DNA of 64,000 bases, taken from the NCBI RefSeq assembly GCF_014803385.1, contig NZ_JACYFC010000001.1, positions 206,136 through 270,135 of the forward strand. Reading direction: 5' to 3'. Both the position numbers and the translations under genes were made by a program. The stretch comes from Marinomonas colpomeniae. Its GTDB lineage: Bacteria > Pseudomonadota > Gammaproteobacteria > Pseudomonadales > Marinomonadaceae. The notes under the pieces are model-generated. The model ran no database searches and was not told the DNA's origin. It was given only the letters and a program-made list of their open reading frames with translations. Positions 1 through 64,000 of this stretch are shown in pieces; position 1 is the stretch's first letter; every line of letters starts with the position of its first letter.

Positions 1-147
1 ACGGAAGTGCCGGCGACCTTTATGTATTCGTATACCTTCACCCGTAATTCGATGGGAATTGGTGCCGCGAGTGCTGTCATTATGTTGATGACAATCGCTG
101 CCATTATTACTCCTTATCTTTATGCAGAATTGAAGGAGAAGAAATAA
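1..147 (+). CDS. Sugar ABC transporter permease, C-terminal end (partial)
   Basis: The window opens inside a reading frame of 48 codons that ends with TAA at 145-147. The peptide ends in a hydrophobic segment (AVIMLMTIAAIITPYLY) followed by a short charged tail, as in the last transmembrane helix of MalF/UgpA-type permeases. Its stop overlaps the ATG of the next permease gene by one base, so the two are translationally coupled partners of one importer. The identity rests on the tail and on the neighbours; the start lies outside the window. Confidence 0.7.
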   Translation, partial: TEVPATFMYSYTFTRNSMGIGAASAVIMLMTIAAIITPYLYAELKEKK

Positions 148-1025
148 TGTCTAACGTTACTCAAGACACAGCTGTTCGTACGAGTACGGTTACTCGTATA
201 TTTATATATGGCTTGCTGATTTTATTTGCCGCTTATTACCTTATGCCTCTGTTTGTCATGATTGTGAATTCATTGAAGCCGCTATCTGAAATTACCAGTG
301 GCAACATGATGGCTTTGCCAGAGGTTTGGACTCTAGAACCTTGGCGTCAAGCTTGGTCAAAAGCACAGATTGGTATTGAGCCAACTGGTTTAAAACCTTA
401 CTTCTTAAACTCCATACTAATTGTGGTACCTGCGGTATTTATTTCTACTATTGTTGGTGCAATGAATGGTTATGTATTAACTAAGTGGCGCTTTCGAGGG
501 GATACTCTGGTATTTGGCGCGTTGCTTTTTTCATGCTTTATACCCTTTCAAATTGTACTAATCCCTATGGCGGTGGTGCTTGGTAAAATGGGCATTGCGG
601 GTTCAATTCCCGGTTTGGTGTTAGTGCATGTGGTGTACGGTATTGGTTTTACCACGCTTTATTATCGCAATTATTACGCTGTATTTCCGACCGAACTCGT
701 TCGTGCGGCACAGATTGATGGCGCTGGTTTTTTCCGTATTTTTTGGCGAATTATGCTTCCCATTTCTGGTCCGATCACGGTTGTCTCTGTTATATGGCAG
801 TTCACAAATATTTGGAATGACTTTTTATTCGGTGCTTCGTTTGCCGGACAGCAACAGCCAATGACAGTGGCGCTTAATAATCTCGTGCAGTCTTCAACAG
901 GCGTTAAAGAATATAACGTGCATTTCGCAGGCGCTATTTTAGCGGCGCTTCCAACTTTATTAGTTTACATCGTTGCGGGTCGTTACTTCGTCCGTGGATT
1001 GATGGCAGGATCGGTAAAAGGATAA
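147..1025 (+). CDS. Carbohydrate ABC transporter permease, MalG/UgpE family
   Basis: This is an inner-membrane permease subunit of a binding-protein-dependent sugar importer. The 292-residue protein has about six hydrophobic helices, the first at residues 18-41. The EAA loop that docks on the ATPase is clear at about residues 183-211 (ELVRAAQIDGAGFFRIFWRI, then LPISGP). The length is usual for the family. The start overlaps the stop of the upstream permease and the ATPase gene follows after 4 nt, so this is the middle of a sugar-transport operon. The substrate cannot be read from the permease itself. Confidence 0.9.
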   Translation: MSNVTQDTAVRTSTVTRIFIYGLLILFAAYYLMPLFVMIVNSLKPLSEITSGNMMALPEVWTLEPWRQAWSKAQIGIEPTGLKPYFLNSILIVVPAVFISTIVGAMNGYVLTKWRFRGDTLVFGALLFSCFIPFQIVLIPMAVVLGKMGIAGSIPGLVLVHVVYGIGFTTLYYRNYYAVFPTELVRAAQIDGAGFFRIFWRIMLPISGPITVVSVIWQFTNIWNDFLFGASFAGQQQPMTVALNNLVQSSTGVKEYNVHFAGAILAALPTLLVYIVAGRYFVRGLMAGSVKG

Positions 1026-1029
1026 CAAA

Positions 1030-2148
1030 ATGGGCTTTTTAAATATAAAAAACGCGACAAAAGCGTATGGCGACGTTGAAGTACTTCACAATATAGATAT
1101 TTCTGTTGAAGAAGGTGAATTTCTCGTCTTAGTCGGTCCATCAGGTTGTGGTAAATCGACGCTTTTAAATATGATCGCAGGTCTTGAAGAGATTTCATCG
1201 GGTGAAATATCCATTAAAGGTAAAACGATGAATGGTGTACACCCATCCAAGCGTAATATCGCCATGGTGTTTCAAAGCTATGCTTTGTATCCGAACATGA
1301 GTGTTGCAAAGAACATTACCTTTGGTCTGGAAATGCATAACGTTGAGAAGTCTGTCTGTAAAGCTGCATTGGCCGATGTTGCTAAGCTATTACAAATTGA
1401 ACCTCTTTTAGATCGCAGGCCGGGGCAGTTATCAGGCGGGCAACGACAACGTGTTGCCATGGGGCGGGCGTTAGTGCGCAACCCAGATGTATTCCTCTTT
1501 GATGAACCTCTTTCTAACTTAGACGCTAAGTTGCGCGTGGATATGCGTACTGAAATTAAGCGACTTCATGAGAAACTGAAAACCACAATGGTGTATGTGA
1601 CTCACGATCAAATTGAGGCAATGACACTTTCAACACGCATCGCAGTGATGTTTGAAGGCTATGTTCAGCAGTTAGGGACGCCTAAACAAATTTATGACAC
1701 GCCAAGTAATCTCTATGTTGCGACCTTTATGGGGTCACCTTCAATGAACTTATTACCTGTTGATGTTATGGATGGTGCTGATGGAAGTCAATTTGAACTG
1801 AGAATAGGTGATCAGGTTACTAAAACAGTTCAGTTAAACGGGCAAAGGCTGCCAGCTGGGCGATACACATTAGGGTTACGCCCCGAACACATTACTGATC
1901 CAGAATCGGCTGACTTAGAGAGTGGCAAGTATTTGATGATTGAATCAGTGGTGGAAGTTGTTGAACCTGCTGGTGCCGACACATTTGTTACGACAAAACT
2001 ACAAGACATTGCAGTGAATACTCGGATGCGTGGTGATATTGAAGTGGCAACAGGAGAGGTGACAGAGTTTGCTTTGGATCTTCGTCGCCTTCATTTCTTC
2101 GACCCTAAAACTGAGTTACGTGTTGAATTGGAAGCGGTTGGTAGTTAG
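1030..2148 (+). CDS. Sugar ABC transporter ATPase, MsmX/UgpC/MalK type
   Basis: This is the nucleotide-binding subunit that powers the sugar importer from the cytoplasmic face. The 372-residue protein has a Walker A motif at residues 36-44 (GPSGCGKST), signature LSGGQ at 134-138, Walker B ending in DE at about 153-159, and the SNLDAKLR D-loop region typical of MalK-like ATPases. Residues from about 240 onward form the C-terminal TOBE-like regulatory region. The gene starts 4 nt after the permease and is followed 8 nt later by the epimerase-like gene. Family assignment is secure; the transported sugar is unknown. Confidence 0.93.
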   Translation: MGFLNIKNATKAYGDVEVLHNIDISVEEGEFLVLVGPSGCGKSTLLNMIAGLEEISSGEISIKGKTMNGVHPSKRNIAMVFQSYALYPNMSVAKNITFGLEMHNVEKSVCKAALADVAKLLQIEPLLDRRPGQLSGGQRQRVAMGRALVRNPDVFLFDEPLSNLDAKLRVDMRTEIKRLHEKLKTTMVYVTHDQIEAMTLSTRIAVMFEGYVQQLGTPKQIYDTPSNLYVATFMGSPSMNLLPVDVMDGADGSQFELRIGDQVTKTVQLNGQRLPAGRYTLGLRPEHITDPESADLESGKYLMIESVVEVVEPAGADTFVTTKLQDIAVNTRMRGDIEVATGEVTEFALDLRRLHFFDPKTELRVELEAVGS

Positions 2149-2156
2149 GAACTACG

Positions 2157-3191
2157 ATGAGCAATAAGACGATTGATTTCCAAAAAGGCAAAGTCTCAGG
2201 AAAAGTGTCTTTGTTAGGCGCAATGGTTGGACCGGTTGAGTTTCTTTTATCTAACAATAAAGTGGTTCAACCGTTTTCGACAGCGCCTTGGGCTAATGAA
2301 GAAAAAAGCGTAAACGAAGAAAAAAACTTAATAGATAATCTCCCCCCTATACTTAAAAATATTGGAGGGGAGTGGCCCTGTGTACCTTTTGGTATGCCAA
2401 ACGCAAAACGAAACTTGCCGTTAGAGTGGTTGCACAAGATTGATTGTATCGAGCCAATTGATGAGTCATTTATGCATGGTTTTAGTGCTAATCACGAGTG
2501 GCAAGACATATCAAATTCGTTACAAGAAGCTGAACTTAAAATAGAGTATCCGCTTAATCACCCTGTTAAAAGGTTAAGTAGGAAAATTTCAGTTACGGAT
2601 AATAACCAGCTTGAGTTTGAGTTATTAGTAGAGACTGAAAAGCCGGTTGAGCTGCCTATTGGTTTACACGGAACGTTTAAATTGCCAAATAAACCCGGTA
2701 AGGCAAAGCTGATCATCGACTCCTTTAAGAGTGCTTATACCTACCCTGTCATTGTTGAACCTAATATCTCCATATTAGAGCCGAATCAAAAAATAGATGA
2801 CTTAGAGCAGGTTCTTAGATCGGATGGTTGTTTCGAAGATATGACGACCTTACCTTTAGAAAACTCTACAGAAGAGCTTATTTTATTGGATCTAAGCGTT
2901 GGCAGAATACAGCTGCAAAATCATGATGAGTGTTATGAAGTTGTTTTTGAGTGGGACATTGAGCAGTTTCCTAGTTGCTTGTTATGGTATTCAAACAAAG
3001 GAAGAGATTACTATCCTTGGAACAAACGATTTCAAGCAATCGGCATCGAACCTATTGCTTCGGCCTTTGATTTAGGGGTGATTCACAGTAGGAATACATT
3101 CTCACCACTTCAAAAAGCAGGTATAAAAACAGGCTTTACATTAGATGGTACAGATCGCTTTTCATATAAAATTTCTGTGAATACCATTTAG
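2157..3191 (+). CDS. Aldose 1-epimerase-like (galactose mutarotase superfamily) protein
   Basis: This 344-residue cytoplasmic protein has no signal peptide or membrane segment. Its all-beta sequence with GEWPCVPFG near residue 75, HGFSANHEW near 108 and a C-terminal GIEPIASAFDLG segment near 300 resembles aldose-1-epimerase-like proteins that close sugar ABC operons. Such proteins bind or mutarotate sugars. I do not see a confidently assignable catalytic His/Glu pair, so activity is uncertain. The gene starts 8 nt after the ATPase stop and must be co-transcribed with it. A non-enzymatic sugar-binding role is possible. Confidence 0.6.
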   Translation: MSNKTIDFQKGKVSGKVSLLGAMVGPVEFLLSNNKVVQPFSTAPWANEEKSVNEEKNLIDNLPPILKNIGGEWPCVPFGMPNAKRNLPLEWLHKIDCIEPIDESFMHGFSANHEWQDISNSLQEAELKIEYPLNHPVKRLSRKISVTDNNQLEFELLVETEKPVELPIGLHGTFKLPNKPGKAKLIIDSFKSAYTYPVIVEPNISILEPNQKIDDLEQVLRSDGCFEDMTTLPLENSTEELILLDLSVGRIQLQNHDECYEVVFEWDIEQFPSCLLWYSNKGRDYYPWNKRFQAIGIEPIASAFDLGVIHSRNTFSPLQKAGIKTGFTLDGTDRFSYKISVNTI

Positions 3192-3234
3192 TCGTTACCA
3201 TTAGATGAGCGTGGTAGATTTGTTAGTAGATTAA

Positions 3235-3939
3235 GTGGAGAGTGTTTTGAGTGATGGTGATGTAAAACGACTTTCGCGGTTAGCGGCGATTACGACGCAA
3301 TTACAGGCGAAATCTTTGGTCACGGCGACGGAGTTAGCGGCTCGTTTTTCGGTCAGTGTCAGGACGATTTATCGAGACATTCGAGCACTGGAAAGCTCGG
3401 GTATTCCGATTTATACGGAAGAAGGGAAAGGCTATCGCTTGATGGAAGGTTATCGTTTGCCTCCGATTATGTTTACCGAAAGTGAGGCGAATGCCTTGGT
3501 GATGGTTGAGCAGTTGGTACTCAATAATAAAGATTCCTCGTTGGTAAAGGATTACTCAGATGCCATCGACAAAATTAAGTCGTCGCTCAATAGTGAACAC
3601 AAGGCTAGAGTAAATCTTCTTTCCGACCGAACGCAATTCAGTAAAATGAAGGAGCAGGAAAAAAACAGCGATCATTTATCGACGCTACAATACGCGCTAA
3701 CGAATTTTTTTCTCATCGATATTGGTTATACGGATGAAGCTAATCGATTAACGCAAAGACGCATTGAACCCTTCGCTTTATTTAGTACGAGAAACAGCTG
3801 GATATTGGTTGCTTGGTGCCGCTTACGAGAAGGTTTTAGAAACTTCCGTTTAGACAGAATACAAACCCTCGATCTACTCTTAGAAACATTTACTCCTCAC
3901 GACATGACGTTAGAAGATTATTTTCGTCAGTACGGTTAA
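3235..3939 (+). CDS. HTH/WYL-domain transcriptional regulator, YafY family
   Basis: This is a DNA-binding regulator of 234 residues. An N-terminal helix-turn-helix (LAARFSVSVRTIYRDIRALE, about residues 38-57) is followed by the G(K)GYRL wing, and a WYL-type ligand domain spans about residues 140-230. The frame opens with GTG at 3235. A TTG at 3247 preceded by GGAGAG (3237-3242) is an equally plausible start, since no Shine-Dalgarno precedes the GTG. It lies 44 nt after the sugar operon and 136 nt before a GFA/VOC gene pair whose upstream region holds an inverted repeat, so it probably controls that pair. Confidence 0.85.
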   Translation: MESVLSDGDVKRLSRLAAITTQLQAKSLVTATELAARFSVSVRTIYRDIRALESSGIPIYTEEGKGYRLMEGYRLPPIMFTESEANALVMVEQLVLNNKDSSLVKDYSDAIDKIKSSLNSEHKARVNLLSDRTQFSKMKEQEKNSDHLSTLQYALTNFFLIDIGYTDEANRLTQRRIEPFALFSTRNSWILVAWCRLREGFRNFRLDRIQTLDLLLETFTPHDMTLEDYFRQYG

Positions 3940-3993
3940 TTATCACCGTTATTATGAATGATTAGTTTGTTTACTAGATTTAATAGTCACCCC

Positions 3994-4009
3994 TGACATA
4001 GGGCTGTCA
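3994..4009. promoter_or_regulatory. Inverted repeat TGACA-N6-TGTCA, candidate operator
   Basis: A perfect 5-bp dyad, TGACA (3994-3998) and TGTCA (4005-4009) with a 6-bp spacer, lies 65 nt upstream of the GFA gene and just after the WYL regulator gene. Position and symmetry fit a regulator operator. Assignment to the WYL regulator is inference. Confidence 0.4.
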
Positions 4010-4022
4010 CTAGGTCGTCATA

Positions 4023-4040
4023 GAATGTATTGAAACATTC
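4023..4040. promoter_or_regulatory. Inverted repeat GAATGT-N6-ACATTC
   Basis: A second perfect dyad, arms at 4023-4028 and 4035-4040, lies 34 nt before the GFA start codon. It may be a second operator or a leader hairpin; no consensus was recognised. Confidence 0.3.
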
Positions 4041-4074
4041 ATTCAAAAGCCTTTATTAAGAGGAGTACATTCTA

Positions 4075-4545
4075 ATGCTAAAAGCAAAAGCTCAGTGTTT
4101 ATGTGGTGCGGTGGTCATAATGGCCAATCAGATTAATCCTAAGTTTACCGTTTGCCATTGCGATTCGTGTCGTGGGTGGGGTGGTGCACCTTTCTTTGCC
4201 GTGCGGTGTGGCTCTGATGTGGTGATTGAGGGGCAAGATAATATCAAAGAATATGATTCTTCAGCTTGGGCGACTCGGGGCTTTTGTTCAGAATGCGGCA
4301 CACATTTGTTTTATAAGCTTAAGGGAACGGGTGCTTATAACATGCCTGTAGGGATTTTTTCAGACCTTGATGGCATTGAAATGGATATGCAGTATTTCAG
4401 TGATCAGCGACCGGATTATTATTGTTTCTCGAACCAAACCAAGGAAATGACTAGAGCCGAAATAATGGACTATTTTGCCTCTGCAGTGGAGACGGCTTCG
4501 TCTTCTTCTAATACAAACTCTACTTCTGAAGGTGCCTTAAAATGA
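4075..4545 (+). CDS. GFA family (CENP-V/Gfa-like) zinc protein
   Basis: This 156-residue cytoplasmic protein has the Gfa/CENP-V zinc-binding layout: CLCGA at residues 8-12 (Cys8, Cys10), CHCDSC at 27-32 and CSECG at 71-75. The founding member was described as a glutathione-dependent formaldehyde-activating enzyme, but most homologues have no proven reaction. A Shine-Dalgarno AGAGGAG lies just upstream of the ATG. The last 20 residues are Ser/Thr-rich and look disordered. The gene overlaps the VOC gene by 4 nt (ATGA), so both are made together. Confidence 0.85.
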   Translation: MLKAKAQCLCGAVVIMANQINPKFTVCHCDSCRGWGGAPFFAVRCGSDVVIEGQDNIKEYDSSAWATRGFCSECGTHLFYKLKGTGAYNMPVGIFSDLDGIEMDMQYFSDQRPDYYCFSNQTKEMTRAEIMDYFASAVETASSSSNTNSTSEGALK

Positions 4546-4910
4546 AAATGAATTACTTCGTGCTTGGCACCAACAACATGCCTTCAGCGGTTCGATTTTA
4601 CGATGCTCTTTTTGAGCAAACGGGGTTCATACAAACCTTTGCGACAGACAGAATGACTTATTGGCAAAATGACGAAATGGCTTTTGCGTTGGCTATTCCT
4701 TTTGATGAAGAAGAGGCTACGAATGGTAACGGCACCATGCTGGGTTTTGGTGTTGATTCAGTAGAAGAGGTAAAGCGCTTGCATAAAAAAGCGATTGAAT
4801 TAGGCGGTCGCTGTGAAGGTGAACCCAACGCACGTGGGCCGTTTTTCTCGGCTTATGTAAGAGATTTGGACAACAACAAATTGTGTTTTGGTTGTGCCGT
4901 TTCTAGTTAA
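4542..4910 (+). CDS. VOC family (glyoxalase/bleomycin-resistance fold) protein
   Basis: A 122-residue single-domain protein. The start MNYFVLGTNNMPSAVRFYDA and the end AYVRDLDNNKLCFG are the two beta-alpha-beta halves of the vicinal-oxygen-chelate fold. Members are metal-dependent lyases, isomerases or dioxygenases, or drug-binding proteins; nothing here fixes the substrate. It overlaps the upstream GFA gene by 4 nt. Pairing of VOC with GFA under a WYL regulator suggests a small-molecule stress function, which is inference. Confidence 0.82.
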   Translation: MKMNYFVLGTNNMPSAVRFYDALFEQTGFIQTFATDRMTYWQNDEMAFALAIPFDEEEATNGNGTMLGFGVDSVEEVKRLHKKAIELGGRCEGEPNARGPFFSAYVRDLDNNKLCFGCAVSS

Positions 4911-4972
4911 TCTAAAGAGCTTCATTTCTGGAGTTCTTATCCACAAAATGATACCTACATGGAGGTAGGCTA

Positions 4973-5875
4973 TTAGAGCAGGGTTTGAATTGACTTTAAA
5001 AATTGAATAAACCAGACGTGTTCTGGTTTTTTATCTTGTACACGGCTCCAATACATTCCCACTGAAAATTTAGGCATAACGATAGGACATGGAAGTGTCT
5101 GTATGTTGAATTTTTCGCTTAGGTCGCCGACTACTTTTTCGCTAACGGTACACAACAGATCTGTTTTTTCGACCATCAAGGCCGCGTTATAAAAATTACT
5201 CACTGTGTGTGCGATGACCCGATTTTTAGATTGGCTCTTTAGTGCGGCATCTACCAGTCCATGTCTGTCCCCGGAAAAAGACACAAGAATGTGTTTCTCT
5301 TTTAAAAACAATCTCTCAGAAAGTTCCTTATTAATCCTCGAATGATGACTGGACGCTATGGTGACAAATTGATCCTGAAAAAGATCAATGCTGTTAAAAG
5401 CTTTGGGTGTTTCTATCATTCGGGAGATTAAAAAATCGACTTCGTTATTTAGCAAAGCTTCGGATAGGGAAGCCAATGAATCTTTATCCCCCAATAAGCG
5501 AATATCCAATTCTATATTAGGTGCTGCTTTAGCCAGCGATTGTAAAAGTGTGGGAACGACGGTTTGCATTCCGTAATCGGTTAATGCAATGACAAAGCGA
5601 TGGTTTGATGTTTCGGGAATAAAGGCGGTCGGAGGACTGAATAGCTGTTCGATTTTATCGATTAATAATTCGGCTTCTTTTGCTGCATGGATGGCACGTT
5701 CAGTAGGGATCATGGCATTACCTGAACGGATGAGGATAGGATCTTCCATTGCCGTTCGTAATCGAGCCAAGGCATTGCTGGCTGCGGGTTGACTCAGGTG
5801 CAATTTTTCGGCGGCACGTGTCACGTTGGATGTAGAGACTAAAGCGGTTAAGGCCTTTAAGAGGTTGTAGTCCAT
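4973..5875 (-). CDS. LysR-family transcriptional regulator
   Basis: A 300-residue regulator. The N-terminal winged HTH is at residues 1-60 (ALTALVSTSNVTRAAEKLHL, SQPAASNALARLR) and the effector-binding domain follows from about residue 90 to the end. It is transcribed divergently from the oxidoreductase gene at 6030, with a 154-bp shared upstream region, the usual arrangement for a LysR regulator and its target. The effector is unknown. Confidence 0.9.
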   Translation of the reverse strand: MDYNLLKALTALVSTSNVTRAAEKLHLSQPAASNALARLRTAMEDPILIRSGNAMIPTERAIHAAKEAELLIDKIEQLFSPPTAFIPETSNHRFVIALTDYGMQTVVPTLLQSLAKAAPNIELDIRLLGDKDSLASLSEALLNNEVDFLISRMIETPKAFNSIDLFQDQFVTIASSHHSRINKELSERLFLKEKHILVSFSGDRHGLVDAALKSQSKNRVIAHTVSNFYNAALMVEKTDLLCTVSEKVVGDLSEKFNIQTLPCPIVMPKFSVGMYWSRVQDKKPEHVWFIQFLKSIQTLL

Positions 5876-6029
5876 AGCGTTACCTTGATGTCACCTTGAT
5901 GAATCACTCATAAGTCAGGTTATTAGTTTAGCTAATTATTGAAATAAAGGTAATCCATTTCATTAATAGTTATTTGGTCGTTAATTTAGATGTCTCAACA
6001 GTTTAATGACATGAATAAGAGAGACTAAT

Positions 6030-7097
6030 ATGGTTCGTAAAAACATCGAATATCGACTCAATGCCTTTGGTGATTCGTCGCAAATTTTCCCCATCAAAAC
6101 AGAACTTGCTGAACCTGCCAAAGGAGAAGTTCAATTACGCATGGTGGCTATGGGATTGTCTATGGCGGATGTTTTGATTCGGCGTGGGTTTTATCCCGAT
6201 GTGAAAAATCCCAATGTTGTTATGGGCTACGAAGGTATTGGCGTTATCGAAGCGTTGGGGAGTGACGTGTCTGAGACGTTTCCAGCATTAACCAAAGGCT
6301 TACAGGTTGCGGTTATGTCTATCACCGGAAATAACACGCACTTTAGGAATATTGACGCAAAGGACGTGGTGCCGCTTCCTAACTCAGTATCCGACGCTGA
6401 CATTCCAAGTGTTGCCGCCTTGATGCTGAACTATGTGACGGCGTATCAAATGATTCACCGTCAATCGCTTTGTTTTGATGACAATACACCCACCAAACGA
6501 GTGCTTGTCCACAGTGCCTCTGGTGGGGTTGGTATGGCGATTGTTCAGTTGTTGGCGTCCCTCAATGTTGATGTGTACGGTACCGCGTCTGCAAAAAACC
6601 ATCAGCGGTTACGTCATTATGGTGTGACGCCGATTGATTACACTCATGACGATGTTGCCAGTGTTTGTCAAAAAGCAGGAGGAATGGACATTGTTTTTGA
6701 TGGTATAGGAGGCAGTCACTTAAACCTTTCCAACAAGTGTCTCGCTAAAAAAGGAAGCCTTGTTTGCTATGGCATGACGGAGCTAGTTAAAGGTAAGCCA
6801 GAGTCTCGTCTTACTTTCGTGAAATTTTTAGCGACCAGCGTTCGCTATTTAATAAAAACAAAAATATCGTCTCGATATTCCTTTTACTCGGTAACAAATA
6901 TGAGATCTAAACAACCTAAATGGTTTATAGAAGATTTTCATCATGTCTTTAAACTGTTTAAAGCAGGGGAGTTACAACCTGATCTCGCTCCCGTGTTACC
7001 GCTTTCGCAGTTAGTGAAAGCGCACAGTAATTTAGAGCAAGGTATAACAGTAGGGAAACAAGTGTTGGTTGTGGAGACTTATTCGCACCTTCCCTAG
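6030..7097 (+). CDS. Zinc-lacking medium-chain dehydrogenase, VAT-1/quinone oxidoreductase-like
   Basis: A 355-residue NAD(P)-dependent oxidoreductase of the MDR superfamily. The N-terminal GroES-like half has YPDVKNPNVVMGYEGIGVIE near residue 52. The Rossmann half carries HSASGGVGMAIVQL at about residues 161-174 and DIVFDGIGGSHL further on. The structural and catalytic zinc Cys clusters of alcohol dehydrogenases are absent, as in quinone oxidoreductases and VAT-1-like proteins. An AGAGAGA ribosome-binding sequence precedes the ATG. Divergent from a LysR gene that probably controls it. The substrate, probably a quinone or enone, is inferred. Confidence 0.85.
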   Translation: MVRKNIEYRLNAFGDSSQIFPIKTELAEPAKGEVQLRMVAMGLSMADVLIRRGFYPDVKNPNVVMGYEGIGVIEALGSDVSETFPALTKGLQVAVMSITGNNTHFRNIDAKDVVPLPNSVSDADIPSVAALMLNYVTAYQMIHRQSLCFDDNTPTKRVLVHSASGGVGMAIVQLLASLNVDVYGTASAKNHQRLRHYGVTPIDYTHDDVASVCQKAGGMDIVFDGIGGSHLNLSNKCLAKKGSLVCYGMTELVKGKPESRLTFVKFLATSVRYLIKTKISSRYSFYSVTNMRSKQPKWFIEDFHHVFKLFKAGELQPDLAPVLPLSQLVKAHSNLEQGITVGKQVLVVETYSHLP

Positions 7098-7118
7098 TTG
7101 TAACGACTCTTTTTTAAC
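7094..7118 (+). terminator. Weak terminator-like hairpin
   Basis: Just after the oxidoreductase stop, AGTTG-TAA-CGACT forms a short stem with one G-U pair followed by CTTTTTT. Weak but correctly placed. Confidence 0.35.
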
Positions 7119-7157
7119 ATTGTTCAGATGGATGGTAGAAACCATTATATGGTGAGG

Positions 7158-7646
7158 CTAACGGAGTATATTATTGTTTTCTTTTCTTACACGAGCTAAC
7201 GCATTGCGGACGATAAGTATGTGGAATGGAAGAATAACTTTAAGATAAAGCTGACCTACCATGTTATTTGTATGAACCCATGTTGCTAAAAATACCTTTC
7301 CATTCTGCGATATGACAGACACTCTAAAATCTAAATGTTTGTCGTTAAATCCAGCAATGATTTCATCGTCACTTTCAGACTCAACTGGGAAAAAACCGAC
7401 TTTATCTCCTGTTGTTGGCGCTTCTTTTAAAAGTCCCAAAGGGGCTGTGATTACATTTCTTATTCGAACCAAAAATTGTGCCCATGCAGGGAAATTCGTA
7501 ATGATTTCTGCTGCATTACGGGTAGGTAGGTCGGATTCAATACAATAGCAGTCAATAAAGTCCATAGGCTTTATTCGATCATGAAGAGCGCTTTGTAATG
7601 GGAGTTTAGATGAAGTGACTCGTTGCATATTGTGTATCCTATCCAT
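7158..7646 (-). CDS. DUF2867 family protein
   Basis: A 162-residue protein of unknown function matching the DUF2867 pattern: an early FIDCYCIESDL segment, AWAQFLVRIRNVITAPLGL in the middle, and a hydrophobic C-terminal segment (LYLKVILPFHILIVRNALAR) with the typical LPFH core. The domain is also found fused to NAD(P)-binding SDR domains; here it stands alone. It lies 71 nt downstream of the DUF1330 gene on the same strand with a long inverted repeat between them. No function is proposed. Confidence 0.72.
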   Translation of the reverse strand: MDRIHNMQRVTSSKLPLQSALHDRIKPMDFIDCYCIESDLPTRNAAEIITNFPAWAQFLVRIRNVITAPLGLLKEAPTTGDKVGFFPVESESDDEIIAGFNDKHLDFRVSVISQNGKVFLATWVHTNNMVGQLYLKVILPFHILIVRNALARVRKENNNILR

Positions 7647-7657
7647 ATGTTGCGGTT

Positions 7658-7693
7658 GATAAACCTTAATATCTGAGACGATTAAGGTTTATC
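7658..7693. repeat. Perfect 13-bp inverted repeat between DUF1330 and DUF2867 genes
   Basis: Arms GATAAACCTTAAT (7658-7670) and its exact complement (7681-7693) flank a 10-nt loop. The T-run lies on the right of the + strand, so it does not look like an intrinsic terminator for the leftward genes. An operator or an mRNA-processing hairpin is more likely. Confidence 0.6.
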
Positions 7694-7717
7694 AATTTTT
7701 TATGTCAAAAATAGGTT

Positions 7718-7993
7718 TTAAACCAAATGGAATTGGCTCTCCATACCTGAATCTCGTAATGGAATTATTGCTTGGTATGCGTCACTATTATACCAATTTT
7801 TCGCACTTTCTTTGTCTGGAAATTCGATAACGGCTTTCATTGGGTGAGTCGCTTCGCCGTGTAGTGTTTCGATTGCACCTTTAGCAATGAAATGTCCGTT
7901 AAAGGGTTTTAATGTTTCAGCTGCTAGAGCGCTGTATTCAGTTAATTTTGTTTTGTCTACTGGGGTTAGGTTAACGATGACTAAGGTTTTCAT
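7718..7993 (-). CDS. DUF1330 family protein
   Basis: A 91-residue small protein with the DUF1330 dimeric ferredoxin-like pattern: GHFIAKGAIETLHGE around residue 35, then AVIEFPDKESAKNWYNSDAY and a C-terminal PLRDSGMESQFHLV. Family members are small cytoplasmic proteins without proven function. An AGAGACACC sequence lies close to the ATG. The divergent LysR gene at 8085 suggests regulation by that protein. Confidence 0.82.
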   Translation of the reverse strand: MKTLVIVNLTPVDKTKLTEYSALAAETLKPFNGHFIAKGAIETLHGEATHPMKAVIEFPDKESAKNWYNSDAYQAIIPLRDSGMESQFHLV

Positions 7994-8084
7994 GGTGTCT
8001 CTCCGTGTTTGTTAGCGTTGACACAGCTTAATTTTGTGAAGGATAATAAACAATACTCATAAAATTAACGCGTTGTTTAAAAAT

Positions 8085-8999
8085 ATGAACGCTGTGAAAT
8101 TGGCTCCTTTATTATTGATTTTTGTCGAAGTGGCAAATAAACGTTCTTTTACCGCGGCGGCTAAAAAATTAGGCATGAGTAAATCGGCCATTAGTCAGCA
8201 GATAAAACGCTTAGAAGAATCAACGGGTCATCAGTTGTTAATACGTAACACTCGAGGCGTTGTGCTGACTTCAGTTGGAGAGGCTTTGTTGGCTCGCAGC
8301 GAGTTATTAAGTGAGCAGCTAAGTATGACGTTAATGGAGCTTGATAGTGAAAAAGAGCAGCCCAGCGGTCACTTTAAAGTGTCGGTGCCGCCCTTTGTTG
8401 AAAAAGGAATCGTCGTCCCTGCATTGAAACAGCTGTGTTTAGAGTTTCCTAAGCTGACACCTGAGATTATGGTGACTGAGAAATGGCAAGATTTGATCGA
8501 GCATAATTTAGATGCCGCGATTTTTGGTGGCGATATAAAAGACTGTGATTATCGTGCGTTGTCTGTCGGTAAGGTTTCTGAAGTGTTTTGCGCCTCACCG
8601 CGTTATCTCAAACAATATGGCAATGTTGATAGTATTGAGCACTTGTCCAAGCACAAGTTTATTGCCACTGCTTGGCATCGCGAAAAATTGCAACTATTTG
8701 ATAATGCTCATGCGAATGAACAATTAGTATCAATAACACACTGTGCAAAAGTAAGCACACTGAGTTCTGCGTTAGAGGTGGTTTTAAGTGATATGGGAAT
8801 CGCGCTTCTGCCAGAATTCTTAGCGCAAACTCACCTTAATAAAAAAAGGTTGGTAAGGGTGCTGCCTGAGATAAGAGGAAGAGAATGGCACTTTTATTTT
8901 CTACACCAATATAAAGGTGAAAAGCCCATTCACGTTACTCGTTTTTATCAGTTGTATTGTCATTATTTCGCTAAATCTTGTGTATCAGTCGCTCACTGA
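8085..8999 (+). CDS. LysR-family transcriptional regulator
   Basis: A regulator of 304 residues from the ATG at 8085. An in-frame TTG at 8073 would add four residues, but the ATG leaves the usual short N-terminus before the HTH. The HTH reads RSFTAAAKKLGMSKSAISQQ, followed by a linker and a substrate-binding-like domain. It belongs to the group regulating short divergent oxidoreductase or small-protein genes, and here it is divergent from the DUF1330 gene. Its stop lies 8 nt from the convergent secreted-protein gene. The effector is unknown. Confidence 0.88.
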   Translation: MNAVKLAPLLLIFVEVANKRSFTAAAKKLGMSKSAISQQIKRLEESTGHQLLIRNTRGVVLTSVGEALLARSELLSEQLSMTLMELDSEKEQPSGHFKVSVPPFVEKGIVVPALKQLCLEFPKLTPEIMVTEKWQDLIEHNLDAAIFGGDIKDCDYRALSVGKVSEVFCASPRYLKQYGNVDSIEHLSKHKFIATAWHREKLQLFDNAHANEQLVSITHCAKVSTLSSALEVVLSDMGIALLPEFLAQTHLNKKRLVRVLPEIRGREWHFYFLHQYKGEKPIHVTRFYQLYCHYFAKSCVSVAH

Positions 9000-9007
9000 T
9001 TAAACGC

Positions 9008-9526
9008 TCAGCAGGATGAAAGTGATACCAAGGCTTTGCCTTTATTATTAAATGTTGCAGCGGATGCTTGTTGACCTTGAACATTCACATCTATTGAAGC
9101 GTTTTTAATTTCAGAACCAGACACGCGAATGTTACCGAGTTCACTTTGAGTCAACGTATCATCCACATCAATGGTAAAACTGACAGAATCGTTTGCGGCG
9201 ATGCTTTCAATGACTAATGACAGTGTTGAATCTCCGTCTTTCACCTTTTCTGAAGAAGCTAGTTTCAAATTGCCTTTTCTGACTTCAAACGGTTGAAAAA
9301 CCTCAACACCTGCACCTGTCGATGTCGTATCAAAAATAAGTTTTCCTACACTGCTGGATAAGTCGAGATTGACGGTTAAGTTTTTTAAGAGGCATTGGCT
9401 TGTATTAGTTAATACGAACCTGTCTTTGGGTGCGCTTTCGACAAAGATGACTTCAACATTCGCATAGGCAAACTGCCCTGCAAAGATAAGAGCAGAGGCT
9501 ACGATAGGTAAACGAACATTGAACAT
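9008..9526 (-). CDS. Secreted protein, possible aggregation-factor-core-like
   Basis: A 172-residue exported protein. Residues 1-22 form a clear Sec signal peptide (LPIVASALIFAGQFAYA with an AYA cleavage site). The mature part is predicted beta-rich, with VEVIFVESAPKDRFVLTN at the start, a central GAGVEVFQPFEV, and one Cys pair (within SQCLL and at the C-terminal SSC) that could form a disulfide. The pattern resembles proteins labelled aggregation factor core in other marine bacteria; I recall this only loosely, so the function stays open. It stands alone, convergent with a LysR gene. Confidence 0.6.
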   Translation of the reverse strand: MFNVRLPIVASALIFAGQFAYANVEVIFVESAPKDRFVLTNTSQCLLKNLTVNLDLSSSVGKLIFDTTSTGAGVEVFQPFEVRKGNLKLASSEKVKDGDSTLSLVIESIAANDSVSFTIDVDDTLTQSELGNIRVSGSEIKNASIDVNVQGQQASAATFNNKGKALVSLSSC

Positions 9527-9614
9527 AAGATTTTTTCCTTCGAAAGTATTTAATAGTGGTTAAATAACTAACGCAGGAAAAGGCAATCCAGATCACTTTT
9601 ACATTTAGCCTAGA

Positions 9615-10481
9615 TCAAAACGAGTTCCAAATAAATTCAGCTACTTTACCTTTCATTCTATTTTTCTTTTTTGCGATGTAAATAGTGATGAGGTCACCGT
9701 CTTCTAACCAATCTAGTTCAATCAGTTTTCCTGTTTCTAAGTCTTTCTGAACGAGCGGCATAGGCAGTCTTCCCCAGCCTAAACCATGTAATATGATGTC
9801 GTATTTAGAATGAGTATCAGATACTTTCCATTGTAATGAATCATTGTAAACACCGACTGAGTGATCATCTTCAGGAATAGTGCTTCGTTGTATTATTTGA
9901 GGGTATTTGTATAAGGCTTCAAAGGATTGTTCTGATTTAGGCAGTTCTAGGAATGGATGATTCGCTGCAATGCTTAATACGGCTTGAACTTCATCGATTT
10001 TTTTATAATCGAGGTCTTTTGTGTTTCTAATATTTTCAAAAATAGCCAAATCGACCATATCTGCATTGAGCATTCGCTCGCCACTTAGAATCTCTCGTTC
10101 TAATTGAATTTCTGTTTGTGGAAAGGTTTTCATCGCGTTGGCGATGACAGGACTCACCATGTCTATGCCATAGATGCCGGAAACGCTTAATCGAAAAAAA
10201 GATTCGATGTGAGATTCAATCTGGGAGCATTTTACTAATAGATTATCGTATTCCGTCAGTAATTTTTTTGAGCTTTCTAGAAAGTCTCGCCCTTTAGATG
10301 TCAATTTACTTTTATAGCCGCTTCGTTCAATCACGCTAAAACCAAGCTGCTCTTCCAACCGTTTGATCGAATAGATTATCGCGGACTTGGCTTTGCCTTG
10401 TTTTTCAGCAGCCATCGAAAAGCTGCCTGCATCAATAAGGGCTTTTAGACATTGTATTTGTTCAATCGTAATATGAATCAT
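9615..10481 (-). CDS. LysR-family transcriptional regulator
   Basis: A 288-residue LysR regulator with HTH at residues 1-60 (DAGSFSMAAEKQGKAKSAII, then YSIKRLEEQLGF). The effector domain is slightly short but complete. It is transcribed away from the SDR / glutathionyl-hydroquinone reductase / azoreductase operon at 10593, with a 111-bp AT-rich shared promoter region, so it is the likely regulator of that operon and may respond to quinones. That role is inference from position. Confidence 0.87.
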   Translation of the reverse strand: MIHITIEQIQCLKALIDAGSFSMAAEKQGKAKSAIIYSIKRLEEQLGFSVIERSGYKSKLTSKGRDFLESSKKLLTEYDNLLVKCSQIESHIESFFRLSVSGIYGIDMVSPVIANAMKTFPQTEIQLEREILSGERMLNADMVDLAIFENIRNTKDLDYKKIDEVQAVLSIAANHPFLELPKSEQSFEALYKYPQIIQRSTIPEDDHSVGVYNDSLQWKVSDTHSKYDIILHGLGWGRLPMPLVQKDLETGKLIELDWLEDGDLITIYIAKKKNRMKGKVAEFIWNSF

Positions 10482-10592
10482 GGTCTAAATTTAGCACAAA
10501 AAAACAAAAAATAAGGACTTTTTTTATTTTTGGTGAGCTCTATTATTAAGTGATTAATTCAAACAGAAACAATTAAAACCAAGGAAAATAAA

Positions 10593-11351
10593 ATGAGCAC
10601 ATTATTAAACAACAAAATCACAGTGATCACCGGAGGTAATAGCGGAATAGGTTTTGCTACTGCGAAGAAATTTAAAGAAGAGGGCGCAACCGTTGTCATT
10701 ACAGGTCGCTCTACAGAGAGAGTAAAACAAGCTGCTGCCGAACTTGGCGTCGAAGGCATTGTTGCTGACGTACAAGATTTGTTATCTATTGACCGTCTGG
10801 TTGAGCAAGTAAAAAATACATATGGCGCAATAGATACTTTATTTGTTAACGCTGGTGTTTTTGTACCTTCGCCACTTGGCCATATTGAAGAAGAGTCTTA
10901 TGACTATCAAATGAGTATTAACTTAAAAGGCGCTATATTTACTCTTGAGAAATTTTTACCTGTATTAAAAGACGGAGCAAGTGTCATTAACTTATCTTCT
11001 ATTAATGCATACACAGGCATGCCAAATACGTCGATTTATGCGGCGTCTAAAGCGGCATTAAATGCATTTAGCAGAACGGCTGCAACTGAATTAGCACCAA
11101 GAAAAATCCGAGTTAATGTGGTAAATCCAGGTCCTATAGAAACGCCTATTTTCGGTAAAGCAGGATTATCGGAAGAGCAACTTCAAGGCATGGCTGGTGC
11201 TATGCAAGACCGTATTCCATTAAAACGCTATGGGAAACCTTCAGAGATAGCCAATATGGTTTGCTTCTTGGCTTCTGATCAAGCTTCTTTTATGACAGGA
11301 AGTGAAATAAATGTCGATGGTGGCACGAACATCAACCCTCTTTTAGGTTAA
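10593..11351 (+). CDS. Short-chain dehydrogenase/reductase (SDR)
   Basis: A 252-residue classical SDR. The cofactor motif TGGNSGIG is at residues 13-20, NAG near 86-88, and the catalytic Ser136, Tyr149 and Lys153 lie in the usual YxxxK arrangement (YAASK). Arg39 after the second strand suggests a preference for NADPH. AAGGAAAATAAA precedes the ATG. It is the first gene of an operon with a glutathionyl-hydroquinone reductase and an FMN azoreductase, which points to reduction of quinones or reactive carbonyls; the substrate is inferred. Confidence 0.9.
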   Translation: MSTLLNNKITVITGGNSGIGFATAKKFKEEGATVVITGRSTERVKQAAAELGVEGIVADVQDLLSIDRLVEQVKNTYGAIDTLFVNAGVFVPSPLGHIEEESYDYQMSINLKGAIFTLEKFLPVLKDGASVINLSSINAYTGMPNTSIYAASKAALNAFSRTAATELAPRKIRVNVVNPGPIETPIFGKAGLSEEQLQGMAGAMQDRIPLKRYGKPSEIANMVCFLASDQASFMTGSEINVDGGTNINPLLG

Positions 11352-11378
11352 TAGAAAATAGGTGAAAGGATATAAATC

Positions 11379-12329
11379 ATGGGTAAGTTAGTTGACGGAA
11401 AGTGGCTAGAAGGCAGTGTGATTTCCAGTGATGATAAAGGCGCATTCGATCGAAAACCACGTACCTTTCGAGATGTTATTTCAAACGATCATGCGGTTTA
11501 TACACCGGAGTCTGGCCGATACCATTTGTATGTCAGCTATGCTTGCCCATGGGCTCATCGAGCTTTGATTTATAGAGAGCTTAAAAACCTGACGGATCAT
11601 ATTTCAGTCAGTGTTGTTCATCCTGATATGTTGGAAAAAGGTTGGAGCTTTGCTAGGCATTTTGAAACAGCGATTGAAGGCACAACAAAAGACCACCTAT
11701 TTGATAGCACACACCTTTATGAGGTTTACCAGAAAGCGCAGCCTGATATCTCAACCAGTGTTACTGTGCCAATTTTATGGGATAAAAAAACCAATACAAT
11801 AGTGAATAATGAGTCGTCTGAAATTATCAGAATATTAAATATCGCTTTTAATGAACTCACTGGAAACCATGACGATTACTACCCAGAAGAACATCAGGCT
11901 GACATTGATACTTGGAACGAGGCAATATATGAGAGCTTAAATAATGGCGTATATCGTAGTGGATTCGCGAAGACACAAGCGGCCTATAATAGTGCAGTTG
12001 TACCACTTTTCGAGACGTTGGATGCGATAGAAGCTCATTTAGAAAATCGTGAGTTTTTGGTGGGGAATACTCTGACGGAAGCAGATATTAGGTTGATTCC
12101 AACCTTGTTGCGATTTGATTTGGTGTACTACATTCATTTCAAATGCAGTCAAAAAAGAATCGCCGATTATCCTAGGTTAAGTCGTTATACAAAAAAATTT
12201 TATAAGCTTGATGCTATCAAGAATACAACGAACTTTGAGCAGATAAAGCGTCACTATTACTTCTCTCATGAAGACATTAATCCTCATCGTATTATTCCGC
12301 TGATACCTTCTTTGAATGAAGAATATTAA
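11379..12329 (+). CDS. Glutathionyl-hydroquinone reductase (omega-like GST, YqjG/ECM4 family)
   Basis: A 316-residue enzyme that reductively removes glutathione from glutathionyl-hydroquinones. The hallmark CPWAHR motif with the catalytic Cys56 lies in a thioredoxin-like N-terminal domain, and NNESSEIIR binds the glutathione gamma-glutamyl part. The C-terminal all-helical GST domain has EADIRLIPTLLRFDLVY. It starts 27 nt after the SDR gene with AGGATAT upstream, and the azoreductase follows 49 nt later, so it belongs to a quinone-handling operon. Length is normal. Confidence 0.92.
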   Translation: MGKLVDGKWLEGSVISSDDKGAFDRKPRTFRDVISNDHAVYTPESGRYHLYVSYACPWAHRALIYRELKNLTDHISVSVVHPDMLEKGWSFARHFETAIEGTTKDHLFDSTHLYEVYQKAQPDISTSVTVPILWDKKTNTIVNNESSEIIRILNIAFNELTGNHDDYYPEEHQADIDTWNEAIYESLNNGVYRSGFAKTQAAYNSAVVPLFETLDAIEAHLENREFLVGNTLTEADIRLIPTLLRFDLVYYIHFKCSQKRIADYPRLSRYTKKFYKLDAIKNTTNFEQIKRHYYFSHEDINPHRIIPLIPSLNEEY

Positions 12330-12378
12330 GCAAACACTAATAAACGACATTATTAAAAAACCGGAAAAGGAAATTGAA

Positions 12379-12966
12379 ATGAAAGTATGGCACATTGATT
12401 CCAGTTCTCGAGATGAGCAATCTCATAGCAGAAGAATAACGCAGCAATTTATTGAGAATTTATCGAAAAAAACGACAGTAGAAAGTAACCCGTTGAATGT
12501 AGCTGCTGGTTTGCCGTTTTTAACAGATATTATGATCGGGAGTTATTTTACGCCGGATGAACAAAGAACCACTGAGCAAAAGTCTGCCATAAGCGTATCG
12601 AATGACATTGTGAAGTCTGCAAAAAACGCAGACGTTTGGGTGATTGGCGTGCCTATTTATAACTTTTCTATGCCAGCGTCGTTTAAAGCATTTATCGACT
12701 TATTATGTCGTTCTAAAGAAACTTTTACGTATACTGAAACTGGCCCAATTGGCTTATTAGAAAATAAAAAGGTGTTTGTTGTTGTGACTTCTGGCGGAAC
12801 AGAAATAGGCTCTGACATCGATTTTTTAACACCTTGGCTAAAGCATTGTTTAAGCTTTATTGGCGTACAGAATGTTCACTTCATACATGCCGATAAATAC
12901 AGCCCAGAAAAAGATAATGTAATTACCCAGCAGATCGAAGAAATGACGTCCAATTTGGCTAAATAA
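12379..12966 (+). CDS. azoR: FMN-dependent NADH-azoreductase
   Basis: A 195-residue flavodoxin-like quinone/azo reductase. The start MKVWHIDSSSRDEQSHSRRI binds FMN phosphate, GVPIYNFSMPASFKAFIDL is the family core, and VTSGG lies near the C-terminal FMN contact. The ATG at 12379 was chosen because AAGGAAAT lies 7-12 nt upstream and because AzoR proteins begin here; the open frame reaches back to 12316 but that part overlaps the preceding gene. It probably reduces quinones by two electrons, complementing its operon partners. A hairpin terminator follows. Confidence 0.88.
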   Translation: MKVWHIDSSSRDEQSHSRRITQQFIENLSKKTTVESNPLNVAAGLPFLTDIMIGSYFTPDEQRTTEQKSAISVSNDIVKSAKNADVWVIGVPIYNFSMPASFKAFIDLLCRSKETFTYTETGPIGLLENKKVFVVVTSGGTEIGSDIDFLTPWLKHCLSFIGVQNVHFIHADKYSPEKDNVITQQIEEMTSNLAK

Positions 12967-13029
12967 GGAAACTCATTTATATGAGTCTATCGTGCTAAAT
13001 AAACTTGAAGCGAGAACAGGTTAATAAAG

Positions 13030-13057
13030 AACTCTGATCTTAGATTGGAGTTTTTTA
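13030..13057 (+). terminator. Intrinsic terminator after azoR
   Basis: A 10-bp stem with two G-U pairs (13030-13039 with 13043-13052, loop TTA) is followed by TTTTTTATT. It ends the SDR/hydroquinone reductase/azoreductase operon. Confidence 0.72.
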
Positions 13058-13129
13058 TTGAAAAATATTTGTCATAGTCGTTTCAAACTCAGTATTATTT
13101 TTGCTCTAAAAACTGAAAGAATTATTTCT

Positions 13130-13624
13130 ATGACAAGGAAAAGTTCATTGATAAAAATAGAAAAAATGGCGTCTCAGCATTTGGGTGAACTAATAACGCT
13201 TGGTTTGGATGAGAGCCAAGTTAAATTTGTTGGGACCATTGACGATATTTTAACCATGATCAATGCGCAAATTCGACCTTATGTTATCACTGTAGAAAAC
13301 CAAGTCGTTGGCTTCTTCTTAATCGATACCGTCTATGAAAAAAACAATGATTTCGTTACTTCGAAAAGCCTTGGTCTACGAAAATTTTTTATAGACAATA
13401 AGCATCAAGGTAATGGTTATGCCAAACAAACGCTTAATCTCTTACCTGATTATCTAGCGGTTACTTATCCAAACCATACAGATGTTTATCTAACAGTAAA
13501 CGTTAAAAATAATGTGGCTAAAAATCTTTATTTGAAAAACGGTTTTCAAGATACGGAGGAATTGTATCTTGGAGGGCCTTCAGGCCCGCAGCATGTTATG
13601 AAGCTGGCATATAAGGTCGCTTAA
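13130..13624 (+). CDS. GNAT family N-acetyltransferase
   Basis: An acetyl-CoA-dependent acetyltransferase of 164 residues from the ATG at 13130. The frame is open back to a TTG at 13058, but that codon sits on the T-run of the upstream terminator. The acetyl-CoA loop region is seen in LRKFFIDNKHQGNGYAKQTL (Q-x-x-G-N-G-x-A form) and motif B in TVNVKNNVAKNLYLKNGFQD. The substrate is unknown. It is monocistronic, with another GNAT gene 64 nt downstream that is not closely similar. Confidence 0.82.
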   Translation: MTRKSSLIKIEKMASQHLGELITLGLDESQVKFVGTIDDILTMINAQIRPYVITVENQVVGFFLIDTVYEKNNDFVTSKSLGLRKFFIDNKHQGNGYAKQTLNLLPDYLAVTYPNHTDVYLTVNVKNNVAKNLYLKNGFQDTEELYLGGPSGPQHVMKLAYKVA

Positions 13625-13688
13625 AGTATTATAGATAACAGCTGTTTATAGCGTATATAGTCGCCAACGAATTACTGAGAGCTATGTT

Positions 13689-14267
13689 ATGTTTGAAAAA
13701 ATTGTATTGCAGGGAAAGTACGTTCGTTTAGAGCCTTTATCTGAAAATCATAGGGAAGGCTTATGTCAGGCAGCATCAGATGGAAAACTGTGGGAACTAT
13801 TTTTCACCTTCGTTCCACATCCAGATGACATAGATGAGTTTTTCAATAAAGCCTATGAAATACATAAAAATGGGGCAGGATTAACCTTTGTTACCATCGA
13901 TGAAGCGACAGATAAGGTGATTGGATCTACTCGGTTTATGAACGCGAATTTAGCAAATAAAGCCGTTGAAATAGGGTCTACTTTTCTCGCTAAATCACAT
14001 CAACAAACTAAAGCCAACACAGAAGCTAAGTTACTCATGTTAAATCATGCTTTTGAGGTGCTAAATTTAAACCGTGTTGAGTTCTTAACCGATTACTTAA
14101 ATCATCGTTCACGTAATGCCATATTACGACTGGGTGCTAAGCAAGAAGGTGTGTTGCGTAGCCATAGAGTTATGCCAAATGGCAGAATTAGAGACACAGT
14201 AATTTTTAGCATTCTTTCCCATGAATGGGCAGGTGTGAAACAGCACTTGGAATATAAGCTTTGTTGA
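13689..14267 (+). CDS. GNAT acetyltransferase, RimJ/RimL-like
   Basis: A 192-residue acetyltransferase of the group that modifies protein N-termini or small amines. It begins with YVRLEPLSENHREGL, carries VIGSTRFMNANLANKAVEIGS in the core, and ends with NRVEFLTDYLNHRSRNAILR plus LGAKQEGVLRSH, which is the family signature. It ends 5 nt before the convergent diguanylate cyclase gene. Whether it acts on ribosomal protein or another amine cannot be told. Confidence 0.85.
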   Translation: MFEKIVLQGKYVRLEPLSENHREGLCQAASDGKLWELFFTFVPHPDDIDEFFNKAYEIHKNGAGLTFVTIDEATDKVIGSTRFMNANLANKAVEIGSTFLAKSHQQTKANTEAKLLMLNHAFEVLNLNRVEFLTDYLNHRSRNAILRLGAKQEGVLRSHRVMPNGRIRDTVIFSILSHEWAGVKQHLEYKLC

Positions 14268-14272
14268 GATCA

Positions 14273-15349
14273 TTAATTTTGGGCAACTGAACTTCCAGAT
14301 ATTGAACTTACGACGCGATTTCGACCTTGATGCTTCCCTTTATAAAGGGCAGCATCTGCTTCTCTGATGAGCTGTTCAGTGCCACTTATGGTTTGACCGT
14401 AAGCACTTGTTACACCTAAGGTTAGAGTTACTGGATCAGTGTTATTTGGCCCATAAGGGATATGTTGATTTAGAATGATTTTTCGTAGATTTTCTGCGAT
14501 TTCTGTCGCCTTATCCATATTAGTATCAGGCAATATTAGAACGAACTCTTCTCCACCAAATCTTCCTACACTATCGGCTGCCCGTAAGCTGTAATCGCTT
14601 ATTAACTTGGCTATCTCTTTAAGGCAAGTGTCTCCAGCTAAGTGCCCGTTACTATCATTGTATAATTTGAAAAAATCGACATCAGCCATTATGAGTGACA
14701 GCCAAGTGTTGGAACGCTTTGCTCTATCTATTTCTTGTAAAAGTTCAGTTTCAATTGCTCGACGGTTTAGTACACCCGTTAGATAATCTATATTTGATTG
14801 CTGTTCAAGTTGTACTAATAAAGTTCGTGAGATTGAAGAGAAACGTGATACTACCCAAGTTGATATTAGGCAAAGGCAGATGAGTACAATGTAACGACTC
14901 ATCAAAAGCAGATCAGGGTCTACTGTGTTTTCAGGTATATGACCATTGAAGTCAAGAATAAAGATACCGATTAGAATTAAGCATACTAGCCCAAAGGTAA
15001 TCCATGCAGCGCGCGTATTGATAAGTAACACGGTCATAATTGGAATGATTGGGGCGAATAAAACAACTGACGCGTCAACCCCTCCTGTATAAAAGCTGGA
15101 AAAGGCTAGGCCGAAGAGAGCTGTGATTATTAGTATTTTAGCGGCGACGTCTATTGAACCATTACGCCTAATATAAATTGCGTTAATTACTCCTGCAACT
15201 ATGACAAAAAACGCCGGAATTGGTAGGGAGTTTAATCCCAAAATAACTATTTTTATGATGGCTAAACTAGCGACAAGAGATGTCACGACAAGGTTCGTCG
15301 CTTGAACCAAACCGCGTCGCCCTAGGGGCATTAAAGTGAAAGCACTCAA
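14273..15349 (-). CDS. Membrane-bound diguanylate cyclase (GGDEF)
   Basis: A 358-residue enzyme making cyclic di-GMP from two GTP. Residues 12-170 hold about six transmembrane helices without a recognised sensor fold. The catalytic domain starts at DYLTGVLNRR, has an intact DVDFFK metal site and an active-site GGEEF at 265-269. An inhibitory I-site RAAD lies at 256-259, five residues before it, so product inhibition is expected. The start is TTG at 15349, supported by AAAGGAC 6 nt upstream; ATG at 15331 is the alternative. The gene is separated from urtA by 428 bp and diverges from it. Confidence 0.9.
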   Translation of the reverse strand: MSAFTLMPLGRRGLVQATNLVVTSLVASLAIIKIVILGLNSLPIPAFFVIVAGVINAIYIRRNGSIDVAAKILIITALFGLAFSSFYTGGVDASVVLFAPIIPIMTVLLINTRAAWITFGLVCLILIGIFILDFNGHIPENTVDPDLLLMSRYIVLICLCLISTWVVSRFSSISRTLLVQLEQQSNIDYLTGVLNRRAIETELLQEIDRAKRSNTWLSLIMADVDFFKLYNDSNGHLAGDTCLKEIAKLISDYSLRAADSVGRFGGEEFVLILPDTNMDKATEIAENLRKIILNQHIPYGPNNTDPVTLTLGVTSAYGQTISGTEQLIREADAALYKGKHQGRNRVVSSISGSSVAQN

Positions 15350-15777
15350 ATTTTGTCCTTTACTACAAATTGCCTCTTATGGAAGTTGCTAATCATAAAG
15401 CTGTTATGGCTTACAAAAAGGCGTCGTTTTCTATACGAAACTCATTCCAAGTGTTTGGTGTAGATAATCCTGTTGTTTTAATAAACGAAACTGATCAAAT
15501 TCTGAAGCAGTATTGATGATAGATGCTATTAAAAAACTAAACTCAAATAGTACTGAATTTCTAACTGATTATTCTATATAGCTTATCACGCCAAATGACC
15601 AGATGATATTTTCCTTATGTATACGTTAAATGACGTATCCGACTAGGGTGTTTCGCGCATACCTTTCTTACTGTGGTTTCTTGATACTGAACTTACTGAT
15701 ATGAGGCTGTAGATATTTCTACACGCGGTTTCTTATCTCGATTCATTATTATAAATCACAATAGGACGGCTCCAATT
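15350..15777. other. 428-bp intergenic region upstream of urtA
   Basis: No coding frame is supported here. The region must carry the promoters of the leftward diguanylate cyclase gene and the rightward urt-ure operon. The one clear structure is a 6-6-6 inverted repeat at 15621-15638. I searched by eye for TGGCAC-N5-TTGC and saw no sigma-54 promoter. Confidence 0.6.
15621..15638. promoter_or_regulatory. Inverted repeat ATACGT-N6-ACGTAT upstream of the urea operon
   Basis: A perfect dyad with arms at 15621-15626 and 15633-15638 lies 140 nt upstream of the urtA start. It has the form of a dimeric-regulator site. Candidate binders include the LuxR-type response regulator at the far end of this locus; this is inference. 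Confidence 0.35.
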
Positions 15778-17061
15778 ATGAAAATCAAAATGCTTACTTC
15801 TGCGATTCTGCTCTCTGGAGCAACGCTAATGACCTTGCCTTCATGGGCTGCTGACACAATCAAAGTCGGTGTATTGCATTCTTTGTCTGGCACTATGGCA
15901 ATTTCTGAAACGACATTAAAAGACACTGTCTTGATGATGGTTGAAGAGCAAAACAAAAAAGGTGGTTTGCTTGGCAAACAACTAGAAGCCATTGTTGTTG
16001 ATCCAGCCTCAAACTGGCCTTTGTTTGCAGAAAAAGGTCGTGAGTTATTAACTCAAGAAAAAGTAGATGTGATTTTTGGTAGCTGGACGTCGGTTTCTCG
16101 TAAATCTGTTTTGCCTGTATTAGAAGAGCTGAACGGCTTGATGTTTTACCCAGTACAGTATGAAGGCGAAGAGTCATCTAAAAATGTATTTTACACAGGC
16201 GCTGCGCCAAACCAGCAAGCCATTCCAGCTGTTGATTACTTAATGAATGATTTGGATGTAGAGCGTTTCGTTCTTGCTGGAACGGATTACGTTTACCCAC
16301 GTACCACGAACAAGATTCTTGAGGCGTACCTAAAAGCAAAAGGTGTTGCAGCAAAAGACATCATGATCAACTACACACCTTTTGGCCATTCTGATTGGCA
16401 GTCTATTGTTTCTGACATCAAGAAGTTTGGTGGCGAAGGTAAGAAAACCGCAGTGGTTTCTACCATTAATGGTGATGCCAACATTCCTTTCTACAAAGAA
16501 TTGGGTAACCAAGGTATCTCTTCAGAAGATATTCCAGTGGTAGCCTTCTCTGTTGGTGAAGAAGAATTGTCTGGCTTAGACACTAAACCATTAGTTGGTC
16601 ATCTAGCGGCTTGGAACTATTTCCAAAGTGTGGAAAGCGATGCGAATGACGAGTTCATTGCAAAGTGGAAAGCCTTCACAAAAGATTCTAACCGCGTAAC
16701 AAATGACCCAATGGAAGCGACTTACATCGGCTTCAAAATGTGGGCAAATGCAGTGACAGATGCCGGTACAACAGACGTAGATGCCGTTGAACAAGCGATG
16801 ATAGGTCAAGAAACACCTAACCTAACAGGCGGTATTGCCGTGATGAACAAGAATCACCATTTAAGCAAGCCAGTACTGATTGGCGAAATCCAAGACGATG
16901 GTCAATTTGAAGTGGTTTGGGAAACTGACGGTGTGGTTGCTGGTGATGCATGGTCTGACTTTCTTCCAGGTTCAAAAGATTTGATTTCTGATTGGACTGC
17001 GCCTATCAAGTGCGGTAACTACAACACGAAAACGAAAACCTGTTCTGGTCAAGTTTACTAG
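15778..17061 (+). CDS. urtA: Urea ABC transporter substrate-binding protein
   Basis: This is the periplasmic urea receptor of the UrtABCDE importer. The 427-residue protein has a Sec signal peptide at residues 1-24 (LLSGATLMTLPSWA), then a type I periplasmic-binding fold related to FmdD and the branched-chain amino-acid receptors. DTIKVGVLHSLSGTMAISE, FGSWTSVSRKSVLPV and LMFYPVQYEGEESSKN are typical UrtA segments. It has its own promoter region and is followed by a terminator-like hairpin before urtB, so it is probably made in excess over the membrane parts. It heads the whole urea locus. Confidence 0.95.
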   Translation: MKIKMLTSAILLSGATLMTLPSWAADTIKVGVLHSLSGTMAISETTLKDTVLMMVEEQNKKGGLLGKQLEAIVVDPASNWPLFAEKGRELLTQEKVDVIFGSWTSVSRKSVLPVLEELNGLMFYPVQYEGEESSKNVFYTGAAPNQQAIPAVDYLMNDLDVERFVLAGTDYVYPRTTNKILEAYLKAKGVAAKDIMINYTPFGHSDWQSIVSDIKKFGGEGKKTAVVSTINGDANIPFYKELGNQGISSEDIPVVAFSVGEEELSGLDTKPLVGHLAAWNYFQSVESDANDEFIAKWKAFTKDSNRVTNDPMEATYIGFKMWANAVTDAGTTDVDAVEQAMIGQETPNLTGGIAVMNKNHHLSKPVLIGEIQDDGQFEVVWETDGVVAGDAWSDFLPGSKDLISDWTAPIKCGNYNTKTKTCSGQVY

Positions 17062-17117
17062 GTCGTATGTTTCGGCTTTATGATCTTAGTTTAAAGAAAT
17101 TCCTGTGTTGATAAATG

Positions 17118-17150
17118 CTCTCTGTCTCGTTGGAGATGGGGAGTATTTTT
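17118..17150 (+). terminator. Attenuator-type terminator between urtA and urtB
   Basis: An 11-bp stem including G-U pairs (17118-17128 with 17133-17143, loop GTTG) is followed by TATTTTTTAG and more T-runs. In an operon where urtB has no other obvious promoter, it would act as a partial terminator that raises urtA mRNA over urtB-E. Confidence 0.6.
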
Positions 17151-17205
17151 TAGTTATTTTTTAAGATTTTTTTGTAATTCCTCATCCGCTATTTGGAGTA
17201 TCACC

Positions 17206-18807
17206 TTGAGACACTTAATTGCACTTTGTTGCTGTCTTTTTGGGCTCTTATCTTTTTCAGTATATGCCGCTGAATCCAGTCCACAAGACTCATTATTAAC
17301 AGAGCTTGTTGGCGCAAAATTAAAAAACATGACACCGATTTTAGAGAAACTTGCCAATACACAAGGTGAAGCAATCTTGCCGCTTTTTCGCATTTTATTG
17401 GGTGGCGACCTTTATTATATTAAGGCAGATAAATCTCTAGTAGGGCAATTCGATGAACAAGGTAATACGGTTTATAAAGATGTATTTAGCCAAGTTGTTG
17501 TGCCAAACCTAAGTAAAAAAGACGTCAAAAAAATCCGTGTTAATAATACTCTGCGCGGTTATCTACGTAACGCTATTGCGCAGATTCAACTAACTGCAAA
17601 ATCTCCTGAATTACGTCAATCAGCGGTTCGTGAACTGCTCTCAAAACTAGACAAGGACACGATTAATTTAATTGAAGCTTTATATCCGAATGAAGCAAAC
17701 AAAAAAGTGAAAGAAGCGATGGGTTTGGCTTTATCCATGTATGCCGCGACTTCCATAGACTTGGTTCCTTCCAATCGTCTTGTTGCAATTGAGCGTCTTT
17801 CTACTAGTTTAGAAGGAGATGTACGAAATACCTTAACCAAGCTAATGAAAGACGAAAATCCAGCCATTGTGAAAGCAGCTTCTGAGGCTTTAGAAAACAT
17901 CGCTCAGAGAGCAAATCGTTTTGCTTTTATTGATCAGCTATTCTTTGGTCTGAGTTTGGGTTCTGTGCTTTTATTAGCGTCAATAGGTTTGGCAATCACC
18001 TTTGGTGTAATGGGCGTCATTAATATGGCCCATGGCGAAATGATTATGTTGGGTGCTTACACCACCTATGTGGTTCAGTTGATCATGCCAAATTACATTG
18101 ATTATTCCATTTGGGTCGCGATTCCAGCGGCTTTTCTGGTGTCGGGTTTGATGGGGGTTTTGATTGAACGTTTGGTCATTCGTCATTTGCATGGCCGTCC
18201 ATTGGAAACCTTGCTGGCCACTTTCGGTATCAGCTTAATCCTTCAGCAATTGGTACGAACTATTTTCTCTCCATTGAACCGTCAAGTATCTACGCCAAGT
18301 TGGATGAGTGGCTCATGGGAAATTAATCCAGTGTTGTCTCTTACGTTAAACCGTTTGTACATCTTGGCGTTTGCCTTGTTAGTGTTTATTGCTTTAGTCA
18401 TTATTTTGAAAAAAACCTCACTTGGTTTAAACGTTCGCGCGGTTTCACAAAATCGTAGTATGGCGAAGGCTATGGGCGTAAAAACCAACTGGGTAGATGC
18501 GATGACCTTTGGATTGGGTTCAGGCATAGCAGGCATAGCAGGCGTGGCATTGAGCCAATTAACCAATGTTGGGCCAAACTTAGGTCAAGCTTACATTATC
18601 GACTCTTTCATGGTCGTGGTGTTTGGTGGCGTTGGTAATTTATTAGGCACCTTGGTTGCTGCATTTTCTTTAGGGATTGCGACTAAGTTTTTGGAACCGA
18701 CTACAGGAGCCGTACTCGCGGCTATTATCGTACTGGTGTTTATTATTCTCTTTATTCAAAAACGTCCTAAAGGACTCTTTCCACAAAAAGGGAGGGCGGC
18801 AGAATGA
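17206..18807 (+). CDS. urtB: Urea ABC transporter permease UrtB
   Basis: One of the two inner-membrane permeases of the urea importer. The 533-residue protein has a signal-like N-terminus (LIALCCCLFGLLSFSVYA), a periplasmic helical region of about 215 residues with HEAT-like character, and then a LivH-type permease of about eight helices from residue 240. The long N-terminal extension is usual for gammaproteobacterial UrtB. The start is TTG at 17206 with GGAG about 9 nt upstream; no suitable ATG is near the signal peptide. It overlaps urtC by 4 nt. Confidence 0.93.
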   Translation: MRHLIALCCCLFGLLSFSVYAAESSPQDSLLTELVGAKLKNMTPILEKLANTQGEAILPLFRILLGGDLYYIKADKSLVGQFDEQGNTVYKDVFSQVVVPNLSKKDVKKIRVNNTLRGYLRNAIAQIQLTAKSPELRQSAVRELLSKLDKDTINLIEALYPNEANKKVKEAMGLALSMYAATSIDLVPSNRLVAIERLSTSLEGDVRNTLTKLMKDENPAIVKAASEALENIAQRANRFAFIDQLFFGLSLGSVLLLASIGLAITFGVMGVINMAHGEMIMLGAYTTYVVQLIMPNYIDYSIWVAIPAAFLVSGLMGVLIERLVIRHLHGRPLETLLATFGISLILQQLVRTIFSPLNRQVSTPSWMSGSWEINPVLSLTLNRLYILAFALLVFIALVIILKKTSLGLNVRAVSQNRSMAKAMGVKTNWVDAMTFGLGSGIAGIAGVALSQLTNVGPNLGQAYIIDSFMVVVFGGVGNLLGTLVAAFSLGIATKFLEPTTGAVLAAIIVLVFIILFIQKRPKGLFPQKGRAAE

Positions 18808-19937
18808 CACGTCTTACAGAATGGTTTTCCGCTGGGCGTTCTTCTGGCAAACATACCTTGCCATTTGTGGTGATCCTTTTAACCATGACGCTATTGGCTT
18901 CCGCTGCAAATTTGTTTTTACCCGCTGATTCCGCACTGTATGTCAGCACCTATACGATTACCTTGTTAGGCAAGTATTTGTGCTACGCCATGCTGGCGTT
19001 GGCGGTGGATATTATTTGGGGTTATTGCGGAATTTTAAGTTTAGGGCATGGTGCTTTTTTCGCTTTGGGCGGTTACGCCATGGGTATGTATTTAATGCGT
19101 CAAATAGGTGACCGTGGTGTATATGGAAATCCACTATTACCAGACTTTATGGTGTTCTTGGATTGGAAAGAGTTGCCTTGGTTTTGGCTCGGTATGGATC
19201 ACTTCTGGTTCGCTATGCTAATGGCGGTTGTTGTGCCTGGAATACTCGCATTCGTGTTTGGTTGGCTGGCGTTCCGTTCTCGCGTAACGGGTGTATATCT
19301 GTCGATTATGACCCAAGCATTAACTTACGCTTTGTTATTAGCTTTTTTCCGCAACGAAATGGGCTTCGGTGGTAACAATGGCTTAACCGATTTTAAAGAA
19401 ATTCTAGGTTTTGACTTACAAGCAGACTCTACTCGCGTCAGTTTGTTTATGATCACGGCGTTGTTGTTGGCTGTGTTGTTTGTTGTCAGCCAACGTATTT
19501 TGTCTTCTCGTTTCGGAAAAGTGGTGTTGGCGATTCGTGATGCAGAATCTCGTTCTCGTTTTATTGGCTATCGTACTGATCGTTATAAAGTGTGGTTGTT
19601 CGTTTATTCGGCCGTTATTGCAGGCATTGCAGGCGCTTTATATGTTCCACAAGTAGGCATTATTAACCCTGGTGAGTTCTCACCGATTAATTCAATTGAA
19701 ATGGTGATCTGGGTTGCTGTAGGTGGTCGTGGCACGTTAATTGGCGCGATTATTGGCGCGATTTTGGTGAATTATGCAAAAACTCGATTCACCGCGATTA
19801 TGCCTGACGCTTGGCTGTTTGCTCTTGGTGCTATGTTTGTTTTAGTCACCTTGTATTTACCAAAAGGCTTGATGGGGTTATATGCGCAAATGATGGCTAA
19901 ACGTCGTCCAGCTAAAACTCAGGAGTCTGAAGCATGA
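18804..19937 (+). CDS. urtC: Urea ABC transporter permease UrtC
   Basis: The second, LivM-type membrane subunit. The 377-residue protein has about nine to ten hydrophobic helices. Family segments are IIWGYCGILSLGHGAFFALG, FRNEMGFGGNNGLTDFK and IEMVIWVAVGGRGTLIGAI. It overlaps both urtB and urtD by 4 nt (ATGA), showing translational coupling. It works with UrtB to form the transmembrane channel. Confidence 0.95.
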   Translation: MTRLTEWFSAGRSSGKHTLPFVVILLTMTLLASAANLFLPADSALYVSTYTITLLGKYLCYAMLALAVDIIWGYCGILSLGHGAFFALGGYAMGMYLMRQIGDRGVYGNPLLPDFMVFLDWKELPWFWLGMDHFWFAMLMAVVVPGILAFVFGWLAFRSRVTGVYLSIMTQALTYALLLAFFRNEMGFGGNNGLTDFKEILGFDLQADSTRVSLFMITALLLAVLFVVSQRILSSRFGKVVLAIRDAESRSRFIGYRTDRYKVWLFVYSAVIAGIAGALYVPQVGIINPGEFSPINSIEMVIWVAVGGRGTLIGAIIGAILVNYAKTRFTAIMPDAWLFALGAMFVLVTLYLPKGLMGLYAQMMAKRRPAKTQESEA

Positions 19938-20800
19938 GTGCTAATGAAAATACGGTAGAAAGCTTTCGCGAGACTTTTCGTCGAGATCAGGTTTGGCCAT
20001 TTCTTACGCCCGCTCAGACTAAGGTAAATGTCGATAATCAGATGATTCTATATGTGGAAGATTTGAATCTGAGTTTTGATGGCTTTAAGGCTTTAAATAA
20101 TTTAAACCTGTATGTGAATGATGGCGAGTTACGTTGTTTGATCGGTGCTAATGGCGCAGGAAAAACTACTTTGATGGATGTGATCACAGGCAAAACACAA
20201 TGTGATTCAGGGACGGTTTTTTTTGGTCAAACTCATAACTTATTAAACAAAGACGAAGCGGCAATTGCGCAATTAGGGATAGGGCGAAAGTTTCAAAAAC
20301 CGACAGTTTTTGAAGAACAATCCGTGTTTGATAATTTGGAATTGTCGCTAAAAACCGACAAAGGCGTTTTACCAACTTTATTTTCACGTTTAACACCAAC
20401 TCAAATTGATCGTATTGATGAAGTGTTGAAGATTGTTGGTTTGGCCAAGCACCGTTTTATGTTAGCAGGAGCTTTGTCTCATGGGCAAAAACAATGGTTA
20501 GAAATTGGTATGTTATTGGCTGCTGATCCAAGGTTGTTATTAATTGATGAACCTGTCGCGGGTATGACGCCACAAGAAACGGAAAAAACAGCAGAGTTAC
20601 TTACATCGTTAGCGGGTGAACGTACCGTTATTGTAGTGGAACACGACATGGAGTTTGTTCGTAGCATCGCGCGTACCGTGACGGTATTGCATCAAGGTTC
20701 AGTCTTGGCGGAAGGTACAATGGATCAGATTCAAAGTAATCGAGATGTTATTGAAGTCTATCTAGGAGAAAGTGAAATAGCCGAAGGGGAAGAGGTATGA
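19934..20800 (+). CDS. urtD: Urea ABC transporter ATPase UrtD
   Basis: This is the LivG-type ATPase. In 288 residues there is a Walker A GANGAGKTT at 71-79, a signature in the variant form LSHGQKQWLEIG, and Walker B LLLIDEPVAGMTP. The LSHGQ signature in place of LSGGQ is characteristic of UrtD. An N-terminal extension of about 35 residues precedes the ABC domain. It overlaps urtC and urtE by 4 nt each. Confidence 0.95.
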   Translation: MSANENTVESFRETFRRDQVWPFLTPAQTKVNVDNQMILYVEDLNLSFDGFKALNNLNLYVNDGELRCLIGANGAGKTTLMDVITGKTQCDSGTVFFGQTHNLLNKDEAAIAQLGIGRKFQKPTVFEEQSVFDNLELSLKTDKGVLPTLFSRLTPTQIDRIDEVLKIVGLAKHRFMLAGALSHGQKQWLEIGMLLAADPRLLLIDEPVAGMTPQETEKTAELLTSLAGERTVIVVEHDMEFVRSIARTVTVLHQGSVLAEGTMDQIQSNRDVIEVYLGESEIAEGEEV

Positions 20801-21504
20801 TTTCAATTAATAAAGTCGATCAACTCTATGGCGGCACGCAAATTCTATGGGGCTTGGATCTGGAGATCGAACCAGGTTCTATCACCTGTATTATGGGGCG
20901 TAATGGCGTAGGGAAAACCACACTACTGAAAGCTATTATGGGATTGTTACCCATCAAAAGTGGTGAAATTACCATGCATGGTCAAGCGCTAAATAAACAA
21001 AGCGCCGAGAAACGTGCTTACTCTGGTATCGGTTATGTGCCACAAGGTCGAGATATTTTCCCTATGCTAACGGTAGAGGAAAATCTGCGTATTGGTTTAC
21101 CTGTTCGTAGTAAACGAACCAAAGATTCACCGAAAGACATTCCAGAAAAAATATTTGAATTGTTTCCAGTCTTAAAAGATATGTTACATCGTCGCGGTGG
21201 TGATTTATCTGGTGGTCAGCAGCAGCAACTTGCTATTGGCCGAGCATTAGTTTTAGAACCTACGGTCTTGATTCTAGATGAGCCAAACGAAGGTATTCAG
21301 CCAAATATTGTTAAGCAAATAGGCGATGTTATTTTGAAGCTTAATGCGGAAGATGGTCTAACGGTTATCTTGGTCGAGCAAAAATTGGGCTTTGCTAGAC
21401 GGGTCGGTAAAGAGTTCCGATTGATAGAAAAAGGCCGTGTTGTAGCATCAGATAAAATGGAAAATCTTGATGACAGCTTGATTAAACAGTACTTAGCAGT
21501 ATAG
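20797..21504 (+). CDS. urtE: Urea ABC transporter ATPase UrtE
   Basis: This is the LivF-type ATPase that pairs with UrtD. The 235-residue protein has Walker A GRNGVGKTT at 34-42, signature LSGGQQQQLAIG and Walker B VLILDEPNEGIQP; the NEGIQP ending is typical of UrtE. The gene overlaps urtD by 4 nt and ureD starts 34 nt later with AGGAAATAA before its ATG, so transporter and urease genes run on one transcript as far as can be seen. Confidence 0.95.
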   Translation: MISINKVDQLYGGTQILWGLDLEIEPGSITCIMGRNGVGKTTLLKAIMGLLPIKSGEITMHGQALNKQSAEKRAYSGIGYVPQGRDIFPMLTVEENLRIGLPVRSKRTKDSPKDIPEKIFELFPVLKDMLHRRGGDLSGGQQQQLAIGRALVLEPTVLILDEPNEGIQPNIVKQIGDVILKLNAEDGLTVILVEQKLGFARRVGKEFRLIEKGRVVASDKMENLDDSLIKQYLAV

Positions 21505-21538
21505 CGTTAAGATTCAGCGGAACGTTTTTAGGAAATAA

Positions 21539-22453
21539 ATGAAAACACATAACCTTGCCCTAAAAGAAGAGATAGGGGCAGAAAAATCGTCTCATTGGCA
21601 TGCTTTTCTCACACTAGGTTTTAGCAAAACTGCTCGCGGTACTGTGTTAAAAACGTGCGACCATAAAGGGCCTTTGTATGTACAAAAGCCTTTTTATCCT
21701 GAAGGAAAAGATACTGCACACGTCTATTTATTGCACCCACCGGGTGGTTTAGTGTCTGGTGATCGCTTAACCATAACAGCCAATCTGGCTGAAAACACCC
21801 ACGTGTTAATTACTACCCCAGGAGCAGGTCGAGTTTATCGTGCACGAGAAGACAAAAGCCTCCAGCATCAAATTACTCAATTAAACGTCGCTAAAAATAG
21901 TCTGATGGAATGGCTTCCTCAAGAAACGATTCTTTACCCTAATGCAAATACACGGCTCGAAAACTGCATAGAATTAGACGATAACGCTCAGTTTATCGGT
22001 TGGGAAATTACCTGTTTTGGGTTACCTGCTAATAAACAAGATTTTGGTGATGGTCATGCAGAGCAAGGCTTTCAAATTCGTCAGAATGGTCGATTAAAAG
22101 TTCGCGAACGTTTGGTTATAGACAATGCCAGCCGAAATATTTTCCACGGTAAGGCCGGATTGGATAGCAAACCTATTAATGGCTTAATGATTGCGGGACC
22201 GTTCCCGTCCAATGCTGACAGTGAAAAAGGCATTGATGAAAGCTGCCATGAGGAATTAATCAGCAAGCTTCGCTTGCACTGCCGTGACCACACGTCTTTA
22301 AGTGGAGCCAGTTTAGTCGGTGATTATATTATGGTGCGTAGTGTTCACAATGACTCAGAGCAGATGAAACAATTATTTATTCAATGCTGGACTGACATTC
22401 GACCTGCATTGATGAAAAAAACAGCCTGCGCGCCTAGAATTTGGGCGACCTAG
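21539..22453 (+). CDS. ureD: Urease accessory protein UreD
   Basis: UreD is the scaffold that binds the urease apoprotein and recruits UreF and UreG for nickel insertion. The 304-residue protein has the family pattern: FYPEGKDTAHVYLLHPPGG, then SGDRLTI, TTPGAGRVYRAR, and EWLPQETILYPNA (residues about 125-137). The length is usual. It follows urtE by 34 nt. Its C-terminus ends with RIWAT, as in many UreD proteins. Confidence 0.94.
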   Translation: MKTHNLALKEEIGAEKSSHWHAFLTLGFSKTARGTVLKTCDHKGPLYVQKPFYPEGKDTAHVYLLHPPGGLVSGDRLTITANLAENTHVLITTPGAGRVYRAREDKSLQHQITQLNVAKNSLMEWLPQETILYPNANTRLENCIELDDNAQFIGWEITCFGLPANKQDFGDGHAEQGFQIRQNGRLKVRERLVIDNASRNIFHGKAGLDSKPINGLMIAGPFPSNADSEKGIDESCHEELISKLRLHCRDHTSLSGASLVGDYIMVRSVHNDSEQMKQLFIQCWTDIRPALMKKTACAPRIWAT

Positions 22454-22462
22454 CCCTGTTTT

Positions 22463-22530
22463 GAAGGTGATCAGTTAAAGGCGATCTGTTTAGAAAAATT
22501 ATTTAAAGATGACTTTTTAAAGGTGACTAT
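22463..22530 (+). repeat. Degenerate short repeats in the ureD-ureA gap
   Basis: The 77-bp gap holds four related units of the form (T)AAAGGYGATC: 22463-22475, 22476-22489, 22504-22516 and 22518-22530. The last two put a Shine-Dalgarno-like AAAGGTG in front of the ureA ATG. They may have arisen by slippage of the ribosome-binding region. Confidence 0.4.
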
Positions 22531-22833
22531 ATGGAATTGCTTCCAAGAGAAAAAGACAAGTTATTGGTTTTCACTGCTGCGTTATTAGCTGAACGTCGCT
22601 TAAATCGTGGCCTTAAATTGAATTACCCAGAAGCAATGGCTTATATCACAATGGAAATCATCGAAGGTGCCCGTGACGGTAAAACGGTAGCGGAATTGAT
22701 GAGCTATGGAAAAACCTTATTAAGTGCAGAGCAGGTGATGGACGGCGTTATTGATTTGATTCATGAAGTTCAAGTTGAAGCGACGTTTCCGGACGGAACT
22801 AAGTTGGTTACGGTTCATAATCCGATTAATTAA
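22531..22833 (+). CDS. ureA: Urease gamma subunit
   Basis: This is the smallest subunit of the (UreABC)3 urease. The 100-residue length is exactly standard. [20 protein letters not shown] at the start, [10 protein letters not shown] and [20 protein letters not shown] at the end are the conserved segments. It precedes ureB by 30 nt, with AGAGGAG before the ureB ATG. Confidence 0.97.
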
Positions 22834-22863
22834 CCTATTAACACATTGTAAGAGGAGAAACTT

Positions 22864-23187
22864 ATGACTCCAGGTGAAATACAGGTTGCTGATGGCGATA
22901 TTGAACTTAATGTAGGTCGTAAGACGGCAAGAATTCGTGTTGAAAATACCGGTGACCGACCAGTACAAATTGGCTCTCATTATCATTTTTATGAAGCGAA
23001 TCCTGCCTTATCTTTTGATCGTGAATTGACCAAAGGTTTTCGCCTGAATATTGCTTCCGGTACAGCGGTTCGTTTTGAACCCGGTCAAGGTCGTGAGGTT
23101 GAGTTGGTTGAATATGCAGGCACCAAAACCATCTATGGTTTTCGTGGAGATGTTATGGGAACGCTTGGCAAATCGGAGAATGTATAA
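22864..23187 (+). CDS. ureB: Urease beta subunit
   Basis: A 107-residue structural subunit. [20 protein letters not shown], the [17 protein letters not shown] core and [17 protein letters not shown] are all conserved. Its TAA stop overlaps the ureC ATG by one base (TAATG), so translation is coupled to give equal amounts. Confidence 0.97.
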
Positions 23188-24923
23188 TGAGTGCAAACGA
23201 TAAGGCTAAAGCAGGCTCGATTAAAATGGATCGTACCAGCTACGCTCAAATGTTTGGTCCAACAACTGGTGACCGAGTTCGCTTAGGTGATACAGACATT
23301 TGGATTCAGGTAGAAAAAGATTTCACAACCTATGGCGATGAAGTGAAATTTGGTGGCGGTAAAGTGATTCGGGATGGCATGGGACAAAGCCAAGTTACCA
23401 ATGAATTTGCCGTTGACTTGGTGATTACCAATGCGTTGGTTTTGGATCATTGGGGAATTGTGAAAGGCGATGTGGGTGTTAAAAATGGTCGCATTACGAA
23501 AGTAGGCAAGGCTGGTAATCCTGATGTGCAAGATAACGTCGACATCATCATTGGCCCAGGCACGGAAGTTATTGCAGGTGAGGGCTCGATTCTTACCGCT
23601 GGCGGCATAGATGCTCATATTCACTTTATCTGTCCTCAACAAGTTGAAGAAGCGCTCACATCTGGTGTGACAACTATGATTGGTGGTGGAACAGGGCCAG
23701 CAACAGGGACTAAGGCGACTACTTGTACGCCAGGGCCTTGGTATCTGGGAAAAATGTTGCAAGCGACTGACAACATGCCGATGAATTTAGGTTTCTTGGG
23801 GAAAGGGAATGCAAGTTTACCTGAAGCGTTAGAAGAGCAGCTTGAAGCAGGCGCTTGTGGTTTAAAATTGCATGAAGATTGGGGTACCACACCAGCCAGC
23901 ATTGATTGCTGTTTGTCGGTTGCTGAAAAGTACGATGTTCAAGTGGCAATCCATACCGACACTCTCAACGAATCTGGTTTTGTGGACAGCACTTTAGCGG
24001 CATTTAAAAATCGTGTTATTCATACTTATCACACCGAAGGCGCTGGTGGCGGACATGCTCCAGATATTATTCGCGCCGCTGGCTTTTCGAATGTTTTGCC
24101 TTCTTCTACGAACCCAACGCGACCTTATACTCACAACACAGTGGATGAGCATTTAGACATGCTCATGGTGTGTCATCACCTTGATAGCAATATTGCTGAA
24201 GATGTGGCGTTTGCTGATTCTCGTATTCGTAAAGAAACCATTGCAGCGGAAGATATTTTCCATGATCGCGGTGCGTTTTCGATGATTTCGTCTGATTCTC
24301 AAGCTATGGGTCGAGTGGGTGAAGTCGTTACTCGCACGTGGCAAACCGCACATAAAATGAAGCAACAATTTGGTTTGTTACCAGAAGACAAAGAGCTCGG
24401 TGCGGATAACTTCCGAGCGAAGCGTTATATCGCTAAATACACGATTAATCCAGCAATTACACATGGCGTTAGTCATGAAGTAGGCTCTATTGAACCGGGG
24501 AAATTAGCAGATTTAGTATTGTGGCGACCTGCATTTTTCGCGGTGAAACCTTCTTTGATTATTAAAGGTGGCATGATCGCCAGTGCGCCAATGGGTGACC
24601 CAAATGCATCGATCCCTACACCACAGCCAGTGCATTATCGTCCAATGTTTGGCTCTTTTGGGAAGGCATCCGCAGCGACTTCTGTGACATTTGTTTCTAA
24701 AGCCGCATTGAATAACGGCCTTAAAGAAAGTTTAGGGTTAGATCGAATTTTGGTGGCGTGTAAAAATACGAGAAACTTAACCAAGCAAGACATGATTCAT
24801 AATGATTGGATGCCAGAGATTACCGTTGATCCACAAACGTACGAAGTACGAGCAGATGGTGAAACATTAACCTGTGAACCAGCGGAATCTTTGCCGTTGG
24901 CACAGCTTTATAATTTGTTTTAA
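23187..24923 (+). CDS. ureC: Urease alpha (catalytic) subunit
   Basis: UreC hydrolyses urea to ammonia and carbamate with a dinuclear nickel centre. In 578 residues all ligands are visible: His144 and His146 (DAHIHF), the Lys227 to be carbamylated and His229 (GLKLHEDWG), His256 (AIHTDTL), His282 ([10 protein letters not shown]) and Asp370 ([12 protein letters not shown]). The flap Cys329-His330 (MVCHH) is also present. Numbers run 10 above Klebsiella urease because of a short N-terminal extension. It overlaps ureB by one base and is followed by a small hairpin and ureE. Catalytically intact. Confidence 0.98.
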
Positions 24924-24925
24924 AA

Positions 24926-24941
24926 CGTGTTGAACAACACG
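24926..24941 (+). promoter_or_regulatory. Intercistronic hairpin between ureC and ureE
   Basis: A perfect 6-bp stem, CGTGTT-GAAC-AACACG, lies 2 nt after the ureC stop and before the AAGGAAA of ureE. It has no T-run, so mRNA protection or spacing is more likely than termination. Confidence 0.4.
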
Positions 24942-24954
24942 GGTAAGGAAAATT

Positions 24955-25413
24955 ATGTTAGATATTTATACTCGCCTCGGAACCCATTGTCATGATGAAG
25001 TTTACACCACAGTAACCTTGAGTCATGAACAGCGTGAACGTGGACGTTTAAAGCTAGAAGGTGCTAATGGAGAAGAAGTACGTGTTTTTTTAGAACGTGG
25101 TAAGCCTTTGCTAGTAGGAGAATTCTTACGTTCCGAGTGCAATAAAATCATTCAGATCCTAGGAGCTGTCGAAACTGTCGCTCATGCAAGCTGTGAAGAT
25201 TGGTTAGCCTTTTCTAAAGCATGTTATCACCTTGGGAACCGACATACTAAAGTTGAAGTTGGCGACCGTTGGTTACGCATCAAAGCCGATCATGTCCTTG
25301 AAGATATGTTGCACCTTCTCGGTCTTATTGTGACATACGAAGAAGCTGTTTTTAATCCAGAATCAGGGGCTTATAGCGGTCATCATGGAAACGGCCATCA
25401 CAACCATGAATAG
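24955..25413 (+). CDS. ureE: Urease accessory nickel metallochaperone UreE
   Basis: UreE delivers nickel to the UreDFG complex. The 152-residue protein has the peptide-binding N-terminal half (TVTLSHEQRERGRLKLEGAN) and the metal-binding half with CYHLGNRHTKVEV and HVLEDMLHLLG. It ends in a His-rich tail, [10 protein letters not shown], before the TAG at 25411. The same frame continues after this TAG with nine more codons, HGNGHHNYG, then TAG at 25441, a near repeat of the tail. The tail may therefore have been shortened by an amber mutation, or be extended by readthrough. It overlaps the start of ureF. Confidence 0.95.
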   Translation: MLDIYTRLGTHCHDEVYTTVTLSHEQRERGRLKLEGANGEEVRVFLERGKPLLVGEFLRSECNKIIQILGAVETVAHASCEDWLAFSKACYHLGNRHTKVEVGDRWLRIKADHVLEDMLHLLGLIVTYEEAVFNPESGAYSGHHGNGHHNHE

Positions 25414-25435
25414 CACGGAAACGGTCATCATAACT
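25384..25435 (+). repeat. Imperfect direct repeat in the ureE/ureF overlap
   Basis: Two copies of GGAAACGGYCATCAYAACYA lie at about 25387-25406 and 25417-25436, 30 bp apart. In the ureE frame both encode GNGHHN; in the ureF frame they encode ETAITT and ETVIITT-like peptides. It is a small tandem duplication of the His-tail coding sequence. Confidence 0.7.
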
Positions 25436-26098
25436 ACGGATAGTAGTCTTCTACGGTTATTGCAGTTGAGTAGCGTAAGTTTACCCGTTGGCGGCTATGC
25501 TTTTTCACAAGGTATGGAATACGCTATTGACGAAGGTTGGTTAAAAAACAAAATCGATGTTGCTCAATGGGTCGGGTTGCAAATACAACAATCTGTCGCG
25601 CGTGTAGATCTACCTGTGTTACGCCTTTGTATGGCTGCGGCTGAACAGCAGGATAATGAGCGTTTGTTTGAACTAAATGATTTGGCGTTAGCCTGCCGTG
25701 AAACTAAAGAGTTGCGGCTCAATGATACTGCGATGGGTGAAGCTTTATCTCGACTAATGGGTAGCTTAGAAATCGAAACGCCGTTTGAACGGTTTGAAGA
25801 CATTAGCTTTGTCGTTTTGTTTGCCATTGCTGCAAGTCATTGGAAGATAGGTTTCGATTTGGCAGCATTAGGCTTTAGTTGGTCTTGGTTAGAAAACCAA
25901 ATAGCAGCGGCGACAAAATTAGTGCCACTAGGTCAAACACAATCACAAGAATTATTGGGCGAGCTCCAAGGAGATATCAATCAAGCAATTTCCTTGTCAC
26001 TGACTATTGAAGAAGATCGTATCGGTGCCGGTTTACCGACGATTGCTATTGCTAGCGCTCAACATGAAACACAATATTCGAGATTATTTCGCTCGTAA
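25406..26098 (+). CDS. ureF: Urease accessory protein UreF
   Basis: UreF, bound to UreD, recruits UreG and acts in gating GTP hydrolysis during nickel insertion. From ATG at 25406 the protein is 230 residues. [20 protein letters not shown] and EYAIDEGWL are the family's N-terminal hallmark, and the C-terminal part has [15 protein letters not shown]. An upstream ATG at 25385 is in frame but lies inside the duplicated His-tail sequence of ureE, so the later start is preferred. The 8-nt overlap with ureE indicates coupling. Confidence 0.92.
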
Positions 26099-26154
26099 CA
26101 GCACGAAAGACCTCTGAAACATTATTTAAAAATATAAGACTAAAGGAAAATATA

Positions 26155-26799
26155 ATGAGTAAAAAACAAACCTTACGAATTGGTGTTGGCGGCCCTGTTG
26201 GATCAGGTAAAACGGCTTTGTTGCGCTCTTTATGTTCTGCTATGCGTGATTATTATAATATTGCAGTAGTAACAAACGATATTTATACCAAAGAAGATGC
26301 GAAGTTTTTAACCGATCATCAGGCCTTGGATGCTGATCGTATTGTGGGCGTGGAAACAGGTGGCTGTCCGCATACGGCGATCCGTGAAGACGCGTCGATG
26401 AATTTGGCTGCGATTGACCAGTTGTTAGCGCGTCATGGTGCATTAGATGTGATATTCGTTGAGTCAGGTGGTGATAATTTGAGCGCAACCTTCAGCCCAG
26501 AATTATCAGATTTTACGATTTATGTCATCGATGTTTCAGCAGGCGATAAGATTCCTCGTAAAGGCGGTCCTGGTATTACCAAATCGGATCTATTAATCAT
26601 CAATAAAACGGATTTAGCACCTCTGGTTGGCGCTTCTTTAGAGGTAATGGATCGTGATGCCAAAATGATGCGTGGTGATCGACCTTTTGTTTTTTCTAAC
26701 CTTAAAAAGGCAGAAGGTTTGAATGACATTATTAAGCTTATTGTGTCGGAAGGCATGCTAGAAGCCAAAGAATTACCTTCTGCAAAAGCGGTAGTTTAA
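26155..26799 (+). CDS. ureG: Urease accessory GTPase UreG
   Basis: UreG is a SIMIBI-class GTPase that carries nickel to apo-urease. The 214-residue protein has the P-loop GPVGSGKT at 13-20, [10 protein letters not shown], the metal-binding CPH in [34 protein letters not shown] and the NKTD base-specificity motif. All expected residues are intact. AAGGAAAAT precedes the ATG. The kinase gene follows only 29 nt later, tying it to the urease operon. Confidence 0.97.
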
Positions 26800-26828
26800 T
26801 GTAATTTAAACCTAAGTAACGGGATAGA

Positions 26829-29800
26829 ATGAAGGCCACACAAAAGATCTTTAAAGTGCGACGCCATTATAATAAGTGGGTTGTTGACCAAACGATGGAG
26901 GATTACGCCTTACGCTATACCTCTAAACAAGGTCATACCATGAGTATCGACCGTGTTGGCCATACAGCACTTGGTGCAGCGGCGTTCTTGGCACTAGAAG
27001 GTTTGGCTGCAGTTATCACGCTCAGTTATGGTTTTACCAACGCAATCGCTGCGATTTTGACTGTATTAGCGGTGTTTTTTGTGACAGGTTTCCCCATTGC
27101 TTATTATTCTGCGAAACATGGTTTAGACATAGATTTACTCACTCGTGGTGCGGGTTTTGGCTATCTCGGATCGACTATTACGTCACTTATTTATGCTACT
27201 TTTACTTTTATCTTCTTTGCTATCGAGGCTGCCATACTAGCCTCGGCCATGGAGGTTTTACTCGGTATTCCTCTACAGATTGGTTATGCATTGTCGGCTT
27301 TTTTTGTAATTCCGATCGTGACGCATGGCATTCGGGCGATCAGTCGATTTCAGAATTCGACACAATGGATTTGGCTGGTGTTACAATTTGCGGCCGTTGG
27401 GGTTGTACTCTCTCAAGTTATTCAAGAATATCAAGCGTTTGAAGGCTGGACAGAATACACACCAGCTCATTTGACAGCGGGTATTGGCTTTGACTGGGTA
27501 CTGTTTGGCTCAGCCGCTTCTGTGTTATTTGCTCTGATGGCGCAAATTGGCGAGCAAGTCGATTATCTCCGATTTTTACCTGAGAAAACCAAAAAAAACC
27601 GCAAGCGTTGGTGGTTCTGGCTTATTTTAGCAGGTCCCGGTTGGGTTTTTATTGGCGCAATTAAGATGTTACTCGGATCATTCTTAGCGTATTTGGCCAT
27701 TTCTGATGGTGCCACAGTGATACAAGCGACGGATCCTACTTACTTATATCAACGAGTCTTTTTCTTTTTAACGAGTTCTCCTACTGCTGCTTTAATACTG
27801 GCAGCGGTGTTTGTTTTTATCTGTCAAATGAAGATAAATCTAACCAATGCTTACGCTGGGTCTATTGCTTGGTCAAACTTTTTTTCTCGATTGACCCATT
27901 CTCACCCCGGAAGGGTCGTGTGGTTGGTCTTTAATGTGACTATTGCTTTATTGCTCATGGAGCTGGGAATTTACCAAGCGCTTGGGGCTGTATTAAGCGT
28001 GTTTGCGATCAGTGCGGTGAGCTGGTTAGGAAGTCTTTCTGCTGATTTATTGATTAATAAGCCTCTAGGCTTGAGTCCGAATTATGTAGAGTTTAAACGA
28101 GCACACCTTTACGACATTAATCCTGTGGGAACAGGTTCTATGTTGATAGCGACCATTCTTGGTTTAGTGAGTTATTTGGGGGTGTTTGGCGAAGTGGCAA
28201 AAAGTATGTGCCACTTTATTTCTTTAGGAAGTTGTTTTGTATTTGTCCCTTTGATTGCTTGGTTGACTAAAGGCAAGTATTACATTGCTCGTCAAAGTCC
28301 TGAACTAGTCCCGATGATAGAACTGGCACAGGAAGGTAATCCTGTTTATGTCACGTTGACGTGCGGTATTTGTGAGAACGAATTCGAAACGGAAGACATG
28401 AGTTTTTGTTCGGCGTATATGCAGCCGATTTGTTCGCTCTGTTGCTCGTTAGATGTACGGTGTTTGGACAGTTGTAAGCCGCAGGCGAGTATTAACCAGC
28501 AGAGCGATTACTTCTTTAAATTATTCTTACCCATGCGTTTTGTTAAAGCTCTGAAATCTCGATTTGGACGGTTCTTGTCTCTTTTAATTGGCATTAATGT
28601 GATTAATGCTGCCTTGATGATGTTGATTTATAAGCAGATGGCACCCAACTCGATTGATGCGGGAACCTTGTTACAAGATGCTATGTTTGCTTTGTTTTTC
28701 ACTCTATTAATCGTGTCTGGAGTATTGTCTTGGTTGTTTTTACTTGCACATGAAAGTCGTGTTGTTGCTCAGAAAGAGTCTAACCGACAAACTCGAAAAT
28801 TGATTAGTGAAGTCGACGCTCATCAAGAAACCGACCTCGCATTGCAAGTTGCAAAGGAACAAGCTGAACGTGCAAATGAAGCCAAGAGCCGTTACTTAAC
28901 AGGTATTAGTCATGAGTTACGTACACCTCTGCAGTCTATTATTGGCTATGCACAATTATTATCTGAAAAAGAAAATACGCCCTCAGGTCACCAAAACGGT
29001 TTAGATATTATTCAGCGTAGTGGTCTGTATTTGGCGGATTTAATAGAAGGCTTACTAGATATCTCAAAAATAGAAGCGGGCCGATTTGATTTGTATCGTA
29101 ATACAGTCGATTTGCCTAAGCTGATTGATCAGTTGAATAGTATGTTTGCCATGCAAGCTAGGGCGAAAGGCATTCAATTCCAAGCAAAAATAATCGCGCC
29201 TCTACCGCAACATGTAGTGACAGATGAAAAGCGCTTACGGCAGATATTGATTAATCTATTGTCAAATGCAGTGAAATATACGCCTCAAGGTTCGATTTTG
29301 TTCGAAGTGAATTATCGTAATCAGGTAGCGGAATTTGTGATTCGTGATACGGGCCTTGGCATCAAGGAAGAGCATTTACAGCGTATTTTTGATCCTTTTG
29401 AACGAGTTCGAGACATCAGTACAGGCAATTTGCCCGGAACGGGTTTAGGGCTGACAATAGTTAAGTTGCTCACCGATATTATGGGAGGAGATTTACAAGC
29501 TAAGTCAGTTGTTGGCCAAGGTAGTGAGTTTCGAGTCAGTTTGATGTTACCGTGGATTAGCCAAGGCGATGTTTCAAAAAATGAGTATAAGCGAATTGTA
29601 AGTTATCGAGGCTACCAACGTACTTTAATGGTGGTGGATGATGATCCTGTAGTGCGTGGCTTATTGTCAGATATTTTAGCACCGCTCGGGTTCAATGTAG
29701 TAGAGGCTAATGATGCTCAAGTTTGTTTTGATCAGCTAGAATCTTGCTCTCCGGATCTGTTCGTTCTAGATGTTTCTATGCCTGGCATGGATGGATTAAC

Positions 29801-30302
29801 GCTTGCCAAAACACTTCGTGATCGTGGTTTAAATACACCTATTGTTATGTTGTCGGCGGATGCTCAAGAGAGTCAGCGTAAGCCTGATGAGCAAGCTGCA
29901 TTTAATCAATATTTAGTAAAACCTGTGAATAACAGTATTTTATTGGAAACAGTGCAGCATTTACTTAACCTTGAGTGGGACTATCAAGAAATAGGTTCGA
30001 GCGTACTTCCTTTGAACGTGCAGTCGTTTATTGTCGAAGAGCGTGACGGGAATAAAATACCCAATGAAGACTCTGTTAACAAAGATATTAGTTGTGAGAT
30101 TCCAGATATTCCTGATCACGAAAGTGTCCGAGAACTTATAGCCTTTGCTGAAATGGGTTATAAAAAAGGCGTGCGTGGTGTACTAGATCAGTTAATTAAA
30201 ACAGAGGTTGTTGCTTTGCCTCATAGGGAGCAATTAGAAATTTTGTACCAAAGTTTTCAGTTCGATGGTATTGCCCAATATTTAAAACAACACTCTTCGT
30301 AA
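26829..30302 (+). CDS. Hybrid histidine kinase with N-terminal NCS1-type transporter domain
   Basis: This 1157-residue protein begins with a domain of about 500 residues and about 12 hydrophobic helices like nucleobase:cation symporters (NCS1). A Cys-rich segment follows (Cys512, 515, 527, 535, 538, 539, 545, 549: a CxxC-type zinc-site layout). Two more hydrophobic segments lie near residues 585-640, then a helical linker. The HisKA domain has ISHELRTPL with His695, followed by a HATPase with DTGLGI and GTGLGLTIV, and a receiver with Asp981 (LDVSMPGMDG). The last 120 residues may be an Hpt-like or unassigned region. It lies 29 nt after ureG and 25 nt before a response-regulator gene, so it is probably a urea or nitrogen sensor, which is inference. 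Confidence 0.88.
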   Translation: MKATQKIFKVRRHYNKWVVDQTMEDYALRYTSKQGHTMSIDRVGHTALGAAAFLALEGLAAVITLSYGFTNAIAAILTVLAVFFVTGFPIAYYSAKHGLDIDLLTRGAGFGYLGSTITSLIYATFTFIFFAIEAAILASAMEVLLGIPLQIGYALSAFFVIPIVTHGIRAISRFQNSTQWIWLVLQFAAVGVVLSQVIQEYQAFEGWTEYTPAHLTAGIGFDWVLFGSAASVLFALMAQIGEQVDYLRFLPEKTKKNRKRWWFWLILAGPGWVFIGAIKMLLGSFLAYLAISDGATVIQATDPTYLYQRVFFFLTSSPTAALILAAVFVFICQMKINLTNAYAGSIAWSNFFSRLTHSHPGRVVWLVFNVTIALLLMELGIYQALGAVLSVFAISAVSWLGSLSADLLINKPLGLSPNYVEFKRAHLYDINPVGTGSMLIATILGLVSYLGVFGEVAKSMCHFISLGSCFVFVPLIAWLTKGKYYIARQSPELVPMIELAQEGNPVYVTLTCGICENEFETEDMSFCSAYMQPICSLCCSLDVRCLDSCKPQASINQQSDYFFKLFLPMRFVKALKSRFGRFLSLLIGINVINAALMMLIYKQMAPNSIDAGTLLQDAMFALFFTLLIVSGVLSWLFLLAHESRVVAQKESNRQTRKLISEVDAHQETDLALQVAKEQAERANEAKSRYLTGISHELRTPLQSIIGYAQLLSEKENTPSGHQNGLDIIQRSGLYLADLIEGLLDISKIEAGRFDLYRNTVDLPKLIDQLNSMFAMQARAKGIQFQAKIIAPLPQHVVTDEKRLRQILINLLSNAVKYTPQGSILFEVNYRNQVAEFVIRDTGLGIKEEHLQRIFDPFERVRDISTGNLPGTGLGLTIVKLLTDIMGGDLQAKSVVGQGSEFRVSLMLPWISQGDVSKNEYKRIVSYRGYQRTLMVVDDDPVVRGLLSDILAPLGFNVVEANDAQVCFDQLESCSPDLFVLDVSMPGMDGLTLAKTLRDRGLNTPIVMLSADAQESQRKPDEQAAFNQYLVKPVNNSILLETVQHLLNLEWDYQEIGSSVLPLNVQSFIVEERDGNKIPNEDSVNKDISCEIPDIPDHESVRELIAFAEMGYKKGVRGVLDQLIKTEVVALPHREQLEILYQSFQFDGIAQYLKQHSS

Positions 30303-30327
30303 TGTACTTTATAAATTGGAAAGCGTC

Positions 30328-31242
30328 ATGATGAAGCCCAGTAATAAAAGTGACATTGTATTGGTCGTTGATGATTCGCCAGATGCGCTGAGCCTGATTC
30401 ACGACACTTTGGAAGCGGCCAATATGGACGTACTCGTTGCCCTAGAAGGAAGGCAGGCCTTAACTATTGCGAAACGAATTCGTCCTGACATTATCTTGCT
30501 AGATGCTCTTATGCCAAACATGGACGGTTTCGAGACTTGTCAAAAATTGAAGGCAGACCCTGATTTGGCGTCTATCCCTGTTATTTTCATGACAGGTTTG
30601 AGTGAAACAGATGACATAGTTCGAGGATTAGAAGCGGGTGGTGTGGATTATCTTACTAAGCCAATTCAACCAAATGAATTGATTGCCCGAATGCGCGTCC
30701 ATTTATCTAATGCGCGCTTGAGTAATAATGCTCAGTCAGCTCTCGATAGTATGGGCCAGCATTTAATGACAACCACCTATGCAGGTGCAATTGCTTGGGC
30801 AACGCCGCAAACTTATGCTTTGCTCGCTAAAGCGCGAGTGAGTCCTGAGTGGCAAAGTGTTGAGTTAGCGTTACAGATTCGTCTTTGGTTAGTTCATGAA
30901 CCAGAAGCTGGAAATGTACTGAAATTAAAAGGATTAGATTATCCTTTATCACTCAAAATGATAGGACTGACAGAGCAAAAAGAAATTTTACTGAAGCTTG
31001 AAGATGGGGAAAAACCTACTGGATCTGCACGATTAAAAATTGAACTGGATTTAACAGATCGAGAGTCTGAAGTATTACACTGGATTGCAAATGGCAAAAC
31101 GAATCGAGAAGTGGCTGAAATTCTAGAAATGAGTCCTCGTACTGTTAATAAGCATCTAGAACAGATTTTCCCGAAACTTGGTGTGGAAAATCGTACGTCC
31201 GCTGCTGGCGTTGCGTTGAGAATACTTGCAGTTACTTTGTAG
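30328..31242 (+). CDS. LuxR-type response regulator, partner of the NCS1-kinase
   Basis: A 304-residue regulator. The receiver domain at residues 9-125 has DD at 15-16, phosphoacceptor Asp59 (LLDALMPNMDG) and the conserved Lys in LTKPIQP. The middle region of about 100 residues is unassigned. A LuxR HTH closes the protein (LTDRESEVLHWIANGKTNRE, then VAEILEMSPRTVNKHLEQI). GGAAAG lies 4 nt before the ATG at 30328; a TTG at 30316 is in frame but has no such site. It is the last gene of the urea locus and the likely output of the adjacent kinase. Confidence 0.88.
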   Translation: MMKPSNKSDIVLVVDDSPDALSLIHDTLEAANMDVLVALEGRQALTIAKRIRPDIILLDALMPNMDGFETCQKLKADPDLASIPVIFMTGLSETDDIVRGLEAGGVDYLTKPIQPNELIARMRVHLSNARLSNNAQSALDSMGQHLMTTTYAGAIAWATPQTYALLAKARVSPEWQSVELALQIRLWLVHEPEAGNVLKLKGLDYPLSLKMIGLTEQKEILLKLEDGEKPTGSARLKIELDLTDRESEVLHWIANGKTNREVAEILEMSPRTVNKHLEQIFPKLGVENRTSAAGVALRILAVTL

Positions 31243-31284
31243 GAATTTCTGTTGTCACAAAAAAGATAAATTAGATACAAGAAA

Positions 31285-31318
31285 GCCTGACAGCTTATAA
31301 ACTATCAGGCTTTTTATT
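31285..31318 (+). terminator. Intrinsic terminator closing the urea locus
   Basis: A 9-bp stem with one mismatch (31285-31293 with 31302-31310, loop of 8) is followed by TTTTTATTA, 43 nt after the response-regulator stop. Confidence 0.8.
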
Positions 31319-31336
31319 AAGCTTTTATAAACTGTA

Positions 31337-31712
31337 TTAGTTTATCCGTTTATCATCAAAAAGGTGTGATAAGCCAATGGGATTATTATCACGAAGTGCT
31401 TCTGGTAAAAGTGCTTGAGGTAGGTTTTGGTAACACACTGTACGTAAGAAGCGGTGTATTGCCGAACTACCAACAGAGGTGCTACGAGAATCAGACGTCG
31501 CTGGAAATTGACCACCATGAACCATGGTATGACACACTTCAGTTGTCCATCCATTCACAATGACACACTTCAGTTGTCCATCCATTCACCATGACACGCC
31601 CAGCCTTTTCTTCTAGTGTGGGTAATAGATTTTTTGCAACGTTAATATCTGCATCATCCATTTGTAATGTCACGGTTAACTGACCTTCAAGTTGTTTAAC
31701 TACTTGATGCAT
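31337..31712 (-). pseudogene. NADP-dependent aldehyde dehydrogenase remnant (C-terminal ~115 codons, frameshifted)
   Basis: Read leftward, this stretch encodes HQVVKQLEGQLTVTLQMDDA, then [20 protein letters not shown], then [20 protein letters not shown] and [20 protein letters not shown], ending at TAA 31337-31339. That is the C-terminal end of the 2,5-dioxovalerate/ketoglutarate-semialdehyde type aldehyde dehydrogenases of about 520 residues. A 31-bp tandem duplication at 31529-31590 breaks the frame; removing one copy restores one open frame of 114 codons. Everything before about residue 400, including the catalytic Cys, is missing. The gene is dead. Confidence 0.85.
31529..31590. repeat. 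31-bp tandem duplication inside the aldehyde dehydrogenase remnant
   Basis: Two adjacent copies, 31529-31559 and 31560-31590, are identical except for the last base (A versus C). The length is not a multiple of three, so it causes the frameshift. The near identity implies a recent event. Confidence 0.95.
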
Positions 31713-31718
31713 TTTTAT

Positions 31719-31916
31719 AGTACGGTATTAAGCTTATTAAGAAAGAGCATCAAGGAAGGTGTTACTATTACTCGTAATTTATCGCTATTACATACTGAAT
31801 CAAGATTAGAGTTAGTACAAAGAGAGCATAATGAAATTATGATGGCTATTAAAGAAAGTAATTCTCAGGCGGATCGAGAAGCTATGAAAAAACATTTGGT
31901 TAGTGCGCGTAACTGA
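31719..31916 (+). pseudogene. GntR/FCD-family regulator remnant (C-terminal end only)
   Basis: The frame ending at TGA 31914-31916 encodes SRLELVQREHNEIMMAIKES, then ADREAMKKHLVSAR, which matches the last helices of the FCD effector domain of FadR/GntR-like regulators (EHxxIxxAIxxxDxxxAxxAMxxHL). No DNA-binding domain or start is present. It faces the aldehyde dehydrogenase remnant tail to tail, with the truncation point of both within about 10-20 bp near 31713-31730. This suggests one deletion removed the middle of a sugar-acid type catabolic cluster. Confidence 0.65.
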
Positions 31917-32003
31917 ATGTTTGAAGGTGCGCCAAACTAATTACATGTAATATGTTGGCTGATTTATTTATGAGCATTTTTAAGTCATTTAGGAAGTAAG
32001 AAT

Positions 32004-32387
32004 ATGAAATATCCGATTGAAGGTTCTTGCCAGTGCGGACAGGTCACTTATCAGCTGCATAAAGCGCCTAAAAAAGTGTTGGCGTGTCATTGCACTGAGT
32101 GTCAAAAATTAGCAACAGGGCCTTTTAGTGTTACTGCCATCGTATCGGCCAGAGATATTGAATTTCAAGGAGAGCTAAAAGAATGGAGTCGAGTTGCAGA
32201 AAGTGGAAATAAGAACAGTGCTAAATTTTGCCCAACCTGTGGGAATAGGATTTACCATTATAATCCGAATGATGCTGACACGATAAAACTCAAGTTAAAG
32301 CCAGTCAATATGGAAGACGATAACATTTTTGCACCAACCGAACATGTTTGGATTGAAGACAAACTGAGCTGGTACAAAACCTCTTAA
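32004..32387 (+). CDS. GFA family (CENP-V/Gfa-like) zinc protein
   Basis: A 127-residue protein with the Gfa zinc layout: CQCGQV near residue 9, CHCTEC at about 31-36 and CPTCGNRIYHY at about 77. It shares only the Cys framework with the other GFA protein of this window at 4075. TAGGAAGTAAG precedes the ATG. It is a single gene, convergent with the GlxA-like regulator, and the pair share a strong hairpin terminator. The substrate is unknown. Confidence 0.85.
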   Translation: MKYPIEGSCQCGQVTYQLHKAPKKVLACHCTECQKLATGPFSVTAIVSARDIEFQGELKEWSRVAESGNKNSAKFCPTCGNRIYHYNPNDADTIKLKLKPVNMEDDNIFAPTEHVWIEDKLSWYKTS

Positions 32388-32456
32388 GTTAAGGCTTTTG
32401 GTAATGTATAAATCATAGTTAGAGTCGCGTTTGGCCTCTTCTGAAATACGATCAAA

Positions 32457-32504
32457 TAAGCAGTGATTCATAAAAACTAATAGGCTCTTATGAATCACTG
32501 CTTA
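32457..32504. terminator. Bidirectional terminator, 17-bp perfect stem
   Basis: Arms 32457-32473 and 32488-32504 are exact complements with a 14-nt loop. The right arm includes the stop codon region of the leftward GlxA-like gene (ending at 32502), so the end of that coding sequence is inside the hairpin. Confidence 0.7.
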
Positions 32505-33467
32505 GTTACTTCTATCGCTACTAGGCGGAGTATCAAAGAAGCTGCGGTAGCTTTTACTAAATAAAGACGTACTAGAAAAACCACAAGAAATTCCTACATT
32601 GGTAATCGACATGTTGGTCTGGGTTAATAAGCGACGAGCTTTATTAAGTCGAATTTTCAGATAATAACGAGATGGAGAATCTTGGAGGTGTTTGTTGAAT
32701 AGGCGCTCTAGCTGACGGCGTGAAGTATTAATGTATTCAGCAATTGAGTCTAGGTCGATCAATTCTTCTGTATTCGCTTCCATGATACTAATGGCATTAA
32801 TTAAGGACTCATGGCTGTTGCCCAAAGATGCTTTTAAAGGGATTTTCTGTCTTTCATCTTCACCGCGCATACGCTCTGTTAAAAACACTTCACAGATTTG
32901 ATTACTTATATCTCTACTAAAGTCTTTATAAACAATGTTCATTATTAGGTCGAGTGCCGCTGTCCCACCTGCGCAAGTCAGGCGTTGGTTGTCAGCAACA
33001 AAAAGTGAGCTTTCGACTTCTAATGATGGGAAGGCTTCGCAGAACATTTCCATATGATCCCATGAAATTGTACAGCGCGTATTCTTCAGCAAATCTGCTT
33101 GAGCTAATAGGTAGGAGCCAGTACATAATGATCCAAGAGTAAGCTCTGGCTGCTTGCTTAGTCGCGTTAAGAACTGCAAAAGTTTTGTATTGCTTTGCTT
33201 ATCAACATTGATGCCAGCACAGACAAAAATCGTATCAAATTGACTGAAGTCAGCATTGAAATCTAAATCTGCATGGATACGTAAACCATCACTGGCTTTT
33301 ATAGGTTGTCCATCATGAGTAATGATTGACCAAGAGTAGGCCGTAAGTCCCAATAGTTGGTTCGCCATTCGCATAGCTTCAATAGCAGACGTCATAGGAA
33401 GCAAAGAAAAATCTTCTACTAAAACAAAACCATAGTTATGTGTTTTCGTTAGATGATTGGTTGTCAT
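32502..33467 (-). CDS. GlxA-family AraC regulator (DJ-1/PfpI domain + HTH)
   Basis: A 321-residue regulator. Residues 1-195 form a DJ-1/PfpI-like domain with FVLVEDFSLLPMTSAIEAMR at the start and GSLCTGSYLLAQADLL around the nucleophile elbow. Residues 225-321 hold the AraC double HTH with DSIAEYINTSRRQLERLF and GISCGFSSTSLFSKSYRSFF. The group includes regulators of glycine-betaine, carnitine and arginine catabolism; the closest role cannot be fixed. It is monocistronic, with a 480-bp AT-rich upstream region. Confidence 0.87.
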   Translation of the reverse strand: MTTNHLTKTHNYGFVLVEDFSLLPMTSAIEAMRMANQLLGLTAYSWSIITHDGQPIKASDGLRIHADLDFNADFSQFDTIFVCAGINVDKQSNTKLLQFLTRLSKQPELTLGSLCTGSYLLAQADLLKNTRCTISWDHMEMFCEAFPSLEVESSLFVADNQRLTCAGGTAALDLIMNIVYKDFSRDISNQICEVFLTERMRGEDERQKIPLKASLGNSHESLINAISIMEANTEELIDLDSIAEYINTSRRQLERLFNKHLQDSPSRYYLKIRLNKARRLLTQTNMSITNVGISCGFSSTSLFSKSYRSFFDTPPSSDRSN

Positions 33468-33949
33468 GATGAACTTGCCTGCATGAATGGTGTGTTTAAA
33501 AGCGGATAGGCTGAATATAAAATTTTATATCAAATAAGATTTCTATTCACGAATAAAGCAAATAAGAGTCTTAAATATTTGATTAGCTCAATGTATAGGT
33601 GAAGACATTATGAGTGAAGTAATACCATATATTCGGTTTTTATCGATGTCTTTTAAGTCTTGGGCGAAGTATACAAATGAAAGCAATGTATTGGAAAATA
33701 GCAAGTCTCTTTTGATCGCTTGGTAGCATATTAGGTGAAAACTTTAGAAACTCTGTTCTTGTCCTTATTTTTTGAATATTTAATTAATAAAAGATTAAAA
33801 GAGATAATAATGTCAATAGATGTTTGTATCTATTGTTTTATAGATGTTTTGTTTTTAAAGTTACTCAGCATTTTTAGCGACGTAAAAATAATATTTAGTT
33901 TTTATTTTTAAGTTTTATAATTAAGGTTTTTATGATTTAAGGTTTTATA
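33468..33949. other. 482-bp AT-rich intergenic region
   Basis: Very AT-rich, with T- and A-runs, between divergently oriented GlxA-like and DoxX-like genes. A 38-codon frame at 33610-33726 has no Shine-Dalgarno and no recognisable product. The stretch presumably holds the promoters of both flanking genes; no confident site was found. Confidence 0.5.
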
Positions 33950-34366
33950 ATGGATACAGTTTCTTTGCCGCGAGAAAGGCTCGAGTGGAGCTTGTTTGGG
34001 TTGCGTTTAGGTGTGTTTATAGTTCTAGTTATGTGGACATTAGATAAGTTTTTTAATCCAGGGCATACCGCTGCTGTCTTTAAGGTTTTCTATTCTGTAG
34101 AGGGTTTAAGCTCAACAATTGCATACGTTTTAGGTGCTCTTCAACTCACTTTGGTTCTTAGCTTCTTAATTGGTTTTAAAAAGAGATGGGTTACTTTGGT
34201 TATATTAATCATGCATTTAGCTTCTACTCTTGTTTCGTTTGGGCGATATGTAGATCCTTGGTCAGGCTCTAATTTGTTGTTCTTTGCTGCATGGCCAATG
34301 CTAGCTGCTGTTGTTGCTTTGTACCTTTTTCGTGAATATGATAATAAATTTTCAATCGGAAATTAA
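33950..34366 (+). CDS. Small membrane protein, DoxX-like
   Basis: A 138-residue inner-membrane protein with four hydrophobic helices at about residues 14-32, 52-75, 80-97 and 105-126. LGVFIVLVMWTLDKFFNPGH and IGFKKRWVTLVILIMHLAST resemble DoxX/YphA-type four-helix proteins. No redox cysteine is present. The gene stands alone, followed by a strong terminator. The function is unknown; DoxX homologues have been linked to redox homeostasis. Confidence 0.6.
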   Translation: MDTVSLPRERLEWSLFGLRLGVFIVLVMWTLDKFFNPGHTAAVFKVFYSVEGLSSTIAYVLGALQLTLVLSFLIGFKKRWVTLVILIMHLASTLVSFGRYVDPWSGSNLLFFAAWPMLAAVVALYLFREYDNKFSIGN

Positions 34367-34400
34367 TATTATTAGAATATTTTAAATTTAGAATTAAAAA

Positions 34401-34433
34401 GGGTGTGTCAATATATAGACACACCCTTTTTTA
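34401..34433 (+). terminator. Intrinsic terminator after DoxX-like gene
   Basis: A perfect 9-bp stem, GGGTGTGTC (34401-34409) with GACACACCC (34418-34426), is flanked by an A-run and followed by TTTTTTT. Confidence 0.9.
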
Positions 34434-34496
34434 TAATCTTTATATCAGTCATTATGTTATATTTTGAAAGATATTCATAATATATTTAAGGCACGA

Positions 34497-34532
34497 GAAA
34501 GAGTAAAGCTTAAAATTAAGCTTTACTCTTTC
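34497..34532. terminator. 16-bp perfect hairpin near the peroxiredoxin 3' end
   Basis: Arms 34497-34512 and 34517-34532 are exact complements with loop AAAT. It lies 22 nt past the peroxiredoxin stop on its transcript and probably ends or protects that mRNA. It lacks a clean T-run in the leftward direction. Confidence 0.65.
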
Positions 34533-34554
34533 GGGTTTTGTTTTTTTGTGCGAA

Positions 34555-35085
34555 TTAAATTAATTCGCCACGAGCTGGGTAGTTCTTATTAACTACAAAC
34601 TCAATTGCTCCAAGTACTTCTTTAAAGTGCGGGCGAGCAAACGGCATTGTACTGATATTACTCCAATACAAGGTACCATCAGCACGAATTAGGAATAACC
34701 CTGGTTCAGTAAACTCAGTTGGTTCTTCAATCCCTATACTGGTTAAACCATTGCCTGCGCTACGGTGCAATCCCCATGCTTGAGATTGCTCAACGGTAAG
34801 GCCGTAGCCCATAGTCAAATTTTCAATTTCCCACTCAGTAGAAGCTTGCTGTGCTCTTTCTTGTGTATCTGTGCTCAATGTAATAACACTCACGCCTTTC
34901 GCTGTGAAATCATCAGCTAAACGACTTAATTCTTTCAAGTAATTTTTACATATAGGGCAATGTAATCCGCGATAAACTACAACCATAGTAAAGTTATTTG
35001 GTACTTGTTTTGCCAAAGACCAAGTACCTTTTAATGTATTAAGAGATAATTCAGGTGTTTTAGCTCTAGGTTTTAATACGACCAT
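34555..35085 (-). CDS. Peroxiredoxin-like AhpC/TSA family protein
   Basis: A thioredoxin-fold peroxidase-like protein of 176 residues. The active region is VVYRGLHCPICKNYLKELSR with Cys43 and Cys46, a CxxC form closer to thioredoxin-like peroxiredoxins than to 2-Cys AhpC. The start at 35085 was chosen because AAAGGAC lies 6 nt upstream; the frame extends to 35106. The C-terminal part carries RADGTLYWSNISTMPFARP. It is divergent from an AraC regulator with 122 bp between them. It probably reduces peroxides or acts as a thiol oxidoreductase. Confidence 0.83.
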   Translation of the reverse strand: MVVLKPRAKTPELSLNTLKGTWSLAKQVPNNFTMVVVYRGLHCPICKNYLKELSRLADDFTAKGVSVITLSTDTQERAQQASTEWEIENLTMGYGLTVEQSQAWGLHRSAGNGLTSIGIEEPTEFTEPGLFLIRADGTLYWSNISTMPFARPHFKEVLGAIEFVVNKNYPARGELI

Positions 35086-35207
35086 TTTTATGTCCTTTTG
35101 TTTCATTGGTTTCTACGATAAAAGCATAATAGTGATTTTTTTGATACGATTGGTGTTTATTAATGTTTAATATGTTGCAGATCGTATTTTTTGAGGCTGA
35201 ATAAATA

Positions 35208-36059
35208 ATGGATCGACTGTCTTCTGTGCTGAGTGCGTTTCGTCCCAAGGCCACTTCAGTGAGCAACTGCCTTTTTTTAGAGTTTACGTCACACTTGTCC
35301 CTTTCTTCTGATTCTAGTTATTGGCTGTATATGATTGAAGGGGAATTGATATTAAACCCTAAAGGGAGCACAAAAACTGATTTAACGAGAGGTGACGGTG
35401 TTTGGCTTGCATCTGGATTGAATTTAGAAGTGTTACTACCTAAGCCGTCTTCACACAATAAAAAGAAGGTAGAAGCAAAGCTATTTATTTGTGAATTTGA
35501 TTTTGGCTCCAAAGCATTAAACCCATTGTTGGATCTAGCATGGCAGTGTGTAAAAGTAGAGCAGGGTGATGAGATTTCACAGGCCTTGGCACCTCTGAAT
35601 GCATTACTGCTTTCAGAAAGTCTACATCCTCGTTGTGGTTCTCAAGTAGTCGTTGAACGATTAGCAGAAGCATATCTGGTGCAATTACTTAGATTATTTA
35701 TGCAAACTAAAAAAATACAATTTGGTTTACTTGCGGGGTTGAGTAACGCCAAATTGGCGCGTGCCATTGTTGCTATTCATGAACACCCGAATCAAGCTTG
35801 GCAAGTGGCTAGTCTTGCAGAGCAGGCAGGCATGTCACGTTCTGCTTTTAGTGGGTTGTTTAAAATTACTATGGGGATGACGCCAATGGCGTATTTAGCT
35901 TCATGGAGAATGCGCATTGCAGCACAACGCATTAAACAAGGTGATAAAAGCCTTGCAATTATAAGTGATGAGCTAGGTTATCAAAGTGAAGCTGCGTTCC
36001 GACGAACTTTTAAAAAAATAATGGGTGTTGCCCCGGGAGCAATAAATCGTCAGACATAA
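35208..36059 (+). CDS. AraC-family regulator with cupin-type N-terminal domain
   Basis: A 283-residue regulator. The N-terminal domain, residues 1-170, contains a cupin-like half (YWLYMIEGELILN, GDGVWLASGLNLEVLLP) seen in AraC proteins of the cupin_6 type. The C-terminal HTH at about 185-283 has VASLAEQAGMSRSAFSGLFK, MTPMAYLASWRMRIAAQRI and LGYQSEAAFRRTFKKIMGVA. It diverges from the peroxiredoxin gene, its likely target. Confidence 0.87.
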   Translation: MDRLSSVLSAFRPKATSVSNCLFLEFTSHLSLSSDSSYWLYMIEGELILNPKGSTKTDLTRGDGVWLASGLNLEVLLPKPSSHNKKKVEAKLFICEFDFGSKALNPLLDLAWQCVKVEQGDEISQALAPLNALLLSESLHPRCGSQVVVERLAEAYLVQLLRLFMQTKKIQFGLLAGLSNAKLARAIVAIHEHPNQAWQVASLAEQAGMSRSAFSGLFKITMGMTPMAYLASWRMRIAAQRIKQGDKSLAIISDELGYQSEAAFRRTFKKIMGVAPGAINRQT

Positions 36060-36198
36060 AGCATGAGTTGCCTGTATAAATGATCGAGTAAAACCGAATA
36101 AATGGTGTTTTTTATCTTTAGATTGAATTTAAGCAACAAAATTGTCATCTCTGCCTTGGCATAGAGAGATCATATAGCTATAATGCGAATCGTTTTTA
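36060..36198 (+). other. Intergenic leader before the tRNA gene
   Basis: No coding frame is supported. The stretch contains the tRNA promoter at 36156-36184. Confidence 0.6.
36156..36184 (+). promoter_or_regulatory. Sigma-70 promoter of the tRNA gene
   Basis: TTGGCA (36156-36161), a 17-bp spacer and a perfect TATAAT (36179-36184) place the start of transcription near 36191, about 8 nt before the tRNA. A GCG follows the -10 box, a weak discriminator hint of stringent control. Confidence 0.85.
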
Positions 36199-36275
36199 GG
36201 GCCTGTAGCTCAGTTGGTTAGAGCATCCGACTCATAATCGGCAGGTCGAGTGTTCAAGTCACTCCAGGCCCACCA
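36199..36275 (+). tRNA. tRNA with CAU anticodon, probably tRNA-Ile2 (lysidine type)
   Basis: A 77-nt cloverleaf. The acceptor GGGCCTG (36199-36205) pairs with CAGGCCC (36265-36271), followed by discriminator A and encoded CCA. The T stem GAGTG/CACTC encloses TTCAAGT. The anticodon CAT is at 36233-36235 in loop CTCATAA, on a stem reading CCGA/TCGG. Elongator Met and Ile2 share this anticodon; the CGACTCATAATCG core resembles Ile2 (TilS substrate) more than Met, and the three G-C pairs of initiator tRNA are absent. The first anticodon-stem pair is a T-C mismatch. Confidence 0.9.
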
Positions 36276-36286
36276 TATAAGATAAG

Positions 36287-36328
36287 CCTCTAGATAGTTA
36301 GTTAACGCTAACTTCTAGGGGTTTTTTT
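36287..36328 (+). terminator. Terminator after the tRNA
   Basis: An imperfect long stem, CCTCTAGATAGTTAG against CTAACTTCTAGGGG, with TTTTTTT following. Confidence 0.75.
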
Positions 36329-36579
36329 ATTTCTGCTGTATTTACTCTAAACCATTACTTTTTAGTCTTTCAAATTACTTACTTAATTTCCACTTAATTT
36401 TTTATTGGTTTCATGATGTGAGTGTTTTTTATGATATTAATATCGTAGTTCATCTTTCTGTAAAGGCTAATAGCCGCTATTTATAGGTATTCGATAGTAA
36501 AGATGAAATTATTTGTTCGGCGTCTACTGCAATCTATGCGCCTTTATTGAAGTGAAGAGTCTACAGGTAAAATTTTGAC

Positions 36580-38619
36580 ATGTTTTTGAAAAATAATTTC
36601 AAACTGTTTTTGTTCTTAATCGTTTTTACTTTTTCAGCCGTTTTTTTGTATCGTTTTGGCTATTTTGATACTTCCCTTTCTATTCCTGTTAATGACCCGA
36701 ATACCGTATTTTCTATTACCTCTGAGGACGTCACTGATTCGTTAGTAGATGAAAATTCTGATTTTAAAATTCAATGTAGTCTTGATGCTGTAGAAAAATT
36801 TAATTTTTGTGGTGTTGGTATCAAGCTAAGTAATTCCATGGAAACGGGTATTGATATTACTCGTTTTGATAGATTGGAACTGGAGTTATCCTATAGTGCA
36901 CCAGTGGATCGACCTAGAGTCAAAGTGTCTTTTAGGAATTATAATCCTGTTTACTCCACACCGACTGATTTCACCTCTCTTAAGTTCAATACTATTACAT
37001 TTGATGCGTCAAAATATGATCACTCCTTTATAGTTTCATTGGATTTTTTTCAGGTAGAGAGTTGGTGGATTGATCAATACAATATTGATTTTAAAGACAG
37101 TCAAACTGATTTTTCAAATATCTCTCGTTTGGATTTTTTGACATATAACATGCCTGTCACAGGTGTATATGAATTAAATGTCAAAAAAGTCATATTAAGA
37201 GGAGAGAGAATTTCTGAGTACGATTTATTTAAACTGATTTTTACCGCCTGGCTTGTTATTGGTTTTGTTGTATTACTTAGGCAGCATAATGCGTTGAAAA
37301 AAAGATCCATTACAGATTTGTTAACAGGACTTTATAACCGACGGGGGATTCAGCAAAAATTGCAAAAAATTTCTTCTGACAATGAAGTCTTTATGTTTTA
37401 TATAAATATTAATGAATTTAAAAAAATAAACGATACTTATGGACATAATGTTGGTGATAAATTTCTCATTTATTTTAGTCGCTTGATTGAAGATAAAGTA
37501 AAAGGTTTTAAAGGTATCAGCCATATTTCTCGCTATTCTGGTGATGAATTCTTGATTGTCTTTGATAATATCAGCGAAACTGATATGAGGATGCTCGCTT
37601 ACTCTATTACTGCGGCATTGAAAGAATCTGTTGTTATTGATCCATACAAGATATCCGTTTCTATCAGTATGGGTGTTTCAAAAACTCAGGCAGTGAAAAA
37701 GAATTTTGATACTTTATTGGCTCGTGCCGGTGCTGCTATGTATCACGTGAAAAGCAACAATCTTCTGTCATTTCAAGAGTTTGATGAGCCTTTTTCAAAA
37801 AATATTTACTTCAAGAAAAAAGTATCAGAATTTATTAAAGAGGCGCTTTCTAATGATGAATTTTATCTAAATTATATGCCTATCTATGATACGAAAAACC
37901 TCGAGATTAAAGCATTTGAGGTGTTGTTGAGGTGTAGCTCAGAAAGTATGAAGGGTACTGGTCCAGATGTGTTTATTCCCATTGCAGAAGAGTACAACCT
38001 TATTCGAGTAATCGATTTATGGGTGATTGAAAGTACGTTTAAAAACATAAAAAACAACTATGATTTTCTAATGAAAACCCCAGTCGTTTTTTGTATAAAT
38101 ATTTCTTCTGAAGAGTTAAAAAACCCTTTATTTAAAAAGAATCTAGTTCGGCTTCTGGATGAATACGAGATACCACCCGAGTGGATTGAATTGGAATTGA
38201 CTGAAACTAGTTTTGTTGAAATAGATCAAAAAAGCATTGATGTATTGAGCGAAATTCGAACGCTTGGGGTAAACCTTTCTTTAGATGACTTTGGTACTGG
38301 CTATATCTCTTTCAATCAATTGATTAACTATCCAGTGAATAACCTAAAAATAGATAAGTCATTTGTTGATTTATTAGAAACTGAAAATGAGTCTGGTGAA
38401 ATGATTGTCCGAGCTATTTTGTCCATGGCAGACTCTTATGAATTGCATACGATTGCTGAAGGTGTTGAGACTGCTGAGCAATATGCTTATTTACTAGAGC
38501 TTGGCTGCCATTATGTACAGGGCTATTTGTTGAGTAAGCCTTTGTCTTGGCCGTTAGCTAAGGCTTTATTGATAGAGCCAAATACAGAGAATCTAAAAAA
38601 TTTAGTTAAGTTCTCATAA
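36580..38619 (+). CDS. Membrane cyclic-di-GMP protein: degenerate GGDEF plus intact EAL
   Basis: A 679-residue protein. A hydrophobic segment at 8-26 and a second at about 217-235 bracket a beta-rich periplasmic region of 190 residues without a recognised sensor fold, possibly a carbohydrate-binding-like sandwich. In the GGDEF domain (245-400) the signature is SGDEF (320-324) and the metal-binding DxD is replaced by NIN (275-277), so cyclase activity is unlikely. The EAL domain (410-665) keeps Glu447 of EVL, Asn507, Glu542, Asp569-Asp570, Lys590, Glu627 and Gln647, so it should hydrolyse cyclic di-GMP. It is a single gene with its own terminator. Confidence 0.88.
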   Translation: MFLKNNFKLFLFLIVFTFSAVFLYRFGYFDTSLSIPVNDPNTVFSITSEDVTDSLVDENSDFKIQCSLDAVEKFNFCGVGIKLSNSMETGIDITRFDRLELELSYSAPVDRPRVKVSFRNYNPVYSTPTDFTSLKFNTITFDASKYDHSFIVSLDFFQVESWWIDQYNIDFKDSQTDFSNISRLDFLTYNMPVTGVYELNVKKVILRGERISEYDLFKLIFTAWLVIGFVVLLRQHNALKKRSITDLLTGLYNRRGIQQKLQKISSDNEVFMFYININEFKKINDTYGHNVGDKFLIYFSRLIEDKVKGFKGISHISRYSGDEFLIVFDNISETDMRMLAYSITAALKESVVIDPYKISVSISMGVSKTQAVKKNFDTLLARAGAAMYHVKSNNLLSFQEFDEPFSKNIYFKKKVSEFIKEALSNDEFYLNYMPIYDTKNLEIKAFEVLLRCSSESMKGTGPDVFIPIAEEYNLIRVIDLWVIESTFKNIKNNYDFLMKTPVVFCINISSEELKNPLFKKNLVRLLDEYEIPPEWIELELTETSFVEIDQKSIDVLSEIRTLGVNLSLDDFGTGYISFNQLINYPVNNLKIDKSFVDLLETENESGEMIVRAILSMADSYELHTIAEGVETAEQYAYLLELGCHYVQGYLLSKPLSWPLAKALLIEPNTENLKNLVKFS

Positions 38620-38685
38620 TTCTGTTTATCCTGTATTTCTTTCATATTATTACAAACTAATTTCGAATCTAAAAATCAGATATAA

Positions 38686-38719
38686 AAAAACCAGTGACGA
38701 ATCATCATCACTGGTTTTT
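38686..38719. terminator. Bidirectional terminator between the EAL gene and rhlE
   Basis: Arms AAAAACCAGTGA (38686-38697) and TCACTGGTTTTT (38708-38719) are exact complements with A- and T-runs on the outside, serving both convergent genes. Confidence 0.88.
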
Positions 38720-38764
38720 ATTTAACGCGTTACCAGTATAAAGCCGTGTTGTTAAATGCGGCGC

Positions 38765-40183
38765 TTATGCTTGGTTAGTTGGCTTACGATTGCGACGAGC
38801 AGGCGCAAGAGGCTTGCTGCGTATGCCTTGTCCTGGTGTTACGTCGGCTTTCGCTGGGGCGTTGCCTCTGTCTGCTGGACGACGGTTGCCTGAGTTAGGT
38901 CCGTTTCCTTGACGAGCTTGACTATTGCCCTGTTTAGGGCTGTTACCTGGTCTAGGGCTATTGCCCTGCCGAGGTGCGCCTGAACTGTTTGATCTTTTTG
39001 GGTTATTCTTTTTGATTGGGCGGTTATCTAGAGTTGTGTCTGGCAACATGTGTGTTGGGATAAAATCATCTTCGTAGCGACGCTCGATTAATTTTTGCGT
39101 TAATCGTTCGATTGCTCGTAATAGATCTAACTCGTCCGCTGCAACCAATGAAATCGCTTGACCAGTTGCGCCAGCGCGACCAGTACGTCCAATGCGGTGA
39201 ACATAATCTTCTGCTACGTCAGGCAGGTCAAAGTTGACTACATGCGGCAACTGTTCAATGTCTAACCCACGAGCGGCGATATCAGTTGCTACTAAGATAC
39301 GAATACGGCCACCTTTAAAGTCTGACAATGCACGAGTACGTGCGCCTTGGCTTTTGTTACCGTGAATCGCGCTAGCACGAATGCCTGCAGCTTCGAGTAA
39401 TTGAGTGATTTTGTTCGCGCCGTGTTTGGTGCGAGAAAAGACCAATGCTTGTTCCCAACGTCCATCAGAAATCAGTTTTATTAATAACTCTGTTTTACGT
39501 TTTTTGTCGACAGGGTGTAACCATTGTTCAACAGAAACGGCTGTAGCATTACGAGGTGTCACAGAAATTTCGACAGGGTTATTCACTAAACCTTTTGCTA
39601 GCTGGCGAATGTCTGGAGAAAAAGTTGCAGAGAACAATAAGTTTTGACGTTTCTTAGGCAAAATAGCTAAGATTTTTTTGATATCATGGATAAAACCCAT
39701 ATCCAACATGCGGTCAGCTTCGTCTAAAACAAGAATTTCTAGCTTATCGAAGCGTACGGCTTTTTGATTGTACAAATCCATCATACGGCCAGGTGTGGCA
39801 ATTAAAACGTCTGCGCCACGGCGAAGGGCCATCATTTGTGGATTGATTTTAACGCCACCAAATACAACAGTGGATTTAAGGCCTAAATGCTGGCCATAGT
39901 TTTTTACGCTTTCAGCGACTTGAGCGGCAAGTTCACGTGTTGGTGTTAATACCAATGCACGGACTTGATTGTTTTGAGCATGTTCACCTTTACTGAGAAG
40001 TTCTAGTAAAGGTAGAGTGAAACCGGCTGTTTTACCTGTCCCTGTTTGGGCTGCGGCCATCACATCTTGTCCATCAAGAATAGCGGGTATTGCTTGAGCT
40101 TGTATTGCGGATGGCTCAGTATAGCCTTGATCTTCAATGGCTTTTAAGATGGGGGCAGAAAGCCCAAGGTTGTTGAAACTCAT
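38765..40183 (-). CDS. rhlE: ATP-dependent DEAD-box RNA helicase RhlE
   Basis: This helicase unwinds short RNA duplexes in ribosome assembly and mRNA decay. In 472 residues the Q motif region precedes AQTGTGKT at 45-52, PTRELA at 81-86, DEAD at 154-157, SAT in LLFSATF, ARGLDI and HRIGRTGR. The core ends near residue 383. The tail from about 390 is basic and low-complexity with repeated G-N-S-P and R-Q-G-N units, a likely disordered RNA-binding tail. The start [20 protein letters not shown] is that of RhlE. Confidence 0.93.
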
Positions 40184-40212
40184 AGATGTTCTCGTGTTAT
40201 ATCAAAGGCAGG

Positions 40213-40239
40213 TGCATAGCTTAATAATTAAGCTATGCA
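40213..40239. repeat. 12-bp perfect inverted repeat between the ATP-grasp operon and rhlE
   Basis: TGCATAGCTTAA (40213-40224) and its exact complement (40228-40239) flank TAA. It lies 30 nt upstream of rhlE and 54 nt after the end of the transglutaminase gene. It could terminate the operon, form an rhlE leader hairpin or be an operator. Confidence 0.6.
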
Positions 40240-40292
40240 ATAATTGTGCGAATCTTACCTTATATCGGTTGTACATGCTATGTGCTATCGGC

Positions 40293-41174
40293 TTAGAGCC
40301 TTTTTACATCTACGGAAACATCAAGTTGCTGTGAACCACCACCTTCAAAAATAACACCCTGTAAAGGCGTTACGTCAGAGTAATCTCTACCCCAAGCTGT
40401 AACTATGTGTTGCTCGTTAGGCACTATATCATTGGTTGGGTCAAACTCTATCCAGCCCAAGTCAGGTATGAAAATCGAAAACCAAGCATGAGACGCATCA
40501 GCGCCGACCAGTTTTTCTTGTCCTGGTGGCGGTAAAGTTTCCAAATAACCGCTCATGTATCGTGCAGGTATACCTACTGAACGTAAGCAGCCAATGGCTA
40601 AATGGGCAAAGTCCTGACACACACCACTGCGTTGTTCGAGTACTTGTTCAAGTGGTGTCGCAACTGTTGTGGTATTTGGGTCAAAAGTAAATTCAGTGAA
40701 TATTTTATGAGTAAAGGCCAGAGCGGCCTGAAAAACCGATTTATCATCTGAAAAAGTACTGTCTGCGTAGTCTTTTAATTCCGCTGAATTGCTTATTTGC
40801 GGAGAATCTAATAGATACTCTTTTGCCATGCGCAGTTCAGGTGTGGTTGGAACATCCAATAAACTGCGCAATTGACCGCAGGTCATAGCATGGTATTTTT
40901 GTTCTTCAAGTATATTTAATGGCACAATTTCGAAGTCTGTGGAGACATCGATGACCAATTTTTTATGGGCTTCTTGAATAGAAAAATAAAAAGTCTGATT
41001 ACCAAAGTAGTCTTCACCTTCCTTTTGATATACTGGTGGTGGATTAATTTGGACTTTTTGGTGAATACAACGCTGGTTGCGAGTGTCTCTCGGTAATAAA
41101 TGAGCCATGTTATAGCATAGGCTAACTGGCGCTCCGTAGGTGTATTCTGTGATGTGGCGAACACGATATCTCAT
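40293..41174 (-). CDS. Transglutaminase-like cysteine protease-fold protein
   Basis: A 293-residue protein. The N-terminal beta domain (MRYRVRHITEYTYGAPVSLC) is the bacterial transglutaminase-like N domain, and the core carries Cys186 (RSGVCQDFAHL), His229 (DASHAWFSIF) and Asp245 (GWIEFDPTND). Proteins of this type are predicted peptidases or amide-forming enzymes and have no signal peptide. It overlaps the upstream fusion gene by 4 nt and is the last of five genes. The role in the set, perhaps cleaving a peptide made by the ATP-grasp enzymes, is inference. Confidence 0.87.
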   Translation of the reverse strand: MRYRVRHITEYTYGAPVSLCYNMAHLLPRDTRNQRCIHQKVQINPPPVYQKEGEDYFGNQTFYFSIQEAHKKLVIDVSTDFEIVPLNILEEQKYHAMTCGQLRSLLDVPTTPELRMAKEYLLDSPQISNSAELKDYADSTFSDDKSVFQAALAFTHKIFTEFTFDPNTTTVATPLEQVLEQRSGVCQDFAHLAIGCLRSVGIPARYMSGYLETLPPPGQEKLVGADASHAWFSIFIPDLGWIEFDPTNDIVPNEQHIVTAWGRDYSDVTPLQGVIFEGGGSQQLDVSVDVKRL

Positions 41175-43750
41175 AAATTAGTCTTCCCAATGACTTTCAT
41201 CAAAGACTGAGGGCCATCAGTGTGGTCAAAATACTTATCGCTTATTAGAACCGTAAAGTGTTCGAGTTGTTCTAATAGCTCTGTCATTAATAATGTTAGT
41301 GATTCACGACTTTGAGTTTTTTCATTTACTTTGGCCAGCTCTTCTAAATCAGCAAGTTGAATGTCGTTTAACGATTTAATGATAATCTTGTTTTCAGGAC
41401 TTAGCCCTGCTGTTGCCATTTGATTTCTTGGTAGCTTTTTAATGCATTTACGCAACTGTTCAACTTGATAAAGCAATGAGCGCGGATTGGTTCCGTCGAT
41501 CATTAATAAATCTAATCCGTATGCCACGCGCGCGCGATTTCGATAACGGCGACGGAAAGAAATTAAAGCTTCCACGCTTAATAAAACCGATTCTAATATT
41601 TGCTGTTGTGGCACAGGTGATAATTGTTTAGTTAGAGCTGAGCGGAGTAATTTTGCTGTTTGCAGCGCTCGCTCGGTGCGGCGACCTATCTCTTGGAAAG
41701 TCCAATCAAGTCCGCGTAGCATACTCTCATGATTTAGACCCGATAGAGCCAACAAAGAGGTAACTAAACTATCTAGCGACTCTTCTGGTGCGGATGGTAA
41801 TCCATTTGTATAGGAGCGATCTAGATCATGAATATGATCTCGAAGTTCATTAATGATGATGCGTGTATCAGCAGAAAGCATTTCTTTTACTTGTTCACCA
41901 CAACTTAGCATCGCTTGTAGATTGGCTTTAATTGATCCTGCTCGGCTGTTATCGGTGATTATTGAAACTAATTCATCCTCAGGGTTAGCTAATAGTTCTT
42001 CATTAGCATCGACAAAACCTGGTAAACAACCCGTTTGTATAGAAGCCATTTCCAATAATGTTCGTAAACTTTCTTCGGGAAGAGGGTCTACGCCGTTCAT
42101 CTGTTTGAAAATAGTACGAAGTAAGCGCAGACTGATTTCAGCTCTTTCTGCATAGCGCCCCATCCAAAATAAATTCTCGACTACTCGACTTGGCAAGTTA
42201 GCTTGTAAAGCCTCATCTTGGAGTAAAATATGTTCTGTAATTGTGTTTGTTTGCTGTTCTGGCTCGGCGGCCAATATCCAAGTGTCTTTGCTTTTCGACG
42301 TAGAGATATTAGATACGATGGTTTCTTTTTCAGATTCTCCTGCGCGTGATAAGCCGCCAGGCATAACTGTATAGCCTGTCGGGTTAGCAACAGTAAAAGC
42401 GCGTAATAAACTAGGTCTAGCTTGCATTCTATCGTCTAGCCAAATTGGTGCCATAGATCCTGGAATATAGCTCTGGGCAACATAAAGGTGAGGGCGCTTT
42501 TTGATGCTCTCTATAGTGCTGGCTTTTTGTTCCTTAGTTAATGTGTGGCCATAGACACTATTACTGTCGTGACGACGGATAGCTGGTTTGATGATGAGAT
42601 TATTAATGTTAGCAATAACATAAGCTAAGTCTTCTTTATCACCACACCACCAAGATGCTACGGAGGGAAGAGTTAGCTGTTCGCCTATTAAAAAATCGCT
42701 CATAGCAGGTAAAAATTTCATTAAAGCTGGTGCTTCTAAAATACCGCTGCCTAATGGGTTTGCTAATACGACATTGCCTGCGCGAACCACTTCTAATAAC
42801 CCTGGCACTCCAAGAAAGGAATCTGCTTTTAACTCTGCTTGGTCACAGTAAGCGTCTTCTACGCGGCGTAAAATCACATCTACTCGTGCCAAACCGTTTA
42901 ACGATTTCATCCAGACGGCGCCGTTTCGTACGGTTAAATCGCTACCTTGCACTAATGGAAAACCTAGATAGTTTGATAGGTAGGCTTGTTCAAAATAAGT
43001 GCTACTAAAGGCACCTGGTGTGAGCATGACAATACGAGGTGTATCGGTCCATTCACAAGAAAGGTTAGACAGCATATTTTTGAATGATTGGAAAAAACTA
43101 GCGAGTCTACGAACTTGGCTCTCTCTAAAGCTATTAGGAATAACACGAGAAACAACAGTACGATTTTCTAATGCATAGCCTGCGCCATTTGGCGCTTGTG
43201 TCCTATCTCCAATAGCTTGAAATTGCCCTGATGAATCACGAACCAAATCCACCGCATGTAATAACAGCTGATGAGCTCCGGGAACAGTGACCCCATGACA
43301 TTGACGTAAAAAACCTGGATGACTAAAAATAATTTCAGAAGGGATAATGCCGCTTTTTAGCAATTTTTGAGGGCCATAAAGATCCTTCAAAATGAGATCG
43401 AATAAAGTAGAGCGTTGGGCTAAGCCTTGCTCTATGCCAAGCCATTCATCGGTAGGAATAATATTGGGAATAAGGTCCAGCGACCAAACACTTGGTGTGA
43501 GTGGGTCGCTGGTTAGGTTATATGTGGCTCCATCCTCTCGAAGAATGCGTTGTGCGCGACGTTGCCTGTCTTGCATTTCTTCGTTGGTCAGATCCCCCAT
43601 AGTACGCAATAAAGGTTCCCAATGAGTACGGGGTTGGCGATCTGGAGTGAAGGCTTCATCATAAGCATTCATAGGTGTTTCATAGTCGGAAGGTGACGTC
43701 GATTTTTCATCCATAATCGACGTCACAAAATTACCTGATTGAAATTGCAT
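41171..43750 (-). CDS. Circularly permuted ATP-grasp fused to alpha-E domain
   Basis: An 859-residue two-domain protein. Residues about 60-495 are a circularly permuted type 2 ATP-grasp domain, with YGPQKLLKSGIIPSEIIFSH, PNGAGYALENRTVVSRVIPN, MLTPGAFSSTYFEQAYL and GVPGLLEVVRAGNVVLANPL. Residues about 525-845 are an alpha-E domain beginning SRVVENLFWMGRYAERAEIS. The same two domains occur as separate neighbouring genes at 48089 and 47142. The ATP-grasp part is predicted to form peptide bonds with ATP; the all-helical alpha-E part has no known activity. A further transglutaminase gene overlaps its end. Confidence 0.88.
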   Translation of the reverse strand: MQFQSGNFVTSIMDEKSTSPSDYETPMNAYDEAFTPDRQPRTHWEPLLRTMGDLTNEEMQDRQRRAQRILREDGATYNLTSDPLTPSVWSLDLIPNIIPTDEWLGIEQGLAQRSTLFDLILKDLYGPQKLLKSGIIPSEIIFSHPGFLRQCHGVTVPGAHQLLLHAVDLVRDSSGQFQAIGDRTQAPNGAGYALENRTVVSRVIPNSFRESQVRRLASFFQSFKNMLSNLSCEWTDTPRIVMLTPGAFSSTYFEQAYLSNYLGFPLVQGSDLTVRNGAVWMKSLNGLARVDVILRRVEDAYCDQAELKADSFLGVPGLLEVVRAGNVVLANPLGSGILEAPALMKFLPAMSDFLIGEQLTLPSVASWWCGDKEDLAYVIANINNLIIKPAIRRHDSNSVYGHTLTKEQKASTIESIKKRPHLYVAQSYIPGSMAPIWLDDRMQARPSLLRAFTVANPTGYTVMPGGLSRAGESEKETIVSNISTSKSKDTWILAAEPEQQTNTITEHILLQDEALQANLPSRVVENLFWMGRYAERAEISLRLLRTIFKQMNGVDPLPEESLRTLLEMASIQTGCLPGFVDANEELLANPEDELVSIITDNSRAGSIKANLQAMLSCGEQVKEMLSADTRIIINELRDHIHDLDRSYTNGLPSAPEESLDSLVTSLLALSGLNHESMLRGLDWTFQEIGRRTERALQTAKLLRSALTKQLSPVPQQQILESVLLSVEALISFRRRYRNRARVAYGLDLLMIDGTNPRSLLYQVEQLRKCIKKLPRNQMATAGLSPENKIIIKSLNDIQLADLEELAKVNEKTQSRESLTLLMTELLEQLEHFTVLISDKYFDHTDGPQSLMKVIGKTNL

Positions 43751-43779
43751 AAATGTGCCTGAGCCTAAAAAATCAAATA

Positions 43780-46700
43780 TCAGAGAACATTATACTGCTT
43801 CCTTAAGTCTAATGTATGCGGATATTCATTTAATGGCTCTTCTGCTGGTGGCGACATAGGGTGAGACTCTTTTTCATTTTGGTAAAAAGGAGTCAATACA
43901 CTGAATGCGGATGCAGATGATAAAGGCCCTTGGGTAAAACCATGATCCCAAAAACGGTTTACACGACGAGCTTCTGCTTCGTTACTGTTAACCGGCACAT
44001 TGTCATAGGTTCGACCGCCAGGGTGCGTTACATGATAAGTGCAGCCGCCCACAGATAGCCCATTCCAAGAGTCAATTAGGTCAAACACTAATGGCGCATC
44101 TATACCTAAGGTTGGATGCAAAGCAGATGGTGGTGCCCATGCTTTGTAGCGAACAGCACCAACATATTCGCCTTTACGGCCTGTTGAACGAATTGGTACT
44201 CTGCGGCCATTACAGCTTAGTACATAACGGCCATCGGTTAAGCCAGATAATTTAACTTGCAGGCGTTCAACGGATGAGTCTACATAACGAGCTGTGCCTG
44301 AACCTGTAATTTCTTCACCAAGAACATGCCAAGGCTCAATTGCCCAGCGTAATTCAATTTCCATATCATCAATTTTTTTACGACCGTAATGAGGGAAGCG
44401 GAACTCCTCAAAAGGTGCGAGCCATTCAAGTTTGAATGGGAAGCCGTGACGTTGTAAATCTTCGACGACTTCTTTTATGTCTTGCCAGACAAAGTGCGGC
44501 AACATGAACTTATCATGTAGGCTGGTTCCCCAGCGAACCAATGGTTGTTTGTATGGTTCTTTCCAAAAACGAGCGACCAAACAACGTAGTAATAGCATTT
44601 GTACCAATGACATATGGGGATGTGGTGGCATTTCAAAACCACGGAACTCTAATAATCCCTGACGCCCACTAGCACTACCTGCGGCATAAAGTTTATCGAT
44701 GCAGAATTCCGAGCGATGTGTGTTACCGGTAATGTCGACCAATAGATTACGCATTAAGCGGTCGACTAACCAAGGCTCTTCAACAAAACCTTCAGGCATG
44801 TTTTGGAAAGCAATTTCCATTTCATACAGGGCTTCATCTCGACCTTCATCTGGTCGTGGTGCTTGGCTGGTTGGGCCAATAAACATACCTGAAAATAAAT
44901 AAGACAATCCCGGGTGATGCTGCCAAAAAGTAACCAGACTTTGCAGTAATTCTGGACGGCGTAATAGTGGGCTGTCAGCAGGTGTTTTACCACCAAGGGT
45001 CACGTGATTGCCACCACCAGTTCCTGTATGGCGACCATCAAGCATGAACTTTTCTGCGCCAAGACGAGATAAGTAGGCTTGGTGATAAAGCGTTTCTGTA
45101 TTATGAACCAGTTCTTTCCAGCTTGATGCTGGATGAATGTTTACTTCAATCACACCCGGATCTGGTGTGATTAAGAACTTCTGTAAACGTGGATCTTTTG
45201 GTGGTTCATAGCCTTCAATAACAATCGGTAGATCTAAGCTTTTGGCAACCTGCTCCATGTGCTCTAACAGGGAAACAAAATGCTCAAGATGCGTCATTGG
45301 TGGCATGAAAACATGCAAACGACCATCGCGAGGTTCAATACACAAAGATGTTCGAATAATATTTTTTAGCGTTTTCTCAGGAGCTAATACAGGCTCTGTC
45401 TTTTTTGTGGCTGTTTGTTTAACTGTGCTGGCCAAAGACCCTAAACTGGCATTGCTTGTTTTATTCGCTAAAGGTTGGCGAGGATCAAACGGATCTCGTT
45501 CAGGAATACGATCCTCTTCTGCCTCTGCTGGCAAAGAATTTAATGGCAGACGATAGCCCATAGGGCTGTCGCCTGGAATTAAGGTAATCACGTCACTGCG
45601 CATAGGCCAAAGTGAGCTATTCCAAGTGCTGTTGTCGACATTAAATTCTAATGGCAAGACATAACCCGTTGTCGTGCTTAGCCCGCGATTAAGTAATTTT
45701 GCAAGACGACGTCGTTCTAAATCATCTTTCAAATCAGCTTTGGTTGGATCTACATCCGCCGGTAGTGACTGTTCTAACCATAAATAATGTAGGGTGTCTT
45801 CATAAGTGCTCTGAAGATACTTTTTGTCTAAGTTAAGGCGTTCACATAACAACGCCCCAAATTCAGCGGCATTTTCAATAGTATGTTTGTAGTTTTTATC
45901 AACACGCGCTAAGTATTTAGGGTCATCCCACAAGGCTTCTCCATCAGTACGCCAGAAACAACCTAATGCCCAACGAGGTACTTCTTCGCCTGGGTACCAT
46001 TTACCTTGGCCATAATGAAGTAGTCCATTGGCGCCAAATTCTTGTTTCATTTTTAATAACAAGTCTTTTGCTAACTTAAGCTTTTCGGCTCCAAGTGCGC
46101 CAGTATTCCATTGTTCGGAATCCATATCATCAATGGAGACAAAAGTAGGTTCCCCACCCATTGTTAAACGGACATCACCTTCTTCGAGTTGTTTGTCTAC
46201 AGCAAAACCAAGCGCTTTGATTGTTTCCCACTCGCCTTCTGCGTAGGGCTTAGTAACGCGTGGGTCTTCGTGAATACGAGTTACTATATTTGTGTAACTA
46301 AACTCGCATTCGCACTCATCGATTAAACCTGTAATTGGTGCAGCAGAAGCTGGCTCAGGTGTACAGGCAAGAGGAATATGGCCTTCACCTGCAAATAAAC
46401 CAGACGTAGGGTCTAACCCTACCCAACCAGCTCCCGGTAAAAACACTTCACACCAAGCGTGTAAGTCAGTGAAGTCTTCCTCAGGGCCAGAAGGACCATC
46501 GAGCGCTTTTACATCTGATGTTAATTGAACTAGATAACCGGATGCAAAACGAGCTGCAAGGCCAAGGCTGCGGAAAATTTGTACTAACAACCATGACGTA
46601 TCACGACATGAGCCTTTTTTAAGTGTCAGCGTCTCTTCGCAGGTTTGTACACCTGGCTCTAGTCGAATACCGTAACCAATGTCTCCTGCAAGGCGGCTAT

Positions 46701-47145
46701 TAATAGCGACAAGAAAGTCATTCGTTGGTGTGCTTTTACGGTCAACAGTAGATAGCCATTTATCTAATAAAGGACAGGACTCAGTGACTTTTAAATAAGG
46801 GTCAAGTTCTTCTTTAAGTGCTTTGTCATAGGCAAAGGGAAACTCTTCTGCATAGCTTTCGACAAAAAAATCAAATGGATTCAGTACTGTCATATCCGCA
46901 ATGACTTCTACCATAAACTCTAATTTTTTGGTTTTTTCTGGAAAGACTAAACGTGTCTGAAAGTTACCAAATGGATCTTGTTGAACATTAATGAAGTGCT
47001 TTTCCGGCAAGACAGTTAATGAGTAGTCATGGATTTTGGTACGAGAATGTGCCGCAGGTTGTAGCCTTAAAACGTGCGGTGCTACGTTTACAAAGCGGTC
47101 GAACTCGTAGGTTGTTTTGTGCTGTATTGCGACTCTAATAGTCAT
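43780..47145 (-). CDS. Transglutaminase-like protein with DUF2126 C-terminal region
   Basis: This 1121-residue protein starts with a transglutaminase-like domain carrying Cys180 (KKGSCRDTSWLL), His229 (DLHAWCEVF) and Asp245 (GWVGLDPTSG). From about residue 290 the long DUF2126 region follows, with VRLTMGGEPTFVSIDDMDSE, HYGQGKWYPGEEVPRWALGC, MLDGRHTGTGGGNHVTLGGK and RNLLVDITGNTHRSEFCIDK. The second half resembles glutamine-synthetase/ATP-grasp-like amidoligases, a published prediction I recall but cannot check. It overlaps the alpha-E gene by 4 nt. The frame is intact. Confidence 0.88.
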   Translation of the reverse strand: MTIRVAIQHKTTYEFDRFVNVAPHVLRLQPAAHSRTKIHDYSLTVLPEKHFINVQQDPFGNFQTRLVFPEKTKKLEFMVEVIADMTVLNPFDFFVESYAEEFPFAYDKALKEELDPYLKVTESCPLLDKWLSTVDRKSTPTNDFLVAINSRLAGDIGYGIRLEPGVQTCEETLTLKKGSCRDTSWLLVQIFRSLGLAARFASGYLVQLTSDVKALDGPSGPEEDFTDLHAWCEVFLPGAGWVGLDPTSGLFAGEGHIPLACTPEPASAAPITGLIDECECEFSYTNIVTRIHEDPRVTKPYAEGEWETIKALGFAVDKQLEEGDVRLTMGGEPTFVSIDDMDSEQWNTGALGAEKLKLAKDLLLKMKQEFGANGLLHYGQGKWYPGEEVPRWALGCFWRTDGEALWDDPKYLARVDKNYKHTIENAAEFGALLCERLNLDKKYLQSTYEDTLHYLWLEQSLPADVDPTKADLKDDLERRRLAKLLNRGLSTTTGYVLPLEFNVDNSTWNSSLWPMRSDVITLIPGDSPMGYRLPLNSLPAEAEEDRIPERDPFDPRQPLANKTSNASLGSLASTVKQTATKKTEPVLAPEKTLKNIIRTSLCIEPRDGRLHVFMPPMTHLEHFVSLLEHMEQVAKSLDLPIVIEGYEPPKDPRLQKFLITPDPGVIEVNIHPASSWKELVHNTETLYHQAYLSRLGAEKFMLDGRHTGTGGGNHVTLGGKTPADSPLLRRPELLQSLVTFWQHHPGLSYLFSGMFIGPTSQAPRPDEGRDEALYEMEIAFQNMPEGFVEEPWLVDRLMRNLLVDITGNTHRSEFCIDKLYAAGSASGRQGLLEFRGFEMPPHPHMSLVQMLLLRCLVARFWKEPYKQPLVRWGTSLHDKFMLPHFVWQDIKEVVEDLQRHGFPFKLEWLAPFEEFRFPHYGRKKIDDMEIELRWAIEPWHVLGEEITGSGTARYVDSSVERLQVKLSGLTDGRYVLSCNGRRVPIRSTGRKGEYVGAVRYKAWAPPSALHPTLGIDAPLVFDLIDSWNGLSVGGCTYHVTHPGGRTYDNVPVNSNEAEARRVNRFWDHGFTQGPLSSASAFSVLTPFYQNEKESHPMSPPAEEPLNEYPHTLDLRKQYNVL

Positions 47146-48086
47146 GCAGCGTCTCCTTGCCTAAATTGAAACCAGTTTTCGGTGATTTTATGGTTGATTT
47201 CGATAATGGCAATTTGTAGTTCGTTAAGGTGATTGTGGAAGTCTTCGTTTAAATCTTCAGAACTTGAAAGAGGGTATTTAAACTCAAAAATTTTATTGGC
47301 TTGGGTAACTATAAGGCCAGAACGTGGCAGTTTTTGCGCTGCTTCACTGATTTGGCCAAAACAATAATCTAAGCTTCTTGGGAAACAAGGGTCGTTCATT
47401 AAAAATGTCGTGGCCTTGGCACCATTGATCGACGTTCTTACCGTGCGGCGGTAATCTAAATAAGCGCTTTGAGATTTAAGTACTTTTGACCAAGTGACTT
47501 GTCCAAGTTGAATTCTAGCTTCTGGTTCTGACTGCAGCATTAAGGATACTGCCGCGTCTAGAATACGAGTTCCCATGTCAGCACGTTCAAGATATCGTCC
47601 CATAATCAAGAAATGCCAGCCAGAATCACGACTCATAGCACCTGCAAAGAGCCCAATTATTTTTTGGCAACCTTCAATAATGGTATTTAAGAAAAGGTGC
47701 CGCTCAGAGCGATTAATGCCTTGCTTAATGTTTTTCTGTGCATATAAGTCCAACTCATTCACCAGTTCCCATGTTTCTTTTGGAACCACGTCACGAGTTG
47801 TACGAATGTTTTCTCGTACCATTTTTAATGATGATAAAATGGAGCTTGAATTTGTGTCGTCAGCTAAAAGAAATTTTACGACATTGCGTTCGTCTTTTAC
47901 TTTATAGCGTTGTTCGAAAGCTTCTTCACCACTGAGTATTTCAATTAGGTTGTACCAAGATACTTCGATTTCATTAGGGAGATCGAATAACAAATCATCG
48001 TATACACTAACCAAACGAGCGGTGTTCTCAACGCGCTCTAAATATCGAGCGCTCCAATATAGACGTTCTGCGACTCTAGATAACAT
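47142..48086 (-). CDS. Alpha-E domain protein
   Basis: A 314-residue all-helical protein opening MLSRVAERLYWSARYLERVE, the family hallmark, with RDSGWHFLIMGRYLERADMG in the middle. No catalytic residues are known for this domain. It is almost always encoded beside circularly permuted ATP-grasp genes, and here the ATP-grasp gene ends 2 nt before it starts. It presumably forms a complex with that enzyme; this is inferred from gene order and from the fused version at 41171. Confidence 0.88.
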   Translation of the reverse strand: MLSRVAERLYWSARYLERVENTARLVSVYDDLLFDLPNEIEVSWYNLIEILSGEEAFEQRYKVKDERNVVKFLLADDTNSSSILSSLKMVRENIRTTRDVVPKETWELVNELDLYAQKNIKQGINRSERHLFLNTIIEGCQKIIGLFAGAMSRDSGWHFLIMGRYLERADMGTRILDAAVSLMLQSEPEARIQLGQVTWSKVLKSQSAYLDYRRTVRTSINGAKATTFLMNDPCFPRSLDYCFGQISEAAQKLPRSGLIVTQANKIFEFKYPLSSSEDLNEDFHNHLNELQIAIIEINHKITENWFQFRQGDAA

Positions 48087-48088
48087 GA

Positions 48089-49543
48089 TTATTGCCCCTT
48101 TGTATCAACGATCCAAGTATCTTTACTACCACCACCTTGTGACGAATTAACGACCAAGGAACCTTTTTTCATTGCTACTCGAGTTAGGCCACCAGTGGTG
48201 ACATAGGTATCTTTTGCTTGGAGTATGAAAGGACGAAGATCTAAATGGCGAGGTTCTAACGTGCCTTTTGAGATCAAGGTTGGTGCTGTCGATAACTTTA
48301 AGGTCGGTTGAGCGATATAGTTACGAGGATGTTTGGTGATCAATTCAGCAAATAAAGCTTGTTCTTTTTTCGTAGAATGCGGTCCAACCAGCATACCATA
48401 ACCACCAGACTCATTGGCAGGTTTAACAACCAGTTTATCTAAGTTATCTAATACATACGCACGTTGTTCTGGGTCATCACATAGGAAGGTTTCTACGTTT
48501 TTAAGAATAGGTTCTTCGTTTAAAAAATAGCGAATAATTTCTGGAACATAGGCATAAACTACTTTGTCATCGGCAACGCCTGCACCTGGCGCATTTGCCA
48601 GAGCTACATTACCGTTACGCCATGCGCGCATTAAACCAGCGACACCAAGAACCGATTCTGCATCAAATGCTTCAGGGTCAATAAAAAGGTCATCAATGCG
48701 ACGATAAATAACATCCACACGCTCTGGTCCATCAATGGTTTTCATGTAGACACAGTCGTCGGTATCAACATATAAGTCGCTACCCTCTACTAGCTCAGTG
48801 CCCATTTGCTGCGCTAGGAAGGCATGTTCGAAATACGCTGAGTTATAAATACCAGGTGTTAAGACTACTATTTCAGGGTTCTCTATGTCTCTAGGGGAGA
48901 GCGCGGCCAAGGTATCAAATAATTGAGATGTATAATTATTGATAGGTAATATTGATTCGTTTTCAAATAGCTCAGGTAAAACACGCTTTGTAATGGCACG
49001 GTTTTCTAGCATATAAGAAACGCCAGATGGTACGCGTAAATTGTCTTCTAAAACAAAAAAATCACCATTTTCGTCACGTACTAAATCAGTGCCGCAGATA
49101 TGTGCCCAGACGCCGTATGCTGGAGTGATACCGACACATTCTGGTCTAAAGTTTTTGGATTCTTTAATAATGTGTTCAGGAATAATGCCGTCTTTAATGA
49201 CGTTTTGATCGTGGTAAAGGTCGTTGATGAATAGGTTGAGTGCTTTTAGGCGTTGCTTTAAACCCGCTTCAGCGATTTTCCAGTCTGATGCTTCTATAGT
49301 GCGAGGGACAATATCAAAGGGCCAAGCTCTGTCTATATTGCCTTCTTCCGTATAAACGGTAAAGCTAATACCCATTTCTTGTATGGTTGCTTCTGCCGTT
49401 GTACGGCGCTTTTCTAACTCGTCTTCTGATAGGCTATCTAAGTAACCTAGTAATTGTTTTGCAGGTGCTCTAAAGCCACCTTTTTCATCTATTAGTTCAT
49501 CAAAAAAATCAGATGAATTGTATTGGTTTGTTAGCGTTTCCAT
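48089..49543 (-). CDS. Circularly permuted type 2 ATP-grasp protein
   Basis: A 484-residue cytoplasmic enzyme candidate. The family segments are YHDQNVIKDGIIPEHIIKES, RVPSGVSYMLENRAITKRVL, VLTPGIYNSAYFEHAFLAQQ, DLYVDTDDCVYMKTIDGPER and VKPANESGGYGMLVGPHS, the last being the ATP-binding loop. It ends with GGGSKDTWIVDT. ATP-grasp enzymes couple ATP hydrolysis to carboxylate-amine ligation, so this is a predicted peptide or amide ligase of unknown substrate. It is the first gene of the five-gene operon, preceded by a 332-bp leader region. Confidence 0.9.
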   Translation of the reverse strand: METLTNQYNSSDFFDELIDEKGGFRAPAKQLLGYLDSLSEDELEKRRTTAEATIQEMGISFTVYTEEGNIDRAWPFDIVPRTIEASDWKIAEAGLKQRLKALNLFINDLYHDQNVIKDGIIPEHIIKESKNFRPECVGITPAYGVWAHICGTDLVRDENGDFFVLEDNLRVPSGVSYMLENRAITKRVLPELFENESILPINNYTSQLFDTLAALSPRDIENPEIVVLTPGIYNSAYFEHAFLAQQMGTELVEGSDLYVDTDDCVYMKTIDGPERVDVIYRRIDDLFIDPEAFDAESVLGVAGLMRAWRNGNVALANAPGAGVADDKVVYAYVPEIIRYFLNEEPILKNVETFLCDDPEQRAYVLDNLDKLVVKPANESGGYGMLVGPHSTKKEQALFAELITKHPRNYIAQPTLKLSTAPTLISKGTLEPRHLDLRPFILQAKDTYVTTGGLTRVAMKKGSLVVNSSQGGGSKDTWIVDTKGQ

Positions 49544-49875
49544 GTATACCTCGTTCTCTTTGTTAAACCGGAGACGGGTGCTTTAAATTCGCACATTTCT
49601 GTGTTTTTTGTGCATCCGCTCCGCATCGGGGAGACTTCTATGCTTTACAAGGTTAGACCAAGCATGGTCGTTGTATTGTTTTTCAACTCTGTTGGTCAAT
49701 AGTTACAGTGCACTATTGCAGATAGGTAAAGCAAGTATCGAGCCATAGTATTTTGATATATAGCGGCTATCTTTAATTATTAATGGGGTGATTCAGGTCT
49801 GTTTTATTCGGCGAGGAATCCGTTACTATATTGCTTTTGCTTTCTTATAATCCGTATGAATAAAAGGAATAGTGC
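49544..49875. other. 332-bp intergenic region upstream of the ATP-grasp operon
   Basis: Divergent promoters for the ATP-grasp operon (leftward) and the FAD monooxygenase (rightward) must lie here. The half next to the operon is GC-richer than its surroundings and contains GTCTCC / GGAGAC-type repeated short elements (GGAGAC at 49569-49574 and 49630-49635), suggesting leader structure. No known riboswitch was recognised. Confidence 0.45.
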
Positions 49876-51069
49876 GTGACTCAAGTGAACCAAGTAATTA
49901 TCGCAGGCGCAGGCCTTGGTGGATTAAGTACTGCCTTGGCGCTGGCTCAACTTGGTGTGCATGTTGTAGTTTGTGAGCAAGCAGAATCCTTTGGTGAAGT
50001 TGGCGCTGGTTTGCAAATGAGCCCTAATGCGATGAAGGTATTACATGAATTAGGTTTGCAAGAAGAATTGAGGCACTTTGCTTTTGTTCCTCAATACGCT
50101 GCTATGCGTGACTATAAAACAGGCGATTATTATCTAAAATCTCCATTGGCAGAGACTGCTGTGTCTCAATATGGTGCGCCTTATTGGCATTTGCATCGTG
50201 TTGATTTGCATAAAGTCTTGGTTCTAGGGTGTCAAAACGCTGGAGTTGAGCTTGTATTAAATGCGAAAGTTACTCACTACGATGAAACCATTAAGCAGAA
50301 TCAAGTTGGTGTATTTTTAAAGGATGGTCGTGAGTTCTTTGCTGATTTATTAGTTGGAGCAGATGGAATTCGTTCTCTTATTCGGGAGCAAATGTTTGGT
50401 CCTGAAACTCCAACTTTTATGGGGCAAGTGGCTTGGCGAGGTATTATTCCTGTCAGCGAACTATCGGTTGATATAAAACCTGACGCTTGTGTTTGGGTTG
50501 GACCAAATCGCCATTTTGTGACTTATTACTTGCGCGGTGGTGATTATGTGAACTTTGTTGCGGTAGAAGAGCGTAACGATTGGAGATCTGAGTCATGGCG
50601 TGAAGAAGGTAATATTGAAGAATTGAAACGTACCTTTGCTGATTGGCACCCAGAAGTGAGCGAGTTACTTAACTCAGCCAAAAGTACTTTTTTATGGGCA
50701 TTAAATGGCCGTGATGAATTACCTGCTTGGCATCAAGGTCGCGTCGTTTTATTAGGTGATGCTTGCCATCCTATGTTGCCTTTTATGGCGCAAGGAGCAG
50801 CTATGGCAATAGAAGATGCTTATGTATTGTCTAAGTACATAACGCAACGACCATTAAGCGACGCGTTAATAAAGTATGAAGAAGTGCGTAAGCCCCGTGC
50901 GACTCGTATTCAAAAAATGTCGAAAGCTAATGCCGGCCTGTATCATATGCATGGCGGTGTGCTAGGTAAAATGAAGCTCAAAGCATTGCAAGCCGCATCT
51001 CGGTTTGCTCCTGATATTATCCAATCTAAGTTGGATTCAGTGTATGGGCACGATGTGACCAAGTCATAG
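49876..51069 (+). CDS. FAD-dependent aromatic-ring monooxygenase-like protein
   Basis: A 397-residue group A flavoprotein. The FAD dinucleotide motif GAGLGGLSTA is at residues 11-20, the DG motif in LLVGADGIRSLIREQMFG, and the second FAD motif in LGDACHPMLPFMAQGAAMAI near residue 293. The closest type is salicylate or 3-hydroxybenzoate 6-hydroxylase. The start is GTG at 49876 with AAAAGGAA upstream. No ring-cleavage genes are nearby, so the substrate is open. It has no operon partner. Confidence 0.87.
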   Translation: MTQVNQVIIAGAGLGGLSTALALAQLGVHVVVCEQAESFGEVGAGLQMSPNAMKVLHELGLQEELRHFAFVPQYAAMRDYKTGDYYLKSPLAETAVSQYGAPYWHLHRVDLHKVLVLGCQNAGVELVLNAKVTHYDETIKQNQVGVFLKDGREFFADLLVGADGIRSLIREQMFGPETPTFMGQVAWRGIIPVSELSVDIKPDACVWVGPNRHFVTYYLRGGDYVNFVAVEERNDWRSESWREEGNIEELKRTFADWHPEVSELLNSAKSTFLWALNGRDELPAWHQGRVVLLGDACHPMLPFMAQGAAMAIEDAYVLSKYITQRPLSDALIKYEEVRKPRATRIQKMSKANAGLYHMHGGVLGKMKLKALQAASRFAPDIIQSKLDSVYGHDVTKS

Positions 51070-51203
51070 GTTGGTTCTTATTGCTTTCTAGTCTATTTTT
51101 TATTTTTGTTGTTTGTTTTAGTTATATTAAAATTGATGATCCTCATGATGATTAATTATTAGTATCTGAATGAACATTTCATTATTATCCCGCCCTCATT
51201 CTA

Positions 51204-51236
51204 AAATGCAGCGTCACAAGTGCTGCAGTTTTCTTT
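51204..51236 (+). terminator. Terminator-like hairpin before the NhaC-family gene
   Basis: TGCAGC (51207-51212) and GCTGCA (51222-51227) with a 9-nt loop are flanked by AAAA and followed by GTTTTCTTTT. It could end the monooxygenase transcript or attenuate the antiporter gene 27 nt further on. Confidence 0.6.
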
Positions 51237-51263
51237 TAATATAATCTGGAAACCTCAGACGTT

Positions 51264-52577
51264 ATGACTTCTCGATCTTCTTTGGCGCTTTTGCCGTTAT
51301 TACTTTTTCTTGTACTTTTTGTAGGTAGTGGTCTTTGGTATCAATCTGAAGGTGTTGATTTTGCTTTCTATCAAATTTCTGCGCCTGTCGCTATTTTGCC
51401 AGCGATCTCTTTGGCAATTTTATTGGGGAAAGGAAGCTTTAATCAGCGCGTTGACACTTTTATTAATGGGGTTGGCGATAACACTATTATTACCATGATT
51501 CTGATTTACTTATTGGCAGGAGCGTTTGCTAGTGTAGCTAAAAGTATTGGCGGCGTAGATGCGACAGTTAATTTTGGTTTAAGCGTAGTGCCTGCCTCTT
51601 TGTTATTACCTGGCCTGTTTATTATTACGGCTTTTGTTGCGACCTCAATGGGTACTTCCATGGGGACAATCGCTGCGATTGCACCTATTGCAATTGGCGT
51701 TGCAGAAGCTGCAGATTTACCTTTACTGTTGACAGTAGGTACCATTATTGGTGGAGCAATGTTTGGCGATAACTTGTCTATTATTTCAGATACGACAATA
51801 GCGGCCACGCGTACTCAAGGTTGTGAAATGCGAGATAAGTTCCGTATGAATTTCAAGATTGCTTTACCTGCGGCTTTAATTACTCTCGTGTGGTTATTCT
51901 TTCAAAGCTCAAGTGCTCAAATTAGTGATATCCAAGAGTATGAATTAATTCGTGTTTTACCTTATGTCGCGGTATTAGGTTTGGCGATTGCAGGAGTAAA
52001 TGTGATTTTAGTTCTGTTTAGCGGCATAGTATTGGCAGGTGTCATTGGCTTGTTTATGCAAGTCGATTACACCTTAGCTTCTTGGTCTTCTGATATATAT
52101 TCGGGCTACACCAGTATGCAAGAAATTCTGATACTGTCTTTGTTAATTGGTGGTCTTGCTGCTCTTATGAAGTCTCAAGGTGGTTTGGCTTGGTTGGTTG
52201 GTGCAATTGAACGAATTAGCATCGCTCTAGGGGCTAAAGCTGGTTCTACACGGGCAGGTGAGTTGAGTATTGGTGCTTCCGTGGCGTTAACTAATTTATG
52301 TACTGCGAATAATACTGTGTCTATTTTGATTAATGGTTCTGTCGCGAAAGATATTGCAGAACGATATAAGGTTGATCCCAAGCGCAGTGCCAGTCTATTA
52401 GATATTTTCTCATGCGTAGTGCAAGGCGTATTGCCTTATGGCGCTCAGATACTGTTGGCTTCATCGTTAGCAGAAGTATCGCCACTTGCTTTGGTTGGTT
52501 ATGTTCAATACAGCTGGTTGCTAGGTCTCGCCGCTTTATTTTCTATAATATTTTCTTGGCCTAAAACTGCGGAATAA
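51264..52577 (+). CDS. Na+/H+ antiporter NhaC-family membrane protein
   Basis: A 437-residue membrane protein with about ten to twelve hydrophobic helices. FVATSMGTSMGTIAAIAPIA, GGAMFGDNLSIISDTTIAAT and LCTANNTVSILINGSVAKDI are the two inverted discontinuous-helix regions of the NhaC/ArsB-like ion transporter superfamily. The first helix (LLPLLLFLVLFVGSG) begins at residue 9. It probably exchanges Na+ or an amino acid for H+, fitting a marine organism. It is a single gene. Confidence 0.86.
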   Translation: MTSRSSLALLPLLLFLVLFVGSGLWYQSEGVDFAFYQISAPVAILPAISLAILLGKGSFNQRVDTFINGVGDNTIITMILIYLLAGAFASVAKSIGGVDATVNFGLSVVPASLLLPGLFIITAFVATSMGTSMGTIAAIAPIAIGVAEAADLPLLLTVGTIIGGAMFGDNLSIISDTTIAATRTQGCEMRDKFRMNFKIALPAALITLVWLFFQSSSAQISDIQEYELIRVLPYVAVLGLAIAGVNVILVLFSGIVLAGVIGLFMQVDYTLASWSSDIYSGYTSMQEILILSLLIGGLAALMKSQGGLAWLVGAIERISIALGAKAGSTRAGELSIGASVALTNLCTANNTVSILINGSVAKDIAERYKVDPKRSASLLDIFSCVVQGVLPYGAQILLASSLAEVSPLALVGYVQYSWLLGLAALFSIIFSWPKTAE

Positions 52578-53096
52578 AAACAGTGTGTTCATACCGTTTT
52601 TAATATGTAAATAAAGCTCATGCTTTTTTATATTTAATACTTTGAGTACCAAAAATACTTTGTAGTGAGAATATAAATTATCATGAGTTTTTTGTTCTAT
52701 ATTTTTTCTATTTCATCCTATTACTTTCTCTTTTTTCCTGCTTGTTGTTTCAACTTCTTGGTACACTGCCGGAATTTTACTGAACAGTTTTTTGTACTTC
52801 ACACCTAAGGAAATATTTTGAAGAAGACAGCAGGTTTTAAGGCTGAATTGATTTTGGTTATGGCTGGGGGGCTATTTTTTGATTTTTTTTGCGATGCTAG
52901 TGAGTCATTGGTCTTAAATACGATTAATGTTTAAACCTAATTAAATGGCATCAATAATGCTTAATAAATACTAAAGGTTGATTGAGGTTTTAGTAGCTTC
53001 TCATTTATTTACACCTTTGGCGCTGTATTGATCCTATTACTATCGATTATAGTGATTTGTAATGACTGTCTTATTATTGAAAAGGAAATCTGCTAA
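52578..53096. other. 519-bp AT-rich intergenic region before the RND efflux operon
   Basis: No confident gene. A 38-codon TTG-initiated frame at 52818-52934 (LKKTAGFKAELILVMAGG...) follows TAAGGAAAT, so it could be a small leader peptide, but it has no recognised relative. The efflux operon promoter should lie in this region; no regulator gene is adjacent. Confidence 0.45.
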
Positions 53097-54287
53097 ATGT
53101 TCATGAAATTCAAGTATGCGTCAAGTGCGTTGTTGTTAGTGCTTCTTGCAGGTTGCCAAGAGGAATCTAAACCAACTTCTACTGCGAAAGCTGCCGCTCC
53201 TAAAGTTGAAGTGGGTGTTGTGGTGATAGAACCACAACGAGTAGAACTAAAAACAGAATTACCTGGTCGTACTGCTGCAAGCCTTGTTGCAGGGATTCGT
53301 CCGCAAGTTGGCGGCCTAGTTAATAAACGTTTATTTGAAGAAGGTCAGGATGTGAAAGCAGGGGATGTATTGTATTCCCTAAATGATTCGACATATGTGT
53401 CCTCTTATAATCAGGCTCAAGCAGATTTAGATTCTACTAATGCAATTCTTACATCGGCGCGTCAAACCGACAAGCGATTTTCGGAGTTGCGTAAACAAAA
53501 TAATGTTTCACAATCGGATACAGATGATGCCCATGTAGCTTACCTTGAAGCAGTTGCCAGCCAAAAGAAAGCGGAAGCTGCATTAGAAAGTGCCAAAATC
53601 AATTTAGCCTACACTAAAATTACATCACCGATTGATGGTCGTATTGGTATCTCCGACGTTACCGTAGGTGCTTTGGTGACAGCTAACCAAACAATCACTA
53701 TGACTACTGTGCGTTCATTGGACCCTATTTATGTGGATCTATCACAAACCAGTTTGGACCAATTGAATCAACGAACTCTTCTGTTTAGTGATGATATTGA
53801 AGTAGGCAGCAATAAAGTATTACTAACTCTTGAAGACGGTACTATTTATCACTATCCAGGTGTTTTAAAAGCACGAGAAGTAAGCGTAGATGAATCAACA
53901 GGTAGCGTGACCTTACGTGCTGAATTCCCTAATCCTGATAATTTACTACTTCCTGGTATGTTTGTACGTGGAGAAATTCATGAGGCAACACACAGTGCGG
54001 CTTTATTAGTTCCTCAAAAAGGTGTGTCACGAGATGTTAAAGGCAACCCAATTGCTTATGTAGTGACGGCTGATAACATAATAGAAAAACGAATTCTTAC
54101 AACAGAAAGGGCAATAGGTAATCAATGGTTGATCTCTTCTGGAATTAATGCAGGAGATAAAGTGGTTGTTGAAGGATCTTCAAAAATTAGAACGGGAAGC
54201 GCGGTTACCGCCGTGGAATTAACGTTCGATACTCAAACAGGCGCTATGCTTGCTCAAAATGAAGCAACAACATCGTCTTCGAACTAA
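53097..54287 (+). CDS. RND efflux periplasmic adaptor (AcrA/MexA family) lipoprotein
   Basis: The membrane-fusion subunit linking an RND pump to an outer-membrane channel. The 396-residue protein has a lipoprotein signal ending in LLAGC with Cys20 as the lipidated residue. The barrel-sandwich hybrid has RTAASLVAGIRPQVGGLVNK and AYTKITSPIDGRIGISDVTV, the hairpin is at about residues 100-160, and beta-barrel and membrane-proximal domains follow. AAAGGAAAT precedes the ATG. The pump gene starts 12 nt later. No outer-membrane factor is encoded in the window. Confidence 0.92.
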   Translation: MFMKFKYASSALLLVLLAGCQEESKPTSTAKAAAPKVEVGVVVIEPQRVELKTELPGRTAASLVAGIRPQVGGLVNKRLFEEGQDVKAGDVLYSLNDSTYVSSYNQAQADLDSTNAILTSARQTDKRFSELRKQNNVSQSDTDDAHVAYLEAVASQKKAEAALESAKINLAYTKITSPIDGRIGISDVTVGALVTANQTITMTTVRSLDPIYVDLSQTSLDQLNQRTLLFSDDIEVGSNKVLLTLEDGTIYHYPGVLKAREVSVDESTGSVTLRAEFPNPDNLLLPGMFVRGEIHEATHSAALLVPQKGVSRDVKGNPIAYVVTADNIIEKRILTTERAIGNQWLISSGINAGDKVVVEGSSKIRTGSAVTAVELTFDTQTGAMLAQNEATTSSSN

Positions 54288-54299
54288 GGGAGTATTGAA

Positions 54300-57200
54300 A
54301 TGTTAGCGCAATTTTTTATAAACCGACCTGTTTTTGCTTGGGTTATTTCTATCGCCATCATGCTGGCGGGTTTGGGGGCAATTACTACCTTGCCTATTTC
54401 CCAGTATCCAGATGTTGCACCACCGTCGATTAATATTTCGGCTACTTACACGGGTGCATCAGCAGAAACCGTTGAAAACAGTGTAACTCAGGTTCTAGAG
54501 CAGCAACTGACCGGGCTTGATGGTTTGCTGTATTTTTCTTCTTCGAGTACGTCGACAGGTGGTTCTGATATTACAGTGACATTTGAGCAAGGTACGGATG
54601 CTGATTTGGCTCAAGTGCAAGTTCAAAATAAAGTGCAACAAGTGTCCTCTAGCTTGCCTGAAGCCGTTCAACAAAGAGGCGTGACGGTAACGAAATCGAA
54701 CTCGGATTTCCTTTTAGTTGCGGCGCTCTATGATGAAACAGATACAGACAGTGCTTTTGATGTCGCAGATTTTATGGTGACAAGTGTTCAAGATATTGTT
54801 GCTCGTGTAGAAGGTGTCGGAAGTATCCGGGTGTTTGGTTCTGAGTACGCTATGCGCATCTGGTTAGATCCGTTAAAACTCGCTTCTTATAACTTGATAC
54901 CTTCTGATGTTTCCTCTGCAGTAAGTACGCAGAACACTCAAATTGCTGCAGGTAGTTTAGGTGCTTTTCCTGCAACTCAGGGACAAGAACTAAATGTATC
55001 TGTTACGGCGCAATCAAAGCTGCAAACGGTCGAAGAATTTGAAAAGATCATCTTGGCATATGACGACAGCGGGGCAACAGTTCGTTTAAGCGATGTTGCT
55101 AGAATTGAAATTGGCAGTGAATCTTATTCTAATATTGTGCGGTTAAATGGTCACCCTGGTTCGGGCATGGCCGTTATGTTATCACCTGGTGCCAATGCCT
55201 TATCTACCTCTGAAGGCGTAAAAGCGACATTGGCTGCAATTGAGCCAGACTTACCTGACGGTTACAAATTAGCTTTCCCTGTAGACAGTACTGAGTTTAT
55301 AAAAATATCCATTGAAGAGGTGGTGAAAACGTTATTTGAAGCCATCGCTTTGGTGGTTATTGTGATGTTTATTTTCTTACAGAATTGGCGAGCAACTCTT
55401 ATACCTGCCATTGCGGTCCCTGTTGTTTTATTAGGTGTATTTGGTGTACTAGAAGTAGCTGGCTTCTCGATTAATACCTTGACGATGTTTGGTGTAGTGC
55501 TATCGATTGGACTACTGGTCGATGACGCGATTGTTGTTGTGGAAAACGTAGAACGAGTAATGGAAGAAGAAGGTCTTTCTCCAAAAGAGGCGACGATTAA
55601 ATCCATGAAAGAAATCACCAGTGCCTTAATTGGTATTGCTGTGGTGTTGTCTGCGGTCTTTTTACCAATGGCGTTTTTTAGTGGTTCTGCTGGTGTTATT
55701 TACCGCCAGTTCTCTGTCACTATTATTGCCGCAATGGTACTTTCCGTTATTGTTGCATTAACGTTAACACCAGCATTATGTGCAACCTTGTTGAAACCAA
55801 ACCATGGAGCACCTAAAAAAGGTTTGGGTGGTTGGTTTAACCGTAATTTTGATCGTGCAACAAACTCATATTCTGGTCGAGTGGCTCGTCTTGTCAAACA
55901 ACCTGTTCGTTGGCTGCTTGGCTACGGCATTATTGTCGCTGGTTTGGGTTATATGATGACAAACCTACCAACGGGTTTTTTACCGACGGAAGACCAAGGT
56001 CGAATCATTGTCATGGTGAATTTGCCTGAAGGTTCGTCTCAAGCGCGTACTGATGAAGTGATGCGAAAAGTAGAAAATCACTTTTTAGTATCAGAAAAAG
56101 ACAATGTTGACGCCTTGTTCACTGTGTCTGGTTTTAACTTTATCGGTAGTGGACAGAGTGCGGGTCTTGCTTTTGCTGCACTAAGTGATTGGTCTTTGCG
56201 TACTGATCCAAAAGACAGCGCAAGTGCTATTGTTGCTCGATCTTACGGTGCACTTGGTAAAATTCGTGATGCGCGTATTTTCTCCCTTATTCCTCCTTCT
56301 ATTCGTGGTCTTGGTCAAACAAATGGCTTTACCTTCCAGTTATTGGCCTCTGGTAATACCAGCCGAGAGACGTTAATTACGATGCGAGATGCTTTGTTGT
56401 CGGATGCTCGCACGAGTCCGTTATTGGCTGGCGTTCGTTTGGGCGGTGAATCCGAAGCACCGCAATTAAAAATTGATATTGACCAAGAAAAAGCTTCAGC
56501 ACTTGGTTTGTCTTTATCAAATATCAGTTCGACATTAACCAGTGCATGGGCAGGCAGTTATATTAATGACTTCATTGACCGTGGGCGAGTTAAGAAAGTC
56601 TACATGCAGGGTGATGCTGAATATCGTTCTACGCCAGAAAACTTACAGCATTGGTATGTTCGAGGTAGCGATAACACCATGACACCAATGTCTGCGTTTG
56701 CGACAAGCGAATGGACTTATGGTCCTAAGACGTTAAATCGATTTAATGGTTCTGCGTCTTATCAGATTCAAGGTGCGGGTGCGGCAGGTATCAGTTCAGG
56801 TGTTGCGATGGATGAGTTGCAACGACTCTCTGATGAAATGGCATCAGGTACGGTAGGTGCTTGGAGCGGTTTGTCTTACCAAGAACGATTATCTGGTGGT
56901 CAAACACAGCTTTTGTATGCAATTTCGATCTTGGTAGTTTTCCTATGTCTTGCTGCTTTGTATGAGAGCTGGACTGTTCCTTTTTCTGTGATGTTAGTGA
57001 TTCCTTTAGGGGTTATTGGTGCGGCGGCTGCGGCACATTTACGAGGTTTGGAAAACGATGTGTATTTCCAAGTCGCTTTGTTAACGACGATTGGTCTGTC
57101 ATCGAAGAACGCTATTCTGATTGTTGAGTTTGCAGAAGCGGCTTATCGGAACGGTGCGAATGCTTGGGATGCGGCTGTTGAAGCTTCAAAACTGCGTCTG

Positions 57201-57410
57201 CGTCCTATTATTATGACGTCATTGGCATTTATTGTGGGTACATTACCTTTGGCCTTATCGTCAGGCGCAGGTGCTAACAGTCGAATCTCAATTGGTTCTG
57301 GTATTGTTGGTGGTACCTTAACGGCAACGGTACTGGCTATCTTTTTTGTGCCATTGTTCTTTGTTGTTATACGTCGCTTATTCCCTAAGCGAAAAGAAGC
57401 AGATATATAA
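54300..57410 (+). CDS. RND multidrug efflux permease (AcrB/MexB, HAE1 family)
   Basis: This is the proton-driven inner-membrane pump, 1036 residues as usual for HAE1. It has 12 transmembrane helices, with the first at residues 10-28 (FAWVISIAIMLAGLGAITTL). The proton-relay pair Asp408-Asp409 in TM4 (LLVDDAIVVVENVERVM) is intact. The porter-domain signatures (LPEGSSQARTDEVM, GLGQTNGFTFQLL) and TM10-11 (LLTTIGLSSKNAILIVEFAE) are standard. It presumably exports drugs, dyes or bile-type compounds using a separately encoded TolC. It is co-transcribed with the adaptor. Confidence 0.94.
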   Translation: MLAQFFINRPVFAWVISIAIMLAGLGAITTLPISQYPDVAPPSINISATYTGASAETVENSVTQVLEQQLTGLDGLLYFSSSSTSTGGSDITVTFEQGTDADLAQVQVQNKVQQVSSSLPEAVQQRGVTVTKSNSDFLLVAALYDETDTDSAFDVADFMVTSVQDIVARVEGVGSIRVFGSEYAMRIWLDPLKLASYNLIPSDVSSAVSTQNTQIAAGSLGAFPATQGQELNVSVTAQSKLQTVEEFEKIILAYDDSGATVRLSDVARIEIGSESYSNIVRLNGHPGSGMAVMLSPGANALSTSEGVKATLAAIEPDLPDGYKLAFPVDSTEFIKISIEEVVKTLFEAIALVVIVMFIFLQNWRATLIPAIAVPVVLLGVFGVLEVAGFSINTLTMFGVVLSIGLLVDDAIVVVENVERVMEEEGLSPKEATIKSMKEITSALIGIAVVLSAVFLPMAFFSGSAGVIYRQFSVTIIAAMVLSVIVALTLTPALCATLLKPNHGAPKKGLGGWFNRNFDRATNSYSGRVARLVKQPVRWLLGYGIIVAGLGYMMTNLPTGFLPTEDQGRIIVMVNLPEGSSQARTDEVMRKVENHFLVSEKDNVDALFTVSGFNFIGSGQSAGLAFAALSDWSLRTDPKDSASAIVARSYGALGKIRDARIFSLIPPSIRGLGQTNGFTFQLLASGNTSRETLITMRDALLSDARTSPLLAGVRLGGESEAPQLKIDIDQEKASALGLSLSNISSTLTSAWAGSYINDFIDRGRVKKVYMQGDAEYRSTPENLQHWYVRGSDNTMTPMSAFATSEWTYGPKTLNRFNGSASYQIQGAGAAGISSGVAMDELQRLSDEMASGTVGAWSGLSYQERLSGGQTQLLYAISILVVFLCLAALYESWTVPFSVMLVIPLGVIGAAAAAHLRGLENDVYFQVALLTTIGLSSKNAILIVEFAEAAYRNGANAWDAAVEASKLRLRPIIMTSLAFIVGTLPLALSSGAGANSRISIGSGIVGGTLTATVLAIFFVPLFFVVIRRLFPKRKEADI

Positions 57411-57438
57411 CAAGGTAAGACTTTGAGTAAGAGTGATG

Positions 57439-57479
57439 AAAAAAGGAGCCTTGATCTCATTGATCTGGCTCCTTTTTTT
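57439..57479 (+). terminator. Strong terminator between the efflux operon and phnE
   Basis: AAAAAAGGAGCC (57439-57450) pairs with GGCTCCTTTTTT (57467-57478), with A- and T-runs suited to both directions. Confidence 0.88.
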
Positions 57480-57551
57480 GTTGCTTTACTTCATTCTTTG
57501 AAACGCTTTTTAATGATTTTATTTAAAGTAAAAGTTGTATTAAATAAAACC

Positions 57552-58349
57552 TTATATAAGGCGTTTACGAATATTGACTACGGCAATTTCAGCTAGGATA
57601 ACAATCACAAAAACAGCCAATAAAGCGACGGCAACACGATCCCATTGAAACAAGTTCATTGAATCATCAAGTACGACACCAATTCCGCCAGCGCCAACTA
57701 AACCTAGAACCGCAGATTCTCGAACATTAATGTCCCAGCGAAATAATACGATACTAAAGAAAGCAGGCAAGACTTGCGGCCAGTAACCTTTTAGCAGAAT
57801 GGATAACCAAGATGCGCCAGTGGCTTTTAAGGCTTCAATGGAACCCATGTTTACTTCTTCAATGGCTTCGCCAAGCAATTTACCCACAAAACCAATGGAT
57901 CGAAACGCAATGGCTAATACGCCAGCAATAACGCCAGGGCCAAAAATGGAAACAAACAGCAGCGCCCAAACCAATGAGTTTACTGATCGAGAAGACACTA
58001 AAAAGAATCGAGATATCCACTGACACAGTGCGGAATCAACGATGTTTCTCGCGTTCATTAGCGCTAATGGAACAGCAAAAATAAGTGTGATGAGCGTGCC
58101 TAATGTGGCGATGTTGAGTGTTTCAATCATAGCGTCGTGAATGGCGACTGGATAATAAGCGAAATCCATTGGCCACATACGAGAAAACATATCGGCCATT
58201 TGTTCCGGAGCATCCAGCAGAAATTCAGGAATAACTTCGACAGATTGTACGGATTGAACAAACGCCATAACGAGAACCAAATAAACGGCATAGCGAGACA
58301 GTTTTTGTTTCAGGGTAAAGCGTTCCCAGTGATGATCTATTGTGTTCAT
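57552..58349 (-). CDS. phnE: PhnE-type ABC transporter permease (second copy)
   Basis: A 265-residue inner-membrane permease of a phosphonate-type importer. It has about six hydrophobic helices and the docking-loop segment EAIEEVNMGSIEALKATGAS at about residues 165-184, followed by WLSILLKGYWPQVLPAFFSI. The C-terminal LGLVGAGGIGVVLDDSMNLF is the PhnE signature. It starts 21 nt after the first phnE copy; the two differ widely and probably form a heterodimer. GGAGCC lies before the ATG. Confidence 0.9.
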   Translation of the reverse strand: MNTIDHHWERFTLKQKLSRYAVYLVLVMAFVQSVQSVEVIPEFLLDAPEQMADMFSRMWPMDFAYYPVAIHDAMIETLNIATLGTLITLIFAVPLALMNARNIVDSALCQWISRFFLVSSRSVNSLVWALLFVSIFGPGVIAGVLAIAFRSIGFVGKLLGEAIEEVNMGSIEALKATGASWLSILLKGYWPQVLPAFFSIVLFRWDINVRESAVLGLVGAGGIGVVLDDSMNLFQWDRVAVALLAVFVIVILAEIAVVNIRKRLI

Positions 58350-58370
58350 AAAATAGGCTCCTAGGTCAAA

Positions 58371-59165
58371 CTAGCGAAAAATGCGGCGAACAATGTTGGA
58401 AAGAAACTCGCCAAACATAATAAGAGCAATAATGATGATTAAGATGGCAGCAACAAAATCATAATCAAAGCGTTGAAAAGCAGAAAATAATGTTCCGCCT
58501 AAACCACCTGCGCCGACGATGCCGACCATGGTTGAGTTACGTAGATTTGAATCAAGCTGGTAAGTAGAAAAACCAATAAAGCGAGCAAATACTTGAGGCA
58601 TCACAGAGAACAAGATAATGCTTGTAAATCCTGCGCCAGTTGCACGAATTGCTTCGACTTGTTTAAGTGAAATTTCCTCAATGGCTTCCGCAAAAAGTTT
58701 GGCAATAAAGCCTATAGACGCCACAATTAAGGTAAGAATCCCGGCCAATGCACCAAATCCTACGCTCTTAACAAATAAGATTGCAATGATGACGGGATGG
58801 AAAGTACGACAAAGCGCGATAACAGCACGTACTGGTGAGCTGATCCAGCTTGGCATCATATTACGAGCGGCAAATAACCCTAAAAATAGAGAGATGAAAA
58901 TGCCACAAATACTGGAAATAACCGCAATTTCTAAACTTTCTATTAAGCCACTTAATAACAATGACCAACGGCTAAAATTAGGTGGAATCATGCGACCTAA
59001 TAAATTGCTAGCATGCCCAAAGCCTTCGTTGATTCGTCCCCAGCTAAGATCCATCGCGTTAAAGGTGTAAAGAACATAACAGACCACAAGCAGCCAAATC
59101 GCACTGATAAACCAGTTATGTTTGAAGGGATTTTCTCGGTTTTTGTTTGTGTCTATACCATCCAT
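58371..59165 (-). CDS. phnE: PhnE-type ABC transporter permease (first copy)
   Basis: A 264-residue permease, paralogue of the next gene. [20 protein letters not shown] forms the ATPase-docking loop and [20 protein letters not shown] the C-terminal signature. A strong GGAGGTGA sits before the ATG within the 3' end of phnC, with a 13-nt overlap, so translation is coupled. Two phnE genes after phnC occur in several phosphonate, phosphite and related importers. Substrate unknown. Confidence 0.9.
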
Positions 59166-59938
59166 GATTCACCTCCATAAATTTGTTTTAGGTGATCATC
59201 TGTGATGCCTTCAGGTGGACCATCATAAACCACAATGCCATTACTCATGCCGATCATACGTTTAGCAAAACGACTAGCCAGTTTAACGTCATGAATATTA
59301 ACCAATGCAGGGATGTTTTTTTCTTCCGAGAAGCGTTCCAAAAGCTCCATAATTTCGACTGCTGTTTTTGGATCAAGCGATGACGTTGGTTCGTCCGCTA
59401 GTAAGATTTTTGGGTTTTGCATGACGGCTCTTGCGATACCAACACGTTGACGTTGTCCACCGGATAAACTGTCTGCTCGTTTAGATGCGTGCTCGGTTAA
59501 ACCAACGGCGTCTAACAGTTCAAATGCGGTGTTGATGTCTTCTTGGCTGAACTTTCTGCGCCACGCTTGCCAAGCCGACATGTAGCCAAGTCGACCCGTT
59601 AATACGTTCTCAATAACAGTTAAGCGTTCAACAAGGTTGTATTCCTGAAAAACCATGCCTACTTGGCGGCGTAGCTTGCGAAGTTGGGCGCCTTTGGCCA
59701 AGCAAAGATCGGCGTTATCAAACAGAATCTGTCCATCAGTTGGATCAATGAGTCGGTTGATACAACGTAATAAGGTACTTTTCCCTGTTCCAGAAGGTCC
59801 GATAATGGCGATGATTCCAGGTTCGGTGATGTTGATGTCTATCCCTTTTAAAATGGGATTACCGGCAGTGTATTCTTTTTTTAAGTTTCTGATTTCAAGG
59901 AAACTTGAACGCTCAGCGACGCTTTGAGTTACAGACAT
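59153..59938 (-). CDS. phnC: PhnC-type ABC transporter ATPase
   Basis: The ATPase of the importer, 261 residues. Walker [10 protein letters not shown] is at 47-55, signature [13 protein letters not shown] and Walker [14 protein letters not shown] follow, then [20 protein letters not shown], a PhnC-typical switch region. It lies 99 nt after phnD with a strong hairpin in the gap. No carbon-phosphorus lyase or phosphonatase gene is seen in the window, so the substrate could be phosphonate, phosphite or another oxyanion. Confidence 0.92.
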
Positions 59939-59966
59939 GGTGTTTTCCTACAGGCAAAGAGATCCA

Positions 59967-59990
59967 AGCAGCCTGACTTCTCAGGCTGCT
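59967..59990 (-). promoter_or_regulatory. Intercistronic hairpin between phnD and phnC
   Basis: A perfect 10-bp stem, AGCAGCCTGA (59967-59976) and TCAGGCTGCT (59981-59990), with tetraloop CTTC (GAAG in the RNA). Without a T-run it probably protects the 3' end of phnD mRNA, giving more binding protein than membrane subunits. Confidence 0.75.
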
Positions 59991-60037
59991 GGTTATTATT
60001 TCTTTAAATGAATTTAAATGTATTAACTAGAGGGTTA

Positions 60038-61075
60038 TTAGTTCTTTTTCGCCGCTTCTTTTGCTCGTTTAGCTGCGGCTTTAGCTGCGTCTGCTTCTGC
60101 TAGCTGCTTAAGTCCAGTCTTGGTGTAAGCGGTGCCAGATGAATGAGCAATGTCTCGGATAATTTGCCAATCTTTTGCGTATGTCACTGGGAAGAAACGA
60201 TCAGCGCCACCAAAAGTTTTTTGCATTTCAGCTGGGAAGCGGAAAGTGAAAAATGCTTCTTTGATTTTCTCAACAAGCTCAGGGTTTAAGTCATGAGCGT
60301 AGCCAAAAGAAGAGGTCGGAAAGCGTGGGCTAGTATAAATAGTACGAAAATCGTCTTTGTCTATACGTTCTGCTGCGATCATACGTTTGTATACATCAGA
60401 GGCAACTGGCGCAGCATCATAATCTCCAGAAAGCACGCCCATAATAGATTGATCATGTTTACCTGAGTATTTCACTTCATAATCCGTATCTGGCGTAAGA
60501 CCCAATGCTGGGAATAAAGCACGTGGTGCTAAGTTACCAGAGTTAGAAGACGCAGAAGTATGGGCAACCACCTTGCCTTTTAAATCAGTCATTTTAGTGA
60601 TGTCGCTGTCTTTGCGAACGATTGTAATTAGATTGTAGCCTTGGAACGATTCTTCCGTGCCTTTTACTGCGATAGGAACTAAGCCACCTAAGTTAACTGC
60701 GTAACCTGTTGGTCCTGTAGAGAAACCAGCAATGTGCAAACGGCCAGAACGAAGCGCTTCCACTTCAGCAGCATTTGAGTGAACAGTGTAATAAACCACT
60801 TTTTTACCAGTGACGTCGCTTAGGTATTTTTGAAAGTCGCTGAATGCGTCCTTATAAACTGCTGGATCTTCTACAGGCGTGTAAGTGAAAACAAGCGTGC
60901 TAGGGTCGCGCCATTGTTTTGAGTCTTTTGGAAGGTCAGCTACGAGGTCATAGTTATCGTCGCAAAACTTGTCGTCGAGAACGCCTCGATAAGCACAATC
61001 GTCGGCTAACGCTGTGCTGGCACCTAATAGTAATGAGCCAGAGAGAGCTAAGCCAGTCAGTAATTTAATAGACAT
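60038..61075 (-). CDS. phnD: Phosphonate-type ABC transporter substrate-binding protein
   Basis: The periplasmic receptor, 345 residues from ATG at 61075, chosen because GAGGAAAC lies 4 nt upstream (the frame extends to 61096). The Sec signal is LLTGLALSGSLLLGASTALA. The PhnD fold shows DPAVYKDAFSDFQKYLSDVT, GFSTGPTGYAVNLGG and VVAHTSASSNSGNLAPRALF, the last being the usual anion-binding serine loop. A Lys/Ala-rich tail of about 20 residues (DAAKAAAKRAKEAAKKN) is unusual. It is the first gene after the sigma-54 promoter. Confidence 0.92.
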   Translation of the reverse strand: MSIKLLTGLALSGSLLLGASTALADDCAYRGVLDDKFCDDNYDLVADLPKDSKQWRDPSTLVFTYTPVEDPAVYKDAFSDFQKYLSDVTGKKVVYYTVHSNAAEVEALRSGRLHIAGFSTGPTGYAVNLGGLVPIAVKGTEESFQGYNLITIVRKDSDITKMTDLKGKVVAHTSASSNSGNLAPRALFPALGLTPDTDYEVKYSGKHDQSIMGVLSGDYDAAPVASDVYKRMIAAERIDKDDFRTIYTSPRFPTSSFGYAHDLNPELVEKIKEAFFTFRFPAEMQKTFGGADRFFPVTYAKDWQIIRDIAHSSGTAYTKTGLKQLAEADAAKAAAKRAKEAAKKN

Positions 61076-61179
61076 TATTGTTTCCTCATTATGCATTTAT
61101 TATTTTTGTTATCACCGGTCGGGAGGTTCCGTTGTCGGAGATGAGTCACTCAGCATTGGTGCTAAGCTGATTTGTATAT

Positions 61180-61195
61180 AGCAAGGCAAGTGCCA
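61180..61195 (-). promoter_or_regulatory. Sigma-54 promoter of the phnDCEE operon
   Basis: On the minus strand the sequence reads TGGCAC-TTGCC-TTGCT (61195 to 61180), a full match to the -24/-12 consensus TGGCAC-N5-TTGCW. It points toward phnD, about 105 nt before its ATG. An NtrC-type activator gene lies directly upstream. Confidence 0.85.
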
Positions 61196-61215
61196 ATACG
61201 AATAAATCGTTTATA

Positions 61216-61226
61216 AACAGTCTGTT
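61216..61226. promoter_or_regulatory. Candidate upstream activator site (AACAG-T-CTGTT)
   Basis: A perfect 5-1-5 palindrome lies about 20-35 bp upstream of the sigma-54 promoter. It is close for an enhancer, and other sites may lie within the activator gene. Weak evidence. Confidence 0.3.
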
Positions 61227-61295
61227 ATGATTTTTCATGGACTTATGTTTATGTCACTTGGGACGCTTTGGTCTCATGATCGATTGTTAAATGGG

Positions 61296-62663
61296 TCACT
61301 CTTGTCCATCTTCTTCGTGCGCTTTGAATTGTTGCTTATCTAATTGATGTTTCTTCATTTTTCGATATAGCGTCTTGCGGGACATATCGAGTAATTCAGC
61401 TGCTTCGTTCAATTGTCCATTTTTGGCTCTAAGCCCTTCTTCGATAATGTGGCGTTCGAATTGCCCCATACGTTCTTCATAACTGCTGCTGGTATCATCT
61501 TCACGTTTTATTGAAGCTAAAGAGGTTTCACTGATTCCGAGTACAAAACGATCCGCCGCGTTTTTAAGTTCTCGTACATTGCCCGGCCATTGATGTTGAA
61601 TTAAATGGTCGATAAACGAAGAGGTAATTACCGGCAGAGGCTTAGCAAAATGATCCGCTGCTTTTTGAGCGTAATGGTGAAAAAGCTGCAAGATGTCTTC
61701 AGGGCGATCTCTTAGCGGTGGAATAGTGAGGCTGGCGACATTGAGACGGTAAAATAAATCTTTGCGAAACTTTCCTTGTTCGCCCAATAGCGCGAGATTG
61801 TCTTTACTGGCGGCAATGACCGTCAGCTCGACGGGAATCGGAGTCGTGCTGCCAACACGTTCAATGGTTCGTTCCTGTAAAACGCGCAGTAATTTTATTT
61901 GCACTGGAAGCGGCATGGTTTCGATTTCGTCTAAAAATAGCGTACCGCCGTTTGCGGCTTCAATCTTGCCTATGTGGCGTTTGTTTGCACCGGTGAAAGA
62001 GCCAGCCTCATGTCCAAACAATTCACTTTCAATAAGACTTTCGCTGATGCCGCCGCAGTTAATGGCAATGAATCGGCTTTTGTTTCTGAGGCTGAATTGA
62101 TGCAGCGCTCTGGCAACCACATCTTTTCCGCATCCCGTTTCGCCATAAATAATGGTGTCGATGTTGGCTTGAGCCAGTGAGGATATGTGCTGGCGAATAC
62201 CTTTGATTGAAGCTGATTCGCCGATGATGAGCGCTTCTAATCCTGTTTGCTGGGCGATGTTTTGCTTTAAATTGCGGTTCTCTAAAACGAGCTGTCTTTT
62301 GTCCGCAGCACGTTGTAGTTGATTGATTAGTTGCGCAGGTTGCAGTGGTTTTTCCAGAAAATCATAAGCGCCTTCTTTCATGGCTTCTATTGCCATTGGA
62401 ATATCGCCGTGGCCGCTCATGAGTAAAACGGGCAACTCATTATCCAATTCTTGGGTGCGAGCAAGTAGGCTTAATCCATCCATTTTTGGCATTCTTACGT
62501 CACTCAGAATAACCGCCGCACTGTTTTTATTTAATGAAATAAGCGCTTTTTCTGCTCTGATATGGCTTTCAACGTCAAAACCTTCTAGCTCAAGCATTTC
62601 TGTTAAGGCTTCGATGATGGTTGGGTCGTCGTCGATAATGATTATTTTTATTGTGTTGTTCAT
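61296..62663 (-). CDS. Sigma-54-dependent response regulator, NtrC/DctD type
   Basis: A 455-residue activator. The receiver domain has DDD at 11-13 and phosphoacceptor Asp55 (LSDVRMPKMDG). The AAA+ domain has GETGCGKD at 174-181 and the sigma-54-contact loop as GSFTGA (221-226), a Ser variant of GAFTGA. The C-terminal Fis-type HTH reads NEAAELLDMSRKTLYRKMKK. It overlaps the kinase operon (adjacent stop and start) and lies immediately upstream of the sigma-54 promoter of phnD, so it is the likely activator of that transporter operon. Confidence 0.92.
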   Translation of the reverse strand: MNNTIKIIIIDDDPTIIEALTEMLELEGFDVESHIRAEKALISLNKNSAAVILSDVRMPKMDGLSLLARTQELDNELPVLLMSGHGDIPMAIEAMKEGAYDFLEKPLQPAQLINQLQRAADKRQLVLENRNLKQNIAQQTGLEALIIGESASIKGIRQHISSLAQANIDTIIYGETGCGKDVVARALHQFSLRNKSRFIAINCGGISESLIESELFGHEAGSFTGANKRHIGKIEAANGGTLFLDEIETMPLPVQIKLLRVLQERTIERVGSTTPIPVELTVIAASKDNLALLGEQGKFRKDLFYRLNVASLTIPPLRDRPEDILQLFHHYAQKAADHFAKPLPVITSSFIDHLIQHQWPGNVRELKNAADRFVLGISETSLASIKREDDTSSSYEERMGQFERHIIEEGLRAKNGQLNEAAELLDMSRKTLYRKMKKHQLDKQQFKAHEEDGQE

Positions 62664-64000
62664 TTATCTTTCTGCCTTTTTTAATTCTAAGGTAAAGCTG
62701 CTGCCTTTATTTGGTGCCGAGATAACGCGTATTTGTCCGCCAAAGTCTTGAATAATGTTGTAGCTAATAGACAGACCTAAGCCTAAACCTTGGCCGACTT
62801 CTTTTTGAGTGAAAAAAGGGTCAAATATCTGATCTATTTGATCTTTTTCTATTCCTGTTCCTGTGTCATTGACGTTGATCATGACTTTATTGTCAGACTC
62901 ATAAACCTCTATTGAAAGTTGTTTAACAGGTGCGCTTGATAAAGCATCAACGGCGTTGCTGATTAGGTTTACCATCACTTGCTCTAAACGGATGGGCTCG
63001 GCGAGAACATAAAGTGACGAATTACTCGCTTGGTAGCGAAACGTGCAGTTTTGGTCGTGGATCTGATTAAACATCAGTTCGATAGCGTCTTTTATAACGC
63101 TATCTAACAGCACTGGAGAAAGTTCTGTACCTGCCGCGCGGGCAAAGGCTTTTAGGTGTTTCGTGATGCGAGTGATTTTGTTGAGTAGCTGAGTGACTTT
63201 ATCTAGGCTATTTTGCGCCTTATTGATTTGACCTTGTTCCATGTGGCGACCAGCTGTATGCAAATGACTGGCTATCGCTGTAAGAGGCTGGTTTATTTCG
63301 TGAGTAATACCAACACCAAGCTGTCCTAAAGCCGCGAGTTTTCCGGCTTGTACCAATTCGTTTTGAGTCGCTTTTAGTTGTGCTTCAGCGGCGACACGCT
63401 CTTCAATTTCTGCTGCGAGAATGTGATTAGTACGCTCGACTTCAATGGCGGTTTGTTGGAAGTATTGAAGGTCTTTCGCCATGCTGGACACTTCATCATG
63501 TCCGACAATGCGTATTTGAACATCGAGCTGGGAGTTGGCAATGGCTTGCATGTTTCGTTGTAGCTCGATAATACGCTGTAAGACATTACGGCGTACATAA
63601 AACCAAGAGATAGCACAGGCCACACTCAAACTGATGAGCGATAAAAGTAAGATATTTCGAATACTGTTGTTAATGGATTTAATCGCGCCTTCTAGTGAGG
63701 CTCGGATGCTGGTGTTGGTGTAGTTTGTGTACTGGTTGATCTGAGCGGCTAGCTGTTGAATGTGTTGTTGGCTGTTCTCTAAGAGAAAGCTTTGTTGGTA
63801 CAGCAAATCCAACTCTTCATTTTTAAGCTGGAACAGGCTCCCTTGCCGTGAACTCATTTCCAGAAAGTCGGCTAATGACTGATTCAAAGAGGAAGGAGAT
63901 TGAGGTAACTGTGTTAAGTGTTGAGTGATTTCTTGACCCAATGTCTCAAGTCTTAAAAAGGTGTAATCCAGCTCATTAAAAGAGGAATCATTACTCACTT
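62664..64000 (-). CDS. Sensor histidine kinase, DctB-like (partial, 5' end outside window)
   Basis: At least 444 residues are visible. The frame is open to the window edge and the GTG at 63998 is not a convincing start, so the N-terminus is probably missing. A periplasmic helical region is followed by a transmembrane helix (ILLLSLISLSVACAISWFYV), a HAMP domain, a coiled coil, the HisKA box GVGITHEINQPLTAIASHLH and HATPase motifs NLISNAVDAL, DTGTGI and GQGLGLGLSI. The HEINQPLTAI form is that of DctB-type kinases pairing with DctD/NtrC-type regulators such as the next gene. Confidence 0.9.
   Translation of the reverse strand, partial: VSNDSSFNELDYTFLRLETLGQEITQHLTQLPQSPSSLNQSLADFLEMSSRQGSLFQLKNEELDLLYQQSFLLENSQQHIQQLAAQINQYTNYTNTSIRASLEGAIKSINNSIRNILLLSLISLSVACAISWFYVRRNVLQRIIELQRNMQAIANSQLDVQIRIVGHDEVSSMAKDLQYFQQTAIEVERTNHILAAEIEERVAAEAQLKATQNELVQAGKLAALGQLGVGITHEINQPLTAIASHLHTAGRHMEQGQINKAQNSLDKVTQLLNKITRITKHLKAFARAAGTELSPVLLDSVIKDAIELMFNQIHDQNCTFRYQASNSSLYVLAEPIRLEQVMVNLISNAVDALSSAPVKQLSIEVYESDNKVMINVNDTGTGIEKDQIDQIFDPFFTQKEVGQGLGLGLSISYNIIQDFGGQIRVISAPNKGSSFTLELKKAER

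Follow-up and report, generated by a model that had tools for sequence, protein, structure and literature searches.

Why should a gene that joins a transporter-like domain to a histidine kinase lie directly behind a urease cluster, and what would such a protein sense? The question is raised by a locus of Marinomonas colpomeniae contained in a 64,000-nt stretch of DNA, hereafter the window. Upstream of the kinase gene, urtABCDE is followed by ureDABCEFG (Table 1). The five urt products all passed the cut-offs of their NCBIfam models, while the ORFs of the ureA-ureG block are those that we take to be ureA, ureB, ureC, ureE, ureF and ureG; BLAST against the window ORFs revealed an identical ureA-ureG order in 11 genus loci.

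Architecture of the kinase-regulator pair

The kinase ORF starts with ATG 29 nt after ureG, and the regulator ATG is situated 25 nt past the kinase stop (an alternative TTG start lies at 30316). Both spacings had been given in an earlier note on this DNA and were confirmed, as was the assignment of a LuxR-type response regulator, for which Pfam detected Response_reg and GerE (LuxR) helix-turn-helix domains in the NarL/LuxR-type arrangement. With a phospho-accepting histidine in HisKA, an HATPase domain and a receiver aspartate, the larger protein qualifies as a hybrid histidine kinase. The window kinase has intact N, G1 and G2 boxes along with H695 and D981, and the two phosphorylation positions are occupied by H in 102/104 and by D in 100/104 relatives. 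The description of the kinase as complete thus held for these three domains and their key residues, but not for an HPt domain, which Pfam did not find in the C-terminal tail. The same genome encodes a paralogue of the kinase with a regulator of its own, divergent from a second urtABCDE set that is followed by formamidase and FmdB genes (locus L009).

Table 1 Features of the urea locus and of the encoded kinase (window coordinates)
Feature	Position	Strand	Basis
Palindromic operator candidate TACGTTAAATGACGTA, 140 nt upstream of urtA	15622..15637	.	Genus conservation and dyad enrichment
urtA, urea ABC transporter binding protein	15778..17061	+	TIGR03407 above cut-off
urtB	17206..18807	+	TIGR03409 above cut-off
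urtC	18804..19937	+	TIGR03408 above cut-off
urtD	19934..20800	+	TIGR03411 above cut-off
urtE	20797..21504	+	TIGR03410 above cut-off
ureD	21539..22453	+	PF01774
ureA-ureG block	22531..26799	+	ORFs from window list
ureA (presumed)	22531..22833	+	ORF list
ureB (presumed)	22864..23187	+	ORF list
ureC (presumed)	23187..24923	+	ORF list
ureE (presumed)	24955..25413	+	ORF list
ureF (presumed)	25385..26098	+	ORF list
ureG (presumed)	26155..26799	+	ORF list
NCS1-like transporter/hybrid histidine kinase fusion, 1157 aa	26829..30302	+	ORF, Pfam, fold and profile comparison
NCS1-like sensor (permease-like) domain, residues 1-490	26829..28298	+	AlphaFold model, fold match, hhalign
Eight-cysteine (zinc-finger-like) linker, residues 512-549	28362..28475	+	Cysteine conservation
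HisKA with H695, residues 685-751	28881..29081	+	PF00512
HATPase_c, residues 798-906	29220..29546	+	PF02518
Receiver with D981, residues 934-1042	29628..29954	+	PF00072
LuxR/NarL-type response regulator	30328..31242	+	PF00072 and PF00196

An NCS1-like domain and a cysteine-rich linker

Residues 1-490, in the polytopic N-terminus, gave no match to PF02133 at E ≤ 10, a profile that in a search of the genome matched only two other genes, and phmmer and hmmsearch against the PDB yielded no NCS1 assignment for the N-terminus. Fold and profile-profile comparisons were therefore needed. The AlphaFold model of kinase residues 1-620 (pLDDT 76.7) adopts a LeuT-type fold with NCS1 as the closest solved family: CodB was matched with Z 35.0 and Mhp1 with Z 30.3, 27.5 and 26.5, compared to Z 23.8 for the next family and about 21.5 for the top SSS-type rows. 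Profile homology was detectable as well, since hhalign against an NCS1 alignment of 17 sequences returned a probability of 97.9 and E 5.6e-13 over 382 columns. The label "NCS1-type" used in the earlier note was thus borne out by fold and profile comparison, but not by Pfam.

Comparison with CodB and Mhp1 also exposed differences besides the attached kinase. The Na2 hydroxyls on TM8 (CodB Thr278 and Thr279) appear not to be kept, the aligned residues being K335 (104/104) and I336 (103/104). Two aromatic clamps are kept throughout NCS1 according to PMC9379551. In the sensors, the aromatic pair that sandwiches the base in CodB (Trp108, Phe204) appears not to be fully reproduced: TM3 retains Phe (residue 129 or 130), whereas TM6 position 230 is mostly small (A, S, T or C in 89/104 sensors), a mapping that is taken from the hhalign alignment and uncertain by one residue. 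Owing to the Na2 hydroxyls we file the domain as NCS1-like and not as a canonical NCS1 member. It forms a sister group in which the canonical Na2 hydroxyls and one aromatic clamp appear to have been replaced. Five candidate pocket residues (E133, Q239, N337, N340 and Y342) are identical in 104/104 sensors and 10/10 kinase-less proteins. Urea-linked and formamide-linked sensors share no residue switch; the residues that change together in four urea-linked clades showed only conservative changes (e.g., V273, A326, F392), and we therefore claim no specificity residue.

The permease-like domain is connected to the kinase by an eight-cysteine module plus helices, in which C512, C515, C527, C535, C538, C539, C545 and C549 are each invariant in 104/104 relatives. 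This linker is probably zinc-binding. Pfam gave no linker match above cut-off in the window protein, and comparing the linker model (pLDDT 87.2) with the PDB yielded nothing at E ≤ 0.001. As the finger, whole or half, also terminates the kinase-less members of the family, it is not specific to signalling. Several of the top PDB rows for the linker model were zinc fingers of the RING, PHD or FYVE type, all at E > 0.4 and hence a hint only.

Genomic linkage and a palindrome upstream of urtA

Members of the kinase family were detected in 52 of the 398 species of an evenly drawn phylum sample; alphaproteobacterial, betaproteobacterial and gammaproteobacterial genomes were all found to encode them. 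Linkage was defined as a BLAST best hit of at least 35% identity within 10 kb of the kinase; genes were called as best hits to the window and L009 proteins and to five neighbours from related loci, so that distant types would be missed, and starts were set to the most upstream codon, which overestimates some ORF lengths. The earlier note had proposed to look for the fusion in other genomes and for its co-occurrence with urt/ure genes, and had named homologues situated mostly next to unrelated genes as a refuting outcome; co-occurrence was strong, and the refuting outcome did not materialise. In the phylum sample, 50/52 fetched loci adjoin urtABCDE, urease or formamidase/amidase genes (the remaining two are cut at contig ends), urt genes are in range at 45, and a regulator homologue lies at most 100 nt from the kinase in 49. 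Of the 80 best GTDB loci, 74 have urt, ure or formamidase/amidase genes next to them, with L034 and L040 unlinked despite full flanks. The class sample showed 12/19 places linked to such genes. The other seven had none in range, five of them with at least 5 kb upstream, and L124, L129 and L130 were both unlinked and without a regulator homologue. Counted among the 19 are L122 and L131, both kinase-less (the L131 protein, at 9089-10711, belongs to a urease operon), as well as the second copy in genome G249; a place at a contig end (G038, 303 nt) was left out of the fetched loci. The formamidase-linked kinase of G263 (L365), a genome that also carries the permease, is counted among the twelve. 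The second G249 copy owes its linkage solely to the first copy next to it. UrtA was found in 14/18 kinase genomes of the class sample versus 61/351 others (Fisher p 1.1e-7); G137 has two kinase copies and no UrtA. Within the genus, kinase and UrtA occur in the same 17/19 genomes and are both absent from the other two; the kinase lies together with urt-ure in 12 of the 17 (the window's genome and 11 others) and apart from it in five.

The position in the urease operon is true of the window, but it is confined to a local group: in other genomes the pair mostly diverges from urtA (69/73 GTDB loci with urtA in range), and the commonest context is divergence from a urt-like ABC transporter together with formamidase/amidase. 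On the tree, urea and formamide contexts require only 5 changes across 90 labelled tips, with urea-linked groups having arisen about four times.

Promoters linked to the kinase are marked by a candidate palindrome, TACGTCA-N2-TGACGTA. Alignment showed that the footprint upstream of urtA is kept, at 12/14 positions or more, in 17/17 kinase-carrying genus genomes, and the palindrome stays with urtA in 5/5 genus genomes that have the kinase elsewhere. The window site is the sole match to TACGTYANNTRACGTA without mismatch in the 3.7 Mb genome. The exact outer dyad TACG-N8-CGTA was present in 34/66 non-redundant kinase/urtA intergenic regions versus 0.23 expected, and missing from 32; it occurred in 0/40 urtA upstream regions from kinase-less genomes. 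The genome's own formamidase promoter (L009) and the G377 promoter (L168) are without the palindrome. With up to two mismatches, the pattern matched the genome 52 times versus 66 for the reversed control; being no commoner than the control, it does not allow a wider regulon to be read.

A proposed urea/amide-sensing system and its alternatives

We propose, with a probability of roughly 0.7, that the pair constitutes a two-component system that senses urea and short-chain amides and induces the operons for their uptake and hydrolysis. The proposal builds on what sequence comparison revealed: the domain order, the fold class, linkage and co-occurrence, an operator-like palindrome and kinase-less relatives in the same operons. 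The NCS1-like domain would bind urea in the lineage of the window and a small amide in formamidase lineages; the ligand-driven movement would pass via the eight-cysteine linker and a pair of membrane helices to the HisKA coiled coil; and the kinase would phosphorylate the regulator either directly or via its own receiver. The regulator would then bind the palindrome upstream of urtA and presumably activate, rather than repress, the urt-ure or urt-fmd-ami operon. A permease turned sensor, as suggested earlier, is consistent with the surroundings of the homologues, ligand binding being a prediction of this model. With regard to the ligands considered at that time (urea, allantoin or a nucleobase), urea was supported by the genomic context, whereas none of the recurrent neighbours identified so far, which are not all of them, is an allantoin or nucleobase gene. 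Since the loci fall into a urea context and a commoner formamidase/amidase context, we take the ligand class to be urea plus short-chain amides.

Urease genes are also controlled by urea-responsive or urease regulators such as UreR and NtrC-type systems, but these are AraC-type or global nitrogen regulators, which unlike the window pair are not dedicated two-component sensors. A LeuT-fold transporter fused to a kinase is likewise found in the SLC5/STAC kinases of CrbS/CrbR, RpuS/RpuR and CbrA/CbrB. According to two papers (PMC9100948, PMC5715377), CrbS and the two S. fredii kinases are hybrids that carry a receiver; their partner regulators, CrbR among them, are LuxR-type, and CrbR works through an imperfect palindrome. 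These systems appear to differ from the window pair in their SLC5 transporter (here NCS1-like) and their four-helix STAC domain (here the eight-cysteine module), and they serve operons for acetate, pyruvate or histidine use (here urea/amide); moreover, Pfam found no PAS domain in the window kinase. Ks-Amt5 also combines a transporter domain for a nitrogen compound with a histidine kinase as a sensor (PMC5764959, PMC8534201), but with the Amt fold and ammonium instead of an NCS1-like fold and urea/amides. Transporter-kinase fusions are known (CbrA, CrbS, Amt5), while an NCS1-like urea/amide fusion appears to be new; among the matches listed from open-licence PMC papers there was neither an NCS1-kinase fusion nor a kinase controlling urt/fmd operons, which is not proof of absence. 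For Methylophilus fmdCABDEF, which encodes formamidase and a binding-protein-dependent amide/urea importer and is induced by formamide and urea, the relevant passages of a review (PMC10781810) name a putative positive regulator only and no sensor kinase. For such induction, the family described here supplies a specific candidate sensor together with its regulator and a DNA site. The few transporter-kinase fusions known so far are thereby joined by a further transporter family whose coupling element is of another kind, so that general rules of transceptor signalling become testable by comparison.

Could uptake itself be part of the job, with the N-terminal domain a working urea/amide importer whose flux the kinase reports? 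Kinase-less relatives stand in for UrtABCDE in 8 genomes and, according to PMC13022988, the SLC5 part of the transceptor CbrA takes up histidine. We nevertheless consider this unlikely, because most fused members adjoin a urtABCDE-type ABC importer (45/52 phylum-sample loci), which would render a second importer redundant, and the Amt5 kinase is described as binding ammonium without efficient transport (PMC8534201). It is rather improbable, too, that the system controls urt-ure/fmd while sensing internal nitrogen, redox state or zinc via its cysteines, or another nitrogenous metabolite, with the permease as a relic. The invariance of the cysteines, the lack of a residue switch that would set urea-linked sensors apart from formamide-linked ones and the apparent replacement of both Na2 hydroxyls would fit such a signal; a relic, however, would be expected to drift, whereas the putative pocket residues are invariant and common to kinase-less proteins in urease/formamidase operons, whose fingers moreover speak against a role confined to signalling. 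The NCS1-like fold might point to nucleobases, allantoin or hydantoins, urease proximity then reflecting purine breakdown ending in urea, but the commonest partner, formamidase, is not part of purine breakdown. The identified neighbours argue in the same direction, and the TM6 clamp of NCS1 (PMC9379551) lands on a small residue, which leaves this explanation with very little credence. That the pair follows ureG by chance or hitch-hiking is scarcely conceivable in view of the linkage, most clearly in the evenly drawn sample, the co-occurrence and the operator data, even though unlinked copies exist in 5/17 genus genomes and at 7/19 class-sample places.

The kinase-less relatives lead us from the urea/amide-sensing pair to a wider and more tentative reading, to which we assign slightly less than even odds. 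The NCS1-like subfamily may represent a new class of bacterial module for recognising urea and short-chain amides: on its own it would act as a permease in lieu of UrtABCDE within urease/formamidase operons, and fused to a kinase it would be the sensor governing the same operons, with the zinc-finger tail coupling the transporter to output in both. Such a module would be Na+-independent, because the invariant K335 occupies the Na2 site of CodB/Mhp1, and the family would predict a new group of urea permeases. UrtA above cut-off was found in none of the 8 genomes with these kinase-less members, although sub-cut-off matches occurred in 7/9 genomes checked and G781 and G782 are only 87% and 81% complete. 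In a tree that has no outgroup and from which the order of loss and gain is not read, ten kinase-less members form one group (SH-aLRT 99). In 7/7 genomes having that type, kinase-less members follow ureG, and in 4/4 loci they precede formamidase/amidase at the point where urtABCDE would otherwise lie.

Domain architecture of the sensor and its regulator

The kinase half of the fusion protein is intact, with H695, D981 and the N, G1 and G2 boxes all present, and no HPt domain was detected by Pfam in its C-terminal tail. The hybrid kinase with a LuxR-type regulator that the earlier note had placed behind urt-ure is borne out. In four aligned genus relatives (loci L152, L153, L156 and L160), the gap between ureG and the kinase gene (window 26800-26828) is enlarged by several hundred bases, and the L156 insert encodes a 199-aa protein that presumably resembles HupE/UreJ. 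The window lacks this insert, so that its kinase lies only 29 nt from ureG.

Coordinates of the sensor systems, the adjoining operon and the candidate operator
Feature	Location	Remarks
urtABCDE-ureDABCEFG	window 15778-26799	urt genes above NCBIfam cut-offs
Fusion protein, 1157 aa	window 26829-30302	directly after urtABCDE-ureDABCEFG
LuxR-type response regulator	window 30328-31242	downstream of the fusion protein
Palindrome, candidate operator	window 15622-15637	TACGTTAAATGACGTA; from genus urtA upstream alignment
Second complete system of the same genome	L009 9271-19140 and L133	kinase and regulator divergent from urtABCDE, formamidase and FmdB

Neither Pfam nor direct PDB sequence searches assigned the N-terminus of the fusion. 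AlphaFold modelling of residues 1-620 from a 21-sequence alignment (pLDDT 76.7, pTM 0.81) gave a fold closest to the cytosine transporter CodB (Z 35.0, 395 residues, rmsd 3.3), followed by Mhp1 (Z 30.3, 27.5 and 26.5), with other LeuT-fold families at 23.8 and below. The sensor-family profile aligned with the NCS1 profile over 382 columns (probability 97.9, E 5.6e-13). From this profile alignment, the CodB paper (PMC9379551) and an Mhp1 alignment we infer residue correspondences that may be off by one. In this mapping, the Na2 hydroxyl positions of TM8 fall on K335 (invariant, 104/104) and I336 (103/104), the TM6 aromatic position on a small residue at 230, and the TM3 aromatic appears to be retained as Phe (129/130). 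Mhp1 Gln121, CodB Asn280 and Mhp1 Asn318 would correspond to E133, N337 and N340, each invariant in 104/104 sensors and in 10/10 relatives that carry the same domain without a kinase. The domain, previously described as an NCS1-type symporter, is, as judged from model and profile, NCS1-like and better regarded as a sister group than as a canonical NCS1 member: fold and profile lie nearest to NCS1, but Pfam misses the domain, and the Na2 hydroxyls and the TM6 aromatic appear to be replaced.

The module joining the permease-like part to the kinase contains eight cysteines (C512, C515, C527, C535, C538, C539, C545 and C549), each invariant in 104/104 sequences, and we infer that it holds zinc. 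A model of residues 478-700 (pLDDT 87.2) showed short strands around the cysteines, then helices, with a 90-residue helix leading into HisKA; comparison of this model with the PDB gave no significant match.

Genomic context and distribution

In the phylum-wide sample, the surroundings of 52 of 58 places were analysed, the other six (in genomes G000, G376, G377 and G107) being covered separately. Urt, ure or formamidase/amidase genes lay within 10 kb in 50 of these 52 loci, which argues against homologues standing mainly beside unrelated genes; the two remaining loci run into a contig end after 363 and 0 nt of upstream sequence. Among GTDB contigs, 74 of the best 80 of 575 relatives were linked to such genes, and of the six unlinked loci four had at most 1.5 kb upstream and two (L034, L040) had full flanks. 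Linkage was found at 12 of 19 places in the class sample (G263 included); five of the seven unlinked places had at least 5 kb upstream. The commonest partners were a urtABCDE-like transporter and an FmdA formamidase (PF03069), often with an FmdB-type zinc ribbon and an aliphatic-amidase-like CN-hydrolase, followed by urtABCDE with urease. The regulator gene lay within 100 nt of the kinase in 49/52 phylum-sample loci. Both contexts occur in the window's own genome, where a second kinase (52% identical) and its regulator are divergent from urtABCDE-fmdA-fmdB, next to what we take to be a cluster of xylose ABC transporter, xylulokinase and isomerase genes.

Several loci deviated from these arrangements. 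In L163, L164, L165 and L166, from genus genomes whose kinase stands apart from the urea genes, the sequence immediately upstream of the kinase looks, by eye, like a DEAD-box helicase; a similar helicase lies in the window at 38765-40183, 8.5 kb downstream, hinting at an older shared neighbourhood. L215 and L225 encode shorter fused proteins (about 890 aa) of distinct architecture beside formamidase, with no urt genes or regulator homologue in range. Genome G137 has two diverged copies (L129 and L130; 1223 and 1272 aa), no UrtA and no regulator homologue near either copy, one of which adjoins what are presumably CbbR/CbbQ/CbbO genes.

The sensor was present in 17/19 genomes of the window's genus, in the same genomes as UrtA; G371 and G372 had neither, and the two-kinase genomes G000 and G377 carried two UrtA. 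Family members were found in 18/369 genomes class-wide (E<=1e-10; one, G279, with a kinase-less member alone) and in 52/398 phylum-wide (E<=1e-40; query, a kinase-less relative). The closest named record (73% across the N-terminus) belongs to an uncultured Marinomonas. In the class, UrtA exceeded its cut-off in 14/18 member genomes versus 61/351 others (Fisher p 1.1e-7, kinship among genomes ignored). In G385, the kinase gene (L167 3229-6800) is split into two open stretches that overlap (residues 1-139 and 125 onward), counted as one gene, and may be broken or carry a sequencing error.

On a tree of 104 sensors, obtained by a quick method, the urea and formamide contexts can be accounted for by five changes over 90 labelled tips. 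Urea-linked sensors fell into about four separate groups: with Oceanospirillaceae, including the window; with alteromonad-like genera; Rhizobiaceae and relatives; and other members of the class, in several of which the urease and kinase genes are divergently arranged. L088 formed a further long branch, alone outside these groups. No residue change common to all four groups was found, and thus, as far as sequence indicates, one pocket may serve both urea and small amides.

Kinase-less relatives, a candidate operator and the proposed signalling route

In one genus, a kinase-less member of one type occurred in 7/14 sampled genomes (G279, G773, G774, G777, G779, G781 and G782), directly after ureG in 7/7, although in G774 only as an open 376-aa piece. 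Another kinase-less member occupied the usual place of urtABCDE in 4/4 loci (G263, G774, G777 and G779), flanked by a divergent kinase-regulator pair and formamidase/amidase. UrtA exceeded its cut-off in 0/8 genomes with kinase-less members, most of which gave weaker matches and two of which were <90% complete. Of all the evidence, the same domain standing kinase-less in the importer's place within urea and amide operons points most strongly to the ligand class.

Alignment of genus urtA upstream regions revealed TACGTCAAATGACGTA, followed by a GGGTAT..ATACC block. In a separate set of 66 non-redundant kinase/urtA intergenics, containing no genus urt-ure promoter and two genus formamidase promoters (L009 and L168), the most enriched dyad was TACG-N8-CGTA (34/66 versus 0.23 expected from shuffles). 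It occurred in 0/40 urtA upstream regions from 40 of the 61 class genomes that carry UrtA and lack the kinase (p 1.2e-9), a conservative comparison since the control regions were longer (mean 1473 versus 326 nt). At >=12/14 matches, the palindrome preceded urtA in 17/17 genus genomes, including five with the kinase pair elsewhere, in which the kinase had no such site in its 700-nt upstream region. The window site was the only 0-mismatch match to TACGTYANNTRACGTA in its 3.7 Mb genome; at <=2 mismatches there were 52 matches versus 66 for a reversed control, and we therefore claim no wider regulon. The palindrome was absent from the genome's own formamidase promoter (L009) and that of G377 (L168), which could reflect paralogous regulators with separated sites or a site that is not universal. 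L009 (13613-13946) and L168 have a different block in common, TCTAGTTAATTTACGCTATA, possibly the site of the paralogous regulator.

Most likely, urea or a small amide would bind the NCS1-like domain, presumably from outside, and the resulting movement would reach the kinase through the cysteine module and helix pair; the phosphorylated regulator would then bind the palindrome and activate the uptake and hydrolysis genes. Transporter-kinase fusion sensors are already known for SLC5 (CbrA, CrbS, RpuS; PMC13022988, PMC9100948, PMC5715377) and Amt types (Ks-Amt5; PMC5764959, PMC8534201). Searches of open-licence PMC papers listed no NCS1-like, cysteine-linked fusion associated with urea/amide operons, and the present one appears to be a new addition to these known kinds. 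The CrbS and RpuS systems follow the plan of hybrid kinase and LuxR regulator seen in the window pair (PMC9100948, PMC5715377).
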